A stretch of DNA of 40,079 nt, taken from a virus. The translations under genes were made by a program, and so were the position numbers. Shown in pieces: positions 1 through 40,079 of this stretch. The notes below the pieces were generated by a model. It made no database searches and had not been told where the DNA came from. It was given only the letters and a program-made list of their open reading frames with translations. The DNA lies in IMG/VR virus record IMGVR_UViG_3300042982_000063, positions 1-40,079 of that record; one strand, given 5' to 3'. The first letter of the stretch is position 1. Each line of letters begins with the position of its first letter.

Positions 1-315
1 ATCCTCGTACCAGAAAACCTCGAAACCATCTGCGGTACAGAAAGGCCCGATAGTTGTCAATTGGGTTTGAGGATCTGTTGGAGCTCCAAAAGGCTGTTGT
101 AAATCAACTGGAAGTGGGTTTGCATCATTAGGGCCGTAATTAAACTCCCACCATGTGCGCTTCTCTTTAAGGCGAAGCTCTTGACCCATTTCCAGTGTGT
201 AATAGTCATTGACATAGCCAAGCATGATCTCATCGGTAAACAGAGGATCAGAAGAATCCATCCGACCAGTTGCTAGTCGCATTATGTTGATGATGTCTCT
301 TGCTGACTTTGTCAT
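1..315 (-). CDS. Head-completion/tail-accessory-like protein, N-terminal part (gene crosses the ends of the window)
   Basis: Leftward ORF starting at ATG 315 and open to base 1 (105 codons), beginning MTKSARDIIN and ending FEVFWYED at the edge. The frame is exactly continuous with codons at 40079-40047 if the molecule is circular, giving a 115-aa protein. It lies between the capsid-proximal genes and the 887-aa tail/stabilisation protein, the place where P22-like phages carry a small head-to-tail accessory protein (gp4-like). No motif confirms that role; the assignment rests on position. It is downstream of the 153-aa gene in the late operon. Confidence 0.75.
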   Translation of the reverse strand, partial: MTKSARDIINIMRLATGRMDSSDPLFTDEIMLGYVNDYYTLEMGQELRLKEKRTWWEFNYGPNDANPLPVDLQQPFGAPTDPQTQLTTIGPFCTADGFEVFWYED

Positions 316-324
316 AATATTCTC

Positions 325-786
325 CTAGCCTTCAAAGCTCATAGGCTGGCAGCTGAATCGAGCACGCTCACCTACTTGTTTGGTTTCGGTTTTCTCAACA
401 TATCGACCACCGCCGGCATCGTTTTGAATCCTGACTTCGCCATAAATAGGTTCAGCCAATCCTGTAAGCCATTTAATTACTGGTAGGCATAAGTCATAAA
501 CACATCCCGGAATCAGCTGACCTGACCAGTCGATATCTTTATTGCGTACACGACATTTCAGAACGTTTTGAGGTTGTTCGAAACGCTGGAATCGTACCTT
601 CATTTTTGGGTAGTAGTCTTCAGTAGGACACTTCACAGGAATCTTGTTCTTGCGAGCCCACTTGTTATAGATAGGGAAATGCTCTAGCTTTGTAGGAAGC
701 TCTTCTTCGGGATTATAGGCAGGTTCAGCGACCGCCATTGCAGCTTCATAAACGCTAGGGTCTTCTTTTTTTGTTTCTTTCTTCAT
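325..786 (-). CDS. Hypothetical late-operon protein (153 aa)
   Basis: Starts at ATG 786, which overlaps the TAA of the upstream 117-aa gene (TAATG), so it is translationally coupled to it. The N-terminal 30 residues are charged (Lys/Glu-rich). The middle contains a basic stretch and the C-terminal half is Cys- and Gly-containing (GGGRYVEKTETK). No family recognised. Its place between capsid decoration-like genes and the head-completion gene suggests a structural or assembly role. Stop is TAG. Confidence 0.7.
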   Translation of the reverse strand: MKKETKKEDPSVYEAAMAVAEPAYNPEEELPTKLEHFPIYNKWARKNKIPVKCPTEDYYPKMKVRFQRFEQPQNVLKCRVRNKDIDWSGQLIPGCVYDLCLPVIKWLTGLAEPIYGEVRIQNDAGGGRYVEKTETKQVGERARFSCQPMSFEG

Positions 787-1139
787 TATGTCTCCATGAC
801 ATTCAAATTCTGGGTGAATAGATCTGGCCCAGTAAGGTTAAATTGACCTAGTCCGTTAGGGATGTAGGCCGTGTAATTGGTTCCATCAATCGGATCACCG
901 TATTGATCAAAGAGTTCAAATGTATTCTCAGTAGTGTTCTCGACGACAAATGCTCTGTTATTGAGTTGCTCCATACCTGTCGCTTCAGCAAGCGGCAACG
1001 CGTAAAACCGCGTTGCTCGCACAACTTGTCCGCGCTGGAGACCGTGATCATCAATAGTCACCACCACCGGCACAGTCTGACTGATCACCGAAGGTGAGGC
1101 TAATTGCGTGATCGCGAATCCCAGCTCGGTGTTAGTCAT
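786..1139 (-). CDS. Small virion protein with a single E1-FCCH-like domain (117 aa)
   Basis: Coupled to the upstream 233-aa gene by a TAATG overlap at 1139. Residues about 28-110 contain the pattern HGLQRGQ-VVRATRF...LNNRAFVV...NTFELFD...FNLTG. This matches the second half of the 233-aa neighbour (GQFVRGTNF...LNNRVFQI...TTFELLE...FNLIG), so the two share a domain by duplication. The pattern resembles the beta-barrel 'ubiquitin-activating enzyme E1 FCCH' fold often annotated in phage structural proteins. Probably a capsid decoration or tail-junction protein. The exact role is inferred. Confidence 0.75.
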   Translation of the reverse strand: MTNTELGFAITQLASPSVISQTVPVVVTIDDHGLQRGQVVRATRFYALPLAEATGMEQLNNRAFVVENTTENTFELFDQYGDPIDGTNYTAYIPNGLGQFNLTGPDLFTQNLNVMET

Positions 1140-1840
1140 TAGGCCACGTCTCCGAGGTTAGTGACTTGGTTTGCCTTCATCGCTCTGATAAAGATGATGT
1201 CGTTATCATCCCCCATAATCGCTGTTCCCAATGTGTATCGGTAAACCGGTGCAGGGTTGACAGTTCCAAGCGATTGACCAATCAGGTTGAATCTTGCAAC
1301 GCCGTTATTGACGAATGCTGTCTCTCCTGTAAGGTCTGCCTTGACAGTTGTATAAGGCTCTAGCAACTCAAAAGTTGTGCTAGTAACAGCTCCGATTTGG
1401 AAGACTCTGTTATTCAATCCATAACACCCTGTAGCATCTGCAACAGGTGTAGCGCGGAAGTTTGTGCCTCGAACGAACTGACCTTCGGTGAAGGTATTCG
1501 CAGCTACCGTGACCACAGAAGTAGTCAGGTTGATCGCAGTAGGAACCACGTTGGTAGCGGAGAATCCAGAACCGTCTGAAAGTTCCGTTACACCGTTTGT
1601 GGTCTCTAAAGTTGAAGTTAGAGTTGTTGTTCCTCTGGCTACAATTAGAGCTCCCCCGATAGGGTCTGTCATATCTGGGAACCAGATACCCTGAACGTTT
1701 TTATCGTTAGTCGCGTACTTAGTGTTATTCCACCATTCGATGCAATCTGCCTCGAAAGGGATGGTAATATTGTAAGCAGCGGCTGCTGATTGAAGTTTGA
1801 AGATCGCGATATTGGCGTCTTCGAAATTAGTTACGGCCAT
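1139..1840 (-). CDS. Capsid-proximal structural protein with FCCH-like domain (233 aa)
   Basis: Directly downstream of the major capsid gene (13-bp gap, AGGAGG-type RBS). Residues 1-100 are rich in Ala/Thr/Asn with no recognised fold. Residues about 110-195 contain the FCCH-like domain shared with the downstream 117-aa protein and, more distantly, with two segments of the 887-aa tail protein. The C-terminus (AIMGDDNDIIFIRAMKANQV) may be an assembly tail. A decoration or head-fibre role is inferred from position and composition. Stop is TAA. Confidence 0.75.
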   Translation of the reverse strand: MAVTNFEDANIAIFKLQSAAAAYNITIPFEADCIEWWNNTKYATNDKNVQGIWFPDMTDPIGGALIVARGTTTLTSTLETTNGVTELSDGSGFSATNVVPTAINLTTSVVTVAANTFTEGQFVRGTNFRATPVADATGCYGLNNRVFQIGAVTSTTFELLEPYTTVKADLTGETAFVNNGVARFNLIGQSLGTVNPAPVYRYTLGTAIMGDDNDIIFIRAMKANQVTNLGDVA

Positions 1841-1853
1841 ATTAGTCTCCTCC

Positions 1854-2795
1854 TTATGGTCTTGTTGAAAGTAGGTTAATTACCCAGCTATCATCGAGGA
1901 TTGTGCATCCAAGACGACCCTTCCAACCCATAGTGGATCTCTGGTTCAATGGGTCTTGACCAGCACCTAGAGGCTTTATGATCATCTCCATCGACTGATC
2001 GTCGATAGCGATAGTTCCATAGCCGTTTGCAGCGAATACTAAGTTCGAGTACACAGCAGGGTTTGCAGTGGACTTATAAGCCTCAGTAGTCATGACGACG
2101 CGAATTTCATCGCAAGCGCCAAGTTCGGCTTCAAGAACTGATTGCTGTCTAGGGTATGCGGCAGTAGGCACGAAATTGCTTAACTGCTTAACGTTGGTAC
2201 GCAGATCTGTTGAAACTACCATCCAGAAGGCCTGCCAAACTGGGGCTGTACCCTCCATGTTGCGTCCTTCGATATTTGGAGCCATCCTACGACCGTTGTT
2301 ACCCAACAGGTAGTCTGTTGCCAATTCCATATCTGGAACTGTCAATTCTGTTATCGCATTCCCGTTCTGGCCGTTAAGGCAAGAAATCTGGCTCGCTGTT
2401 GCGACCAACATATTACGAATTATTTTATCGTAAGTGGACGCTTGGTTCTGCGCTAACATGTCCGCGACTTCATTAGCGGTTTGATCCTGCACAGTGATAA
2501 TGACGTCGTCGGTTAGCTCTACGACCTTTCCATATTGGGAAACGACCGCTGTAACGTCGAACTTATTAACCTGTTCAGGATTCGGGGTAACGCCTTCTGA
2601 TAACGGTGTAAGCGCATCAGCAAGGTTTTCAAAGCGTCTAAAGATCGCTTGTTTGGAGTTCTTTTGAGGGATGCGTCTTTGTTGAGAGAAGTAGCCGTAC
2701 ACAAAGTAAGGCTGATGTCTATCAAGCAAAACGTTATCAAAATAAATTTGAACTTCCGGATCCACTTGCGTGGTTGTGGTCATTCCGTTTGCCAT
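1854..2795 (-). CDS. Major capsid protein, N4-gp56 family
   Basis: 313 aa, the size expected of this family. Features seen: an N-terminal segment with QVDPEVQIYFDNVLLDRHQPYFVY, then SQQRRIPQKNSKQAIFRRFENL, and GYGTIAIDDQSMEMIIKPLG near the C-terminus, ending in SWVINLLSTRP. The ordered QRRIP / FRRFENL / EGVTP blocks are typical of N4-gp56-like HK97-fold capsid proteins. It lies downstream of a Glu-rich scaffold-like gene and upstream of small decoration-like genes, as expected for a capsid cassette. Start ATG 2795 has an AAGGAAG-type RBS just upstream. Confidence 0.92.
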   Translation of the reverse strand: MANGMTTTTQVDPEVQIYFDNVLLDRHQPYFVYGYFSQQRRIPQKNSKQAIFRRFENLADALTPLSEGVTPNPEQVNKFDVTAVVSQYGKVVELTDDVIITVQDQTANEVADMLAQNQASTYDKIIRNMLVATASQISCLNGQNGNAITELTVPDMELATDYLLGNNGRRMAPNIEGRNMEGTAPVWQAFWMVVSTDLRTNVKQLSNFVPTAAYPRQQSVLEAELGACDEIRVVMTTEAYKSTANPAVYSNLVFAANGYGTIAIDDQSMEMIIKPLGAGQDPLNQRSTMGWKGRLGCTILDDSWVINLLSTRP

Positions 2796-2811
2796 TTAGG
2801 GCTTCCTTTTT

Positions 2812-3480
2812 TTAGCCCCCAGCTAGCATTTTCCTCCGATACTCTCTGAACTCCGGTTTCCCCTGTATTGACTTTAGGTAGTCCATATTGCTACCATTAG
2901 CTGCCTTAGCGATCGTTGCGGGATTACCCGGTTTTTGGGCATTCTCCACGATCTTCTTCGCTTCATCCTTCGGTCTCGCAAACTTGCTGGATGGAGCGAC
3001 TTTTTCTTCTTTCGGCATATAATCCTGTACAATCTCGTATGCTCTAGCATACCGGTTAGGAGCAGATTCTATCGTTTGTGCTAACCAAGGTTTTCGTTTA
3101 ATTATCTGTTCTAAATGTGTGTTAATAAGCTCTACCGCCTCAGGCTTTGAATCGCAGAAAGCTTCTTCGAGCATTTCGCGCTTTTGAGCGAAGGTGACTT
3201 TTGCAAGTCTGGACTTCATCTCTGCCTTCGTGATGAACTCATCTTCATCATCGTCTTCTTCTTCGACCTTCTCTGGAGCTTTAGACTTTGTCATCAGTTC
3301 CTGTAAGGCACGATTCTGAGCTTCTAATTCTTGACGCTTTCGGCGTTCAGCCTCTAAAGCCTCTAATGGAACAGTCCGTTGAGGTTCAGCACGAACCTGC
3401 GTTTCTTGATCCTCAGAAGCATCAACTTCAGTAGCCTCGGAGACAGGCTCTTGTTGTGCGTCTTCTTGTTCTTCTGTCAT
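2812..3480 (-). CDS. Putative scaffolding protein (222 aa)
   Basis: Very acidic N-terminal 30 residues (Glu/Asp/Gln-rich), followed by a predicted coiled coil (about residues 40-70, EALEAERRKRQELEAQNRALQ). An acidic run (EEEDDDEDE, about 75-85), a helical middle and a basic C-terminus (FREYRRKMLAGG) follow. This charge layout and the position immediately before the capsid gene are typical of podovirus/siphovirus scaffolds, which use a basic C-terminal helix to bind capsid protein. No protease motif seen. Function is inferred from architecture and order. Confidence 0.8.
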   Translation of the reverse strand: MTEEQEDAQQEPVSEATEVDASEDQETQVRAEPQRTVPLEALEAERRKRQELEAQNRALQELMTKSKAPEKVEEEDDDEDEFITKAEMKSRLAKVTFAQKREMLEEAFCDSKPEAVELINTHLEQIIKRKPWLAQTIESAPNRYARAYEIVQDYMPKEEKVAPSSKFARPKDEAKKIVENAQKPGNPATIAKAANGSNMDYLKSIQGKPEFREYRRKMLAGG

Positions 3481-3532
3481 TTCTCACCCGTTTGTTCGCC
3501 CGCAAGGCGGCGGCCCTCTATCTAGTGGCGAC

Positions 3533-3898
3533 CTAGACCTTTACGCCCTTCGCCCGTTTTGCCGGCGACACATTGATCGTTTTATTCAACGTAGGAAGTC
3601 TCATGCTTCCATCAGGGTGAGTCACCCACAACAGGGTCTTCACACCACGTCGATTATCGACCTCATATAAAAAGGCATTCTTCACTACTGGCGGCTTCAC
3701 GTCAGAAGCCTGAAGGAAGGTTCTGCCTACTTGTCCCCCGAGTTCTTCCGGGAACTTGACTTTCCCTAAAATCCAGTAAACATCCTTAGACGAGTTAGCG
3801 CTCAATATCTTCTCCATCTCGGAGTTGTAGTGGTTCTCTAAACCTTGACGCGCATCTCGATGTGCTTTTACTTGGTCTTCTTTAGGGAGTATTAGCAT
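3533..3898 (-). CDS. Hypothetical late protein (121 aa)
   Basis: Starts at ATG 3898 and overlaps the end of the 81-aa gene by 7 bp. The sequence begins MLILPKEDQVKAHRDARQGLENHYN and carries a middle block EELGGQVGRTFLQASDVKPPVV. No known family recognised. It sits between portal and scaffold genes, so a head-assembly role is likely but unproven. Stop is TAG. Between it and the scaffold gene (3481-3532) there is only a short GC-rich spacer. Confidence 0.7.
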   Translation of the reverse strand: MLILPKEDQVKAHRDARQGLENHYNSEMEKILSANSSKDVYWILGKVKFPEELGGQVGRTFLQASDVKPPVVKNAFLYEVDNRRGVKTLLWVTHPDGSMRLPTLNKTINVSPAKRAKGVKV

Positions 3899-4137
3899 CC
3901 TGCTTGACCTCTAAGGTTCTCATTCATTGCCTGAGATTTCTTGAGGCTCATAACCTTGCCGCGATCTGAGTTGTATCCATAACCCATATCACCCTCGATG
4001 GATGAACCTTTCCTAGGAACGCTCTTCGGGTTGCTCTTGTGCGAATATTCGCCAATAGCTGCTGAGCCCGCAGATCCCTTAGGAGGGGTATATCCATTAC
4101 TGTAGCCGGTCATATTTGCCATTTTCTGTTTAGCCAT
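3892..4137 (-). CDS. Small basic Gly/Ser/Lys-rich protein (81 aa)
   Basis: Starts at ATG 4137, overlapping the portal gene's 3' end by 8 bp. Composition is low-complexity: Gly, Ser, Asn, Lys and Tyr (TGYSNGYTPPKGSAGSAAIGEYSHKSNPKS). Similar short, basic, disordered proteins are common between portal and scaffold in podoviruses. It may be a minor virion or DNA-binding protein. No motif supports a specific role. Confidence 0.65.
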   Translation of the reverse strand: MAKQKMANMTGYSNGYTPPKGSAGSAAIGEYSHKSNPKSVPRKGSSIEGDMGYGYNSDRGKVMSLKKSQAMNENLRGQAGC

Positions 4138-6169
4138 TCGGCTTTCCTCCTGTTAATGATTCCCCCAACTTTTTGTCTTGTTGGAGGGTTTCTGTAATTT
4201 GATCGTCGTTATTCACCTGAGTCTCATGCGCAAAGCGCATAACCTCTAAGAAGTGAGCGCGATCAAGATCCTCGATTTCAGCGAAGGTTTTCGCGTTATC
4301 GAGTAAGGCTTTAGCCTTATTCTGTTCGCCTTCGCTAATACGCTCGCGAGCAAGCCCGATATCAGCGATGACCCTAGCTCTACGCTCTTGCGCCAGAGCC
4401 AAGTTGTTGTCGATTTGAGACATCTCAAGCTGAGCCTGACGGTTCGCAGTTTCCATCTCCATTTCAGAGGCTTGCTGTTGAGCTTGTGCGATTTCAGCCA
4501 TCTTCTGACGCAGACGGATCTTGCCTTGAAGAGGTGCAGCATCCACGATCTCGTCATCAGGTATGGCGATACCGATTTCTCTAAGCTGCAAGAGTTGATA
4601 GTAGTAAGCAGCTTTCTGAGTCTGAGTTAGGATTGCTTGTTTGATTACTGAGTCATATTGACCGAATTCACCGCTGAAGAATTCTGGCGTAGGATCACGC
4701 TTGGTTATACGCCAGACCTTCCCCGGTGTGAAATTTATTTGAATAGCTTTGAGGACTATCTGTCCGAGCCATTTTAGAGTTTGTTCCAAGTTATCATAGA
4801 GGCCGCGATTACCTTTAAGTCCGTTACTAGCACGTACCTCCGCGAGCCTTCCAGAAACTTGACTGTCGCCAGTAGACGATATTCCGAGAAGTTCCTCTGA
4901 GCCACCAGGGATCTCCATAATGTTTTTGTCGATGATGTCTTGGTACTGGAGGTATCCGGGAGGCACTTGTGGGGCGTTGATTTCTCTAATATCTGCGTTG
5001 ACGTCGAATCCATCATTAAGTACCACGTTCCTAGATTGTCCAGATTGTAAAAGCATCGTAGGATCAACCACGGCGCCGTTCTTAGAGATCCAGCCCGTAT
5101 TGATTACGGATTCCATTAAATCTATTATTTGAGAATGGCGCCTATTGTACTGACGCTGAGCATCATAGATGGATCTGACTAAGCCTTGTATCTTGAGCTC
5201 TATCGTGTCCAGAAGGGGCTCAAAATATCCTATGATTGCGACAAAAGGAAATACATCAAGGCCGGTAGGGTCAGGACCACTATACAGAAGACGCCCACCA
5301 ACGATGATGTTGAGTTCGACAGTCCGTTTGTATGAGTTGATGATTTGGATATTTTCGTTTTGTGCGATTGCTTCGCGGATTTTTTCTTCTTCTTCTTTTG
5401 TGCCATTCCATTCCTGCGTAACGCCTGTATCTAGGTCTACCAGATACTTCTGAGGCTTGTTTACCCTCACCCAATATTGGTCATAAGTGAGGAGGTTTTT
5501 AGCTATATAAGTTGAATTATATTGACGGTATATCCCTAGGTATTGATATTTGTTGTCACGGATGCCTGTTGGGATGTTGTCGATGACTGATGGGTCAATC
5601 CATGGCAGCATAGACTTAACCTGCTCCCTGCTGAGCAGGTCGCGCGTTGAAGCTTGGTCGCAATCGGATAAGTCCCTTTTTGTAAAATAGGGATCCAGCA
5701 TGAGTGCGTTGAAGGGCTTCCAGTAGAACTTGATGTCGCCGTTGACTTTATCTTTTGAATAGTCGATGTAGATACCGACGATTGCCAAACCTGTTTTGAG
5801 ACAATGCTCAAACGCTTCGGATATGACATGATGTGCATCGCCTTTATCATAGACATACAGCATAACGTCAGAGAGCAAATCAGCTGTATCTTCATCAGAG
5901 TCTTCGACTGGAGCACACACTGTGCTAAGACGGTTTTCACGTTCATACCCACTATACAGATTGACTACTCGCCTAACTTTGTTAAGCTGAAGTACCATTC
6001 TCTTTTGCTGCTCAAGCGAAGTTTTTTCTACCTGCGTCCATTGATCGCCGGCGTACATTCGCAAGTCTCTATATGCAGCAGCATAGTACACACCCCACGT
6101 GCGATACGCGTCATAGAAGAACTGGTTAAACTTATAAACTCTATCGTTAGGCTGGGGAGTATACGTCAT
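4130..6169 (-). CDS. Portal protein, P22-like
   Basis: 679 aa, close to P22-type portals (about 700 aa). The N-terminal third carries YKFNQFFYDAYRTWGVYYAAAYRDLRMYAGDQW and LNKVRRVVNLYSGYERENR, typical of this family. The centre has the DPYFTKRDLSDC and YDAQRQYNRRHSQIIDLMESV blocks. The C-terminal 120 residues form a Gln/Glu/Ala-rich coiled-coil barrel region (MAEIAQAQQQASEMEMETANRQ), ending in a charged tail. It forms the ring through which DNA enters the capsid. It lies downstream of the terminase. The gap 6170-6259 contains a 14-bp palindromic operator-like site. Confidence 0.9.
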   Translation of the reverse strand: MTYTPQPNDRVYKFNQFFYDAYRTWGVYYAAAYRDLRMYAGDQWTQVEKTSLEQQKRMVLQLNKVRRVVNLYSGYERENRLSTVCAPVEDSDEDTADLLSDVMLYVYDKGDAHHVISEAFEHCLKTGLAIVGIYIDYSKDKVNGDIKFYWKPFNALMLDPYFTKRDLSDCDQASTRDLLSREQVKSMLPWIDPSVIDNIPTGIRDNKYQYLGIYRQYNSTYIAKNLLTYDQYWVRVNKPQKYLVDLDTGVTQEWNGTKEEEEKIREAIAQNENIQIINSYKRTVELNIIVGGRLLYSGPDPTGLDVFPFVAIIGYFEPLLDTIELKIQGLVRSIYDAQRQYNRRHSQIIDLMESVINTGWISKNGAVVDPTMLLQSGQSRNVVLNDGFDVNADIREINAPQVPPGYLQYQDIIDKNIMEIPGGSEELLGISSTGDSQVSGRLAEVRASNGLKGNRGLYDNLEQTLKWLGQIVLKAIQINFTPGKVWRITKRDPTPEFFSGEFGQYDSVIKQAILTQTQKAAYYYQLLQLREIGIAIPDDEIVDAAPLQGKIRLRQKMAEIAQAQQQASEMEMETANRQAQLEMSQIDNNLALAQERRARVIADIGLARERISEGEQNKAKALLDNAKTFAEIEDLDRAHFLEVMRFAHETQVNNDDQITETLQQDKKLGESLTGGKPNG

Positions 6170-6210
6170 GCGTCCACTGGATGAACGTTATAAGCACCAA
6201 CAGGAATTTC

Positions 6211-6224
6211 ACTGGAATTCCAGT
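6211..6224. promoter_or_regulatory. Operator-like palindrome ACTGGAATTCCAGT
   Basis: Perfect 14-bp palindrome in the 90-bp gap between the terminase-side genes and the portal gene, with a related half-copy just to the left (AACAGGAATTTCAC, about 6200-6213). Variants occur at 8490, 8571, 15617, 17371 and 25301, all in intergenic promoter regions. It is probably the binding site of a phage or host regulator; the protein is unknown. Confidence 0.55.
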
Positions 6225-6259
6225 TCTTGCTCTTCTCCCTTATTATCTAAAATTTCAGT

Positions 6260-6502
6260 TTAAATGTCGAATTCACCACACCACATAGTTTCTTCTACAA
6301 CGGGGAAGCCATGCTCTTCTGCCGGAACAAGCTTCGGAGGAAACCGGCGACACTCTCCATAGTCAGACACCATGAGATCGTCATCCACATCATCATCGTA
6401 TTCATATACGTACGGGCAGAAGTGCCTACAGTTTTTACATGCTCTTTCAGGTTTGTTGTTAGGTTTAACATCTTCAGGCCACTCCTCGATTGTTGCTGCC
6501 AT
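6260..6502 (-). CDS. Small Cys-containing putative zinc-binding protein (80 aa)
   Basis: Contains CKNCRHFC, then ECRRFPP, and at the C-terminus FPVVEETMWCGEF. The CxxC...CRRxPP...WCGEF pattern is a common phage small-protein signature that probably binds one metal ion. An acidic run (YEYDDDVDDD) lies in the middle. It is located between terminase and portal with its ATG directly after the terminase stop. Function unknown. Confidence 0.75.
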   Translation of the reverse strand: MAATIEEWPEDVKPNNKPERACKNCRHFCPYVYEYDDDVDDDLMVSDYGECRRFPPKLVPAEEHGFPVVEETMWCGEFDI

Positions 6503-7993
6503 TTACACACTCCTTCTTAGTTTACGCCACTCTTCTGCGGAAAGGCCGCGCCCTATCTGCATACGGTCGATTGCTTGCACTCCATAGATCAAAGCTTTAG
6601 CGCCGTGAGATGCCCAGTCATGCAAGCTCTTTTCTCGATAGCATCCTAGCTTCTCGTTCCATTCCTTCTTGAATGCGTCGATAGCTTTTAAGCCTTTATC
6701 GCACTTGGATTGGTCGAACCAGAATCTAGGGAAAGCGTTTCGAACCGACTCAATACCGAACATTTCGTTCGGGTCGAGGGGTACGATTTCGACCTTAAGC
6801 CCAAGCCCTCTAGCCACATCCGCATAAGACTTTCCAGTAGCTTGGGATCTGGATGCAGCGTCGTGAGGCATGAAGTGTTTCTCGAAGACATAAGGTAACC
6901 TCTTTATCCAGTTAACGTAATGAGGAAGGGACTCATCGCTGTTCTCGTAGTAGTTCAAGAAGTGAATCTCCTTACCAACAAGCTGCCATACCCATATTGC
7001 GGTGCTATCCCCAATACCGATATCCCAGCTGCTAAACGTGAGAGCGTGTTCGTCATAAGGCAAGCTGCATATTCTGCGTTCGGCTCTAGCCTTCGCCATC
7101 TGTTGACCCCAATATAGGCCTTCATTAGCACTCAAGAACGATTCTTCAGGGGTTGTAGGGTATTCTCTTGTCATCCATTCACCTTGTGTTTCTGCCTTCT
7201 TGACGTACCAAGCTTTTTGCTCAGGTGTGAAGACGTGATTTATTTCGCTTTGGACTTTCTCGAAATACTCTTCCTGCTCTTTGGTGATGACAACTCCCTT
7301 GGGATCCAGTGTATATTCAGGATGTTTCCACCAGCTAAAAAACCAGAACTTCCAGTCGAGTTTACCAAGTTCTTGTCCGGATTCTTGTTGATCCATCGCC
7401 TTCTTACACATAGTGTAGAATGCGCCTCCCCTACCTCTTGCAGTCGATTCAATGCAACAGAATTGACCCGCTTGGATCGTGTTGAGAGCGCCAGATATAA
7501 TTTCATTAGCTTTACGCGGATTCTCCACACAGATTTTAGCAAACTCGGTGACATGTAAAAGTTGTAATGTTCCTGAGCGCAAGCTTGTGCCCACCCGAAA
7601 TACTGACCCATTCTCGAATCGCAATTCATTTACGTTGTCCCTCTTTGCAGGCGCCATTTGTTTAAGCCAATCAGGCAGACAGTCATATGCAAACTTAACC
7701 TTATCAACAAAAATTTCTTTTGCATTAGGCTTATTATCTGCTATGATCGCGGCATTGATATTGTGATTAAATAGGCAAGTGTCAAGAAAAAGTAAGGCGT
7801 GAAATGTCGTCACGCCTAACTGTCGGGCCTTTAATATAATATTAAGATAATGAGGCTTCATAAGCTCTAACTGTGCCCAGTTAGGTTTGAACAACACTTT
7901 ATTGCCTGATTTATCCTTTATGTAATAAAGGTTAGACAGGCGCCAAAGTTTGTTCGATAGTAGTTCTACCGCTCTGCTTTCCTCAAAATCCAT
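6503..7993 (-). CDS. Terminase large subunit
   Basis: 496 aa. The N-terminal ATPase domain has a variant Walker A in IILKARQLGVTTFHA and a Walker B-like region ending LLHVTEFAKI (the Glu is the catalytic carboxylate). ESTARGRGGAFY follows as the coupling region. The C-terminal nuclease domain starts at about residue 315 with FSSWDIGIGDSTAIWVWQ (metal-binding Asp) and continues to HDWASHGAKALIYG near the end. It powers DNA packaging through the portal encoded next. No adjacent HTH-type small subunit is visible. The 144-aa HTH protein at 15.0-15.5 kb is a candidate. Confidence 0.93.
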   Translation of the reverse strand: MDFEESRAVELLSNKLWRLSNLYYIKDKSGNKVLFKPNWAQLELMKPHYLNIILKARQLGVTTFHALLFLDTCLFNHNINAAIIADNKPNAKEIFVDKVKFAYDCLPDWLKQMAPAKRDNVNELRFENGSVFRVGTSLRSGTLQLLHVTEFAKICVENPRKANEIISGALNTIQAGQFCCIESTARGRGGAFYTMCKKAMDQQESGQELGKLDWKFWFFSWWKHPEYTLDPKGVVITKEQEEYFEKVQSEINHVFTPEQKAWYVKKAETQGEWMTREYPTTPEESFLSANEGLYWGQQMAKARAERRICSLPYDEHALTFSSWDIGIGDSTAIWVWQLVGKEIHFLNYYENSDESLPHYVNWIKRLPYVFEKHFMPHDAASRSQATGKSYADVARGLGLKVEIVPLDPNEMFGIESVRNAFPRFWFDQSKCDKGLKAIDAFKKEWNEKLGCYREKSLHDWASHGAKALIYGVQAIDRMQIGRGLSAEEWRKLRRSV

Positions 7994-7994
7994 T

Positions 7995-8222
7995 CTATTC
8001 CTTTCTATTTGCTACAGGAAAGTCTGGGGGGAAATACTCCCCTTTGACTTTGACCCATTCAAGGCTTCGCTTCTGAACTTTTCTAACGGGCAGATCGGCA
8101 CAATCTTGACACAATCTTATTCCCCCAAGCACATGCTCGAAGACCTCTAAATCATCTTTTATTCCACAATTCTCACAACTAGGCTTGCTCCGGGCCTTTA
8201 TCTGTTCCTTCGCTTTCCCCAT
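7995..8222 (-). CDS. Small zinc-finger protein (75 aa)
   Basis: Contains CENCGIKDDLEVFEHVLGGIRLCQDCADLPVRK, a CxxC...CxxC treble-clef-like zinc ribbon. It is short and basic, with no HNH catalytic His pair seen, so it is not a complete HNH nuclease. The start at ATG 8222 overlaps the end of the upstream 84-aa gene. It lies directly before the terminase large subunit, where HNH or small terminase genes often sit, so a packaging accessory role is possible but unproven. Confidence 0.75.
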   Translation of the reverse strand: MGKAKEQIKARSKPSCENCGIKDDLEVFEHVLGGIRLCQDCADLPVRKVQKRSLEWVKVKGEYFPPDFPVANRKE

Positions 8223-8433
8223 TATTCTCCTTAGGCAGTTCCTTTCGATTGCTTAAAATCTCAAAGGCGGTTATGTCTTCGACCGAAATGAAGATGTCAT
8301 TAACGTGGTCGTTCATCTTAAGAAACTTAGGATGCGCAACCAATTCATCTAACGTAGCATCATCACAATACATTCCAATTAGTTGACCGTTACCCAGAAC
8401 GATCTTCAACATGTGATCTTTTTGATTCGTCAT
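8179..8433 (-). CDS. First gene of the late operon, unknown function (84 aa)
   Basis: Starts at ATG 8433 behind a strong RBS (AGGAGAGTA). The body (LKIVLGNGQLIGMYCDDATLDELVAHPKFL...ISVEDITAFEIL) looks like a small alpha/beta domain. The last 20 residues are hydrophilic and disordered. It overlaps the zinc-finger gene. No family recognised. Being first after the leftward promoter at about 8.53 kb, it marks the start of late transcription. Confidence 0.7.
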   Translation of the reverse strand: MTNQKDHMLKIVLGNGQLIGMYCDDATLDELVAHPKFLKMNDHVNDIFISVEDITAFEILSNRKELPKENNGESEGTDKGPEQA

Positions 8434-8489
8434 TACTCTCCTATAAATATTCTATTCATTTTGGGCTTAGCACAACCACCCGATTGTTA

Positions 8490-8503
8490 ACAGGAAATCC
8501 AGT
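8490..8503. promoter_or_regulatory. Operator-like variant ACAGGAAATCCAGT
   Basis: Two mismatches from the 14-bp palindrome at 6211. It lies just downstream of the proposed leftward late promoter, inside a larger inverted arrangement ACAGGA...TCCTGT (8490 to about 8516). Position suggests repression of late transcription. Confidence 0.4.
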
Positions 8504-8522
8504 TGATCATCCTGTAACTCAA

Positions 8523-8552
8523 GATATAGAAAATCCAATTAATTTACGACAA
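8523..8552 (-). promoter_or_regulatory. Leftward promoter of the late operon
   Basis: On the minus strand TTGTCG is followed after 18 bp by TATATC. The same arrangement (TTGACG, 18 bp, TATATC) occurs before the leftward early cluster at about 13.0 kb, which supports both. It is the only good candidate between the divergent 8433 and 8626 genes that could drive the structural operon. Confidence 0.45.
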
Positions 8553-8564
8553 GACATATTTTTC

Positions 8565-8594
8565 TTGATTACTGAAATTCCAGTGTGATATCTT
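8565..8594 (+). promoter_or_regulatory. Rightward promoter of the RtcB/par region with embedded operator
   Basis: TTGATT, 18 bp, TATCTT. The spacer is filled by ACTGAAATTCCAGT (8571-8584), one mismatch from the perfect palindrome at 6211, so a bound regulator would block RNA polymerase. A similar block (CAGTGTG, one base, TATCTTGT) recurs before the 17464 gene. Confidence 0.5.
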
Positions 8595-8625
8595 GTAAAG
8601 TAACAACTCAAACATGGGGGCATAA

Positions 8626-8832
8626 ATGGCTAGTTGGTCTTTAGAAGTGAATGACGACGGGTATGTAGTGGTAAGAGGTAATGTTCCTTTACCTGAATTT
8701 CAAAAGCTTCTGAAGAAGTATTGCAACGACAATTGGATGGTCGATATGCAGTGGGCTAAAGAGTTGGACGCCACCTTTGTTATCTGTAAGCCAGAACTAG
8801 CTAAGGAGTGGAAGAAAAATGCAGCTCATTAA
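8626..8832 (+). CDS. Hypothetical protein preceding RtcB (68 aa)
   Basis: ATG 8626 follows GGGGG at suitable spacing. The sequence (MASWSLEVNDDGYVVVRGNVPLPEF...) is a small mixed alpha/beta protein with many Trp and Lys residues. It overlaps the RtcB start by 14 bp, so the two are translationally coupled and probably act in the same process. No known family recognised. Confidence 0.7.
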   Translation: MASWSLEVNDDGYVVVRGNVPLPEFQKLLKKYCNDNWMVDMQWAKELDATFVICKPELAKEWKKNAAH

Positions 8833-9997
8833 CAATATTCCTATCTGGGGCGACCCGGACGCCGAAACAGTTTTACAGATGCAGGAAGCCTTTAAGCATG
8901 AAGCCGTTTACGGAGCTCTTATGGCAGATCACCATATTGGATATAGTGTCCCTATTGGTGGTGTACTTGCTTATGAAGGTAGGATTTGCGTCAACGGAGT
9001 CGGCTTTGATATCGCTTGCGGGAATAAAGCTGTTCGCGTGTCTGCTAACTCTAACGAAGTAAGAGATAACATCTATCGGACTATGAACGAAGTCCAGAAG
9101 CATATTAGCTTTGGAGTAGGAAGAAAAAACAAGGAAGTAGTAGAGCATGAATTATTTGATGATCCTCTTTGGAGCGATATACCATTACTTGCCTCACTCC
9201 TACCCAAAGCACGTGAGCAACTCGGAACTGTGGGGTCTGGAAATCACTATGTTGATATTTTCATTGATGATCTTGATCGTGTTTGGGTTGGCGTCCACTT
9301 CGGATCGCGGGGTCTAGGGCATACAATCTGTACACATTTCATAGAAAAAGCGGGGGGGAAGGATGGAATACATGCAAAACCAGTTGTCTTGGACGAAACT
9401 TCCGACCTCGGAGAACAGTATCTTAAGTGCATGGACATCGCTGGTCAATATGCTTACGCAGGCCGTGACTGGGTGTGTTCGCGCGTTGCGAAGATACTTC
9501 GGACTGACATCGTGGAGGAAGTACACAATCACCATAATTTCGCATGGAAAGAGTCTCACTATGGCAAAGACTTATGGGTTGTACGCAAAGGGGCGACGCC
9601 TAATATGCCCGGCATGCGCAGTTTCGTTGGCGGTTCGATGGGAGACTATAGCTTCATCCTTGAAGGAGTGGACAGCCCTGAATCAAAGAGCTCACTCTAT
9701 TCCACCATCCACGGGGCAGGACGGGTTATGGGTCGCGCTCAAGCTAAAGGGAAGTATAATCGCAAGACAGGTGAAGTTATTAGAGCTGGGCTGGTATCCA
9801 AGAACGACATGGAAGATTGGGTTAAACGTTTCGATGTCGAACTCCGGGGAGCTGGAGTGGATGAATCGCCGCATTGCTACAAACGCATAGAACAGGTTCT
9901 GTTCGCACATCGCGATACGGTTAAGGTAGTTCATCGCCTAAAACCGATCGGCGTCTGTATGGCCTCAGAAAACGAAATAGACCCATACAAGGATTAA
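8819..9997 (+). CDS. rtcB: RNA-splicing ligase RtcB
   Basis: 392 aa, in the range of short bacterial/phage RtcB proteins. Conserved blocks in order: GVGFDIACG (about 61-68, Mn-binding Asp and Cys), VGSGNHYVDI (His 143), VHFGSRGLGH (His 160), VHNHHNFAW (about 235), RKGATP (about 257), GGSMGDYSFI and HGAGR (298-302), whose His is the residue that becomes guanylylated. All metal and GMP ligands are present, so it should be active: it joins 2',3'-cyclic phosphate or 3'-phosphate ends to 5'-OH ends. In a phage it would repair RNAs cut by host ribonucleases. It is coupled to the 68-aa gene upstream and followed 1 bp later by the 121-aa gene. Confidence 0.95.
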   Translation: MQLINNIPIWGDPDAETVLQMQEAFKHEAVYGALMADHHIGYSVPIGGVLAYEGRICVNGVGFDIACGNKAVRVSANSNEVRDNIYRTMNEVQKHISFGVGRKNKEVVEHELFDDPLWSDIPLLASLLPKAREQLGTVGSGNHYVDIFIDDLDRVWVGVHFGSRGLGHTICTHFIEKAGGKDGIHAKPVVLDETSDLGEQYLKCMDIAGQYAYAGRDWVCSRVAKILRTDIVEEVHNHHNFAWKESHYGKDLWVVRKGATPNMPGMRSFVGGSMGDYSFILEGVDSPESKSSLYSTIHGAGRVMGRAQAKGKYNRKTGEVIRAGLVSKNDMEDWVKRFDVELRGAGVDESPHCYKRIEQVLFAHRDTVKVVHRLKPIGVCMASENEIDPYKD

Positions 9998-9998
9998 C

Positions 9999-10364
9999 AT
10001 GTACGTAGCAGAATTTAAATCTAATGAAGATGTTGCTAAAGAGTATTCCAATTACCAAGATAAGGAAGACTATGATCACATCTTAAAAACACTTAATGAG
10101 AGCACGGTTTATATTGCTTGGTACGGCGCCGGCTCTTACTGCGGTGAATCCTTTGTTCTTTTTGAGCATAACGGAATCCTCTATGAAGTAAATGCGGGCC
10201 ACTGCTCATGTTACGGACTTGAAGGTCAATGGGCTCCTGAAGAAACAAACTGGAAAGCCCTTGCTATACGCGATCACTTCAATGATGAGTATGATGAAAA
10301 TCAGACAGTTAACGAGTACCTACGCAAGCTTTGTGAGCAGCAACTCGGAACTTCTTTACAGTAA
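9999..10364 (+). CDS. Conserved-looking protein of unknown function (121 aa)
   Basis: Starts one base after the RtcB stop, with AAGGATTAAC as RBS. The centre contains YIAWYGAGSYCGESFVLFEHNGILYEVNAGHCSCYGLEGQW, a compact Cys/His/Gly-rich block like proteins often seen in phage genomes next to nucleic-acid genes. No catalytic motif is certain. Its 3' end abuts the parA promoter. It may be part of the RtcB operon function. Confidence 0.7.
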   Translation: MYVAEFKSNEDVAKEYSNYQDKEDYDHILKTLNESTVYIAWYGAGSYCGESFVLFEHNGILYEVNAGHCSCYGLEGQWAPEETNWKALAIRDHFNDEYDENQTVNEYLRKLCEQQLGTSLQ

Positions 10365-10383
10365 TACTGCAACACGCTATAAC
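10355..10383 (+). promoter_or_regulatory. parA promoter with embedded 12-mer motif
   Basis: TTTACA, 17 bp, TATAAC. The spacer holds ATACTGCAACAC (10364-10375), and a second CAACAC lies 21 bp further on (10391-10396). Partition operons are usually autoregulated by the small DNA-binding partner, so this is a good candidate operator. Other copies of the 12-mer occur at 11243, 20982, 26339 and 35296. Confidence 0.6.
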
Positions 10384-10408
10384 GTAAGTACAACACAAAG
10401 GAGTGCTT

Positions 10409-11173
10409 ATGAGAATCATAGCGATATCGAACCAAAAAGGCGGTGTGGGTAAGTCCACGACCGCTATCAATCTTGCTGCCGGGTTGGCGTATTGCGGTAA
10501 TAAAGTATTACTGGTAGACATCGACCCTCAAGGAAACACCTCTAAAGGTCTTGGAATCAGCACCGAATCCAAGCTCACTATCTCCGATCTTCTCTGCAAT
10601 GAATCTGTATGTGTAGCTGATGTGCGTCAGCCCACCTACATCAAAGACCTTGATATCATACCGGCTGATCTATCTCTCGCCATCGCAGACATGAAACTAT
10701 CCTCTATGGGCGCAAAGGAATTTCGCCTCAAGAATAAGATCGAAAATGAGCAGCATGACTACATCATTATCGACTGCCCCCCTAACTTCGGAAACCTAAC
10801 GATCAATTCCTTCATTGCAGCTAAGGAAATCATCCTGCCAGTTCAATTACGCTATTTTGCCTTGGAGGGCGTCAATAGCTTCATTGAGACTGTCAACTAC
10901 ATCAACGAAAAAATCGGCTGGGTTCAAAAACATAGGATCGAGATTACAGGCGTCTTAGTAACCTTCCATGATCTACGCGCAAATGCAGCTAAGGAAGTAA
11001 ATACCGCCCTTCAGGAAATCTTCGGAAACAAGTTGCTAAATACAGTAATACCGCAAAACATCAAGCTGGATGAGGCACAAAAGAACGGCAAGTCGATCTT
11101 CGATTACGCGCCGGATTCAAAAGGGGCAGAAGCTTATCGTAGCCTAGTGGAGGAAGTAAAATGTCGAGTATAG
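10409..11173 (+). CDS. parA: ParA-type partition ATPase
   Basis: 254 aa from ATG 10409, chosen because AAGGAG precedes it by 6 bases; the ATG three codons upstream is less well placed. It has the deviant Walker A KGGVGKST (residues 10-17), Walker A' VLLVDIDPQGN, Walker B YIIIDCPPNFG, and the family's IKLDEAQKNGKSI...YDP-like C-terminal block (about 215-235). There is no N-terminal HTH, so it is the small chromosomal/soj-like or type Ib form. It overlaps the following RHH gene by 13 bp. A ParA in a phage points to plasmid-like segregation during lysogeny. Confidence 0.93.
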   Translation: MRIIAISNQKGGVGKSTTAINLAAGLAYCGNKVLLVDIDPQGNTSKGLGISTESKLTISDLLCNESVCVADVRQPTYIKDLDIIPADLSLAIADMKLSSMGAKEFRLKNKIENEQHDYIIIDCPPNFGNLTINSFIAAKEIILPVQLRYFALEGVNSFIETVNYINEKIGWVQKHRIEITGVLVTFHDLRANAAKEVNTALQEIFGNKLLNTVIPQNIKLDEAQKNGKSIFDYAPDSKGAEAYRSLVEEVKCRV

Positions 11174-11430
11174 ATCAGGCTAAAGAGAGCATAAAAAAGA
11201 AGATGAGTTTAATGGATTATGAAGGAATACCGCAATCCGATAACACAGCAACACAGCAAGAAGTAAAGACTTTAAAACAGGAAAAAGTTAAAGTCACAGT
11301 TTACCTGACTGAAGAGCATTGGAAAATGTTTAACGACTTATGCTTGCAGGAGATGAAGCGATCAGGGAAGCCTGAAAAATCTCAAATCATCTGCGATGCT
11401 ATCGAAGCACTCTACAAAGCCCGGCAATAA
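11161..11430 (+). CDS. Small ParB-like ribbon-helix-helix partner protein
   Basis: 89 aa. RBS GGAGGAAGTAAA; the ATG lies inside the 3' end of parA, the usual arrangement of parAB pairs. The N-terminal 45 residues are flexible and Gln/Lys-rich, ending in TLKQEKVKV. Residues about 42-89 (VTVYLTEEHWKMFNDL...SQIICDAIEALYKA) look like a ribbon-helix-helix DNA-binding domain. It would bind the centromere and stimulate ParA. A copy of the ACACAGCAACAC motif, as a tandem AACACAGC repeat, lies in its own coding sequence at 11243. Confidence 0.8.
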   Translation: MSSIDQAKESIKKKMSLMDYEGIPQSDNTATQQEVKTLKQEKVKVTVYLTEEHWKMFNDLCLQEMKRSGKPEKSQIICDAIEALYKARQ

Positions 11431-11443
11431 CCGGGCCTTTCTT
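11419..11443 (+). terminator. Intrinsic terminator of the par operon
   Basis: Stem GCCCGG / CCGGGC with a 6-nt loop, followed by CTTTCTT, overlapping the last codons and stop of the ParB-like gene. On the minus strand the same stem is followed by a short T-run (CTTTG), so it may also end leftward transcription from the 11.45-13.0 kb cluster. Confidence 0.75.
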
Positions 11444-11452
11444 ATGCCCCTG

Positions 11453-11674
11453 TTACGGCACTGCAGGATCCTGCCACTCTGTTGAGTTTATAATCTCTCG
11501 ATTCAAATACCAGATCGCTTTGCGGAGATCCTCAACCCGATCGCCCTTCTTACCTGCCCTCAGGATATACTTCACAGCATTGCCTAGATGGAACCCAAGA
11601 TCGAAACCCTCTATAACTTCAATGCTCTCCATGCCGCGCCCTTTATAGTGCGACGGGTGATTAACATTATCCAT
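11453..11674 (-). CDS. DUF3310 family protein (73 aa)
   Basis: Shows the family pattern almost whole: VNHPSHYKGRGMESIEVIEGFDLGFHLGNAVKYILRAGKKGDRVEDLRKAIWYLNREI. DUF3310 proteins are widespread in phages, sometimes annotated as SaV-like nucleotide kinases, but no enzyme activity is certain. Last gene of the leftward early cluster; its ATG overlaps the end of the 81-aa gene. Confidence 0.88.
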   Translation of the reverse strand: MDNVNHPSHYKGRGMESIEVIEGFDLGFHLGNAVKYILRAGKKGDRVEDLRKAIWYLNREIINSTEWQDPAVP

Positions 11675-11912
11675 TCATAGTCCTTAAGTTAGAAAGGTTT
11701 ACACACCTACCCGGATACTGAATAGCAACCTTACTATTGTCTAAGTAAATCTTACCATTATCTATCCGGGTGACTGTGCAGCGAACTAATACAGCTGAGC
11801 ACCCTTCTACTTGAGGCTTCAGAAGTCTATCACCTAATTTTATCTCTGCCCCGAAAAAGTCCTTATGTTCTGAGGACATAAATCTGTCCCAGTCCGGTCT
11901 TTCTCTATCCAT
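11667..11912 (-). CDS. Hypothetical early protein (81 aa)
   Basis: Begins MDRERPDWDRFMSSEHKDFFGAEIKLGDRLLKPQ, then a beta-rich stretch (CSAVLVRCTVTRIDNGKIYLDNSKVAIQYP). The pattern resembles small SH3-like beta-barrel proteins of phage early regions (a 'GDRV...V..I..GKIYL' layout). It overlaps both neighbours by a few bases, so the cluster is co-translated. No function assigned. Confidence 0.7.
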   Translation of the reverse strand: MDRERPDWDRFMSSEHKDFFGAEIKLGDRLLKPQVEGCSAVLVRCTVTRIDNGKIYLDNSKVAIQYPGRCVNLSNLRTMNG

Positions 11913-12234
11913 TTAAGTAATCCTCAGGGCGCACGGCCTTAAGAGTTAATCTTCCATCCACCCACGCATGTTCTAAGATGCCAAAGCCGTGAACCATCTC
12001 ATCGGCTAGGCACTTACCATACTCTTGAATCGAGACGCCATCCATCCCTTCCTTGAAAGTCTTTAAGGCCTTCGTTAGATGAAACGCTACATCCTGAGGA
12101 TGGTAATCAGTTCCCCACATAGCTCTATTCACCACACGCTGAGGATCCAAGATCTCCTCGGCGTAGGTGAATTGACGAACCCTTCCTATATGCTCTAATT
12201 CCCTTAGAGCCTTACGAAAAGAATTCATTAGCAA
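11905..12234 (-). CDS. Hypothetical early protein (109 aa)
   Basis: MLMNSFRKALRELEHIGRVRQF...: largely helical. Contains DPQRVVNRAMWGTDYHPQDVAFHLTKALKTFKEGMDGVSIQEYGKCLADEMVHGFGILEHAWVDG. The start at 12234 is an ATG two codons before an in-frame ATG (12228), and either may be used. It overlaps the upstream gene's end by 7 bp. No family recognised with confidence. Confidence 0.7.
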   Translation of the reverse strand: MLMNSFRKALRELEHIGRVRQFTYAEEILDPQRVVNRAMWGTDYHPQDVAFHLTKALKTFKEGMDGVSIQEYGKCLADEMVHGFGILEHAWVDGRLTLKAVRPEDYLNG

Positions 12235-12629
12235 GCTCCACGGCAGCGATCATCTTCGCGTTCATCATTAATATTATCGAGGATCAAGGTTAATCTGGAC
12301 TGTATAACCTTCATATCACTCAGGTTCTTACCCAAACGAGCTATCTCATTAACTAATTGTTCGATCTTAATATTAAGTGCTTTAAGATCTTTCTTCGAAG
12401 TTTCTTCAATGAAACTAACTGTGTCGTCATCAAACATTTTCTTCTTTCCTCTGTTAATCATGTTAAATTTATACTCAGGCATCTCACTCAACTGCCTAGA
12501 CTTTCTAAGATTGACCACCCACGCGTCATTCAAGATCCTCGTCCCCTGATTAAACTTTCAGCCGAGTACGTCCAGCTCAGGAACGAAGCTAAATCGGTGC
12601 TCATATTGAGGCTTGTAAACTAGTTCCAT
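12228..12629 (-). CDS. Early gene with in-frame TGA (133 codons if read through)
   Basis: From ATG 12629 (overlapping the TAA of the 40-aa gene, TAATG) the frame reads 23 codons ending DVLG, then TGA at 12560-12558, and continues in the same frame to TAA 12228. The segment just after the TGA (KFNQGTRILNDAWVVNLRKS) looks like real protein. A coiled coil follows (LKALNIKIEQLVNEIARLGKNL). The context of the TGA (CTC GGC TGA AAG TTT) is nearly the same as in the RusA gene. If the TGA terminates, the products would be a 23-aa peptide and a protein restarting at TTG 12533 or ATG 12437, the latter with GAGG upstream. Function unknown. Confidence 0.55.
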
Positions 12630-12751
12630 TACACCTTCTCCCCTCTCATCATTTTCTTAAACCTGCGCCAATGATTATTCTGTGTCTCCTCTTTACCCAC
12701 TGATAAGACCCGAAACATCTTGCGCAACTTTTTAACCCTAACTTTACGCAT
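12629..12751 (-). CDS. Small very basic early protein (40 aa)
   Basis: Too short for most ORF callers. It starts at ATG 12751, inside the last codons of the 77-aa gene, and stops with TAA in a TAATG overlap. Sequence begins MRKVRVKKLRKMFRVLS and ends WRRFKKMMRGEKV, with 15 Lys/Arg residues. The tight overlaps on both sides and the composition argue it is translated. It may bind nucleic acid. No family recognised. Confidence 0.6.
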   Translation of the reverse strand: MRKVRVKKLRKMFRVLSVGKEETQNNHWRRFKKMMRGEKV

Positions 12752-12977
12752 TCTCACCGCCAGCCGTAATCTTGATTCTATAAACCGATGAACTAGAGTT
12801 CAGCTGGTTGCCCTCAACTTTCGACAGCATATTAGTCAGAACTATAGTAGCCTCATCCATCAAACGAAATATATCGACTTTCTCGTCTTCAACATCTTTA
12901 GCACAAGAGTCTCTATAGAACGTAAACTCGAATACCTCCGAAGACTTCCTCTTGATACTCAACTCAGATAACGCCAT
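12744..12977 (-). CDS. First gene of the leftward early cluster (77 aa)
   Basis: ATG 12977 (MALSELSIKRKSSE) is chosen because GGAGG lies 5 bases upstream; the ATG four codons earlier lies within that site. It is a small alpha/beta protein with SSEVFEFTFYRDSCAKDVEDEKVDIFRLMDEATIVL. Function unknown. Its promoter is at 13003-13032. Confidence 0.65.
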   Translation of the reverse strand: MALSELSIKRKSSEVFEFTFYRDSCAKDVEDEKVDIFRLMDEATIVLTNMLSKVEGNQLNSSSSVYRIKITAGGENA

Positions 12978-13002
12978 ATATACCTCCATAATCTTAACTG
13001 AA

Positions 13003-13032
13003 GATATAACTGAACGTTCTCGATAGCGTCAA
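13003..13032 (-). promoter_or_regulatory. Leftward early promoter
   Basis: Minus strand TTGACG, 18 bp, TATATC, ending about 25 bp before the first RBS of the 12.98-11.45 kb cluster. It has the same -10 and spacing as the proposed late promoter at 8523-8552. Confidence 0.55.
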
Positions 13033-13140
13033 GAAAAAATTAACTGGATATTGAAATAAATTTCTGTGAAATGTCTAGACGAAAATATTTGAAAAAGATA
13101 CATTGAGGTTGTTCATTGATATCCTTAGTTTTGTGTTGGG

Positions 13141-13169
13141 GGTCACTCTCGCAAGAGAGTGGCCTTTTT
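13141..13169 (+). terminator. Strong intrinsic terminator upstream of the 13246 gene
   Basis: GGTCACTCTC, loop GCAA, GAGAGTGGCC, then TTTTTG: a 10-bp stem with one G-T pair. It points rightward although no rightward gene precedes it, so it insulates the 13246 gene, acts as an attenuator, or ends a small RNA transcribed from the 12.98-13.14 kb gap. Confidence 0.75.
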
Positions 13170-13245
13170 GTTTGTACAAATATCCTTAATGTTAGTAATC
13201 TACTGCCCTCAACTAACCTAGAACACATATTAAGGAGTTTTTTTA

Positions 13246-13758
13246 ATGTCAGGTTTTAAAATAGTAGCAGCAGCTTCATCTGCTTTTTCTGCCGTCGGAG
13301 CTGCAGTAGGTTTTGGTGTGGCGGGCCCAGTAGGTGCTACAGAAGGGGCAAAAGTAGGATTAGCATTAGGGGCTCAAGTAGGAATGCTAGCCAAAGGTGA
13401 AGAAGCCGCAGATGCAGTAGGTGCGAAGCTAGCAAGTGGTATAGACGCAGCCGGAGAAAAACTAGGTATTGCCGCAGATAAAACAGGAGAAGCAATACAG
13501 AAACTTTGTGAAGTATCAGGTAAGTGTATTGTGCAAATAGCTGATGTTTGGTCTAAGTTAGCCCTGTGTGGTTACACTATCAATATGGCTATGGGCTCCT
13601 CTCATGTCAATGTTGATAAATACAACCTAGTTTGTAAAACTGCATATGAGAGCCTCAATTGCGCTACAATGTCAGTTACCACACTCTCTTTGAATATGTT
13701 AATAGTCAGTTCCACATTAGCTGCCGGAATAACCATTTACCATCTGGTGAGAAAATGA
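13246..13758 (+). CDS. Ala/Gly-rich putative membrane protein (170 aa)
   Basis: ATG 13246 behind AAGGAGTTTTTTTA. Residues 1-50 are a glycine-zipper-like hydrophobic segment (AASSAFSAVGAAVGFGVAGPVGATEGAKVGLALG). Residues about 55-85 form an amphipathic Ala-rich helix with AAG/DAAGEKLG spacing. The C-terminal 30 residues are a clear membrane span (LSLNMLIVSSTLAAGITIYHLVRK) with a basic end. Several Cys lie between. Stop TGA overlaps the next ATG (ATGA). A pore, holin-like or superinfection-exclusion role is possible. No family recognised. Confidence 0.7.
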   Translation: MSGFKIVAAASSAFSAVGAAVGFGVAGPVGATEGAKVGLALGAQVGMLAKGEEAADAVGAKLASGIDAAGEKLGIAADKTGEAIQKLCEVSGKCIVQIADVWSKLALCGYTINMAMGSSHVNVDKYNLVCKTAYESLNCATMSVTTLSLNMLIVSSTLAAGITIYHLVRK

Positions 13759-14132
13759 AAGTAAACCTCGATAACATACAATCCCATATAACCCCCGTTG
13801 TAGATACAAAATCTTCAGACTTCCGTATCGCTGGTAAGACCATGTTGCCAGCTATATTAGGTTGTGCGCTACTTCAAGGGGTTGTAGATTACATAAGAAC
13901 GTCATCAGCTGAGCATGTAGCCAGCATGGTTATAACCTCTCTTGACTATAGCAAATGGGGATTACTAGCCCTAGGAGCTTTATACTTCTATAGCAAGATG
14001 GACGCTAAACACCAAACTTTGAATGGAAGAAGGATTGAACAGGTACAGATACCCAAACAAGATATCCAAGAAATGCAAGCAGAAATTATACGATTAAGAC
14101 AAGAGAACCAACAGCTACTCACTAATCAATAA
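13755..14132 (+). CDS. Putative membrane protein with C-terminal coiled coil (125 aa)
   Basis: ATG 13755 overlaps the TGA of the previous gene. A longer frame opens upstream, but that part is read from the neighbour's coding sequence. Two hydrophobic stretches are visible (about 33-46, LPAILGCALLQGV, and 68-82, WGLLALGALYFYS), followed by a charged coiled coil (IQEMQAEIIRLRQENQQLL). Topology suggests two membrane passes with a cytoplasmic coiled coil. It forms a two-gene unit with the 170-aa protein, closed by a 15-bp hairpin. Confidence 0.7.
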   Translation: MKVNLDNIQSHITPVVDTKSSDFRIAGKTMLPAILGCALLQGVVDYIRTSSAEHVASMVITSLDYSKWGLLALGALYFYSKMDAKHQTLNGRRIEQVQIPKQDIQEMQAEIIRLRQENQQLLTNQ

Positions 14133-14138
14133 ACGTCA

Positions 14139-14173
14139 CCTTTCTACCAATTTTTAAGAAATTGGTAGAAAGG
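14139..14173. terminator. Perfect 15-bp inverted repeat between convergent genes
   Basis: CCTTTCTACCAATTT, loop TTAAG, AAATTGGTAGAAAGG. It lies just after the rightward membrane pair and over the 3' end of the leftward 42-aa gene. There is no U-run on either side, so it may act as a stem-type terminator or RNA-stabilising element for both directions. Confidence 0.5.
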
Positions 14174-14282
14174 CTCCCCGCTTATGGGAGAGCCACTTTC
14201 GAGTGTTATGACGCACATGACCCTGCCATCCACAACAAGGACAATCTCTATGCCACTTCTTGTAATACTTCTTTTTGGTCAT
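14154..14282 (-). CDS. Small Cys/His zinc-finger-like protein (42 aa)
   Basis: Starts at ATG 14282 (GAAGG 6-7 bases upstream) inside the end of the 56-aa gene, in another frame. Sequence MTKKKYYKKWHRDCPCCGWQGHVRHNTRKW... has CPCC plus His residues spaced for a metal site, and is very basic. Translation is supported by the RBS and the overlap pattern. No family recognised. Confidence 0.5.
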   Translation of the reverse strand: MTKKKYYKKWHRDCPCCGWQGHVRHNTRKWLSHKRGAFLPIS

Positions 14283-14418
14283 ACAATGCCTTCATTAATC
14301 TCTTCTTAGATGCGTACAAGCGATTGCCTGTACACCATGAACAGTTAGAACCACACCCCTTACGCCTCGGACCTCTCCACTCTTTGTTGCGAGCCTTGAT
14401 AGCTTTCTCTAAAGACAT
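14248..14418 (-). CDS. Small Cys-rich basic protein (56 aa)
   Basis: ATG 14418 behind AGGAG with 7-base spacing, overlapping the end of the 108-aa gene. Sequence MSLEKAIKARNKEWRGPRRK, then CGSNCSWCTGNRLYASKKR. The CxxxCxxCxGNR pattern is typical of small phage proteins with one metal site. Stop TAG. Probably co-expressed with the 108-aa and 42-aa genes. Confidence 0.65.
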   Translation of the reverse strand: MSLEKAIKARNKEWRGPRRKGCGSNCSWCTGNRLYASKKRLMKALYDQKEVLQEVA

Positions 14419-14686
14419 CCCACATCTCCTGTTCTATGCGTGATCTAATCTCTATTTTATTAGATTCCACAATTGTTTGCGCATGCTCAGGCGGTAACTC
14501 CACATACTCTCTACCATTCACAGCCTCGCCATCAAGATATCTAGGCGCATTCAATATGTCATCTAACTGCTTAGCAACAGTAGGATCGTTAACAATAAAC
14601 TCATAAACCTCGATCTCTTCTTGCAACTCTTCTAACTCTTTATACTTCTTCTCCAACATCATCTTCGATGCAGTCCTTATATCCAT
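14360..14686 (-). CDS. Coiled-coil hypothetical protein (108 aa)
   Basis: Start taken at ATG 14686 (MDIRTASKMM); an in-frame ATG four codons upstream overlaps the GGGGTG RBS. The N-terminal half is a Glu/Lys coiled coil (LEKKYKELEELQEEIEVYEFI), followed by DPTVAKQLDDILNAPRYL and a charged C-terminus. First gene of a three-gene leftward unit facing the repeat region at 14.7-15.0 kb. Function unknown. Confidence 0.65.
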   Translation of the reverse strand: MDIRTASKMMLEKKYKELEELQEEIEVYEFIVNDPTVAKQLDDILNAPRYLDGEAVNGREYVELPPEHAQTIVESNKIEIRSRIEQEMWDVFRESYQGSQQRVERSEA

Positions 14687-14699
14687 AATACACCCCATA

Positions 14700-15041
14700 A
14701 AAAAAAATTTAGAATCAAATGTACGATTTTATCGTATAGTTCGTTTCAGAGATACAAAATAGGATTCTGAACATTATGATGGTAAAAAATTTACGAAACC
14801 TCGCGTGAGAGATCAATTATACGATTCTGAACATAATGATCGTAAAAATGTGCGAAAGTGAGCTGGGATGAAATAGATATAGTACCGGTTCGATTAAGGA
14901 TGGTGCCCCCTGCCTTTTCCGGGTAGAGTCCCTCGCCCGCGCGTTGTTTGAACGCTACCGAATGTTAACCGTTCAGCTATTGCGTGTATTGTGTGTACTT
15001 GTGGATAGTGTGTGAAGGCACTAGCATTGCGCTAGCGTATG
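14700..15041. other. Gene-free repeat region, candidate replication origin or regulatory centre
   Basis: No ORF is visible. It contains the inverted repeat TACGAT-TTT-ATCGTA at about 14722-14736. Two direct repeats sit exactly 60 bp apart (AGAGAT at 14748 and 14808; GATTCTGAACAT at 14763 and 14823; then GATSGTAAAAA). It also has a GC-rich block (14900-14940), a DnaA-box-like TGTGGATAG at 15000-15008, and the imperfect palindrome TAGCAT...ATGCTA at about 15021-15043. Iteron-like repeats with AT-rich flanks fit an origin. Promoter control of the 14.69 kb leftward unit is an alternative. Confidence 0.4.
14748..14860. repeat. Two direct repeats of a 60-bp unit
   Basis: Units begin at 14748 and 14808. 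The best-conserved core is GATTCTGAACAT, A/T, ATGAT, G/C, GTAAAAA (14763-14788 and 14823-14848), with weaker matches on both sides. They lie directly upstream of the leftward 108-aa gene. Confidence 0.7.
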
Positions 15042-15476
15042 CTAAGACTCTGCTGGATTCTTAGAGCGGTTGAATATGAAGTCTAAAGCGCCTCTAGTTG
15101 CGCTCTCAGCGATAACGTCACGATCTTGATCATATCCACGCTTTCTTCCTAGTGTCTTAAGGGCAAACAACATGCTGACAGTATCGCCAGAGAGGACTTT
15201 GTTTTGAAACACATCTTCTGTTTCATCCAAGAAACGCTCTCTACATGTGTCTAGACATTCTTGTATCACTGTTTCGCTCTTTCTTCGCAAGTCCAAAGTT
15301 TGCCTACAGATGCCTAGTTTATCAGCTGCCCTTGATAGGTTGCCTCTACACTTGCGAATAGCGTCGAGGATATCTTCGGTAGGAACTTTAGTTCTTACTG
15401 TTGGATTCTTTGATTTAACGCCTACGCGATTATTACCTTTTGGAAAGCCCATACTGATTAACTTTGCGTGATTCAC
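15042..15476 (-). CDS. HTH protein, possible terminase small subunit (144 aa)
   Basis: The N-terminus is basic (MGFPKGNNRVGVKSKNPTVRTK). Residues about 35-65 form a Fis/Hin-type helix-turn-helix (DILDAIRKCRGNLSRAADKLGICRQTLDLRRK). Next comes a helical part with FLDETEDVFQNKVLSGDTVSMLFALKTLGRKRGY, a pattern seen in phage terminase small subunits and related DNA-binding proteins. It is far from the large terminase on the map. Start could be GTG 15476 or ATG 15452; neither has a strong RBS. Stop TAG. A regulator of the nearby repeat region is the alternative. Confidence 0.6.
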   Translation of the reverse strand: MNHAKLISMGFPKGNNRVGVKSKNPTVRTKVPTEDILDAIRKCRGNLSRAADKLGICRQTLDLRRKSETVIQECLDTCRERFLDETEDVFQNKVLSGDTVSMLFALKTLGRKRGYDQDRDVIAESATRGALDFIFNRSKNPAES

Positions 15477-15796
15477 ATGTTTACTAGTTAGCTTGTTAGT
15501 CTAGACCGCTGGGCGCGGTATCGCCATTAGTCAAGCTTGATTATACCTTCATCTTAACATATTCGATCATTTATTTTAAAATCATGGCCTTTCCCTAGAG
15601 AGAATCGACTATTTTCACTGAATTTTCAGAAAGTCATTGACTGGGATTTCAGTTGTCTGTTATGGTAATCACCATTCAAGCGTTGTTAACTGGAAAGCTG
15701 AATAATCCTAGCGAGCGAATACGCAATGACCTAGAGAGAAACGCAAGTACGTTAGAGACGGTTGAGTACACAACAACTAAACTAAGAGATACTAAT
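15477..15796. promoter_or_regulatory. Divergent intergenic region with promoter and operator-like site
   Basis: Contains ACTGAATTTTCAGA (15617-15630), a variant of the 14-bp palindrome, seven bases before TTGACT (15637-15642), then 18 bp and TATGGT (15661-15666): a good rightward promoter. About 130 bp of leader follow, ending in CTAAACTAAGAGATACTAAT before ATG 15797. The same leader block precedes ardA. An ORF spans part of the leader but is unlikely to be translated. Confidence 0.5.
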
Positions 15797-16147
15797 ATGG
15801 GATATTCATGCAGCGCGAGAGCGCGTTATACACTCGATCAAGTCGAATTCCTTGACGAATTCGATATCAAGTCACCTAACTACAAGTATTTTATCGAGAT
15901 AGGCAAAGAGAATGCCGACGGCGCCATAACCGGCGCTGTCTATGAAATTACCGGCATCCCTTATCGCGATAAAGATAACTACGAAAGAAGATCATGCCGG
16001 AAGGCGGGAACATTCAGAATTGAGCCTAATGGATCAATCAAGCGTTTTGCAGGATTATCTAAGCGTATGTTTGGCGTTTTAGAGATTGCCGGCATAGAGG
16101 CTTATGACCGTGAATATGCTAGGGGGTGGAATTATGTGTATAGTTGA
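15797..16147 (+). CDS. Hypothetical accessory protein (116 aa)
   Basis: Start at ATG 15797 (MGYSCSARARYTLDQVEF), chosen over an upstream in-frame start because AAGAGATACTAAT precedes it and the same leader stands before ardA. It is a basic alpha/beta protein containing YFIEIGKENADGAITGAVYEITGIPY and a C-terminal RMFGVLEIAGIEAYDREYARGWNY. No family recognised. First gene of the accessory operon with HTH, ArdA and recombinase genes; restriction evasion or control is a plausible context-based role. Confidence 0.65.
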   Translation: MGYSCSARARYTLDQVEFLDEFDIKSPNYKYFIEIGKENADGAITGAVYEITGIPYRDKDNYERRSCRKAGTFRIEPNGSIKRFAGLSKRMFGVLEIAGIEAYDREYARGWNYVYS

Positions 16148-16262
16148 ATACACCCTTAACAATCAAACATCGCGCTACACCTTTGGAGGGTGGCGCGAGG
16201 CATTAGAATTCGCTAGTCAATACACCAAGCAATACACACACTTACGGATATATTCACTATGA
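16134..16262 (+). CDS. Small hypothetical protein (42 aa)
   Basis: ATG 16134 preceded by GGGGGTGGAATT, overlapping the previous gene's end. Sequence begins MCIVEYTLNNQTSRYTFGGW. The TGA stop overlaps the next gene's ATG (CTATGA). Short, but held on both sides by overlaps, so probably translated. Confidence 0.6.
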   Translation: MCIVEYTLNNQTSRYTFGGWREALEFASQYTKQYTHLRIYSL

Positions 16263-16459
16263 AAGAAGATATCAGAATCATGATTAAAGAATATAAGAAA
16301 GAGTTGTACATCTTAGAGACTAGGCGCATGGCTGAAAAGAAGGCCGGACGCGACGAGAATGAATCTTATTTCCTAGGTCAATGGTGTAAGCTAGGCAGTA
16401 TCATATGCGACCTACAAGCGTTATTGCGTAGACATGCAAAGGGCGATGTCATGCGTTAA
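16259..16459 (+). CDS. Hypothetical helical protein (66 aa)
   Basis: ATG 16259, coupled to the 42-aa gene by a 4-bp ATGA overlap. Sequence MKEDIRIMIKEYKKELYILETRRMAEKKAGRDE... is helical and Lys/Arg/Glu-rich. Last gene before the autoregulated HTH gene. No function recognised. Stop TAA. Confidence 0.6.
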   Translation: MKEDIRIMIKEYKKELYILETRRMAEKKAGRDENESYFLGQWCKLGSIICDLQALLRRHAKGDVMR

Positions 16460-16524
16460 TTGATAGACTATCGTCTATGTTTTAATTCGATAGTCATAGA
16501 TAGATTAAATTATCTATGGCTATC
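16460..16524 (+). promoter_or_regulatory. Promoter and two operators of the HTH gene
   Basis: TTGATA (16460-16465), 17 bp, TAATTC (16483-16488). Operator 1, ATAGAC-TATC-GTCTAT, lies at 16463-16478 in the spacer. Operator 2 spans 16489-16524 with arms GATAG-t-CATAGATA and TATCTATG-g-CTATC, and covers the ATG of the HTH gene. The shared CTAT/ATAG half-sites suggest binding of one repressor, most likely the HTH protein itself. Confidence 0.6.
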
Positions 16525-16740
16525 AATAAAAACCAATCTATTAAGAAAACCTTTGGGCTAACGGTGCGTATGTTGCGCTATCAAGCTGAAATGTCGCAAG
16601 AGCAACTTGCGGAGCGTTCCCACCTGCATCCCACCTATATAAGCTCAGTAGAGCGTGGGCAAAGAAGCGTAGGCCTTGAAAAGATTGTACATATTGCCCG
16701 TGCGTTAGGCGTTTCGCCTAAAGATCTGATGCCCGATTGA
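16516..16740 (+). CDS. XRE/Cro-type HTH regulator (74 aa)
   Basis: A single HTH_3 domain: TFGLTVRMLRYQAEMSQEQLAERSHLHPTYISSVERGQRSVGLEKIVHIARALGVSPKDLM, with the usual five helices. There is no C-terminal protease or dimerisation domain, so it is a small restriction-controller (C-protein)- or Cro-like repressor. The ATG lies inside an inverted repeat and no Shine-Dalgarno is visible, so translation may be leaderless or weak. Probably controls itself and the neighbouring ardA operon. Stop is TGA followed directly by in-frame TAG. Confidence 0.85.
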   Translation: MAINKNQSIKKTFGLTVRMLRYQAEMSQEQLAERSHLHPTYISSVERGQRSVGLEKIVHIARALGVSPKDLMPD

Positions 16741-16794
16741 TAGCAAACTTTACTCCTTAGTTATAAGGGTTAACGACTTGCGATCAATCGCAAG
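16737..16794 (+). promoter_or_regulatory. ardA promoter and leader palindrome
   Basis: TTGATA (16737-16742), 18 bp, TTATAA (16761-16766). Just downstream is the perfect inverted repeat CTTGCGAT-ca-ATCGCAAG (16777-16794), an operator or leader hairpin. Confidence 0.5.
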
Positions 16795-16822
16795 ACACAA
16801 CACTAAACTAAGGGATATTATT

Positions 16823-17356
16823 ATGGCACGCGTATACGTTGCTTGTTTAGCATCATATAATAACGGTTGGTTGCATGGTAAATGGATTGATGCAGCACAG
16901 GACTATGACACATTTAGAGATGAGATTAACGAGATGTTAAAACAATCGCCTGTTACTAAGGAATACGGCGAAATAGCGGAAGAGTGGGCAATTCATGATT
17001 ATGAGGGTTTTGGCTCTTATCGCGTGCAGGAATGGAGCGATTTAAAGGAGTTATGCGAGATTGCTAACCTTATTGAAAATGAAGATAACGGCGAATTAAT
17101 CCTTGAAATTATGGATCATTTAGGCTCAGGGACAAGCATTGAAGATGCAAAAGAATTTCTTGATAACAATTATCAAGGAACTCATAAAGACGTTGGGGAG
17201 TATGCCGAATACATAACGGAAGAATGTGGCACCGAAATTCCTAAGCACCTTCAACATTATATTGATTATGATCGTATGGGGCGAGATATGGAGTTAAACG
17301 GCGACATATTCACTCTAGAACTCAATGATGGGTTGCATGTATTTTGGAATCACTAA
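16823..17356 (+). CDS. ardA: Antirestriction protein ArdA
   Basis: 177 aa from ATG 16823, behind AAGGGATATTATT. It shows the ArdA signature through its full length: RVYVACLASYNNGWLHGKWIDA at the start, EEWAIHDYEGFGSYRVQEW in the middle (the antirestriction motif region), YAEYITEECGTEIPKHLQHYIDYDRMGRDMELNGDIF and VFWNH at the end. ArdA is a DNA-mimic acidic dimer that inhibits type I restriction-modification enzymes. It is controlled by its own promoter with a palindrome in the leader. A longer reading from TTG 16778 is unlikely. Confidence 0.95.
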   Translation: MARVYVACLASYNNGWLHGKWIDAAQDYDTFRDEINEMLKQSPVTKEYGEIAEEWAIHDYEGFGSYRVQEWSDLKELCEIANLIENEDNGELILEIMDHLGSGTSIEDAKEFLDNNYQGTHKDVGEYAEYITEECGTEIPKHLQHYIDYDRMGRDMELNGDIFTLELNDGLHVFWNH

Positions 17357-17360
17357 CCGG

Positions 17361-17384
17361 CTGGAATTTGTTTGAAATTCCAGT
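17361..17384. promoter_or_regulatory. Operator-like inverted repeat after ardA
   Basis: CTGGAATTT (17361-17369) and AAATTCCAG (17375-17383) separated by five bases; the right arm with flanks matches the 14-bp palindrome seen at 6211. It precedes the CAGTGTG, one base, TATCTTGT block (about 17412), which resembles the -10 region at 8582-8596. Confidence 0.5.
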
Positions 17385-17463
17385 AAGTAATCATTTAGCT
17401 AACAAGATAACTGTCAGTGTGCTATCTTGTTGGCTTAAACAACCAAAACACTATGGAGATACT

Positions 17464-17745
17464 ATGAACAAGCAAGAAATAGAACAGGCGAGAGAAGATT
17501 ATAAGAAGATATGGCAAGACATGACGCTAGATTATGACAGCGCCGGCATGCCGACCGTTAAGGTATCATATGCAGCTGTTTTGACGCGACCCTTGTTTTA
17601 TCCTGTTAACAAATTCGCGTATGGCCTAGCGATCTTAATGAGGCGCAAAACCTTTACTAAAATAGAAATAGATCATATGCGCGCAATGGGGTTTGTGGTA
17701 GAAGTTGAAGTAAAGAAGGTTGAATTACCGGAGGCGTGTAGATGA
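17464..17745 (+). CDS. Hypothetical accessory protein (93 aa)
   Basis: ATG 17464 (MNKQEIEQAREDYKKIWQDM) chosen for GGAGATACT upstream; the frame opens earlier but that part covers the promoter. Contains AVLTRPLFYPVNKFAYGLAILMRRKTFTKIEIDHMRAMGF. No family recognised. TGA stop overlaps the next ATG by 4 bases. Confidence 0.65.
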   Translation: MNKQEIEQAREDYKKIWQDMTLDYDSAGMPTVKVSYAAVLTRPLFYPVNKFAYGLAILMRRKTFTKIEIDHMRAMGFVVEVEVKKVELPEACR

Positions 17746-18047
17746 ATTTTATTGACATCGAGACTGTCCAGAATCTTGACGAATACATTTTCGCTCTTGG
17801 CGCGTTTTCGGCATCCATAAAATCAGCATATGAACTACAATCTAAGGCCTTAGCGAGTGAATTCCTAGAAGGAGATGAGCGCGAACTAGTGGAGACAATT
17901 CGATACCAACTAGGACGCTCTTTAGTAGCCATATCAGACCTTCTAAGGGTTATGGACCAGCGCGCTATCATCAATGCGGATGAAGTAGGCGAACGCATGC
18001 TAGCTAAATGCCGGCAAGCGGTAAAACAAATACAAGATGAACCATAA
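17742..18047 (+). CDS. Hypothetical accessory protein (101 aa)
   Basis: ATG 17742 overlaps the previous stop; GGAGG lies 8-9 bases upstream. Helical protein (NLDEYIFALGAFSASIKSAYELQSKALASEFLEGDERELVETIRYQLG). No membrane span. Part of the operon leading to the recombinase. Function not recognised. Confidence 0.65.
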   Translation: MNFIDIETVQNLDEYIFALGAFSASIKSAYELQSKALASEFLEGDERELVETIRYQLGRSLVAISDLLRVMDQRAIINADEVGERMLAKCRQAVKQIQDEP

Positions 18048-18080
18048 TGTAGCCAGTAATAAAAACAAAGGAAAAAGTTT

Positions 18081-18368
18081 ATGGATGAAAATACATGGAG
18101 AATAGTCCAAATGGCTATGTGGCTAGTGGGCATACAAACGACCGTCATAATCGCGGTATTTGGCGCTATGTGGGCCAGCATGCTCCGCAGGTTTGACGCT
18201 ATGGATAAGAAGTTTACCGAAAAGTTTGAGATCTTAGAAAAGAAGATCGAAAAGCTAGATGAAAAGGTTACAGATATAGACCGTCGAGTATGTCGTATGG
18301 AAGGTGCTTTTCAGAATAAAGAATGTTGCATGATTAAAGACTCTAGCCAGTTAAAGAAGGCTGAATGA
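18081..18368 (+). CDS. Single-span membrane protein with coiled coil, holin/XhlA-like layout (95 aa)
   Basis: One N-terminal transmembrane segment (about residues 9-34, MAMWLVGIQTTVIIAVFGAMWASML), then a heptad-rich coiled coil (FTEKFEILEKKIEKLDEKVTDIDRRV) and a Cys-containing tail. This layout resembles XhlA-like haemolysin/holin accessory proteins and also small membrane sensors. RBS AAAGGAAAAAGTTT. TGA stop overlaps the recombinase ATG. The lysis role is only a possibility. Confidence 0.6.
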   Translation: MDENTWRIVQMAMWLVGIQTTVIIAVFGAMWASMLRRFDAMDKKFTEKFEILEKKIEKLDEKVTDIDRRVCRMEGAFQNKECCMIKDSSQLKKAE

Positions 18369-19120
18369 TGCGGTATGTTATATATCTAAGAGTCTCTACA
18401 GACAAGCAAGAGGACTCCGGATTAGGCTTAGAGGCTCAGCGTCATGCCTGTATGCAGTGGATAGAGAAGCTTGGAGGCGGTGACATTACCGAGTTTATCG
18501 ACGTTGTGACCGGGACAGATAGAAAAAGGAAAGAGCTAGAAGAGCGTCCTAAACTGCTAGAAGCTCTCTCCCTACTGACAAAAGGTGACGTGCTTATCGT
18601 TCATAAAAGAGAGCGACTTGCGCGAGACCCTTATATTATGGGCATGATTGAGCGTATCATAGAAAAGAAAAAAGCGAAACTTGTTTCTGCAATAGGTGAA
18701 ATGGAGGGCGACGAACCGCATAACGTTTTACTTAGAGGGATCATGGATCTCTTTGCTCACTATGAGGCGCTGGTTATCTCTACGCGCACTAAGGCAGCTC
18801 TATCGCGCAAGAAGGCGCGCGGTGAGCGCGTTGGGCGTGTACCATACGGCCAGCGTCTAAACGCTGATGGATTGTTAGAGAATAACCCGGAAGAGGCTAA
18901 AATCCTTAAGAAGATGTATACCTACAGGGTGCACCAGAAACTTAGTTTTAGGGACATCGCTGATCGTTTAAACGAAGAAGGCCTGCGCAATCGCGGGGGT
19001 GGAATCTGGACGCACGGTGCTACGTCCAGAGTCTACATTAACTACGAGAAGATTTTGGCCGGCCTCGTTTCTTTGGGGCAACCGTCGGATCGTAGAAAAA
19101 GTCCGGTATGTACTCCTTAA
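18365..19120 (+). CDS. Serine recombinase (resolvase/invertase type with C-terminal HTH)
   Basis: 251 aa. YVIYLRVSTDKQ at the N-terminus carries the nucleophilic Ser. KRERLARDPYIMGMI gives the conserved catalytic Arg residues, and HYEALVISTRTKAALSRKKARGERVGRVPYG is the E-helix and linker. The C-terminus (RVHQKLSFRDIADRLNEEGLRNRGGGIWTHGATSRVYI) is a DNA-binding HTH. It is shorter than large serine integrases but matches the many 230-260-aa phage/plasmid recombinases. It could resolve plasmid dimers or integrate. Its 3' end overlaps the convergent gene by 83 bp. Confidence 0.9.
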   Translation: MMRYVIYLRVSTDKQEDSGLGLEAQRHACMQWIEKLGGGDITEFIDVVTGTDRKRKELEERPKLLEALSLLTKGDVLIVHKRERLARDPYIMGMIERIIEKKKAKLVSAIGEMEGDEPHNVLLRGIMDLFAHYEALVISTRTKAALSRKKARGERVGRVPYGQRLNADGLLENNPEEAKILKKMYTYRVHQKLSFRDIADRLNEEGLRNRGGGIWTHGATSRVYINYEKILAGLVSLGQPSDRRKSPVCTP

Positions 19121-19625
19121 CAAGAGTGCGAATTGGCGGTCTCAAGTCCCAGAATGTTAGGATATCTAACATTTTGGGCAAATTCATTACATAAAAGCGC
19201 TTGGTTCGGTGCTTGCATCCCAGATTACATTTACGCTCCCAGTAGTATGTGAGCTGAATATCGACTTCTTGAATAGGGGTACACATGAAGTGATAATCTT
19301 TATTTCTCTTTTCTTCATAGAGAGAGTAATAATCGTCATCATCTTCAGTGTATTCGTCATCATAAATCTGATCGCAAACTTTCTGCATCTCACTATTCAA
19401 ACGGCACAACTTATCGGGCCAAGAATATTCAAAATGAACATCTTCGAATTCTTCATTCAAAGCCAAAATAAAGTCTTTTAACTTCTTTAAAAAACCTTCT
19501 TTGAAGATACATTCTTTTATTTCATTAGAAACATTCTGATAATAAAATGATTGATCATGCCTTAATAAATCATTTAATAACCGAGCCTTTTGTTCTTTTA
19601 AAGACTCTTCTACTGCGTCGGCCAT
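19038..19625 (-). CDS. Hypothetical protein with AT-hook-like tail (195 aa)
   Basis: ATG 19625 (MADAVEESLKEQ) behind GGAGG; an in-frame GTG four codons upstream is possible. Largely helical and acidic (YDDEYTEDDDDYYSLYEE), with WERKCNLGCKHRTKRFYV in the middle and a C-terminal KKRGRPKSS, an AT-hook-like minor-groove binding motif. Last gene of the leftward replication operon, overlapping RusA upstream and the convergent recombinase. A 13-bp hairpin (19148-19178) lies inside the coding region. No family recognised. Confidence 0.7.
   Translation of the reverse strand: MADAVEESLKEQKARLLNDLLRHDQSFYYQNVSNEIKECIFKEGFLKKLKDFILALNEEFEDVHFEYSWPDKLCRLNSEMQKVCDQIYDDEYTEDDDDYYSLYEEKRNKDYHFMCTPIQEVDIQLTYYWERKCNLGCKHRTKRFYVMNLPKMLDILTFWDLRPPIRTLVKEYIPDFFYDPTVAPKKRGRPKSSRS
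19148..19178. repeat. 13-bp inverted repeat inside the 195-aa gene
   Basis: CCCAGAATGTTAG, loop GATAT, CTAACATTTTGGG with one G-T pair. It lies about 30 bp beyond the recombinase stop on the plus strand, so it may help end rightward transcription, though no U-run follows. Confidence 0.45.
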
Positions 19626-20071
19626 GTGCCCTCCCACACTTCATTCATCGTTAAAATTTTATCCGTCTCTTCTATGTAGATTTCTACTCTAGGCTTAGAA
19701 GAGTATACCTTGACCGCTGACCCTATAGAGACCGCGTTATCATCGGCGATAGCTGTACCGCTCAGGACATCCAGATACAGCTTGATTAAATTGTCTACGT
19801 CAGGCTTTTTTATATGTTTCAAATACCCTTTAACGGCGTCAACGCGCTGACGTTTGGGCATGCTCTTAGGAATCGGCATATAAAACCAAAACATCACACG
19901 CGGGTATTCCGGAAACTTTCAGTTGAGGCGCTCGATTTGATCGAGCACCTGCAATTTAAGTTCCCGTTTAAGCACCGTTTGAGGGTCGAAGGTCATCACC
20001 CTCGGCCCTCTTTTAAAAACCCTTATTCGAGCTTGGGCGACCGGATCTCCCGGAAGTATTAACTTGATCAT
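19610..20071 (-). CDS. rusA: RusA-type Holliday junction resolvase with in-frame TGA at codon 51
   Basis: From ATG 20071 (TAATG overlap with the RNA ligase stop) the frame reads MIKLILPGDPVAQARIRVFK... for 50 codons, then TGA (19921-19919), then continues in frame for 102 codons to TAG 19610. The second part has FWFYMPIPKSMPKR, KKPDVDNLIKLYLDVL (Asp 91, Asp 93, Lys 97) and IADDNAV (Asp 110), the metal-binding acidic residues of RusA. The first part is the normal N-terminal strand of phage RusA proteins, so both halves are needed. The total of 153 codons is normal. UGA readthrough, reinitiation at GTG 19897 or ATG 19894, or a recent nonsense mutation are possible. The TGA context matches the one at 12.56 kb. 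Confidence 0.85.
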
Positions 20072-20779
20072 TAAGCAACAACCTCGTTATTATCTGGGAA
20101 ATCTCTAACTTTAAGCTTGAACATGATAGGTGACTTGTGATTACGGAAGAGCATAAGCGGGACGCTTCGCGCTATTACTCCCTCCATGATCAATGTTCTA
20201 TCTTCAGCGATATAGCTTTTGGGCTTAGATTTTACAAATTCGACGACTTCATCAGTGGTAAGAATCATCTGATTGATGGTGTGCTCAATATCCAGTGCGT
20301 TGGCAACCTCCAATACACTTTCTTTCTCAAGCCACCAACCGTCGATCCACACATCGAACAAGATGAAGCTGACGTCCTTCCTGTATCGACTTCCGCAAGC
20401 TTGGATCTTTGGCCCGTACCCTTCTCCGAAAAGAATGACCTTCTTCGCGTTAGGGAATTGCTTTTGAAACTTTTCGCGGGTGAAAGTGTGTTGCAGGTGT
20501 TGAAGCAACGCGGTTGGCATCTGCGCGTTATCTGTCCTGCCTCCGAAATTGGGGGAAAACTGGTCTGCTGGCTCCCAAAAAATCCTAACGTTCGTACCGT
20601 CGATTTTCTCGTCAATCATCCAGCGATTGATTGCGCCGAACTCTGGGCAAGCATAGTCCCCCTCGATGAACGACTGTCTAAACTTTTGACGTGAGGCGTC
20701 AAAGACACTCCTTCTTCTCTTTTTCGTCGAAATACCATCCGTGCCGCTTCCAAAGAGAATTAATTTTGGGGTATTCCAT
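20071..20779 (-). CDS. RNA ligase (Rnl2-like nucleotidyltransferase) made by +1 programmed frameshift
   Basis: Frame 0 starts at ATG 20779 (GGAGG, 6-base spacing) and reads MEYPKINSLWKRHGWYFDEK...ECL (26 codons) to TGA at 20701-20699. Skipping T 20701 continues into DASRQKFRQSFIEGDYACPEFG, then the ligase core. EKIDGTNVRI carries the nucleotidyl Lys (about 58). LFGEGYGPKIQ is motif III, ILFDVWIDGWW is IIIa, EGVIARS is IV and MFKLKVRDF is V. Total about 235 aa. The shift site is CTT TGA C with AAGGAG three bases upstream, the prfB arrangement. The ATG at 20619 would give a protein lacking the N-terminus, and no RBS supports it. It would seal nicked RNA (for example cleaved tRNA). Upstream gene overlaps by 20 bp. 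Confidence 0.9.
20695..20716 (-). promoter_or_regulatory. prfB-like +1 frameshift signal in the RNA ligase mRNA
   Basis: Minus strand reads AAGAAGGAG TGT CTT TGA CG. The internal Shine-Dalgarno-like AAGGAG, three-base spacer, slippery CTT, and TGA followed by C reproduce the elements of the release factor 2 recoding site (E. coli AGGGGG TAT CTT TGA C). The frame change needed to join the two ligase segments is exactly +1 at this point. Confidence 0.85.
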
Positions 20780-20966
20780 TCGCAACCTCCATATTTCTAA
20801 TGTTTTGACGCAAGAGATTGAAGGCAAGCGATTCTTGCTGCGCATACCCAAGCTCTCTATTAGCTGCGTCTAAACGCTTTTTATTGATCTTCTCAAGATG
20901 CTTAATATAGTCATCTATGTATTCCCTGAGCTCTTCATAGGGAGTCCTATTAGGTTTTTTTGACAT
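20760..20966 (-). CDS. Hypothetical helical protein (68 aa)
   Basis: Start at ATG 20966 (MSKKPNRTPYEELREYIDDYIKHLEKINKKRLDAANRELGYAQQESL), with AAAGGATAAAGGAT upstream; a possible start 11 codons earlier has no support. Strongly helical, possibly coiled-coil. It overlaps the 65-aa membrane gene and, at its 3' end, the RNA ligase start. Function unknown. Confidence 0.6.
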   Translation of the reverse strand: MSKKPNRTPYEELREYIDDYIKHLEKINKKRLDAANRELGYAQQESLAFNLLRQNIRNMEVANGIPQN

Positions 20967-21147
20967 ATCCTTTATCCTTTGATACTGCAACACACGCAAT
21001 AATGCCAGCTACGCTCATGAGAAGCATGAAGATAGCAAACGGGATCCACAGAGGGGCAGTGACCCAAACCCACGACCATGCAATAAAGCCGGTCAGTTTA
21101 AGGCCTAGAAACAAAATAAATAGCAATCCGCTAAACGTTACCTGCAT
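20950..21147 (-). CDS. Small two-span membrane protein (65 aa)
   Basis: Two hydrophobic stretches (FSGLLFILFLGLKLTGFIAW and VWVTAPLWIPFAIFMLLMSVAGIIACVAV) followed by a Lys-rich tail (SKDKGYVKKT). Typical of small phage inner-membrane proteins encoded in early operons. Function unknown; holin-like activity cannot be excluded. The plus-strand motif ATACTGCAACAC lies in its 3' part (20982-20993). Confidence 0.7.
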   Translation of the reverse strand: MQVTFSGLLFILFLGLKLTGFIAWSWVWVTAPLWIPFAIFMLLMSVAGIIACVAVSKDKGYVKKT

Positions 21148-21154
21148 ATATCTC

Positions 21155-21475
21155 CTAGAATGGGAATGGTTCTTCTTCTTTCACAACATCTTCAGGAACG
21201 AGGTCGCCGTTGCGCATGATGTACTCATCAACTGCGGCCATAATCTGATCACGGAAGCGCTTCTCGACGCCTGCATCGTCAAACTCTAACTGCTTAGCGT
21301 ACTTGGTTTCGCCGTTAGCTTCGTACTTTCTCTGAGGTAAATTGACCCAGCGGTTAACGCCTTTCTGCATCACGGTGATTTCATGGATCTTGAGCTTCCA
21401 AGGTCGGATAGCTACAGATACCGAAGCGAGCATGTCGCCCTTATTGATTGGATTAACACTAATTACTTCTATCAT
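21155..21475 (-). CDS. SSB-like/SpoVG-like DNA-binding protein (106 aa)
   Basis: Start ATG 21475 after AGGAGAAAAG. Contains KLKIHEITVMQKGVNRWVNLPQRKYEANGETKYAKQLEF, a pattern of small beta-barrel DNA-binding proteins, and ends EEEPFPF, an acidic-hydrophobic tip like that of single-stranded DNA-binding proteins that recruit partners. Located in the replication operon next to the primase-helicase, consistent with coating phage ssDNA. Family assignment is by pattern only. Confidence 0.65.
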   Translation of the reverse strand: MIEVISVNPINKGDMLASVSVAIRPWKLKIHEITVMQKGVNRWVNLPQRKYEANGETKYAKQLEFDDAGVEKRFRDQIMAAVDEYIMRNGDLVPEDVVKEEEPFPF

Positions 21476-21483
21476 CTTTTCTC

Positions 21484-21924
21484 CTAATAATTTTTTACAA
21501 ACAATTGAGGTTGTGTATCAACTGATGTATTGTTTTTCTTCATATGTTTAATAATGTTTCTAAATAGATCGCTAAAATCAAACTCTCTATCTATCCGCGC
21601 TCTTGCCTTCACAACCAAGTCGCTTAAGTATTCAACCTCGGACATGGTTAACTTCACCGGTAAGGTGTTGTTGGCCGCTTCATAAGGCTCGCTCCTATAC
21701 TTATGCCAATACTCCAGAATGTCATCCCTACATAGGATCACAGCCCTTTTATTGACCTTTTGAAATTTGATCTTCCCACAGGCAATTGCATCCCTTACGA
21801 AGTGCTCAGTATGGAAGAGCCCTAGCTCTACCAAATCACCTGCCCCGTATGCGGGGGCGGTGAGTAACTTAACCACTTCATCATAAGACTTAAAATCACC
21901 CGGCTCTCCTTTAACCTTCTTCAT
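21484..21924 (-). CDS. Hypothetical DNA-binding-like protein (146 aa)
   Basis: Contains LFHTEHFVRDAIACGKIKFQKVNKRAVILCRDDILEYWHKYR, which resembles excisionase/MerR-like winged helix proteins that read a target helix (the 'IKFQKVNKRAVILCRDDILEY' strand-turn). The C-terminal half has MSEVEYLSDLVVKARARI. It overlaps the primase-helicase 3' end by 14 bp. Function likely linked to replication. Confidence 0.6.
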   Translation of the reverse strand: MKKVKGEPGDFKSYDEVVKLLTAPAYGAGDLVELGLFHTEHFVRDAIACGKIKFQKVNKRAVILCRDDILEYWHKYRSEPYEAANNTLPVKLTMSEVEYLSDLVVKARARIDREFDFSDLFRNIIKHMKKNNTSVDTQPQLFVKNY

Positions 21925-23353
21925 ACTCTCTCCTTGGTGTAAAAATTTCTGAGTTACTCACATAGCTATCTCTTTCCGGCATATAACGCAGCGTTACTTC
22001 CCCTTTAGTGCCGAAGAATCTATTTTTATGAACTGAAACTATCATTCTATTATCTGGTGATATTGTTGAGTTTTTGTTCTCTAACAATAAAACATTGTTT
22101 GCGTATTGTTTAATCGCAGAACTACCTTTTAACATTCCCATATGCGGTTTAGTATTAGAGTCGTTCTGTTTCATATGAGCAATCAAGAAGATATGAACGT
22201 CATAGGTCATAGCAATCTCGTGAATCTCAGAAACAACATCCTTGATCTTCTCATGAGTCTCTTTAGCGTTGCTTGTGTCGCTCACATAGTCCAAGTGGTC
22301 TAGCATCACATACTTGACTCCATAGACCATAGAGGCTAATTCTACTTGCTTGCGGAGGGTTTTAACGTCAGCGTTGGAACGCTTAGGGTTGATGAATACA
22401 TTGTTTTTCTTCATCCACTCCCTGAAGAGAGTCTTTTGGCGCTCGTTAAAACCCTCCGTCTTGAACTTATGATTTAAAACTTGGCTGGCTACCTTGCGCA
22501 CTATATCCCGGTAGTCCATCTCCCATGAATTGATCCAGAAGCCATGGGGGCTACGACTCAACAAGTTGCACATGAGGTTGACACAGAAGGTTGTTTTTCC
22601 CACTCCAGTATCAGCTGAGATCACCGTCATTTCCTTCTCCCGGATCCCTCCTAGCATGCGATCTAATTCAGTCCATCCAGTAGGTACACCGGGGTCTATA
22701 GCATCAAAGAAAGTCTCCGGTAGATCCCTAAAATGAACGATCTCATCAACGCATATACGGCTGGCGTTACGCATTAAATCATCAAGGTCTTTCCTTTCAA
22801 CATGAGGATTATCCCGGATCCAGTCGTTAGCATCTTTGTCCGGAAAGTGAATGCGTCTGTACTTCTTGGGAGGTAATAACTTTCTAGCTTCTAATGCCGC
22901 TTTTTCCCCCGCTTCATCCATATCGAAAGCAATATAGATTTCGCTAAACATTTGCAGGTAATCATAGTGATTTTTGAATGTAGTAATCACACTAGCTGCG
23001 CCGTTAGGGAGAGAAACGCAATTAGAAGCCCCCAGTTGCGTTATCGCGATGCAGTCGAACTCACCCTCCGTTATGATAAGATAATCGCTTATAGGCCAAA
23101 TGCGTTGGTTCCAGAAGGGCATCTTGAAATTAGCTTTTTCCTCTTCCTTCATGGAATTGAATCGCATCTTCTTTTTATCCTGCATATTGCGATACTTGAC
23201 GCGCACTATCTCGCCATTCAAAACATAAGGAAAACTGATTTCTCCGTTAGAGCTCGCTACACCCATTTGTTGCGCTACAGGTATGCTAAGACCTCGTTCA
23301 CACAAGAACACTCGCCCCTCTTCGTCCAATGATTCTCTTGTAAAATGTTGCAT
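21911..23353 (-). CDS. Primase-helicase (TOPRIM plus DnaB/Twinkle-type)
   Basis: 480 aa. The TOPRIM part has LIITEGEFDCIAI (acidic metal residue) and IYIAFDMDEAGEKAA (DxD). The helicase domain starts at about residue 217 with GVPTGWTELDRMLGGIREKEMTVISADTGVGKTTFCVNL (Walker A GVGKTT). Walker B-like YVMLDHLDYVSD follows, then FLIAHMKQ and MLKGSSAIKQYANNVLLLENK (arginine finger region), as in T7 gp4 and Twinkle. There is no N-terminal zinc ribbon, so primase activity may be absent. Central replication helicase. Coupled to the upstream 309-aa gene by TAATG. Confidence 0.92.
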   Translation of the reverse strand: MQHFTRESLDEEGRVFLCERGLSIPVAQQMGVASSNGEISFPYVLNGEIVRVKYRNMQDKKKMRFNSMKEEEKANFKMPFWNQRIWPISDYLIITEGEFDCIAITQLGASNCVSLPNGAASVITTFKNHYDYLQMFSEIYIAFDMDEAGEKAALEARKLLPPKKYRRIHFPDKDANDWIRDNPHVERKDLDDLMRNASRICVDEIVHFRDLPETFFDAIDPGVPTGWTELDRMLGGIREKEMTVISADTGVGKTTFCVNLMCNLLSRSPHGFWINSWEMDYRDIVRKVASQVLNHKFKTEGFNERQKTLFREWMKKNNVFINPKRSNADVKTLRKQVELASMVYGVKYVMLDHLDYVSDTSNAKETHEKIKDVVSEIHEIAMTYDVHIFLIAHMKQNDSNTKPHMGMLKGSSAIKQYANNVLLLENKNSTISPDNRMIVSVHKNRFFGTKGEVTLRYMPERDSYVSNSEIFTPRREYEEG

Positions 23354-24282
23354 TATTCGATTCCCTTTTCGCTCACGTAGTCGATGTAGTTTTGCTCATA
23401 TTTTCCATCCAAATAATTATTAAAATATTTCTGTTCGTTAACTGCCTTAAGATAATCAACATACGCGGCTTCTCCATCACGGTGAAGGATGCTATAAGCG
23501 ATGCTGGAATTGTAGGGAATATCATTGCCTGAAGGGTTAGAGGGAGCTTCTTCGACCTTAGGCTTTCTTGGAGTCTTAGCGACTTCTTTTGCGGCTCTAG
23601 CTAGCCAGTTGTTGATGAAAGTGCGACTACCATCCCGCTCTGGATTCTTAGGATCCATAAGCCAGTTACGCATCTTAGAGATTTCTTTTGCGATATCTAC
23701 GCCTTCATAGATTTTTTCCCAATCATCGAGGTCTTCTTTGAGAATTCCAGTAAACTGGTTGGATTCGTAGTCGAATTCGATTAATCGAAGAGAGGATCTC
23801 CTACTCTTCTTCTTCTTTTCTGTAGAAGATGTGTTATCTGTAATGTCCTGTTTTACAGGAGTCGGCGAATCAGGAAGCGGAACTTGCTGGTTCCTGTTTT
23901 CCGGGAAGCTGCTATCTTCTTTATCAAGGTCTTTGTATAAGTCTATAAGCCTCTGCTGTTTCTCTTCATAGAACATATAGACTGTCGAATGATGTCTTCC
24001 ATCTTTGCGGATGTTTTGTCGTTCGCAGTATCCAGCCTTCATTAGTGACTTAAATAGTCTATAAATCTTGTCTTTACTCTTCACTCCATTAGCTTTTCCA
24101 AGCTGCATCGGATGTGCAAACCAGTCATCTGGAAGGCTTAGGATATACCAAAGGAGCCCCCTCTCATCGAGAGTTAATGTCATATCTTGCGCGACTGCCC
24201 TAGCGGTCATGAAGTAAGGGTGTTGTGAATCTCTAGGTGCTCTTATACATCTAGTTGAAGAGTTTTCATATTCTTTGCTCAT
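23353..24282 (-). CDS. Replication initiator-like protein with N-terminal winged helix (309 aa)
   Basis: Residues 10-105 (IRAPRDSQHPYFMTARAVAQDMTLTLDERGLLWYILSLPDDWFAHPMQLGKANG...LMKAGYCERQN) match the helix-turn-helix domain found at the start of phage replication proteins of the lambda-O/DnaD-like group. The centre is disordered and Ser/Lys-rich. The C-terminal 130 residues (DDWEKIYEGVDIAKEISKMRNWLMDPKNPERDGSRTFINNWLARA) resemble the C-terminal helicase-loader part. First gene of the leftward replication operon after a strong RBS (AAAGGATCAAA). Confidence 0.8.
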   Translation of the reverse strand: MSKEYENSSTRCIRAPRDSQHPYFMTARAVAQDMTLTLDERGLLWYILSLPDDWFAHPMQLGKANGVKSKDKIYRLFKSLMKAGYCERQNIRKDGRHHSTVYMFYEEKQQRLIDLYKDLDKEDSSFPENRNQQVPLPDSPTPVKQDITDNTSSTEKKKKSRRSSLRLIEFDYESNQFTGILKEDLDDWEKIYEGVDIAKEISKMRNWLMDPKNPERDGSRTFINNWLARAAKEVAKTPRKPKVEEAPSNPSGNDIPYNSSIAYSILHRDGEAAYVDYLKAVNEQKYFNNYLDGKYEQNYIDYVSEKGIE

Positions 24283-24363
24283 TTTGATCCTTTATCTTGC
24301 CTATAAATCCTAAGTTTTATAGACTGGGGTTATGGTTAAGGTTTATGCCTTAGTCTTAGTTTA

Positions 24364-24396
24364 GCGGGCCGCCTTTAGTAAGCGGCCCGTTGTGTT
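24364..24396. terminator. GC-rich hairpin between the 24397 gene and the replication operon
   Basis: CGGGCCGC, loop CTTTAGTAA, GCGGCCCG. On the plus strand TTGTGTTTT follows; on the minus strand it lies just after the stop of the 130-aa gene. It probably separates the 130-aa gene from the replication operon whose promoter follows. The stretch 24283-24363 also holds TAAGG-TTTATG-CCTTA, a small palindrome. Confidence 0.5.
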
Positions 24397-24789
24397 TTAT
24401 AGCCACTCGCTTTGGTGCTTCTCTCTATCAAGGCAGAACGTATCTAAACATATCTGCTGCTCATCCACTTCAATCACGTCATAGCCGTTTACGCGCACAG
24501 TCACAGCATCAAGCCCATCTGCGGTCGAGATGAATCCTAACTTTTCTAGGTTCCTAAAATGCTTAATAGTTCCGGGAACGCGATTCTCACGCAGCTTGAA
24601 GTTGCCTTCGAGCTTAACGAAATAAGCGCATAGATCAAGCCACAGCTTAGCAGCTGGTGCATCTGTGGAGGCTATTGTGTGGAAGCACTGATTACAACAA
24701 ACGGCGGTCATGACGATCCAGTTATAACTTTTTTCACTGGACGTAAAATTCGTAGGGGAGATATAGTCAGAAGCGATCGGGTAGATCAT
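24397..24789 (-). CDS. Putative regulator of unknown function (130 aa)
   Basis: Starts at ATG 24789, or at ATG 24711 (MTAVCCNQCFHTI). Residues 20-70 have several Cys (AVCCNQC) and a helical block AAKLWLDLCAYFVKLEGNFKLRENRVPGTIKHFRNLEKLGFISTAD, which looks like a winged helix. The tail is acidic. Upstream DNA folds into an unusual inverted repeat. It may regulate the replication operon that follows. No family confirmed. Confidence 0.6.
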   Translation of the reverse strand: MIYPIASDYISPTNFTSSEKSYNWIVMTAVCCNQCFHTIASTDAPAAKLWLDLCAYFVKLEGNFKLRENRVPGTIKHFRNLEKLGFISTADGLDAVTVRVNGYDVIEVDEQQICLDTFCLDREKHQSEWL

Positions 24790-24895
24790 TTTGCTTCGGA
24801 ACGACTGCTAATCGTTAAGAGCACTGCTTCTGTTGACTATATCGTCTACAGAACATACGTCCTGCAACCCAGCCTTAGTGCTGGGTTTCTTTCTT
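24760..24895 (+). ncRNA. Structured element with tRNA-Ser-like anticodon arm and terminator
   Basis: GATATAGTCA (24760-24769) pairs perfectly with TGACTATATC (24834-24843), and GAAGC/GCTTC extend the stem after a three-base bulge. Inside is AACGA-CTGCTAA-TCGTT (24800-24816), an exact anticodon stem-loop with GCT at the anticodon position. An intrinsic terminator (AACCCAGC ... GCTGGGTT, then TCTTTCTT, 24866-24895) follows. It is not a normal tRNA: D and T arms are absent. It could be a small RNA on the plus strand or the control region of the minus-strand 130-aa gene, whose start codon it overlaps. Confidence 0.4.
24866..24895 (+). terminator. Intrinsic terminator at 24.88 kb
   Basis: Eight-base stem AACCCAGC / GCTGGGTT with a CTTAGT loop and TCTTTCTT after it, on the plus strand. 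No rightward protein gene precedes it, which suggests a short transcript starting between about 24.7 and 24.8 kb. Confidence 0.65.
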
Positions 24896-24913
24896 CATAA
24901 TACTTACTAAAAT

Positions 24914-25207
24914 TTATTGCACTACTTTTTTCAATTTTGAGTCGATGATCCTTTTAGCATCCGGGTATTTTTCGGTCAATTGGCGTATCACTGTCAATTG
25001 AAATTCTGCGTGCTTATCTTTCTCACCCAACCAACAACAATGCACCCAACCATCTTTTCGACGTGCTCTTGGGAATTCAATGAACAATCCAGTCTTATTT
25101 CTATACATTATCATGATGTGTAAAAGCATCTCTCCATACTTAACTAGTCCATAGCCTATGCATGGACTGTTTTTAACTTCTTGAAAATCAATAACTTCCA
25201 CATTCAT
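24914..25207 (-). CDS. SpoVG-like domain protein (97 aa)
   Basis: Sequence GYGLVKYGEMLLHIMIMYRNKTGLFIEFPRARRKDGWVHCCWL resembles the beta-sheet core of SpoVG-type nucleic-acid-binding proteins (the GMxFxxPRxxxxDGxxxD pattern), but the family's conserved end is not clear. The C-terminus is Lys-rich. Single gene between the structured element and the divergent recombination operon. Function uncertain. Confidence 0.55.
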   Translation of the reverse strand: MNVEVIDFQEVKNSPCIGYGLVKYGEMLLHIMIMYRNKTGLFIEFPRARRKDGWVHCCWLGEKDKHAEFQLTVIRQLTEKYPDAKRIIDSKLKKVVQ

Positions 25208-25262
25208 TATATAACCATAAACACAAAATCCAGTCGGCTATCCAAATAAAGTTTCCACAAAT

Positions 25263-25291
25263 TTGTCTCATGATGTATGTTCAGGTTTAGT
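25263..25291 (+). promoter_or_regulatory. Promoter of the recombination operon
   Basis: TTGTCT (25263-25268), 17 bp, TTTAGT (25286-25291). The operator-like ACAGGAATTCCAGA lies at 25301-25314, over the likely start site, so a regulator bound there could block it. Confidence 0.5.
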
Positions 25292-25322
25292 GGAACATTC
25301 ACAGGAATTCCAGAGGAATTTG

Positions 25323-25442
25323 ATGAGAGAAGTTTGGAAAGAAATTTTTGAAGGCTGCCCTTACATGGTCTGGATGCTCCTTAATTTTGTAATAACATTA
25401 ATATTATTCATAGTGTGTCTCAATGCAAGTTATAGCTCTTAG
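25323..25442 (+). CDS. Small membrane protein (39 aa)
   Basis: ATG 25323 behind GAGGAATTTG. One hydrophobic span (about 16-33, VWMLLNFVITLILFIVCL) after a charged start (MREVWKEIFEGC). Stop TAG. Followed in another frame by a second tiny membrane protein starting inside it. Function unknown. Confidence 0.6.
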   Translation: MREVWKEIFEGCPYMVWMLLNFVITLILFIVCLNASYSS

Positions 25443-25518
25443 GCCGCCGGGGTCAGATTTTGAAATGTTCATGTGGCTAATTCTTGGTTTTGCATTAGGT
25501 CACCTTTTAACGAGGTAA
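25423..25518 (+). CDS. Small membrane protein (31 aa)
   Basis: ATG 25423, overlapping the end of the 39-aa gene. Sequence MQVIALRPPGSDFEMFMWLILGFALGHLLTR: one membrane span. Stop TAA at 25516. No clear RBS, so confidence is limited. Confidence 0.45.
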   Translation: MQVIALRPPGSDFEMFMWLILGFALGHLLTR

Positions 25519-25525
25519 AATTAAC

Positions 25526-26071
25526 CTGAATAAAGAAAACATTCAAGATAATTCCGACTATATGAGGGTTACAGAAGTTCTGTCACCATTTACCGGACTC
25601 GACAAGGTACCTAAAGACATATTAGCGAACGCTGCTAGGCGTGGTACTAAAGTACATGACATATGCGAAGGTATTGTTAAAGGGTTAGGCGAATGGGGCG
25701 TGGATGATGAAACTCGCGGCTATGTCCATAGCTTCAAGCAATGGTGGGAAGAAGGACGCAAGGTACTAGCTTTAGAACAAAGGTTCTACTGCTCCGAGCT
25801 GATGATTACAGGTCAGGTTGACATGATCATCGAAAGCGAAGAAGGAGCCATAATACTAGACCTTAAAACTTCTGCGAAACCATCTAAGACTTGGCCGCTT
25901 CAGGGGTCAGCCTATGCTTATATGGCGAGGAAACATGGATACGACGTACGTGGCATCCACTTTCTTCACCTGAATAAGCATGGGATGAAACCGGATCTAT
26001 ACGTCTATGACGATCAATTCGATCTTTTCAAAAAATGTTTAGATATTTTCAAGCACTTTTGGAGGAAGTAA
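25526..26071 (+). CDS. PD-(D/E)XK exonuclease (RecB/Cas4-like)
   Basis: The core is read from ATG 25562 (169 aa). An in-frame CTG at 25526 gives 12 more residues (NKENIQDNSDY) and has GAGG upstream, whereas the ATG has no RBS, so I place the start at CTG with some doubt. Motifs: RGTKVHDICE (His), ITGQVDMIIE (Asp), AIILDLKTS (Asp-X-Lys) and QGSAYAYMA (Gln-Tyr). These are the active-site residues of the phage exonucleases that work with annealing proteins. It precedes the RecT-like gene, making an exo/annealase pair. Confidence 0.85.
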   Translation: MNKENIQDNSDYMRVTEVLSPFTGLDKVPKDILANAARRGTKVHDICEGIVKGLGEWGVDDETRGYVHSFKQWWEEGRKVLALEQRFYCSELMITGQVDMIIESEEGAIILDLKTSAKPSKTWPLQGSAYAYMARKHGYDVRGIHFLHLNKHGMKPDLYVYDDQFDLFKKCLDIFKHFWRK

Positions 26072-26265
26072 TGCGGGATCCTAATTTGGTTCCTTGGGAC
26101 TACCCTGAATATTTCGCAATGCTTAGGGGCGAAATTCCCTACGAACATGAGGAGGACGACTATGATTATGATTATAGCGATGATCATGATCCTGATGATG
26201 ATGATTCTTGCCCTAAGTGTGGAGGGGGTCGAGGATGCAACTACTGTTTAATGACCGAATGGTAA
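26071..26265 (+). CDS. Acidic Asp-rich zinc-binding protein (64 aa)
   Basis: ATG 26071 (MRDPNLVPWDYPEYF) behind GGAGGAAGTA; a longer in-frame start lies in the exonuclease. The middle is Asp/Tyr repetitive (EEDDYDYDYSDDHDPDDDD), followed by CPKCGGGRGCNYC, a CxxC...CxxC zinc ribbon. Such acidic-zinc proteins may mimic DNA or act as accessory factors. No family recognised. Confidence 0.65.
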   Translation: MRDPNLVPWDYPEYFAMLRGEIPYEHEEDDYDYDYSDDHDPDDDDSCPKCGGGRGCNYCLMTEW

Positions 26266-26274
26266 AGGAGGTTT

Positions 26275-27141
26275 ATGGATAATGCGGTAATACCCGTAAA
26301 ACAGCATGAAGTATATGCTTTAAAACATCAAGACGTAAATACAGCAACACAGGTTGTTGGCATGCCTAATGCTCAAGAGCTTATGGTTTATCAGACGTGG
26401 GCAAAGAACGCGGTTGATAGTCAAATGTATCGAGGTGTGGGCAAAGAATCTGCGGTCATGATGATCATGTTAGCAGCAAGGGAGTATGGTATAGGGCCGG
26501 CTCAAGCACTTAATGGAGGACTCCATATCATCGAGGGAAAGGTGGAACTATCTGCTCGTGTTATGTCAGCGTTGATCCGGCGTGCTAAGCATACCCTTCA
26601 AATTATAGAAAGTACAGATCAGATTTGTAAAATCAAAGGTACGAGGGCTGATACTGGAGAGACGCATACCGTTACCTTCACTATCGAAATGGCTCAAAAA
26701 GCTGGTCTGATTAAAGAGAAGGGTGGATGGAAGAGAACACCCGAAGATATGCTTTATGCTAGATGCGTTTCTCGGCTCGCTAGGCGGCTTTTTAGCGACG
26801 TGATAGGCATAGGGTACATCGAAGGTGAGATAGGCGATTCTAGGGCTTCTAATGAAGCGCCAGAGTACCAACCAGAGAAATACTCTGAAGTATATGAAGA
26901 AGCTTTACCTCAAATGATCGCAGACTTGCTGAAACATTTTGACCCAGCGGATCACTCGCACATAATGACGTTTATTGATGAGATTAATGCTCACTATAAA
27001 GAATCTAAAATAGATACATTATTAAAGTTATTAAACGACATTAAGGTTACTTCTGATCAATTTAACAAATGGAAAAACAAAAGGAAGTTGAATGAAAAAA
27101 TTATTGACATTACTAGTGTTCCCGTTACTCCTTCTGAGTAG
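26275..27141 (+). CDS. RecT-like single-strand annealing protein
   Basis: 288 aa. Residues 45-200 match the phage RecT/annealase pattern: MLAAREYGIGPAQALNGGLHIIEGKVELSARVMSALIRRAKH, TRADTGETHTVTFTIEMAQKAGLIKEKGGWKRTPEDMLYARCVSRLARRLFSDVIGIGYIEGEI. The C-terminal third is a disordered and helical extension. With the upstream exonuclease it forms a Red/RecET-type recombination system. A copy of ATACAGCAACAC (26339) lies in its 5' part, encoding the peptide NTATQ. A lipoprotein gene starts inside its 3' end in another frame. Confidence 0.85.
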   Translation: MDNAVIPVKQHEVYALKHQDVNTATQVVGMPNAQELMVYQTWAKNAVDSQMYRGVGKESAVMMIMLAAREYGIGPAQALNGGLHIIEGKVELSARVMSALIRRAKHTLQIIESTDQICKIKGTRADTGETHTVTFTIEMAQKAGLIKEKGGWKRTPEDMLYARCVSRLARRLFSDVIGIGYIEGEIGDSRASNEAPEYQPEKYSEVYEEALPQMIADLLKHFDPADHSHIMTFIDEINAHYKESKIDTLLKLLNDIKVTSDQFNKWKNKRKLNEKIIDITSVPVTPSE

Positions 27142-27265
27142 TTGCACTCTAAGCTTTTCAAATATTGATACTCATGGAAGTGCTACCGATTTGGTAGACG
27201 AAAATATGAGTACGGATCCGACGGTTAGCCCGACGATCACCGTTCCCTTAAAGCCGGCATTGTAA
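27092..27265 (+). CDS. Small lipoprotein (57 aa)
   Basis: ATG 27092 behind AAGGAAGTTGA, within the 3' end of the RecT-like gene. The N-terminus MKKLLTLLVFPLLLLSSC is a type II signal peptide with lipobox LSSC (Cys 18). The rest is Thr/Pro/Asp-rich: THGSATDLVDENM then TDPTVSPTITVPL. It would be lipid-anchored on the outside of the cell. Stop overlaps the next ATG (TAATG). Possible roles are superinfection exclusion or lysogenic conversion. Confidence 0.75.
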   Translation: MKKLLTLLVFPLLLLSSCTLSFSNIDTHGSATDLVDENMSTDPTVSPTITVPLKPAL

Positions 27266-27504
27266 TGAAGGTTCCTCCAATTTGGAGATCTAGAATTAGA
27301 TCTCCTTTATGGATGAGTAATCCATTAAATGATGAAATGCCTTCTTACGGAAATCACGATTTCGAAGTGGAAATGAAGATCCCTGAGCATGTGCATAAAT
27401 ATATTGATTTTCAGTTTATGTGTGATTGGTTCGATAGAATCAATAGATACGCTGAATTTGAATTTCAATCGCTATTAGATAAACGTTCTAAAGAAAAGAA
27501 GTAG
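27265..27504 (+). CDS. Hypothetical protein (79 aa)
   Basis: ATG 27265 coupled to the lipoprotein stop. Sequence MKVPPIWRSRIRSPLWMSNPLN, then acidic HDFEVEMKIPEHVHKYIDFQFMCDWFDRINRYAEFEFQSLLDKR: soluble and helical. Last gene of the rightward operon; the terminator overlaps its stop. No family recognised. Confidence 0.6.
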   Translation: MKVPPIWRSRIRSPLWMSNPLNDEMPSYGNHDFEVEMKIPEHVHKYIDFQFMCDWFDRINRYAEFEFQSLLDKRSKEKK

Positions 27505-27530
27505 CATTGCGCTACTTCTTATATTTTTCT
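27496..27530. terminator. Bidirectional terminator between recombination and late operons
   Basis: AAGAAGTAGC, loop ATTGC, GCTACTTCTT: a perfect 10-bp stem followed by ATATTTTTCTTTC on the plus strand, and by TTCTTT on the minus strand. It separates the convergent rightward (25.3-27.5 kb) and leftward late transcription units. Confidence 0.8.
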
Positions 27531-27658
27531 TTCTTTACAGGTTTTGCAGGCATCTTCTTGGCGGCTTTTGAGCTTTCAACTAGTGCTAACGCATCTTTTC
27601 CTGTACTACCCTTAGCTTTCCTTGGAGGCATAACTTTAGGTGCTTCTTTTACTCTCAT
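27512..27658 (-). CDS. Tiny basic protein (48 aa)
   Basis: ATG 27658, overlapping the TAA of the 53-aa gene (TAATG). Sequence MRVKEAPKVMPPRKAKGSTG...KKMPAKPVKKEKYKK is about one third Lys/Arg and probably disordered. Last gene of the late operon, so it may be a minor virion or DNA-condensing protein. Inference only. Confidence 0.6.
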   Translation of the reverse strand: MRVKEAPKVMPPRKAKGSTGKDALALVESSKAAKKMPAKPVKKEKYKK

Positions 27659-27819
27659 TACTTCTTCTTACCTTTTAGCTTCTTAGCTAATTTGTTGTCG
27701 TCAGCGATTTGCTCTTTAAACTCTTTCTTATCTTCCTTAAGGTGAGAGAGCACTTTCTTAACGACATTTGGCTTCTTCTTCATTATTCTTTCCTTCAGGG
27801 CGTATAGCCATTTAAACAT
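27658..27819 (-). CDS. Tiny basic protein (53 aa)
   Basis: ATG 27819 overlaps the previous TAA (TAATG); an internal ATG at 27783 has a strong AAGGAAAGAATA site and could be an alternative start (MKKKPNVVKKVLSHL). Lys-rich helical sequence ending KLKGKKK. Function unknown. Confidence 0.6.
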   Translation of the reverse strand: MFKWLYALKERIMKKKPNVVKKVLSHLKEDKKEFKEQIADDNKLAKKLKGKKK

Positions 27820-27953
27820 TATTTCTTACCTTTCTTCTTTTTTACCTTATTGGGTAATTTTTGTCCCTTCGGCGTATGAGCCGCAAATTCCTTTGCGACT
27901 TGCGGCTCGTTAGCGAAGAGGTAGGCTATCTGTGCTTTTGATTTAAAAGGCAT
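27819..27953 (-). CDS. Small basic phage protein of the MPFKSKAQ type (44 aa)
   Basis: Begins MPFKSKAQIAYLFANEPQVAKEFAAHTPKGQKLP, a sequence type often found near phage tail or head genes, and ends in KKKKGKK. It starts close to the end of the fibre gene. The start and frame are clear; function is unknown. Confidence 0.75.
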   Translation of the reverse strand: MPFKSKAQIAYLFANEPQVAKEFAAHTPKGQKLPNKVKKKKGKK

Positions 27954-27956
27954 AGA

Positions 27957-29108
27957 TTAAGCCACGATTGCCCAATTGATTGTCGAAGTGTCTGTTGCGT
28001 CTTCTGACGTAATGTCAAAGTCAACACCTGGATCAATTGTAACCAGCATTGGCATCGGATCGGTGACCGTACCCAACGCAGTAATAGTCAACACAATCAC
28101 CGAATCAGCAGCAACGGCAGCAGTAGCAACCGTAGCAGCGCCTCCAACAAGTGTAACCTGACCTTTGCGAGTGCCAGCCGTGTAAACAGTACCACCGTTA
28201 GCTGGGAATGTCATTACATCAGCAGCCGACAAAGTCGTTCCAGAGTTTTGAATCTCACCAGCAGTTCCAGTGTACTTAGCTAAAGCTAAATCAGTAGAAG
28301 ATGCAGGGCCTTGGGCGATAGTCTTTCTAGTTGGGACGCTATTAGTATATGTTAGGTGTGTACCGTCATACTCAACAGCTCCTGCCTCTGGAGAGGTTAG
28401 ATTAACGCCTAGTGTGAACTTTAATGGAGCTGTACCAGCGGCCGCCGTTCCTGCTTTTAAAAACGCAGTAAACTCAGACATAACGTCAGTGTCAGAAACC
28501 ACGATACCGCTATCCTGAATACCCCAAGAAGTACCATCAAACTTAGGTAGTGTATTATCTACCGAAGAGCTTAAGGTTGGAGCATGCAATAGTGTCTGTC
28601 TTGCAACTGCGTTATCGGTGTAGAATAGGCTTGTGCCATCATATTCGACCGCACCAGCTTCAGCCACCGTTAGGTTAACACCTAAAGTGAACTTCATAGG
28701 CGCTGTTCCTGCAACGGCTGTACCGGCTGGAAGAGTTGGACGCACCCCCGTAAGGATACCTGCATCGCTAAGAATGCCTACGCTGTTTTGTGCGAGCTTC
28801 CCAGTGGTTCCATTGAATCTCACTATAGCTTTGTCTGTTGAGCTCGCAGGGCCATCCATGTTTCCGCTAGCTGCGTCGGTAATACCGAGCCAGTTAGCAG
28901 TATTTCCACCTGAAATCGAAGCTAAAATCCAGACACCGCCGGTAGCTTCATTAGGCCAAATTGTTCCGATATTGTAATAACCACCTACTTTCGGGTCGAA
29001 TAGGTCGGAAGTTGTTGGATCCCTCTGAAATGGCGCTCCTGATGCCATAGGCACAACAGAGTATTTCAGTTTAGGAAATCCTAACTTATAGGTTGTTGGA
29101 CTTGTCAT
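27957..29108 (-). CDS. Tail fibre/appendage protein with internal repeats (383 aa)
   Basis: Start ATG 29108 behind AAGGAGAATTTATAA. Residues about 120-165 and 220-265 each contain AGTA.AGTAP-KFTLGVNLT--EAGAVEYDGT, and looser copies of the ASSTD-A--K--GT-G--QNSG block surround them: a modular beta-repeat shaft. The C-terminal 65 residues (GQVTLVGGAATVATAAV...VLTITALGTV...FDITSEDATDTSTINWAI) resemble a small receptor-binding tip domain common in phage fibres. Late-operon position fits a host-binding protein. Confidence 0.8.
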   Translation of the reverse strand: MTSPTTYKLGFPKLKYSVVPMASGAPFQRDPTTSDLFDPKVGGYYNIGTIWPNEATGGVWILASISGGNTANWLGITDAASGNMDGPASSTDKAIVRFNGTTGKLAQNSVGILSDAGILTGVRPTLPAGTAVAGTAPMKFTLGVNLTVAEAGAVEYDGTSLFYTDNAVARQTLLHAPTLSSSVDNTLPKFDGTSWGIQDSGIVVSDTDVMSEFTAFLKAGTAAAGTAPLKFTLGVNLTSPEAGAVEYDGTHLTYTNSVPTRKTIAQGPASSTDLALAKYTGTAGEIQNSGTTLSAADVMTFPANGGTVYTAGTRKGQVTLVGGAATVATAAVAADSVIVLTITALGTVTDPMPMLVTIDPGVDFDITSEDATDTSTINWAIVA

Positions 29109-29132
29109 TTATAAATTCTCCTTGATCTTTTA

Positions 29133-29160
29133 TTGCCTTCGTGGCAACTTTTGTTTTTTT
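29133..29160 (+). terminator. Rightward terminator before the 29171 gene
   Basis: TTGCC, loop TTCGT, GGCAA, then CTTTTGTTTTTTT on the plus strand. It lies 11 bp before the start of the only rightward gene in this part of the late region. It may block antisense transcription or act as an attenuator. Confidence 0.6.
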
Positions 29161-29170
29161 GAGAGGTTCT

Positions 29171-29431
29171 ATGAAAAACGTTCTCTTTTTGTTTCTGTTC
29201 TGTGCTTCATACTGTCATGCAGATGAGCACTTCGATCATTACGATGATCTAATCGGTGTTGCACACCTTTCTCATATCGAAGAAATCACTCGGAAATACG
29301 AAATTTCGGAGGAAGACCGTCAACAACTTACCTTCCATATCTGTAGCTGCAAAAAGATCTTTTATGACCGCTCAATAAGAGATGCAACATCTACGCAATC
29401 CTCCACCCAGAAAATGTTGTTCCTGTATTAA
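29171..29431 (+). CDS. Secreted small protein encoded opposite the late operon (86 aa)
   Basis: ATG 29171 has GAGAGG upstream. The N-terminus MKNVLFLFLFCASYCHA is a signal peptide with likely cleavage after CHA. The mature part is acidic and His-rich (DEHFDHYDDLIGVAHLSHIEEITRKYEISEEDRQQLTFHICSC). It overlaps the 3' end of the leftward 503-aa gene by 41 bp. It is the only rightward gene between 27.5 and 40 kb, so it looks like an independently expressed cargo ('moron') gene. No family recognised. Confidence 0.6.
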   Translation: MKNVLFLFLFCASYCHADEHFDHYDDLIGVAHLSHIEEITRKYEISEEDRQQLTFHICSCKKIFYDRSIRDATSTQSSTQKMLFLY

Positions 29432-30902
29432 ATGCACCAGAACTCAACGCCGATCCAGTAATAACGTAATTACCAGCCCCGTCTGCATATGGTTGTATTT
29501 TTATGGTATCTCCTGCTGTCATTGGCATTGCCCAACTAGCAGTTAAAATTATCGATGCTCCTGTAGTTGCTGGGACTAATCCGAATTGTTGTAGTCTCAA
29601 AGATTGAACACTGCCCGTATAAGCTAATATAACTTGAGATAGACCTGCTGGAGTAGTAAGATTTGCATAATTAACGGTAGTAGAAAATCCATAATAACCA
29701 GTATCAGGAGCTGTAAATATTCCAGTTCCTGTATTATATGCAGAACCTACATTACTAATAGCAGTATCAAAAACAATAGTGTCTGATGTACTACCACCAG
29801 CAACAGTCTGGTTGGAAGTTCTGTAAGCCTGAAACTGTACAGTTGATCCTCCAGCCGCAGCTTGGAACGTTGGTGGAACGCCTGCTCCATTAGATGTCCA
29901 AACTTGTCCAGCCGTACCTGCATTAGCTGGTAAGATATCCGGCCCTATAGGCAACGCGGTTTGTGTCGCTGTAGAGACTGTAGAAGAGGACTTTGTAAAC
30001 GAAATAGGCGTATACAGAAGTACCCCTGCACCTGATATCGCATTAGCAGCTGTTGACCCAACTACCGAATTCGCAATTGTCATAGTCGAACCTGCACCGA
30101 TATCTATCGCGGTAGCGTTGTTCGAATCAATATGGCTATTTAAAATAATCAGATCGGCGTTAGGGCCACCGCTTGTACTGATTATAGTACTATCTAAAAG
30201 GATCATGGTGCTGTGTTTTATAGACACGTCACCACCTGTCCCAGTAGACAAAATAGGACAATTAAACGTTGAGCTCTCCATATCGAATGCACAGTTACTA
30301 AATACGTTCTGAGTGGTGTCATTAACACCATTAAAGAAGCCGGTGTTTCGCAGGCTAACTCCGCCTCCTGTCATATCAAAATAAGTATCTGTACCTGAAA
30401 TGTCTCCCGTGCATGAGTTGAAATTAAACACAGCACTAGTATTAGTATTAAGAAACGCCGGAGCATTCCCGCTAACATTAATGAAGCAACCTTCAAACTG
30501 GAATTTACATGCTCCTGAACCGCTTACGGACAAAATATTGTCTGTTGCATTCGTGAAATTGATTCCACTAAACGAAACATTCCCTGTTATGTTAGCCGTC
30601 ATCTTACCGTTAATCGTCACGTTTGGAGTGAGCGCATCACAGTTAAAAGCAGCTAAGTTGATGTCGGCTGTTAAGGCTTGTGTCCCAATATTATAGGTAC
30701 CGGGCTGTAAGAAAATTGTTTGATGACCACCTGCCGATACAGCCGCAGCATAAGCGCCTGCTAATGTAGTGTAGTTAGCTCCATCGTTTCCACCACCTGC
30801 GCTTACGATAAAGCGGGCAACATGAAGATCATCTCCTCCCGGGCCTCCCCCTTCACCTACATAATCAAGTTCATCCGTAAAGGTATTATAAATTACTCTC
30901 AT
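29391..30902 (-). CDS. Tail spike: beta-helix with C1q-like C-terminal domain (503 aa)
   Basis: The N-terminus MRVIYNTFTDELDYVGEGGG resembles the virion-attachment peptide of tail proteins. Residues about 28-290 form a right-handed beta-helix (YTTLAGAYAAAVSAGGHQTIFLQPGTYN, then FSNCAFDMESSTFNCPIL...SIKHSTMILLDSTI), the pectate-lyase-like fold of spikes. Residues about 355-503 are C1q/TNF-like (QAYRTSNQTVAGGSTSDTIVFDT...YNTGTGIFTAPDTGYYGFSTTV...GTTFSGWRI). Likely a receptor-binding or polysaccharide-depolymerising spike. Confidence 0.82.
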   Translation of the reverse strand: MRVIYNTFTDELDYVGEGGGPGGDDLHVARFIVSAGGGNDGANYTTLAGAYAAAVSAGGHQTIFLQPGTYNIGTQALTADINLAAFNCDALTPNVTINGKMTANITGNVSFSGINFTNATDNILSVSGSGACKFQFEGCFINVSGNAPAFLNTNTSAVFNFNSCTGDISGTDTYFDMTGGGVSLRNTGFFNGVNDTTQNVFSNCAFDMESSTFNCPILSTGTGGDVSIKHSTMILLDSTIISTSGGPNADLIILNSHIDSNNATAIDIGAGSTMTIANSVVGSTAANAISGAGVLLYTPISFTKSSSTVSTATQTALPIGPDILPANAGTAGQVWTSNGAGVPPTFQAAAGGSTVQFQAYRTSNQTVAGGSTSDTIVFDTAISNVGSAYNTGTGIFTAPDTGYYGFSTTVNYANLTTPAGLSQVILAYTGSVQSLRLQQFGLVPATTGASIILTASWAMPMTAGDTIKIQPYADGAGNYVITGSALSSGAFNTGTTFSGWRIA

Positions 30903-30910
30903 AATACCTC

Positions 30911-31198
30911 CTACGAATACGTGTAGGATGCGTGATCAGCCCACACAAATTTATAATCTCTTGAGGTAACCCCACCTGAATAAGGGAATTGAGGCCATGT
31001 AATGCTAATCAGGTTTGTTCCTGAATAAGTTAACTTTCGAATCTGCCAACTAGGAGCACTTGTCGATGTCCCCGGAATAGCAAAACCTGCATAGATTAGA
31101 TTATTACTTCCATCATATGCGCCTTGGAAAGCTCTCTCTCCATAGGTCTTCTGGATAACATTATCGTAGTTATCTCTTTGTAAATTAGGACTTGGCAT
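30911..31198 (-). CDS. Small tail-associated protein (95 aa)
   Basis: MPSPNLQRDNYDNVIQKTYGERAFQGAYDGSNNLIYAGFAIPGTSTSAPSWQIRKL...YKFVWADHASYTYS: rich in Tyr, Ser and Gly, beta-structured. It lies between the 1447-aa protein and the spike. Similar small proteins connect tail fibres in podoviruses. Function by position only. Confidence 0.7.
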   Translation of the reverse strand: MPSPNLQRDNYDNVIQKTYGERAFQGAYDGSNNLIYAGFAIPGTSTSAPSWQIRKLTYSGTNLISITWPQFPYSGGVTSRDYKFVWADHASYTYS

Positions 31199-31228
31199 TA
31201 AAACTCGTCTTTGCGTGATCCGAGTTGT

Positions 31229-34200
31229 TTAGCGCTTCTCTGTTTTACCTTCGACGCGCCTCTTAATTTTTGATTCTATTGTTTTGATCTGTCTATCTTT
31301 GTAGCCGTAGTCCTTAAGAACTACCCTTAACGCTTTCAAAGATTCTTCCCGTTTCTTAGGATCCTTAATGTTATAAGCTTCTTCCCAGTAAGGCTCAGAT
31401 GATCTTAAGCTCATACCCTTACTTACAGAAAGTCCACCACCTCCAGAAAAGGCAAACTTAAATCCAGTTCTGGTTATAGCCTGAAGGAATTGTTCTTTAG
31501 AGTCGAACAAGTCGCTAACGGCTGTTTGTAAGGAGTATGGTAGTGTCCCACCCGCAATCTCTTTTGCGTAGCTGATTGCTCTATCAATTGTATGTTTCTT
31601 GGTTCCGTCCCAAGGTCGAAATTCACCCTCTTTATAAGCTCCTCTTACAGGAAAAAGCCCCTCCTCTGATGGTGTATAATCAAGGGCGAACTTGGTCGCG
31701 TCTTGAATCAGAGGAGAGCTTTTTGAAAACAAGTTTGCTATTGTGTTTGTAAAATATCTTCCTATCTCCCGGATCTTCTTACCACCGTGCATGTAATACT
31801 GTCGGCCATTCTCATCTCTACCTACATTAATCTTATCACCTGCGACCGTTATGTAAAAATCAGGCATCTGAATATCAAATAAGTTGCGTCTTTTTGGATC
31901 ATCGTTTTCGAAGGTAGAGTGCGCTTTATCTATATCCCATGTCACGGATCCATCTGGTTTGTTGGTCATGCCGGTAGATGCGTAGCTAAGTAGTTGACCT
32001 CCAATAAACAATCCAATCATATACTCTACAAGATAACGTTGACCGAGCTTACGGCGAATAGGACTATTATCTGCAACAGCGCCAGTCACCTCACGGATTG
32101 CGGACACACCCCAGTCCGGAAAGCTGAATACTCGGTGCATGCCTTTCTGTTTATTATTCATGAAAGGAATTAGCTCCCAAACCTGACCCCCAAACTGATC
32201 GTTTGTGGCCTTAGCAGATTGCCTCTTAATATCTCTAAGTAGATCTTCATTAGGGTACACACCCTTCTTTTCGAAGTGTCTAAGCATGCGGTTAACGTAA
32301 TTTTCGTATGTGATAACCTTCATTCTAGGTTGGAATTGAGCAAATAAGAACTTGTGAATCCGGTTCAGTATATTGGCTTTTTCCCCTATCTTGCCTACGA
32401 AATTAGCTGGAAGATTGTTGCTTGCCTGCATCTTAGTAAGAAGCTTTTGATAGAAGGTGTTAGCTTGCTCTAAATCTAAATCTGTAGGACGGTTTAATTT
32501 AAGACCATGCCTTACAGCATCTTCAACGAATGGAGACTTCTGGAGTAGTTTAGAACCTTGTTTCCACCATTTAGGACTCATAATCAAGGATGTAACAAAG
32601 CCGCCACCAGAAGTAAATGATTCACCTAGAGCGTTAAAGTGAAAGAGAGAAGCGCTAACATGAAGTTTATTCAGTGTTGAGTTAACTCTATCGTATAGCC
32701 TTAAAACTGCGTTATCTGGCTTATACGCGTCTTTTGAGAATACCCCCTGTAGGGATGGTGCTAAGTCTGGATGGACGAGCGCTGGAGCCTCCGTAATTGC
32801 CCATTGCTTCTTGCCGGCTTTGTTTTTACCGGCTACATAAGATCGCATATATGGATCTTGGAAAGGAACCCAACCATCTTCTCTTGCGCGTTCATAAGCT
32901 TTTTTATTGTTTGATCTTACAACCCACTTCTGACCTGTTTCAACTTCCATATCATGCAAGTTGCTGATCAACTCATTATTAGAAAGCACCCTTACAAGCA
33001 TTCCGTCTTGCGCTGCAAGGTTTTGTACGATATCCCGGTATTTAGGTACCAAACCAGCTTCTCGAAGCGCCTGATCGAATGTAAGATATGTTCTCGTGTT
33101 TTTGAATGGATTGTCTGTTCCGAACCTTTTTTGCATTGAATCGAATATTGAGCTCACCTTCTGAGGGGAAATCTTGCCTGCATAGAAGTGACGGATATAG
33201 ATATCTTCTACAGCCTGACGAGGTGTCACACCTTTACCGCTCATGAAAGGCGATTCGTTAATTAATCGAAGAGATTCTTTCATGTGTTGATCGACTATTA
33301 TGTCGACAACTTCCTTAGCTTCAGGTGACATCCTCTTACTTAAAGATTCGAAGGTATCGTTTTTAACAAACGGATTCCCGGTTCTCTCTCGGTAAAAGAT
33401 CATGTCTTCTCGATCCTGACGGGAAATCCTCTTATTTTTTCCTATAGCGTCTTGCCATCTGGTGAAGAATCTCTCTTTAAGCCCCATCTTAGTGGACATA
33501 TAATCTTCAATAGCCCTCCAACCCCTTTTGTAAATAGACGATTCAGGGTTTGCGCGAAGAACATCTTGACCACCTTTTTTGAATACCCACTTAGTTAAGT
33601 TTCTTGTCCCAGATTTTAAACCTTTAATAGTGTTAGTGACCACCTGAAAACCGGGCATGTAAACACCTTGAGATAAGGTCTCTACTGGCTTTTCTGCGAT
33701 AGCATCAATTACATTAACGTTATTTATGTTTTGCGGATTCTCTGCTACTAATGTAGGTTGTTTTGTATTTACTTCGGTTGAATTCTGTGGCACTGAATAT
33801 TTGTGAGCAGCCTTAGATTCTGCGAGTCGTTTCTTTTGAATACTAAGATTCTTTTGAAGCACTTTAACGGTTGCAGTCTTGCCTTTAGCCTCTGCCTTAG
33901 TGATCCTCTCTTGAATAGCATCAATATTTTTTTGTATAGACTTAGTCTGTTTGTTTTCGACTTCGGTCTCAAACTCCTTAACTTCTTGCTTCTCTACCTC
34001 TTGCTGATCCTTGGTAGCTTGTTTCTCTTCCTTAGGCTTTTGACGCTCAACTCTCTTCTTTTGAAGGTCGCGCTTCTTTTTAGCTTCCTTAATTGCCGCT
34101 TTATCTTCTCCACGTTTTGCCTCTTTAAGTTCTATCTGCGCTCTAGTCAACTTCTCAGTTTCGGACATCTTAGGGGTAGGGACATTCTCTCCCCCCCCTT

Positions 34201-35572
34201 CCCTAATATCAAATTTCCTAGCGGGTTTGTTTTTTTCCGAGATCTTGTTAAGGAATTTTCTGTTGCGATCTTTTATAGTTTTACCTGAAATTCCCGGAAA
34301 AAGTAGGTCGTACTCCTCTAAGAAGTTAGTCAACTGATCAGGAGTTCTTACCTGTTCCTTTTCGAAGGCGCGTTCGGCTAGCTTTTTCTTGTTGCCTTCA
34401 GGGAGTTGTACGATTTCCTCGTACGTCTTCTCCTTAGCAGCGCTAGCTTCTTCATTGGTCAACTCTTTCCTTTCTGGAAACTGTTCCTTCACATCCTTCG
34501 AGGCCGGTTCAGGATTTTCCTTAAGGGACTTAGCGATCTCTTGAATTCTCTCATTAGGCATGCTTTGTAGGTATTCTTCAGGAGTTAGACCACTAGCAGC
34601 CCCTTCTTTATTCAATTTCTCTCTTAATGCAGAGGGTAATCTTAAAACATTAAAACCTAATACGATTGCGAGTGCGTGCGCGAAGTCTTTAGCTTCTGGG
34701 AAGCGACCTTGTACAGCTGCTGGTAAACCTGAAGCTATAGCTGCTTCCCCTGTTACAACGGCGGCTTTCTGAGCAATCTTAGAACTAAAAAGTTTCCCTA
34801 TACCCGGAATGTTTTTAAGTAATGGAGCGGCCTTATTAACCATCCCTAAAATACTACCCATTAAACCTGAGTTTAAAGTCCTGCTCCCTACACGTTCGGA
34901 TCTTTCAAGAAACTCTCCAAATGTTATGTCATTGCCCTTCTCGGTAAATTCTTTATATTCCTGTAAAGCCGACTTAATGAATTCAGGAAAGGCTAAAGCT
35001 CCAAACCCTCCACCTATTAAACCACCCGCTCCTGCTCCATAAGGCCCACCGTATGAGCCTATCGCAGCCCCTACTGAAGCTCCTAGTGTTGAGCCTGCTA
35101 GTAAATAAGGCGCGTCACCAGTGATTGTGCCAGCCTCTTGAACTAACGCTTCCCAAAAGCCGGGATCCTCACCCATTTCCTGTTGAGTCTTTTGATTTAT
35201 ATTAGCAAGCTCTCCACTAGCAGATTGAGTAAGACCTTTCTTAAAAAAGTCTATATATGATTTTTTAGAATCTATTGCTTGAGGTGGCTGATTTTGTGTT
35301 GCTGTATTTGAGTTGTCCGGAATTTCCGGAGAAGTCGTTTGTATAGGCGCATTGAGTGACAGATTTTCTTGTGGCGCTGGTTGAGTGTTTACTGGAGTGT
35401 TTAGTCTCTTCTCTATCGACTCCATGATAGTTTTAGAATCATATCCAGCCTCTCTCGCTTTCTTGATTCTTGAGCCAAACTCGGGATCTCGTCTTTCGAT
35501 AGAGTCGACTATTTTATCATCATCATATCCAGCTTCACGCGCTTTATTAATTCTCTCAAGTGATAAAGTCAT
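31229..35572 (-). CDS. Very large internal virion/injected protein (1447 aa)
   Basis: The N-terminus has two copies of an AREAGYDDDKIVDSIERR unit (residues about 11-55). A Gly/Ala-rich hydrophobic stretch (about 165-205, LGASVGAAIGSYGGPYGAGAGGLIGGGFGAL) could insert into a membrane. A highly charged coiled-coil region (about 380-600, Lys/Glu-rich) follows, then a globular helical part to the end. Such giant proteins just before tail genes are ejected with DNA in podoviruses. No transglycosylase or protease motif was clear. It carries one copy of the 12-mer DNA motif (35296). Confidence 0.8.
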   Translation of the reverse strand: MTLSLERINKAREAGYDDDKIVDSIERRDPEFGSRIKKAREAGYDSKTIMESIEKRLNTPVNTQPAPQENLSLNAPIQTTSPEIPDNSNTATQNQPPQAIDSKKSYIDFFKKGLTQSASGELANINQKTQQEMGEDPGFWEALVQEAGTITGDAPYLLAGSTLGASVGAAIGSYGGPYGAGAGGLIGGGFGALAFPEFIKSALQEYKEFTEKGNDITFGEFLERSERVGSRTLNSGLMGSILGMVNKAAPLLKNIPGIGKLFSSKIAQKAAVVTGEAAIASGLPAAVQGRFPEAKDFAHALAIVLGFNVLRLPSALREKLNKEGAASGLTPEEYLQSMPNERIQEIAKSLKENPEPASKDVKEQFPERKELTNEEASAAKEKTYEEIVQLPEGNKKKLAERAFEKEQVRTPDQLTNFLEEYDLLFPGISGKTIKDRNRKFLNKISEKNKPARKFDIREGGGENVPTPKMSETEKLTRAQIELKEAKRGEDKAAIKEAKKKRDLQKKRVERQKPKEEKQATKDQQEVEKQEVKEFETEVENKQTKSIQKNIDAIQERITKAEAKGKTATVKVLQKNLSIQKKRLAESKAAHKYSVPQNSTEVNTKQPTLVAENPQNINNVNVIDAIAEKPVETLSQGVYMPGFQVVTNTIKGLKSGTRNLTKWVFKKGGQDVLRANPESSIYKRGWRAIEDYMSTKMGLKERFFTRWQDAIGKNKRISRQDREDMIFYRERTGNPFVKNDTFESLSKRMSPEAKEVVDIIVDQHMKESLRLINESPFMSGKGVTPRQAVEDIYIRHFYAGKISPQKVSSIFDSMQKRFGTDNPFKNTRTYLTFDQALREAGLVPKYRDIVQNLAAQDGMLVRVLSNNELISNLHDMEVETGQKWVVRSNNKKAYERAREDGWVPFQDPYMRSYVAGKNKAGKKQWAITEAPALVHPDLAPSLQGVFSKDAYKPDNAVLRLYDRVNSTLNKLHVSASLFHFNALGESFTSGGGFVTSLIMSPKWWKQGSKLLQKSPFVEDAVRHGLKLNRPTDLDLEQANTFYQKLLTKMQASNNLPANFVGKIGEKANILNRIHKFLFAQFQPRMKVITYENYVNRMLRHFEKKGVYPNEDLLRDIKRQSAKATNDQFGGQVWELIPFMNNKQKGMHRVFSFPDWGVSAIREVTGAVADNSPIRRKLGQRYLVEYMIGLFIGGQLLSYASTGMTNKPDGSVTWDIDKAHSTFENDDPKRRNLFDIQMPDFYITVAGDKINVGRDENGRQYYMHGGKKIREIGRYFTNTIANLFSKSSPLIQDATKFALDYTPSEEGLFPVRGAYKEGEFRPWDGTKKHTIDRAISYAKEIAGGTLPYSLQTAVSDLFDSKEQFLQAITRTGFKFAFSGGGGLSVSKGMSLRSSEPYWEEAYNIKDPKKREESLKALRVVLKDYGYKDRQIKTIESKIKRRVEGKTEKR

Positions 35573-36442
35573 CTATTCTCCAAAGAGTATGTCGTCTACA
35601 CCCGCTTCTTCTGATGCTACGCCTTGTTCTTTCCTAGGTATTTCCGCAGACTGTTGAGCGCTTGAATCTTTTCTAGGTGCTCCCCTTAGAGCTTTACCGG
35701 CTCCCTTAAAGACAGCCTTTAACATTTCCGTAATCTCTTCAGGTTTCCATCCAGCTCGCTCGGCTATAGCCCTTAATTCCTTCTGATTGTCTATACCATC
35801 TTCGTCATGTAAAGCCTTCAATTCTAGGTAGGCCTTCTCTTGATTCTCCGCTATCTCTTTAGGATTATCGCTAAACCAAGCAGATGGACGTGGCGTTATT
35901 TTTACATTGTCAATCTTCTCTCTACGTGCTTGGATGTAATCATATGCCCTATTGAATGCGTCGTTCACACTCATAGGGTTTTCTTTATCCGAAACTAGTT
36001 GCTCAACAAAAGCATTTAGGTCAGCCTTATCATGAGCAGGTAACTTCTCATCCGAGTTCTTCAAGAGACTTGTGGTATACTTATCGACATACTCAGGTAG
36101 TTTCTTATCTTGAGTGTTAGCGGCTTGTTTTAACCTTTGTCGTTCTAAAGCTAATCGGGTTTGTTGATTCTTACCCTTAGTCGCAATAGACGCGTACTCC
36201 TTAATCTCATTAAGCTTATTGCGTTTGTATTCCTGATCTAAACCCTCATGCTCTAATACGTCTCGAAATATGTCTTCAGGTTTAGCTTCTGGGCCGTACT
36301 TCTCTTTAATCTTTTGAAAGATGTTTTCGTTCCTGCGCTGGCCTGCTTTCTCGTTAATCTCACCTAGAAAGTTCCTAGCGAAAGAGCCCATAGCGTTTGC
36401 GTATGGATCTTCACCAAAGTTGACTACTTGTGCGCTGGGCAT
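35573..36442 (-). CDS. Putative internal virion protein (289 aa)
   Basis: Coupled to the upstream 218-aa gene by a TAATG overlap. Strongly helical and charged (NFLGEINEKAGQRRNENIFQKIKEKYGPEAKPEDIFRDVLEHEGLDQEYKRNKLNEIKEYASIA), with AELK/EELK heptads. The C-terminus is acidic (EEAGVDDILFGE). It sits with the 218-aa and 1447-aa proteins as a trio that resembles podovirus ejection proteins. Confidence 0.72.
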   Translation of the reverse strand: MPSAQVVNFGEDPYANAMGSFARNFLGEINEKAGQRRNENIFQKIKEKYGPEAKPEDIFRDVLEHEGLDQEYKRNKLNEIKEYASIATKGKNQQTRLALERQRLKQAANTQDKKLPEYVDKYTTSLLKNSDEKLPAHDKADLNAFVEQLVSDKENPMSVNDAFNRAYDYIQARREKIDNVKITPRPSAWFSDNPKEIAENQEKAYLELKALHDEDGIDNQKELRAIAERAGWKPEEITEMLKAVFKGAGKALRGAPRKDSSAQQSAEIPRKEQGVASEEAGVDDILFGE

Positions 36443-37098
36443 TATGGCCCCCCTGCCGCAGGTGCGGCTTGTGGAGTAGCAAACTTGTTATTGAAGTAAG
36501 CGCCAGCGGCCTTGCCTCCAATGTCCATTAATGATCCAAATACTTGATCGCCAGCGGATTGTTGCGGTTGCTGGTATGCGAAAGTTTGCATGTTTAGAAG
36601 ATTATTTATACCATTAATGCGACGATTAACAGAGTCTTGTTGACCCTGATATAGCATGTTTGCTAACTGGGCATCCAAGTTCTTTTGTACGTCACTACCT
36701 GCCTTAGACAAAGCGCCCCCCAAGTAGGAAGAATTCTGAAGGTTACCTCCACGGAACTGGCCAGTAATACCTGGAATCATTTCCTCTTGGAACTGCCGAT
36801 AAGCAGGTTGGGCGTACATCTGGTTAAAGTTTTGTCGTGCTGCATTGGGATCAAAGTTGAACATGTCCGCATATTGACCCTTTCCTTGAAGTCCTTGAGC
36901 ATATTGATTGTAGATACCCTGTTGTGTTTTATCTAATGTAGAGATACGTTTAGGCTTCTTCTTTTTACTGCGACCGAATAAACCTAGCAGTCCACCTGCC
37001 ACAGCGCCAACACCTGTTCCAATAGGCCCAAAGGCGCTACCAATTGCCGCTCCGGATGCTGCTCCACCTGCTCCACCTGCAAAATCTAATTTTCCCAT
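36442..37098 (-). CDS. Glycine-zipper internal virion protein (218 aa)
   Basis: The N-terminal 45 residues (GKLDFAGGAGGAASGAAIGSAFGPIGTGVGAVAGGLLGLFGRSKKKKPKR) are a Gly/Ala zipper followed by a basic patch, typical of proteins that cross a membrane during DNA ejection. The rest is Gln/Asn/Tyr-rich (QFRGGNLQNSSYLGGALSKAG) and helical. Starts at ATG 37098, just after the 91-aa gene. Likely an ejection protein; this is inferred. Confidence 0.78.
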   Translation of the reverse strand: MGKLDFAGGAGGAASGAAIGSAFGPIGTGVGAVAGGLLGLFGRSKKKKPKRISTLDKTQQGIYNQYAQGLQGKGQYADMFNFDPNAARQNFNQMYAQPAYRQFQEEMIPGITGQFRGGNLQNSSYLGGALSKAGSDVQKNLDAQLANMLYQGQQDSVNRRINGINNLLNMQTFAYQQPQQSAGDQVFGSLMDIGGKAAGAYFNNKFATPQAAPAAGGP

Positions 37099-37108
37099 AT
37101 TTCATCCT

Positions 37109-37384
37109 TTAAGTTATTTGCTTCCATGTTACTGCTGTATTCGTCGTCCTAGAGGTCATGATCCATGCGGTGTCTGTATCTTCGTTGATCCAGAAGTCTC
37201 CCTCTTCAAAGAGAGTGTTTGTCTGACTATCCGCAGACGGGTTGACATTAGTGCGATACTTGCTCGTCTTTGTATTTAGGACGCGCGCAGTCGAACTGAA
37301 AGAGTCGTTAAGTTGATTATACAATGTGGGGTTAATATTCTTAATTTCAGTACCCCAGTTGAATCTCGGTGGTTGGTTAGGCAT
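37109..37384 (-). CDS. Hypothetical tail-region protein (91 aa)
   Basis: Begins MPNQPPRFNWGTEIKNINPTLYNQLNDSF and carries ADSQTNTLFEEGDFWINEDTDTAWIMTSR, ending in a beta pattern. Start overlaps the 887-aa gene stop (TAATG). The composition is that of a small structural protein; no family recognised. Confidence 0.7.
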   Translation of the reverse strand: MPNQPPRFNWGTEIKNINPTLYNQLNDSFSSTARVLNTKTSKYRTNVNPSADSQTNTLFEEGDFWINEDTDTAWIMTSRTTNTAVTWKQIT

Positions 37385-40047
37385 TAGATTAACCTCCCCA
37401 CTGGTGCAAATCCCGGCATAATCGCGTGCAATTGAACTACCGCACCTGATTGATTATTAATAACTTGGAATTGAATAAACCTTGCAGTTTGATTAATCCA
37501 AAGTTTATACCATTTCTTTATCCCGTTCTCACTCTCTTGATTAGATAGATTGACCTGATATGGAGCTGGATTGTAAGGGTAAACTTGAGTAGATTGCTCG
37601 GTATCATTGCTTATGCAACGGACTTGCAGTATGGCGTTTTGCGGTGTTGACGTAAAACCGCCAGAACTGTATGCAGTAAACCCGGTAGCATCAACTCCAT
37701 CTAAAGAGAAATTGTCTGAGTCGATCACGGTGATATAGTAGAAGTTTCCATTGAGCTCTACCATCCCCTGTACACCATTGACAAATACTTGTGTCCCAGT
37801 TGTGTATCCATGTCCCGGTACATTCAATACGCAAGGATCTGTTTGGCTAGCATCTTCAATAAGTTCATTAACGGTCAGATCAGTCCCGGCTGTCGAAACG
37901 TAGAAGTAAAGCCATCCGCAACTAACTTTCTTATCTGCATTTGCAAATGGATTAAACTTCTTAGTTTTACAATCAAACACTATGCACTTAGAGGCAACTC
38001 CATTGCCTGTATAGGTTGAGAAAGCAGTAACATCTGTCCCTGCCTCAACCTTTAAGTTCATGACATAAGGTGAGACAACTGAAATTAACTCATACTGCTT
38101 ATTGTTAGCCTCTACCATTCCGCTAATAGCTTCTAAAGCGATAAAGTCTCCTAGTACGAAATTTTGGAAGTCGGTAGTCACTTGAATGGTCTCGGAATCG
38201 ACAACCGTAATATTTCGGATGAGAACTGGATAGTCTTCCGTTTCAATATCATTCAACCTTACAATCTGGCCTTCATGACCACCACCTATCGAGATAGGTG
38301 CGCCCTTAGAAAACGCAAAGGCATTCCAGTTTCCATAAACGGAAGCCATCTCATCCCAAGTTTGATAAATAGTAAGGTCATTCCAAGTCACATCGAAAGA
38401 TACAATGTAATTACCCATACAACTAAGTGGTATTCTGTATATTGAATAGTTGTCTTCTTCGTAGTTTGTAATTAATATCCTATCGGATTTTGTTTGTCCC
38501 ATTGAAGGGTGAATAAGATAGTGGTCGCGGTCTTTATCGACTGAACCAGCGAAGCATAAATTGAAGTTATCTGAGTCGATCTCATTGAAAGAGTAATCAG
38601 GAATTTTATCGTCAGCTCTCTCGACAGAGTATCCGTCTGTGATAATCAAACCTAGAGGGCTCAAAGCGTTTGTTCTGTTGAGGTAGGTGATCGTACCATA
38701 AGGAGCCTCGGATCCACGGCTTCCATCCAATCTATCTAAAACGAACGGAACCACGTCATTTTGCGTGTATTTCATCACCCAAGTCTCTTGCTTCAAGAAG
38801 ATCAACAAATCGTCTCTATTGAAGTCTGAAGAAGAAATAAAGGTATCAGCCGGAATGTCTATTACCCCAGCACCTATTGCGTCTTGCGTAAAGACATCAC
38901 CGAAAGCTCCTGTGCCTGAGATTCTAACTCTATGTCCATACTCAACACTATCTTCAATCGTATACTCTACGACCAATCTATCTTTGAATTGGAAGATATG
39001 TAGCGCTGTATCTATGGGATCTTCTAAGCGCTTATATGTGATAGTGATCGCGCTAGCTCCAGCGACGTTTGCGTTAAACGTGACCGTGATGGATCCAGAA
39101 AGATAGTCCACTGTCCCTGTTCCATCCCCTTGAAGATTACCAAATTGATCATCTGTAACGACTTGAGCTGTGGCCGTGATAGTGATTGAACCCGGCACTA
39201 TTCCAGTATTAGCAGGTGTGGTGAAATTGTATGGCCCCGGTGTACCATTACCTGTTCCAAAAGCCGCTGCCGTGACCTGAACACTTGTCGTATAAATCGG
39301 ATAAGGTGTGACGGTAGAGCCGCTATATTGTTGAACAGGATCTTTAAAGTTGACAAACAACAGTCTTTGTAAATTTTGAGGAGTTGGGTAGTTGACCCAT
39401 GACATGAAATTTGTTTTATCGCCAGTAAGAAGAACGGCTGGAGAGATATCGTCCAGTCGATTAGTGACGGAATTATATCGGTTAACATAAGTAGTATCCG
39501 CCACGATCAATTCGCGCGTATTTTGTTGGGTATAGAAGTTCATGACCCCCATAACCGGAAGGCCTTGATGCTGGTCGTATGTTGCAGTAATCGCAGTCGC
39601 ATTATCAGGCGCAGTCGTAAAAACGAGATGTACCGCGCCAGTTGTATAATTTATTGTTGAAAGGGTATTATCTATCCCGAAACCTGAAATAACGCCTAAT
39701 CCGTTGTCAGTTGCAGTTCTTGGTGTTGCCGCTATGGTATATCCAATTGAGACAGTTCCGCGTCTGACGGGGATTTCAGACAGTACTGCGTTGAAAATTA
39801 GAGTGACACCGTTTCCTGTACCTATGTTTTCAGCTGTTATCCGGTTGACCATCCTAGATTCGCAATAAGGAGCTCCACCTCTTTGACCTGTAGCGAATTG
39901 GCTGTACCCATCGCGCTTTTGCCAGACACCTCGATAGACGAAACCGTCGAACAGCTGAAATTGAGCATCATCAGGTAAGAGCCAAGGCTGTCTCTCCCTA
40001 TCAAACCCAGTATCGAAATTAGCAATTAGGTAGCCTTGATAACTCAT
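37384..40047 (-). CDS. Large tail/DNA-stabilisation-like protein with FCCH-like modules (887 aa)
   Basis: The N-terminus MSYQGYLIANFDTGFDRERQPWLLPDDAQFQLFDGFVYRGVWQKRDGYS resembles phage stabilisation and tail-tube proteins of the P22 gp10 type, but the protein is longer. Residues about 85-135 and 255-330 contain repeated Gly-Thr-Asp beta blocks (TVDYLSGSITVTFNANVAGASAITITY). Two FCCH-like modules lie in the C-terminal half (EDYPVLIRNITVVDSETIQV and HGYTTGTQVFVNGVQGMVELNGNFYYITVIDSDNFSL). It probably closes the head-to-tail junction. Its ATG overlaps the TAA of the wrap-around gene (TAATG). Confidence 0.8.
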   Translation of the reverse strand: MSYQGYLIANFDTGFDRERQPWLLPDDAQFQLFDGFVYRGVWQKRDGYSQFATGQRGGAPYCESRMVNRITAENIGTGNGVTLIFNAVLSEIPVRRGTVSIGYTIAATPRTATDNGLGVISGFGIDNTLSTINYTTGAVHLVFTTAPDNATAITATYDQHQGLPVMGVMNFYTQQNTRELIVADTTYVNRYNSVTNRLDDISPAVLLTGDKTNFMSWVNYPTPQNLQRLLFVNFKDPVQQYSGSTVTPYPIYTTSVQVTAAAFGTGNGTPGPYNFTTPANTGIVPGSITITATAQVVTDDQFGNLQGDGTGTVDYLSGSITVTFNANVAGASAITITYKRLEDPIDTALHIFQFKDRLVVEYTIEDSVEYGHRVRISGTGAFGDVFTQDAIGAGVIDIPADTFISSSDFNRDDLLIFLKQETWVMKYTQNDVVPFVLDRLDGSRGSEAPYGTITYLNRTNALSPLGLIITDGYSVERADDKIPDYSFNEIDSDNFNLCFAGSVDKDRDHYLIHPSMGQTKSDRILITNYEEDNYSIYRIPLSCMGNYIVSFDVTWNDLTIYQTWDEMASVYGNWNAFAFSKGAPISIGGGHEGQIVRLNDIETEDYPVLIRNITVVDSETIQVTTDFQNFVLGDFIALEAISGMVEANNKQYELISVVSPYVMNLKVEAGTDVTAFSTYTGNGVASKCIVFDCKTKKFNPFANADKKVSCGWLYFYVSTAGTDLTVNELIEDASQTDPCVLNVPGHGYTTGTQVFVNGVQGMVELNGNFYYITVIDSDNFSLDGVDATGFTAYSSGGFTSTPQNAILQVRCISNDTEQSTQVYPYNPAPYQVNLSNQESENGIKKWYKLWINQTARFIQFQVINNQSGAVVQLHAIMPGFAPVGRLI

Positions 40048-40079
40048 TAGAATGACACCACGTTAATCCAATAACCTAC
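40047..40079 (-). CDS. C-terminal end of the gene that crosses the window ends
   Basis: Ten codons (VGYWINVVSF) and TAA at 40049-40047. They are in frame with the leftward gene at 315-1 when base 1 is joined to base 40079. The TAATG coupling to the 887-aa gene is the same as at many other junctions in this genome, which supports that it is a real gene end. Confidence 0.7.
   Translation of the reverse strand, partial: VGYWINVVSF

Follow-up and report, generated by a model that had tools for sequence, protein, structure and literature searches.

A stop codon inside a conserved gene raises the question of whether it is read by the ribosome, and as which amino acid. Two minus-strand genes of the stretch analysed here (the window, 40,079 bases; IMG/VR virus record IMGVR_UViG_3300042982_000063, a virus of bacteria) pose this question together, as each is interrupted by an in-frame TGA and the surroundings of the two TGAs are nearly the same. 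The original prediction was that this shared context is a recoding signal. Positions 8000-20000 of the window had no megablast match among known phage records, and a search for the host with the RusA and capsid proteins as queries against 84,980 species genomes also returned no match.

Capsid-like gene interrupted by TGA

The first of the two genes, gene 2, occupies positions 12228-12629 (minus strand) and has the predicted layout: 23 codons (12629-12561), a TGA (12560-12558) as codon 24 of the 133-codon frame, and 109 further codons in the same frame followed by TAA. Judging from its position only, it may be an early gene. Both sides of the TGA are conserved in five phages, and the sequence past the TGA is indeed coding, with a pN/pS of 0.27 among relatives over the first 20 codons after it. 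Relatives of gene 2 are present in G001, G002, G004 (and G008) and G007, and the context GGC TGA AAG TTT is found in all five distinct homologues.

The N-terminal 43 codons of gene 2 (12501-12629) resemble the C-terminus of the major capsid protein of the same phage (1854-2795, minus strand). By hhalign, residues 20-43 matched capsid residues 287-310 (E-value 7.7e-6, 24 columns), which places the TGA exactly at capsid Trp291, encoded by TGG. A viral-contig search with the gene 2 alignment had capsid-type loci among its returns. In longer versions of the gene, the next stretch is weakly similar to the N-terminal region of the capsid protein (E-values of about 0.03-0.1), and the longer version in L180 has IFRRFEKL against IFRRFENL in the capsid protein. 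Based on these similarities, gene 2 is possibly a capsid mimic, and one may speculate that it acts in capsid assembly or exclusion. Its predicted structure is of low confidence (pLDDT 51). The C-terminal helical domain (12228-12437) begins with MFDDD, is preceded by a purine-rich stretch and may also be translated from its own start.

RusA resolvase gene

The second gene (19610-20071, minus strand) encodes a RusA-like Holliday junction resolvase (PF05866, E-value 1e-21; phrog_140, E-value 1.5e-30) in a 153-codon frame, in which the TGA is codon 51 (19919-19921) within AAC TGA AAG TTT. Homologues were found in G003, G004, L110, G005 and G006, with 91%, 82%, 66%, 63% and 56% identity to the window protein, respectively. 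The aligned codon is TGA in the first four of these, each time followed by AAG, and TGG in G006. Five RusA lineages keep the TGA-AAG pair unchanged although their pS is saturated (about 0.8), and the residue after its lysine is variable (Phe, Gln or Arg); the TGA itself appears to be maintained by selection. The pN/pS ratio was 0.31 before the TGA, 0.20 just past it (13 codons) and 0.24 further on, and the first codons past the TGA include no start codon. The constraint on both sides and the lack of a start thus indicate that ribosomes pass the TGA in frame.

These data bear on two simpler explanations. The interrupted genes might each produce two proteins, a short peptide ending at the TGA and an independently started downstream protein, and the purine-rich stretch ahead of the conserved ATG of the gene 2 C-terminal domain would fit such an arrangement, as would G005, where this domain occurs without the capsid-like N-terminal part. 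However, constraint starts directly past the TGA, before any RusA start codon, and the TTG that follows the gene 2 TGA is replaced by TTA in G002 and G007. We also looked for homologues in which the two parts are separate genes with their own starts and found none for RusA or for the TGA-bearing N-terminal part of gene 2, so that two separate products seem highly improbable. As for a sequencing error or a pseudogene, the mere presence of stop codons is all that would suggest it, whereas the same TGA occurs in contigs of several independent samples and purifying selection acts on both sides of it; this explanation has a practically negligible chance of being correct.

Homologues have Trp (TGG) at both readthrough sites, namely G006 for RusA and the phage's own capsid protein for gene 2. 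From these alignments, UGA is very probably decoded as Trp in both genes. Selenocysteine was rejected, as the homologues have Trp and a consistent structure after the UGA is absent (z between -1.4 and +0.9 for RNA structure downstream of the TGA sites). At another in-frame TGA, in a zinc-ribbon gene of G005, the residue in relatives is Gln or Arg instead of Trp; like the missing RNA structure, this counts against the slow-stop explanation given below.

TGA-AAG context

The contexts of the gene 2 and RusA TGAs (CTC-GGC-TGA-AAG-TTT and CTC-AAC-TGA-AAG-TTT) are identical in 13 of 15 bases, as was noted at the outset. Exactly two copies of the 10-mer CTGAAAGTTT are present in the window against 0.19 expected, and this number was reached in 2 of 100 shuffles. 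The idea of a recoding signal is supported by our analysis, but the shared signal is TGA-AAG and not the 10-mer, since RusA relatives have TGA AAG CAA and TGA AAG CGT. In part, TGA-AAG is common to the two genes because both encode Trp-Lys at this point.

In the phages whose Trp codons are predominantly TGG, all four independent in-frame TGAs with homology support are followed by AAG. They are located in RusA, in gene 2, in the zinc-ribbon gene of G005 and at codon 10 of the G005 RNA ligase gene. Thus the random scatter of motif copies that would have spoken against a signal was not observed. For comparison, AAG is the next codon in 24 of 625 cases after TGG and in 6 of 89 cases after TGA in the phages using code 4 (UGA read as Trp) (Fisher p = 7e-5); no AAG preference after TGA exists in these sister phages. 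The AAG rule was first spotted on the two window sites, and its clean test is therefore given by the pair of sites in G005 (0.038 squared, about 0.0015) together with conservation. Gene ends with TGA-AAG also occur, at 13246-13758 in the window and 9197-9544 in G005, where the next stop is only 1 and 7 codons further on. For the remaining long frames, most of the apparent in-frame TGAs belong to antisense or upstream frames. A parB-like gene in G002 and G004 was rejected as a readthrough candidate and assigned an ordinary stop, its 41-codon extension resembling, by eye, the antisense of an opposite-strand gene.

RF2-type frameshift cassette in the RNA ligase gene

The third UGA-dependent gene encodes an RNA ligase (20071-20779, minus strand; PF09414, E-value 1.6e-13) and is adjacent to RusA, the two genes together covering 20779-19610. 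The ligase gene falls into two parts, a zero frame that runs to a TGA (20779-20699) and a +1 frame (20700-20071). The N-terminal part (in the window, MEYPKINSLWKRHGWYFDEKEKKECL) is out of frame with the rest in the window, G003, G004 and L110. The unsplit ligase of G011 aligned first to the zero frame (87%) and then to the +1 frame (69%). At the junction (20698-20713, minus strand), the sequence AAGGAG-TGT-CTT-TGA-C is identical in the same four phages. The known RF2 (release factor 2) frameshift cassette consists of a purine-rich SD-like element, a three-base spacer, CTTTGA and then C (PMC12421855). The ligase sequence matches this motif definition, having an SD-like element three bases ahead of CTT TGA C.

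Among 15 contigs scanned, the ligase gene was the only place where a cassette is flanked by open frames on either side, and the test applied to the ligase identified no other split genes in the window. In the code-4 relatives the ligase is unsplit and the cassette is absent. In G005, the RNA ligase gene (37960-38649, plus strand) has its in-frame TGA-AAG at codon 10 instead of the frameshift seen in the window, so that, from sequence, a single ligase family would have two different UGA-dependent gates.

Proposed slow UGA stop as a gate of three genes

Such a cassette should function only if UGA terminates slowly, and this one cause would then cover all three genes. We propose that UGA is still a stop in the host, though a slow one, and that the phage uses it as a gate for three genes, with UGA-AAG readthrough in two of them and an RF2-type frameshift in the third; we consider this explanation reasonably probable. 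In RusA and the capsid-like gene, UGA before AAG would be read through with insertion of Trp to give a limited amount of full-length protein. The inserting tRNA is probably the normal tRNA-Trp, which would misread UGA with help from the following A. In the ligase gene, the pausing ribosome would slip +1 at CUU-UGA and go on with GAC. The output of all three genes should rise when RF2 is scarce. The coding continuity over the three UGAs, the Trp that homologues have at the two readthrough sites, and the cassette elements can be read from the sequences themselves; the tRNA used, the readthrough efficiency, the regulatory purpose and the status of UGA as a host stop are inferred.

UGA usage in the clade

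The main rival explanation is that the host reads UGA as Trp, either under code 4 or ambiguously, and that the two TGAs are ordinary, seldom-used Trp codons. The TGA share of conserved Trp codons is about 22-35% in four relatives, G011, G012, G013 and G014 (IMG/VR 3300012948_000012, 3300048897_000013, 3300012914_000015 and 3300048898_000007), in structural and other genes alike, with a maximum of 43 of 123. No suppressor tRNA with a UCA anticodon was found in the window or in any phage of the set. The UGA decoding of the code-4 members must therefore come from the host, and the hosts of these four phages presumably decode UGA as Trp. A tree built from the terminase, portal and capsid proteins puts the code-4 phages within the clade to which G005 and the window group belong, and RusA of G011 and G012 carries TGA at the same site. 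As a stop codon, TGA is depleted in the window clade (14 of 169 against 48 of 140), and 5 of 60 window genes end in it. Nesting among UGA=Trp phages and few TGA stops are as expected if the host reads UGA as Trp, which argues against a slow stop; the stop depletion taken by itself fits both views.

On the other hand, the TGA share of Trp codons is only about 1% in the window and its TGG-dominant relatives, and the homology-aligned Trp codons of the window comprise 152 TGG and one TGA, plus gene 2. TGA-Trp codons are thus too few for code 4 to apply to the whole window genome, and at such usage it would be unexpected for the same sites to stay TGA at synonymous saturation. Reading UGA as Trp would also defeat the RF2-type cassette of the ligase and would leave the AAG constraint unexplained, given the lack of an AAG preference in the code-4 phages. 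Furthermore, at one conserved gene end, the stop in G003 and G007 is TGA, and relatives stop at this residue with TAA. Altogether, we regard decoding by a UGA=Trp host as rather unlikely.

By another account, the UGAs are remnants of an ancestor with a UGA=Trp host; when the window clade switched to a host in which UGA is a stop, only those in a readable context survived, with no regulatory role. The tree and the RusA TGA held in common with code-4 relatives would agree with this, and in E. coli UGA followed by A is such a context, prone to misreading by tRNA-Trp (PMC5289835). As a sequence pattern, the TGA-AAG motif alone is compatible both with a remnant of this kind and with a signal in a host that stops at UGA. 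However, TGA kept through saturating divergence suggests active selection, and the frameshift cassette is too elaborate to be easily regarded as a leftover; we thus consider a pure remnant quite improbable.

The placement of the code-4 phages in the tree indicates that host or code switches have occurred in the clade. Combined with the slow-stop explanation, this leads us to the more tentative suggestion that the ligase frameshift and the readthrough of RusA and the capsid mimic form a gene set sensing RF2 capacity, in a clade with repeated moves between hosts of the standard code and hosts with UGA=Trp, and that the gates could be a stage of such moves or have been left behind by them.

Comparison with known systems

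UGA is read through by the normal tRNA-Trp in the Q-beta coat gene and in E. coli reporters. These cases share with the window genes the UGA and the A after the stop, and Trp is found here in homologues. In contrast to them, a dsDNA phage here has the stop early within enzyme genes, the full-length product requires readthrough, and AAG is conserved rather than A alone. The ligase gene resembles prfB, the RF2 gene, in its purine-rich SD-like element, three-base spacer and CTT TGA C near the gene start. It differs in being a phage RNA-ligase gene, in having AAGGAG instead of AGGGGG as the SD-like element, and in that its frameshift is predicted from sequence.

The code-compatible phages of Gracilibacteria and Absconditabacteria have a near-standard code, avoid TGA as a stop and have fully recoded relatives (PMC10746230). 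The window phage is likewise near-standard, avoids TGA stops and adjoins recoded relatives. However, those phages are without in-frame TGA, whereas the window keeps TGA in specific genes and in one context, and UGA is Trp in the recoded relatives of the window clade but Gly in those of the Gracilibacteria and Absconditabacteria phages (PMC10746230). The sister phages of the window, with UGA=Trp throughout, are similar to phages that have recoded a stop codon and carry suppressor tRNAs (reviewed in PMC10746230), but no member here has such a tRNA and the in-frame UGAs of the window are outside the late structural genes.

If the slow-stop explanation holds, readthrough in enzyme genes and an RF2-type frameshift outside a release-factor gene would tie phage output to the termination capacity of the host. 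The clade has close relatives on either side of the boundary between UGA as stop and UGA as Trp, and thus offers a natural series for the change from a stop codon to a sense codon. The proposed UGA dependence also means that RusA, the RNA ligase and the capsid-like gene are cut short in a standard annotation of this phage.

Other features of the window phage and its relatives

In addition to the split ligase (20779-20071, minus strand), the window encodes an RtcB-type ligase (8819-9997, plus strand). tRNA genes are carried by the relatives G004, G005 and G007, with thirteen in G005. The two RNA ligases, along with the tRNA genes of relatives, are possibly involved in tRNA repair. The window also encodes a ParA-like partition protein, followed by a small gene (10403-11430, plus strand), and a serine recombinase (18365-19120, plus strand). 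On this basis, the virus is possibly a temperate phage-plasmid. In L081, L082 and L084, the capsid gene match extends over 1154-1164 bases against the usual ~939, which suggests an insertion within the capsid gene.
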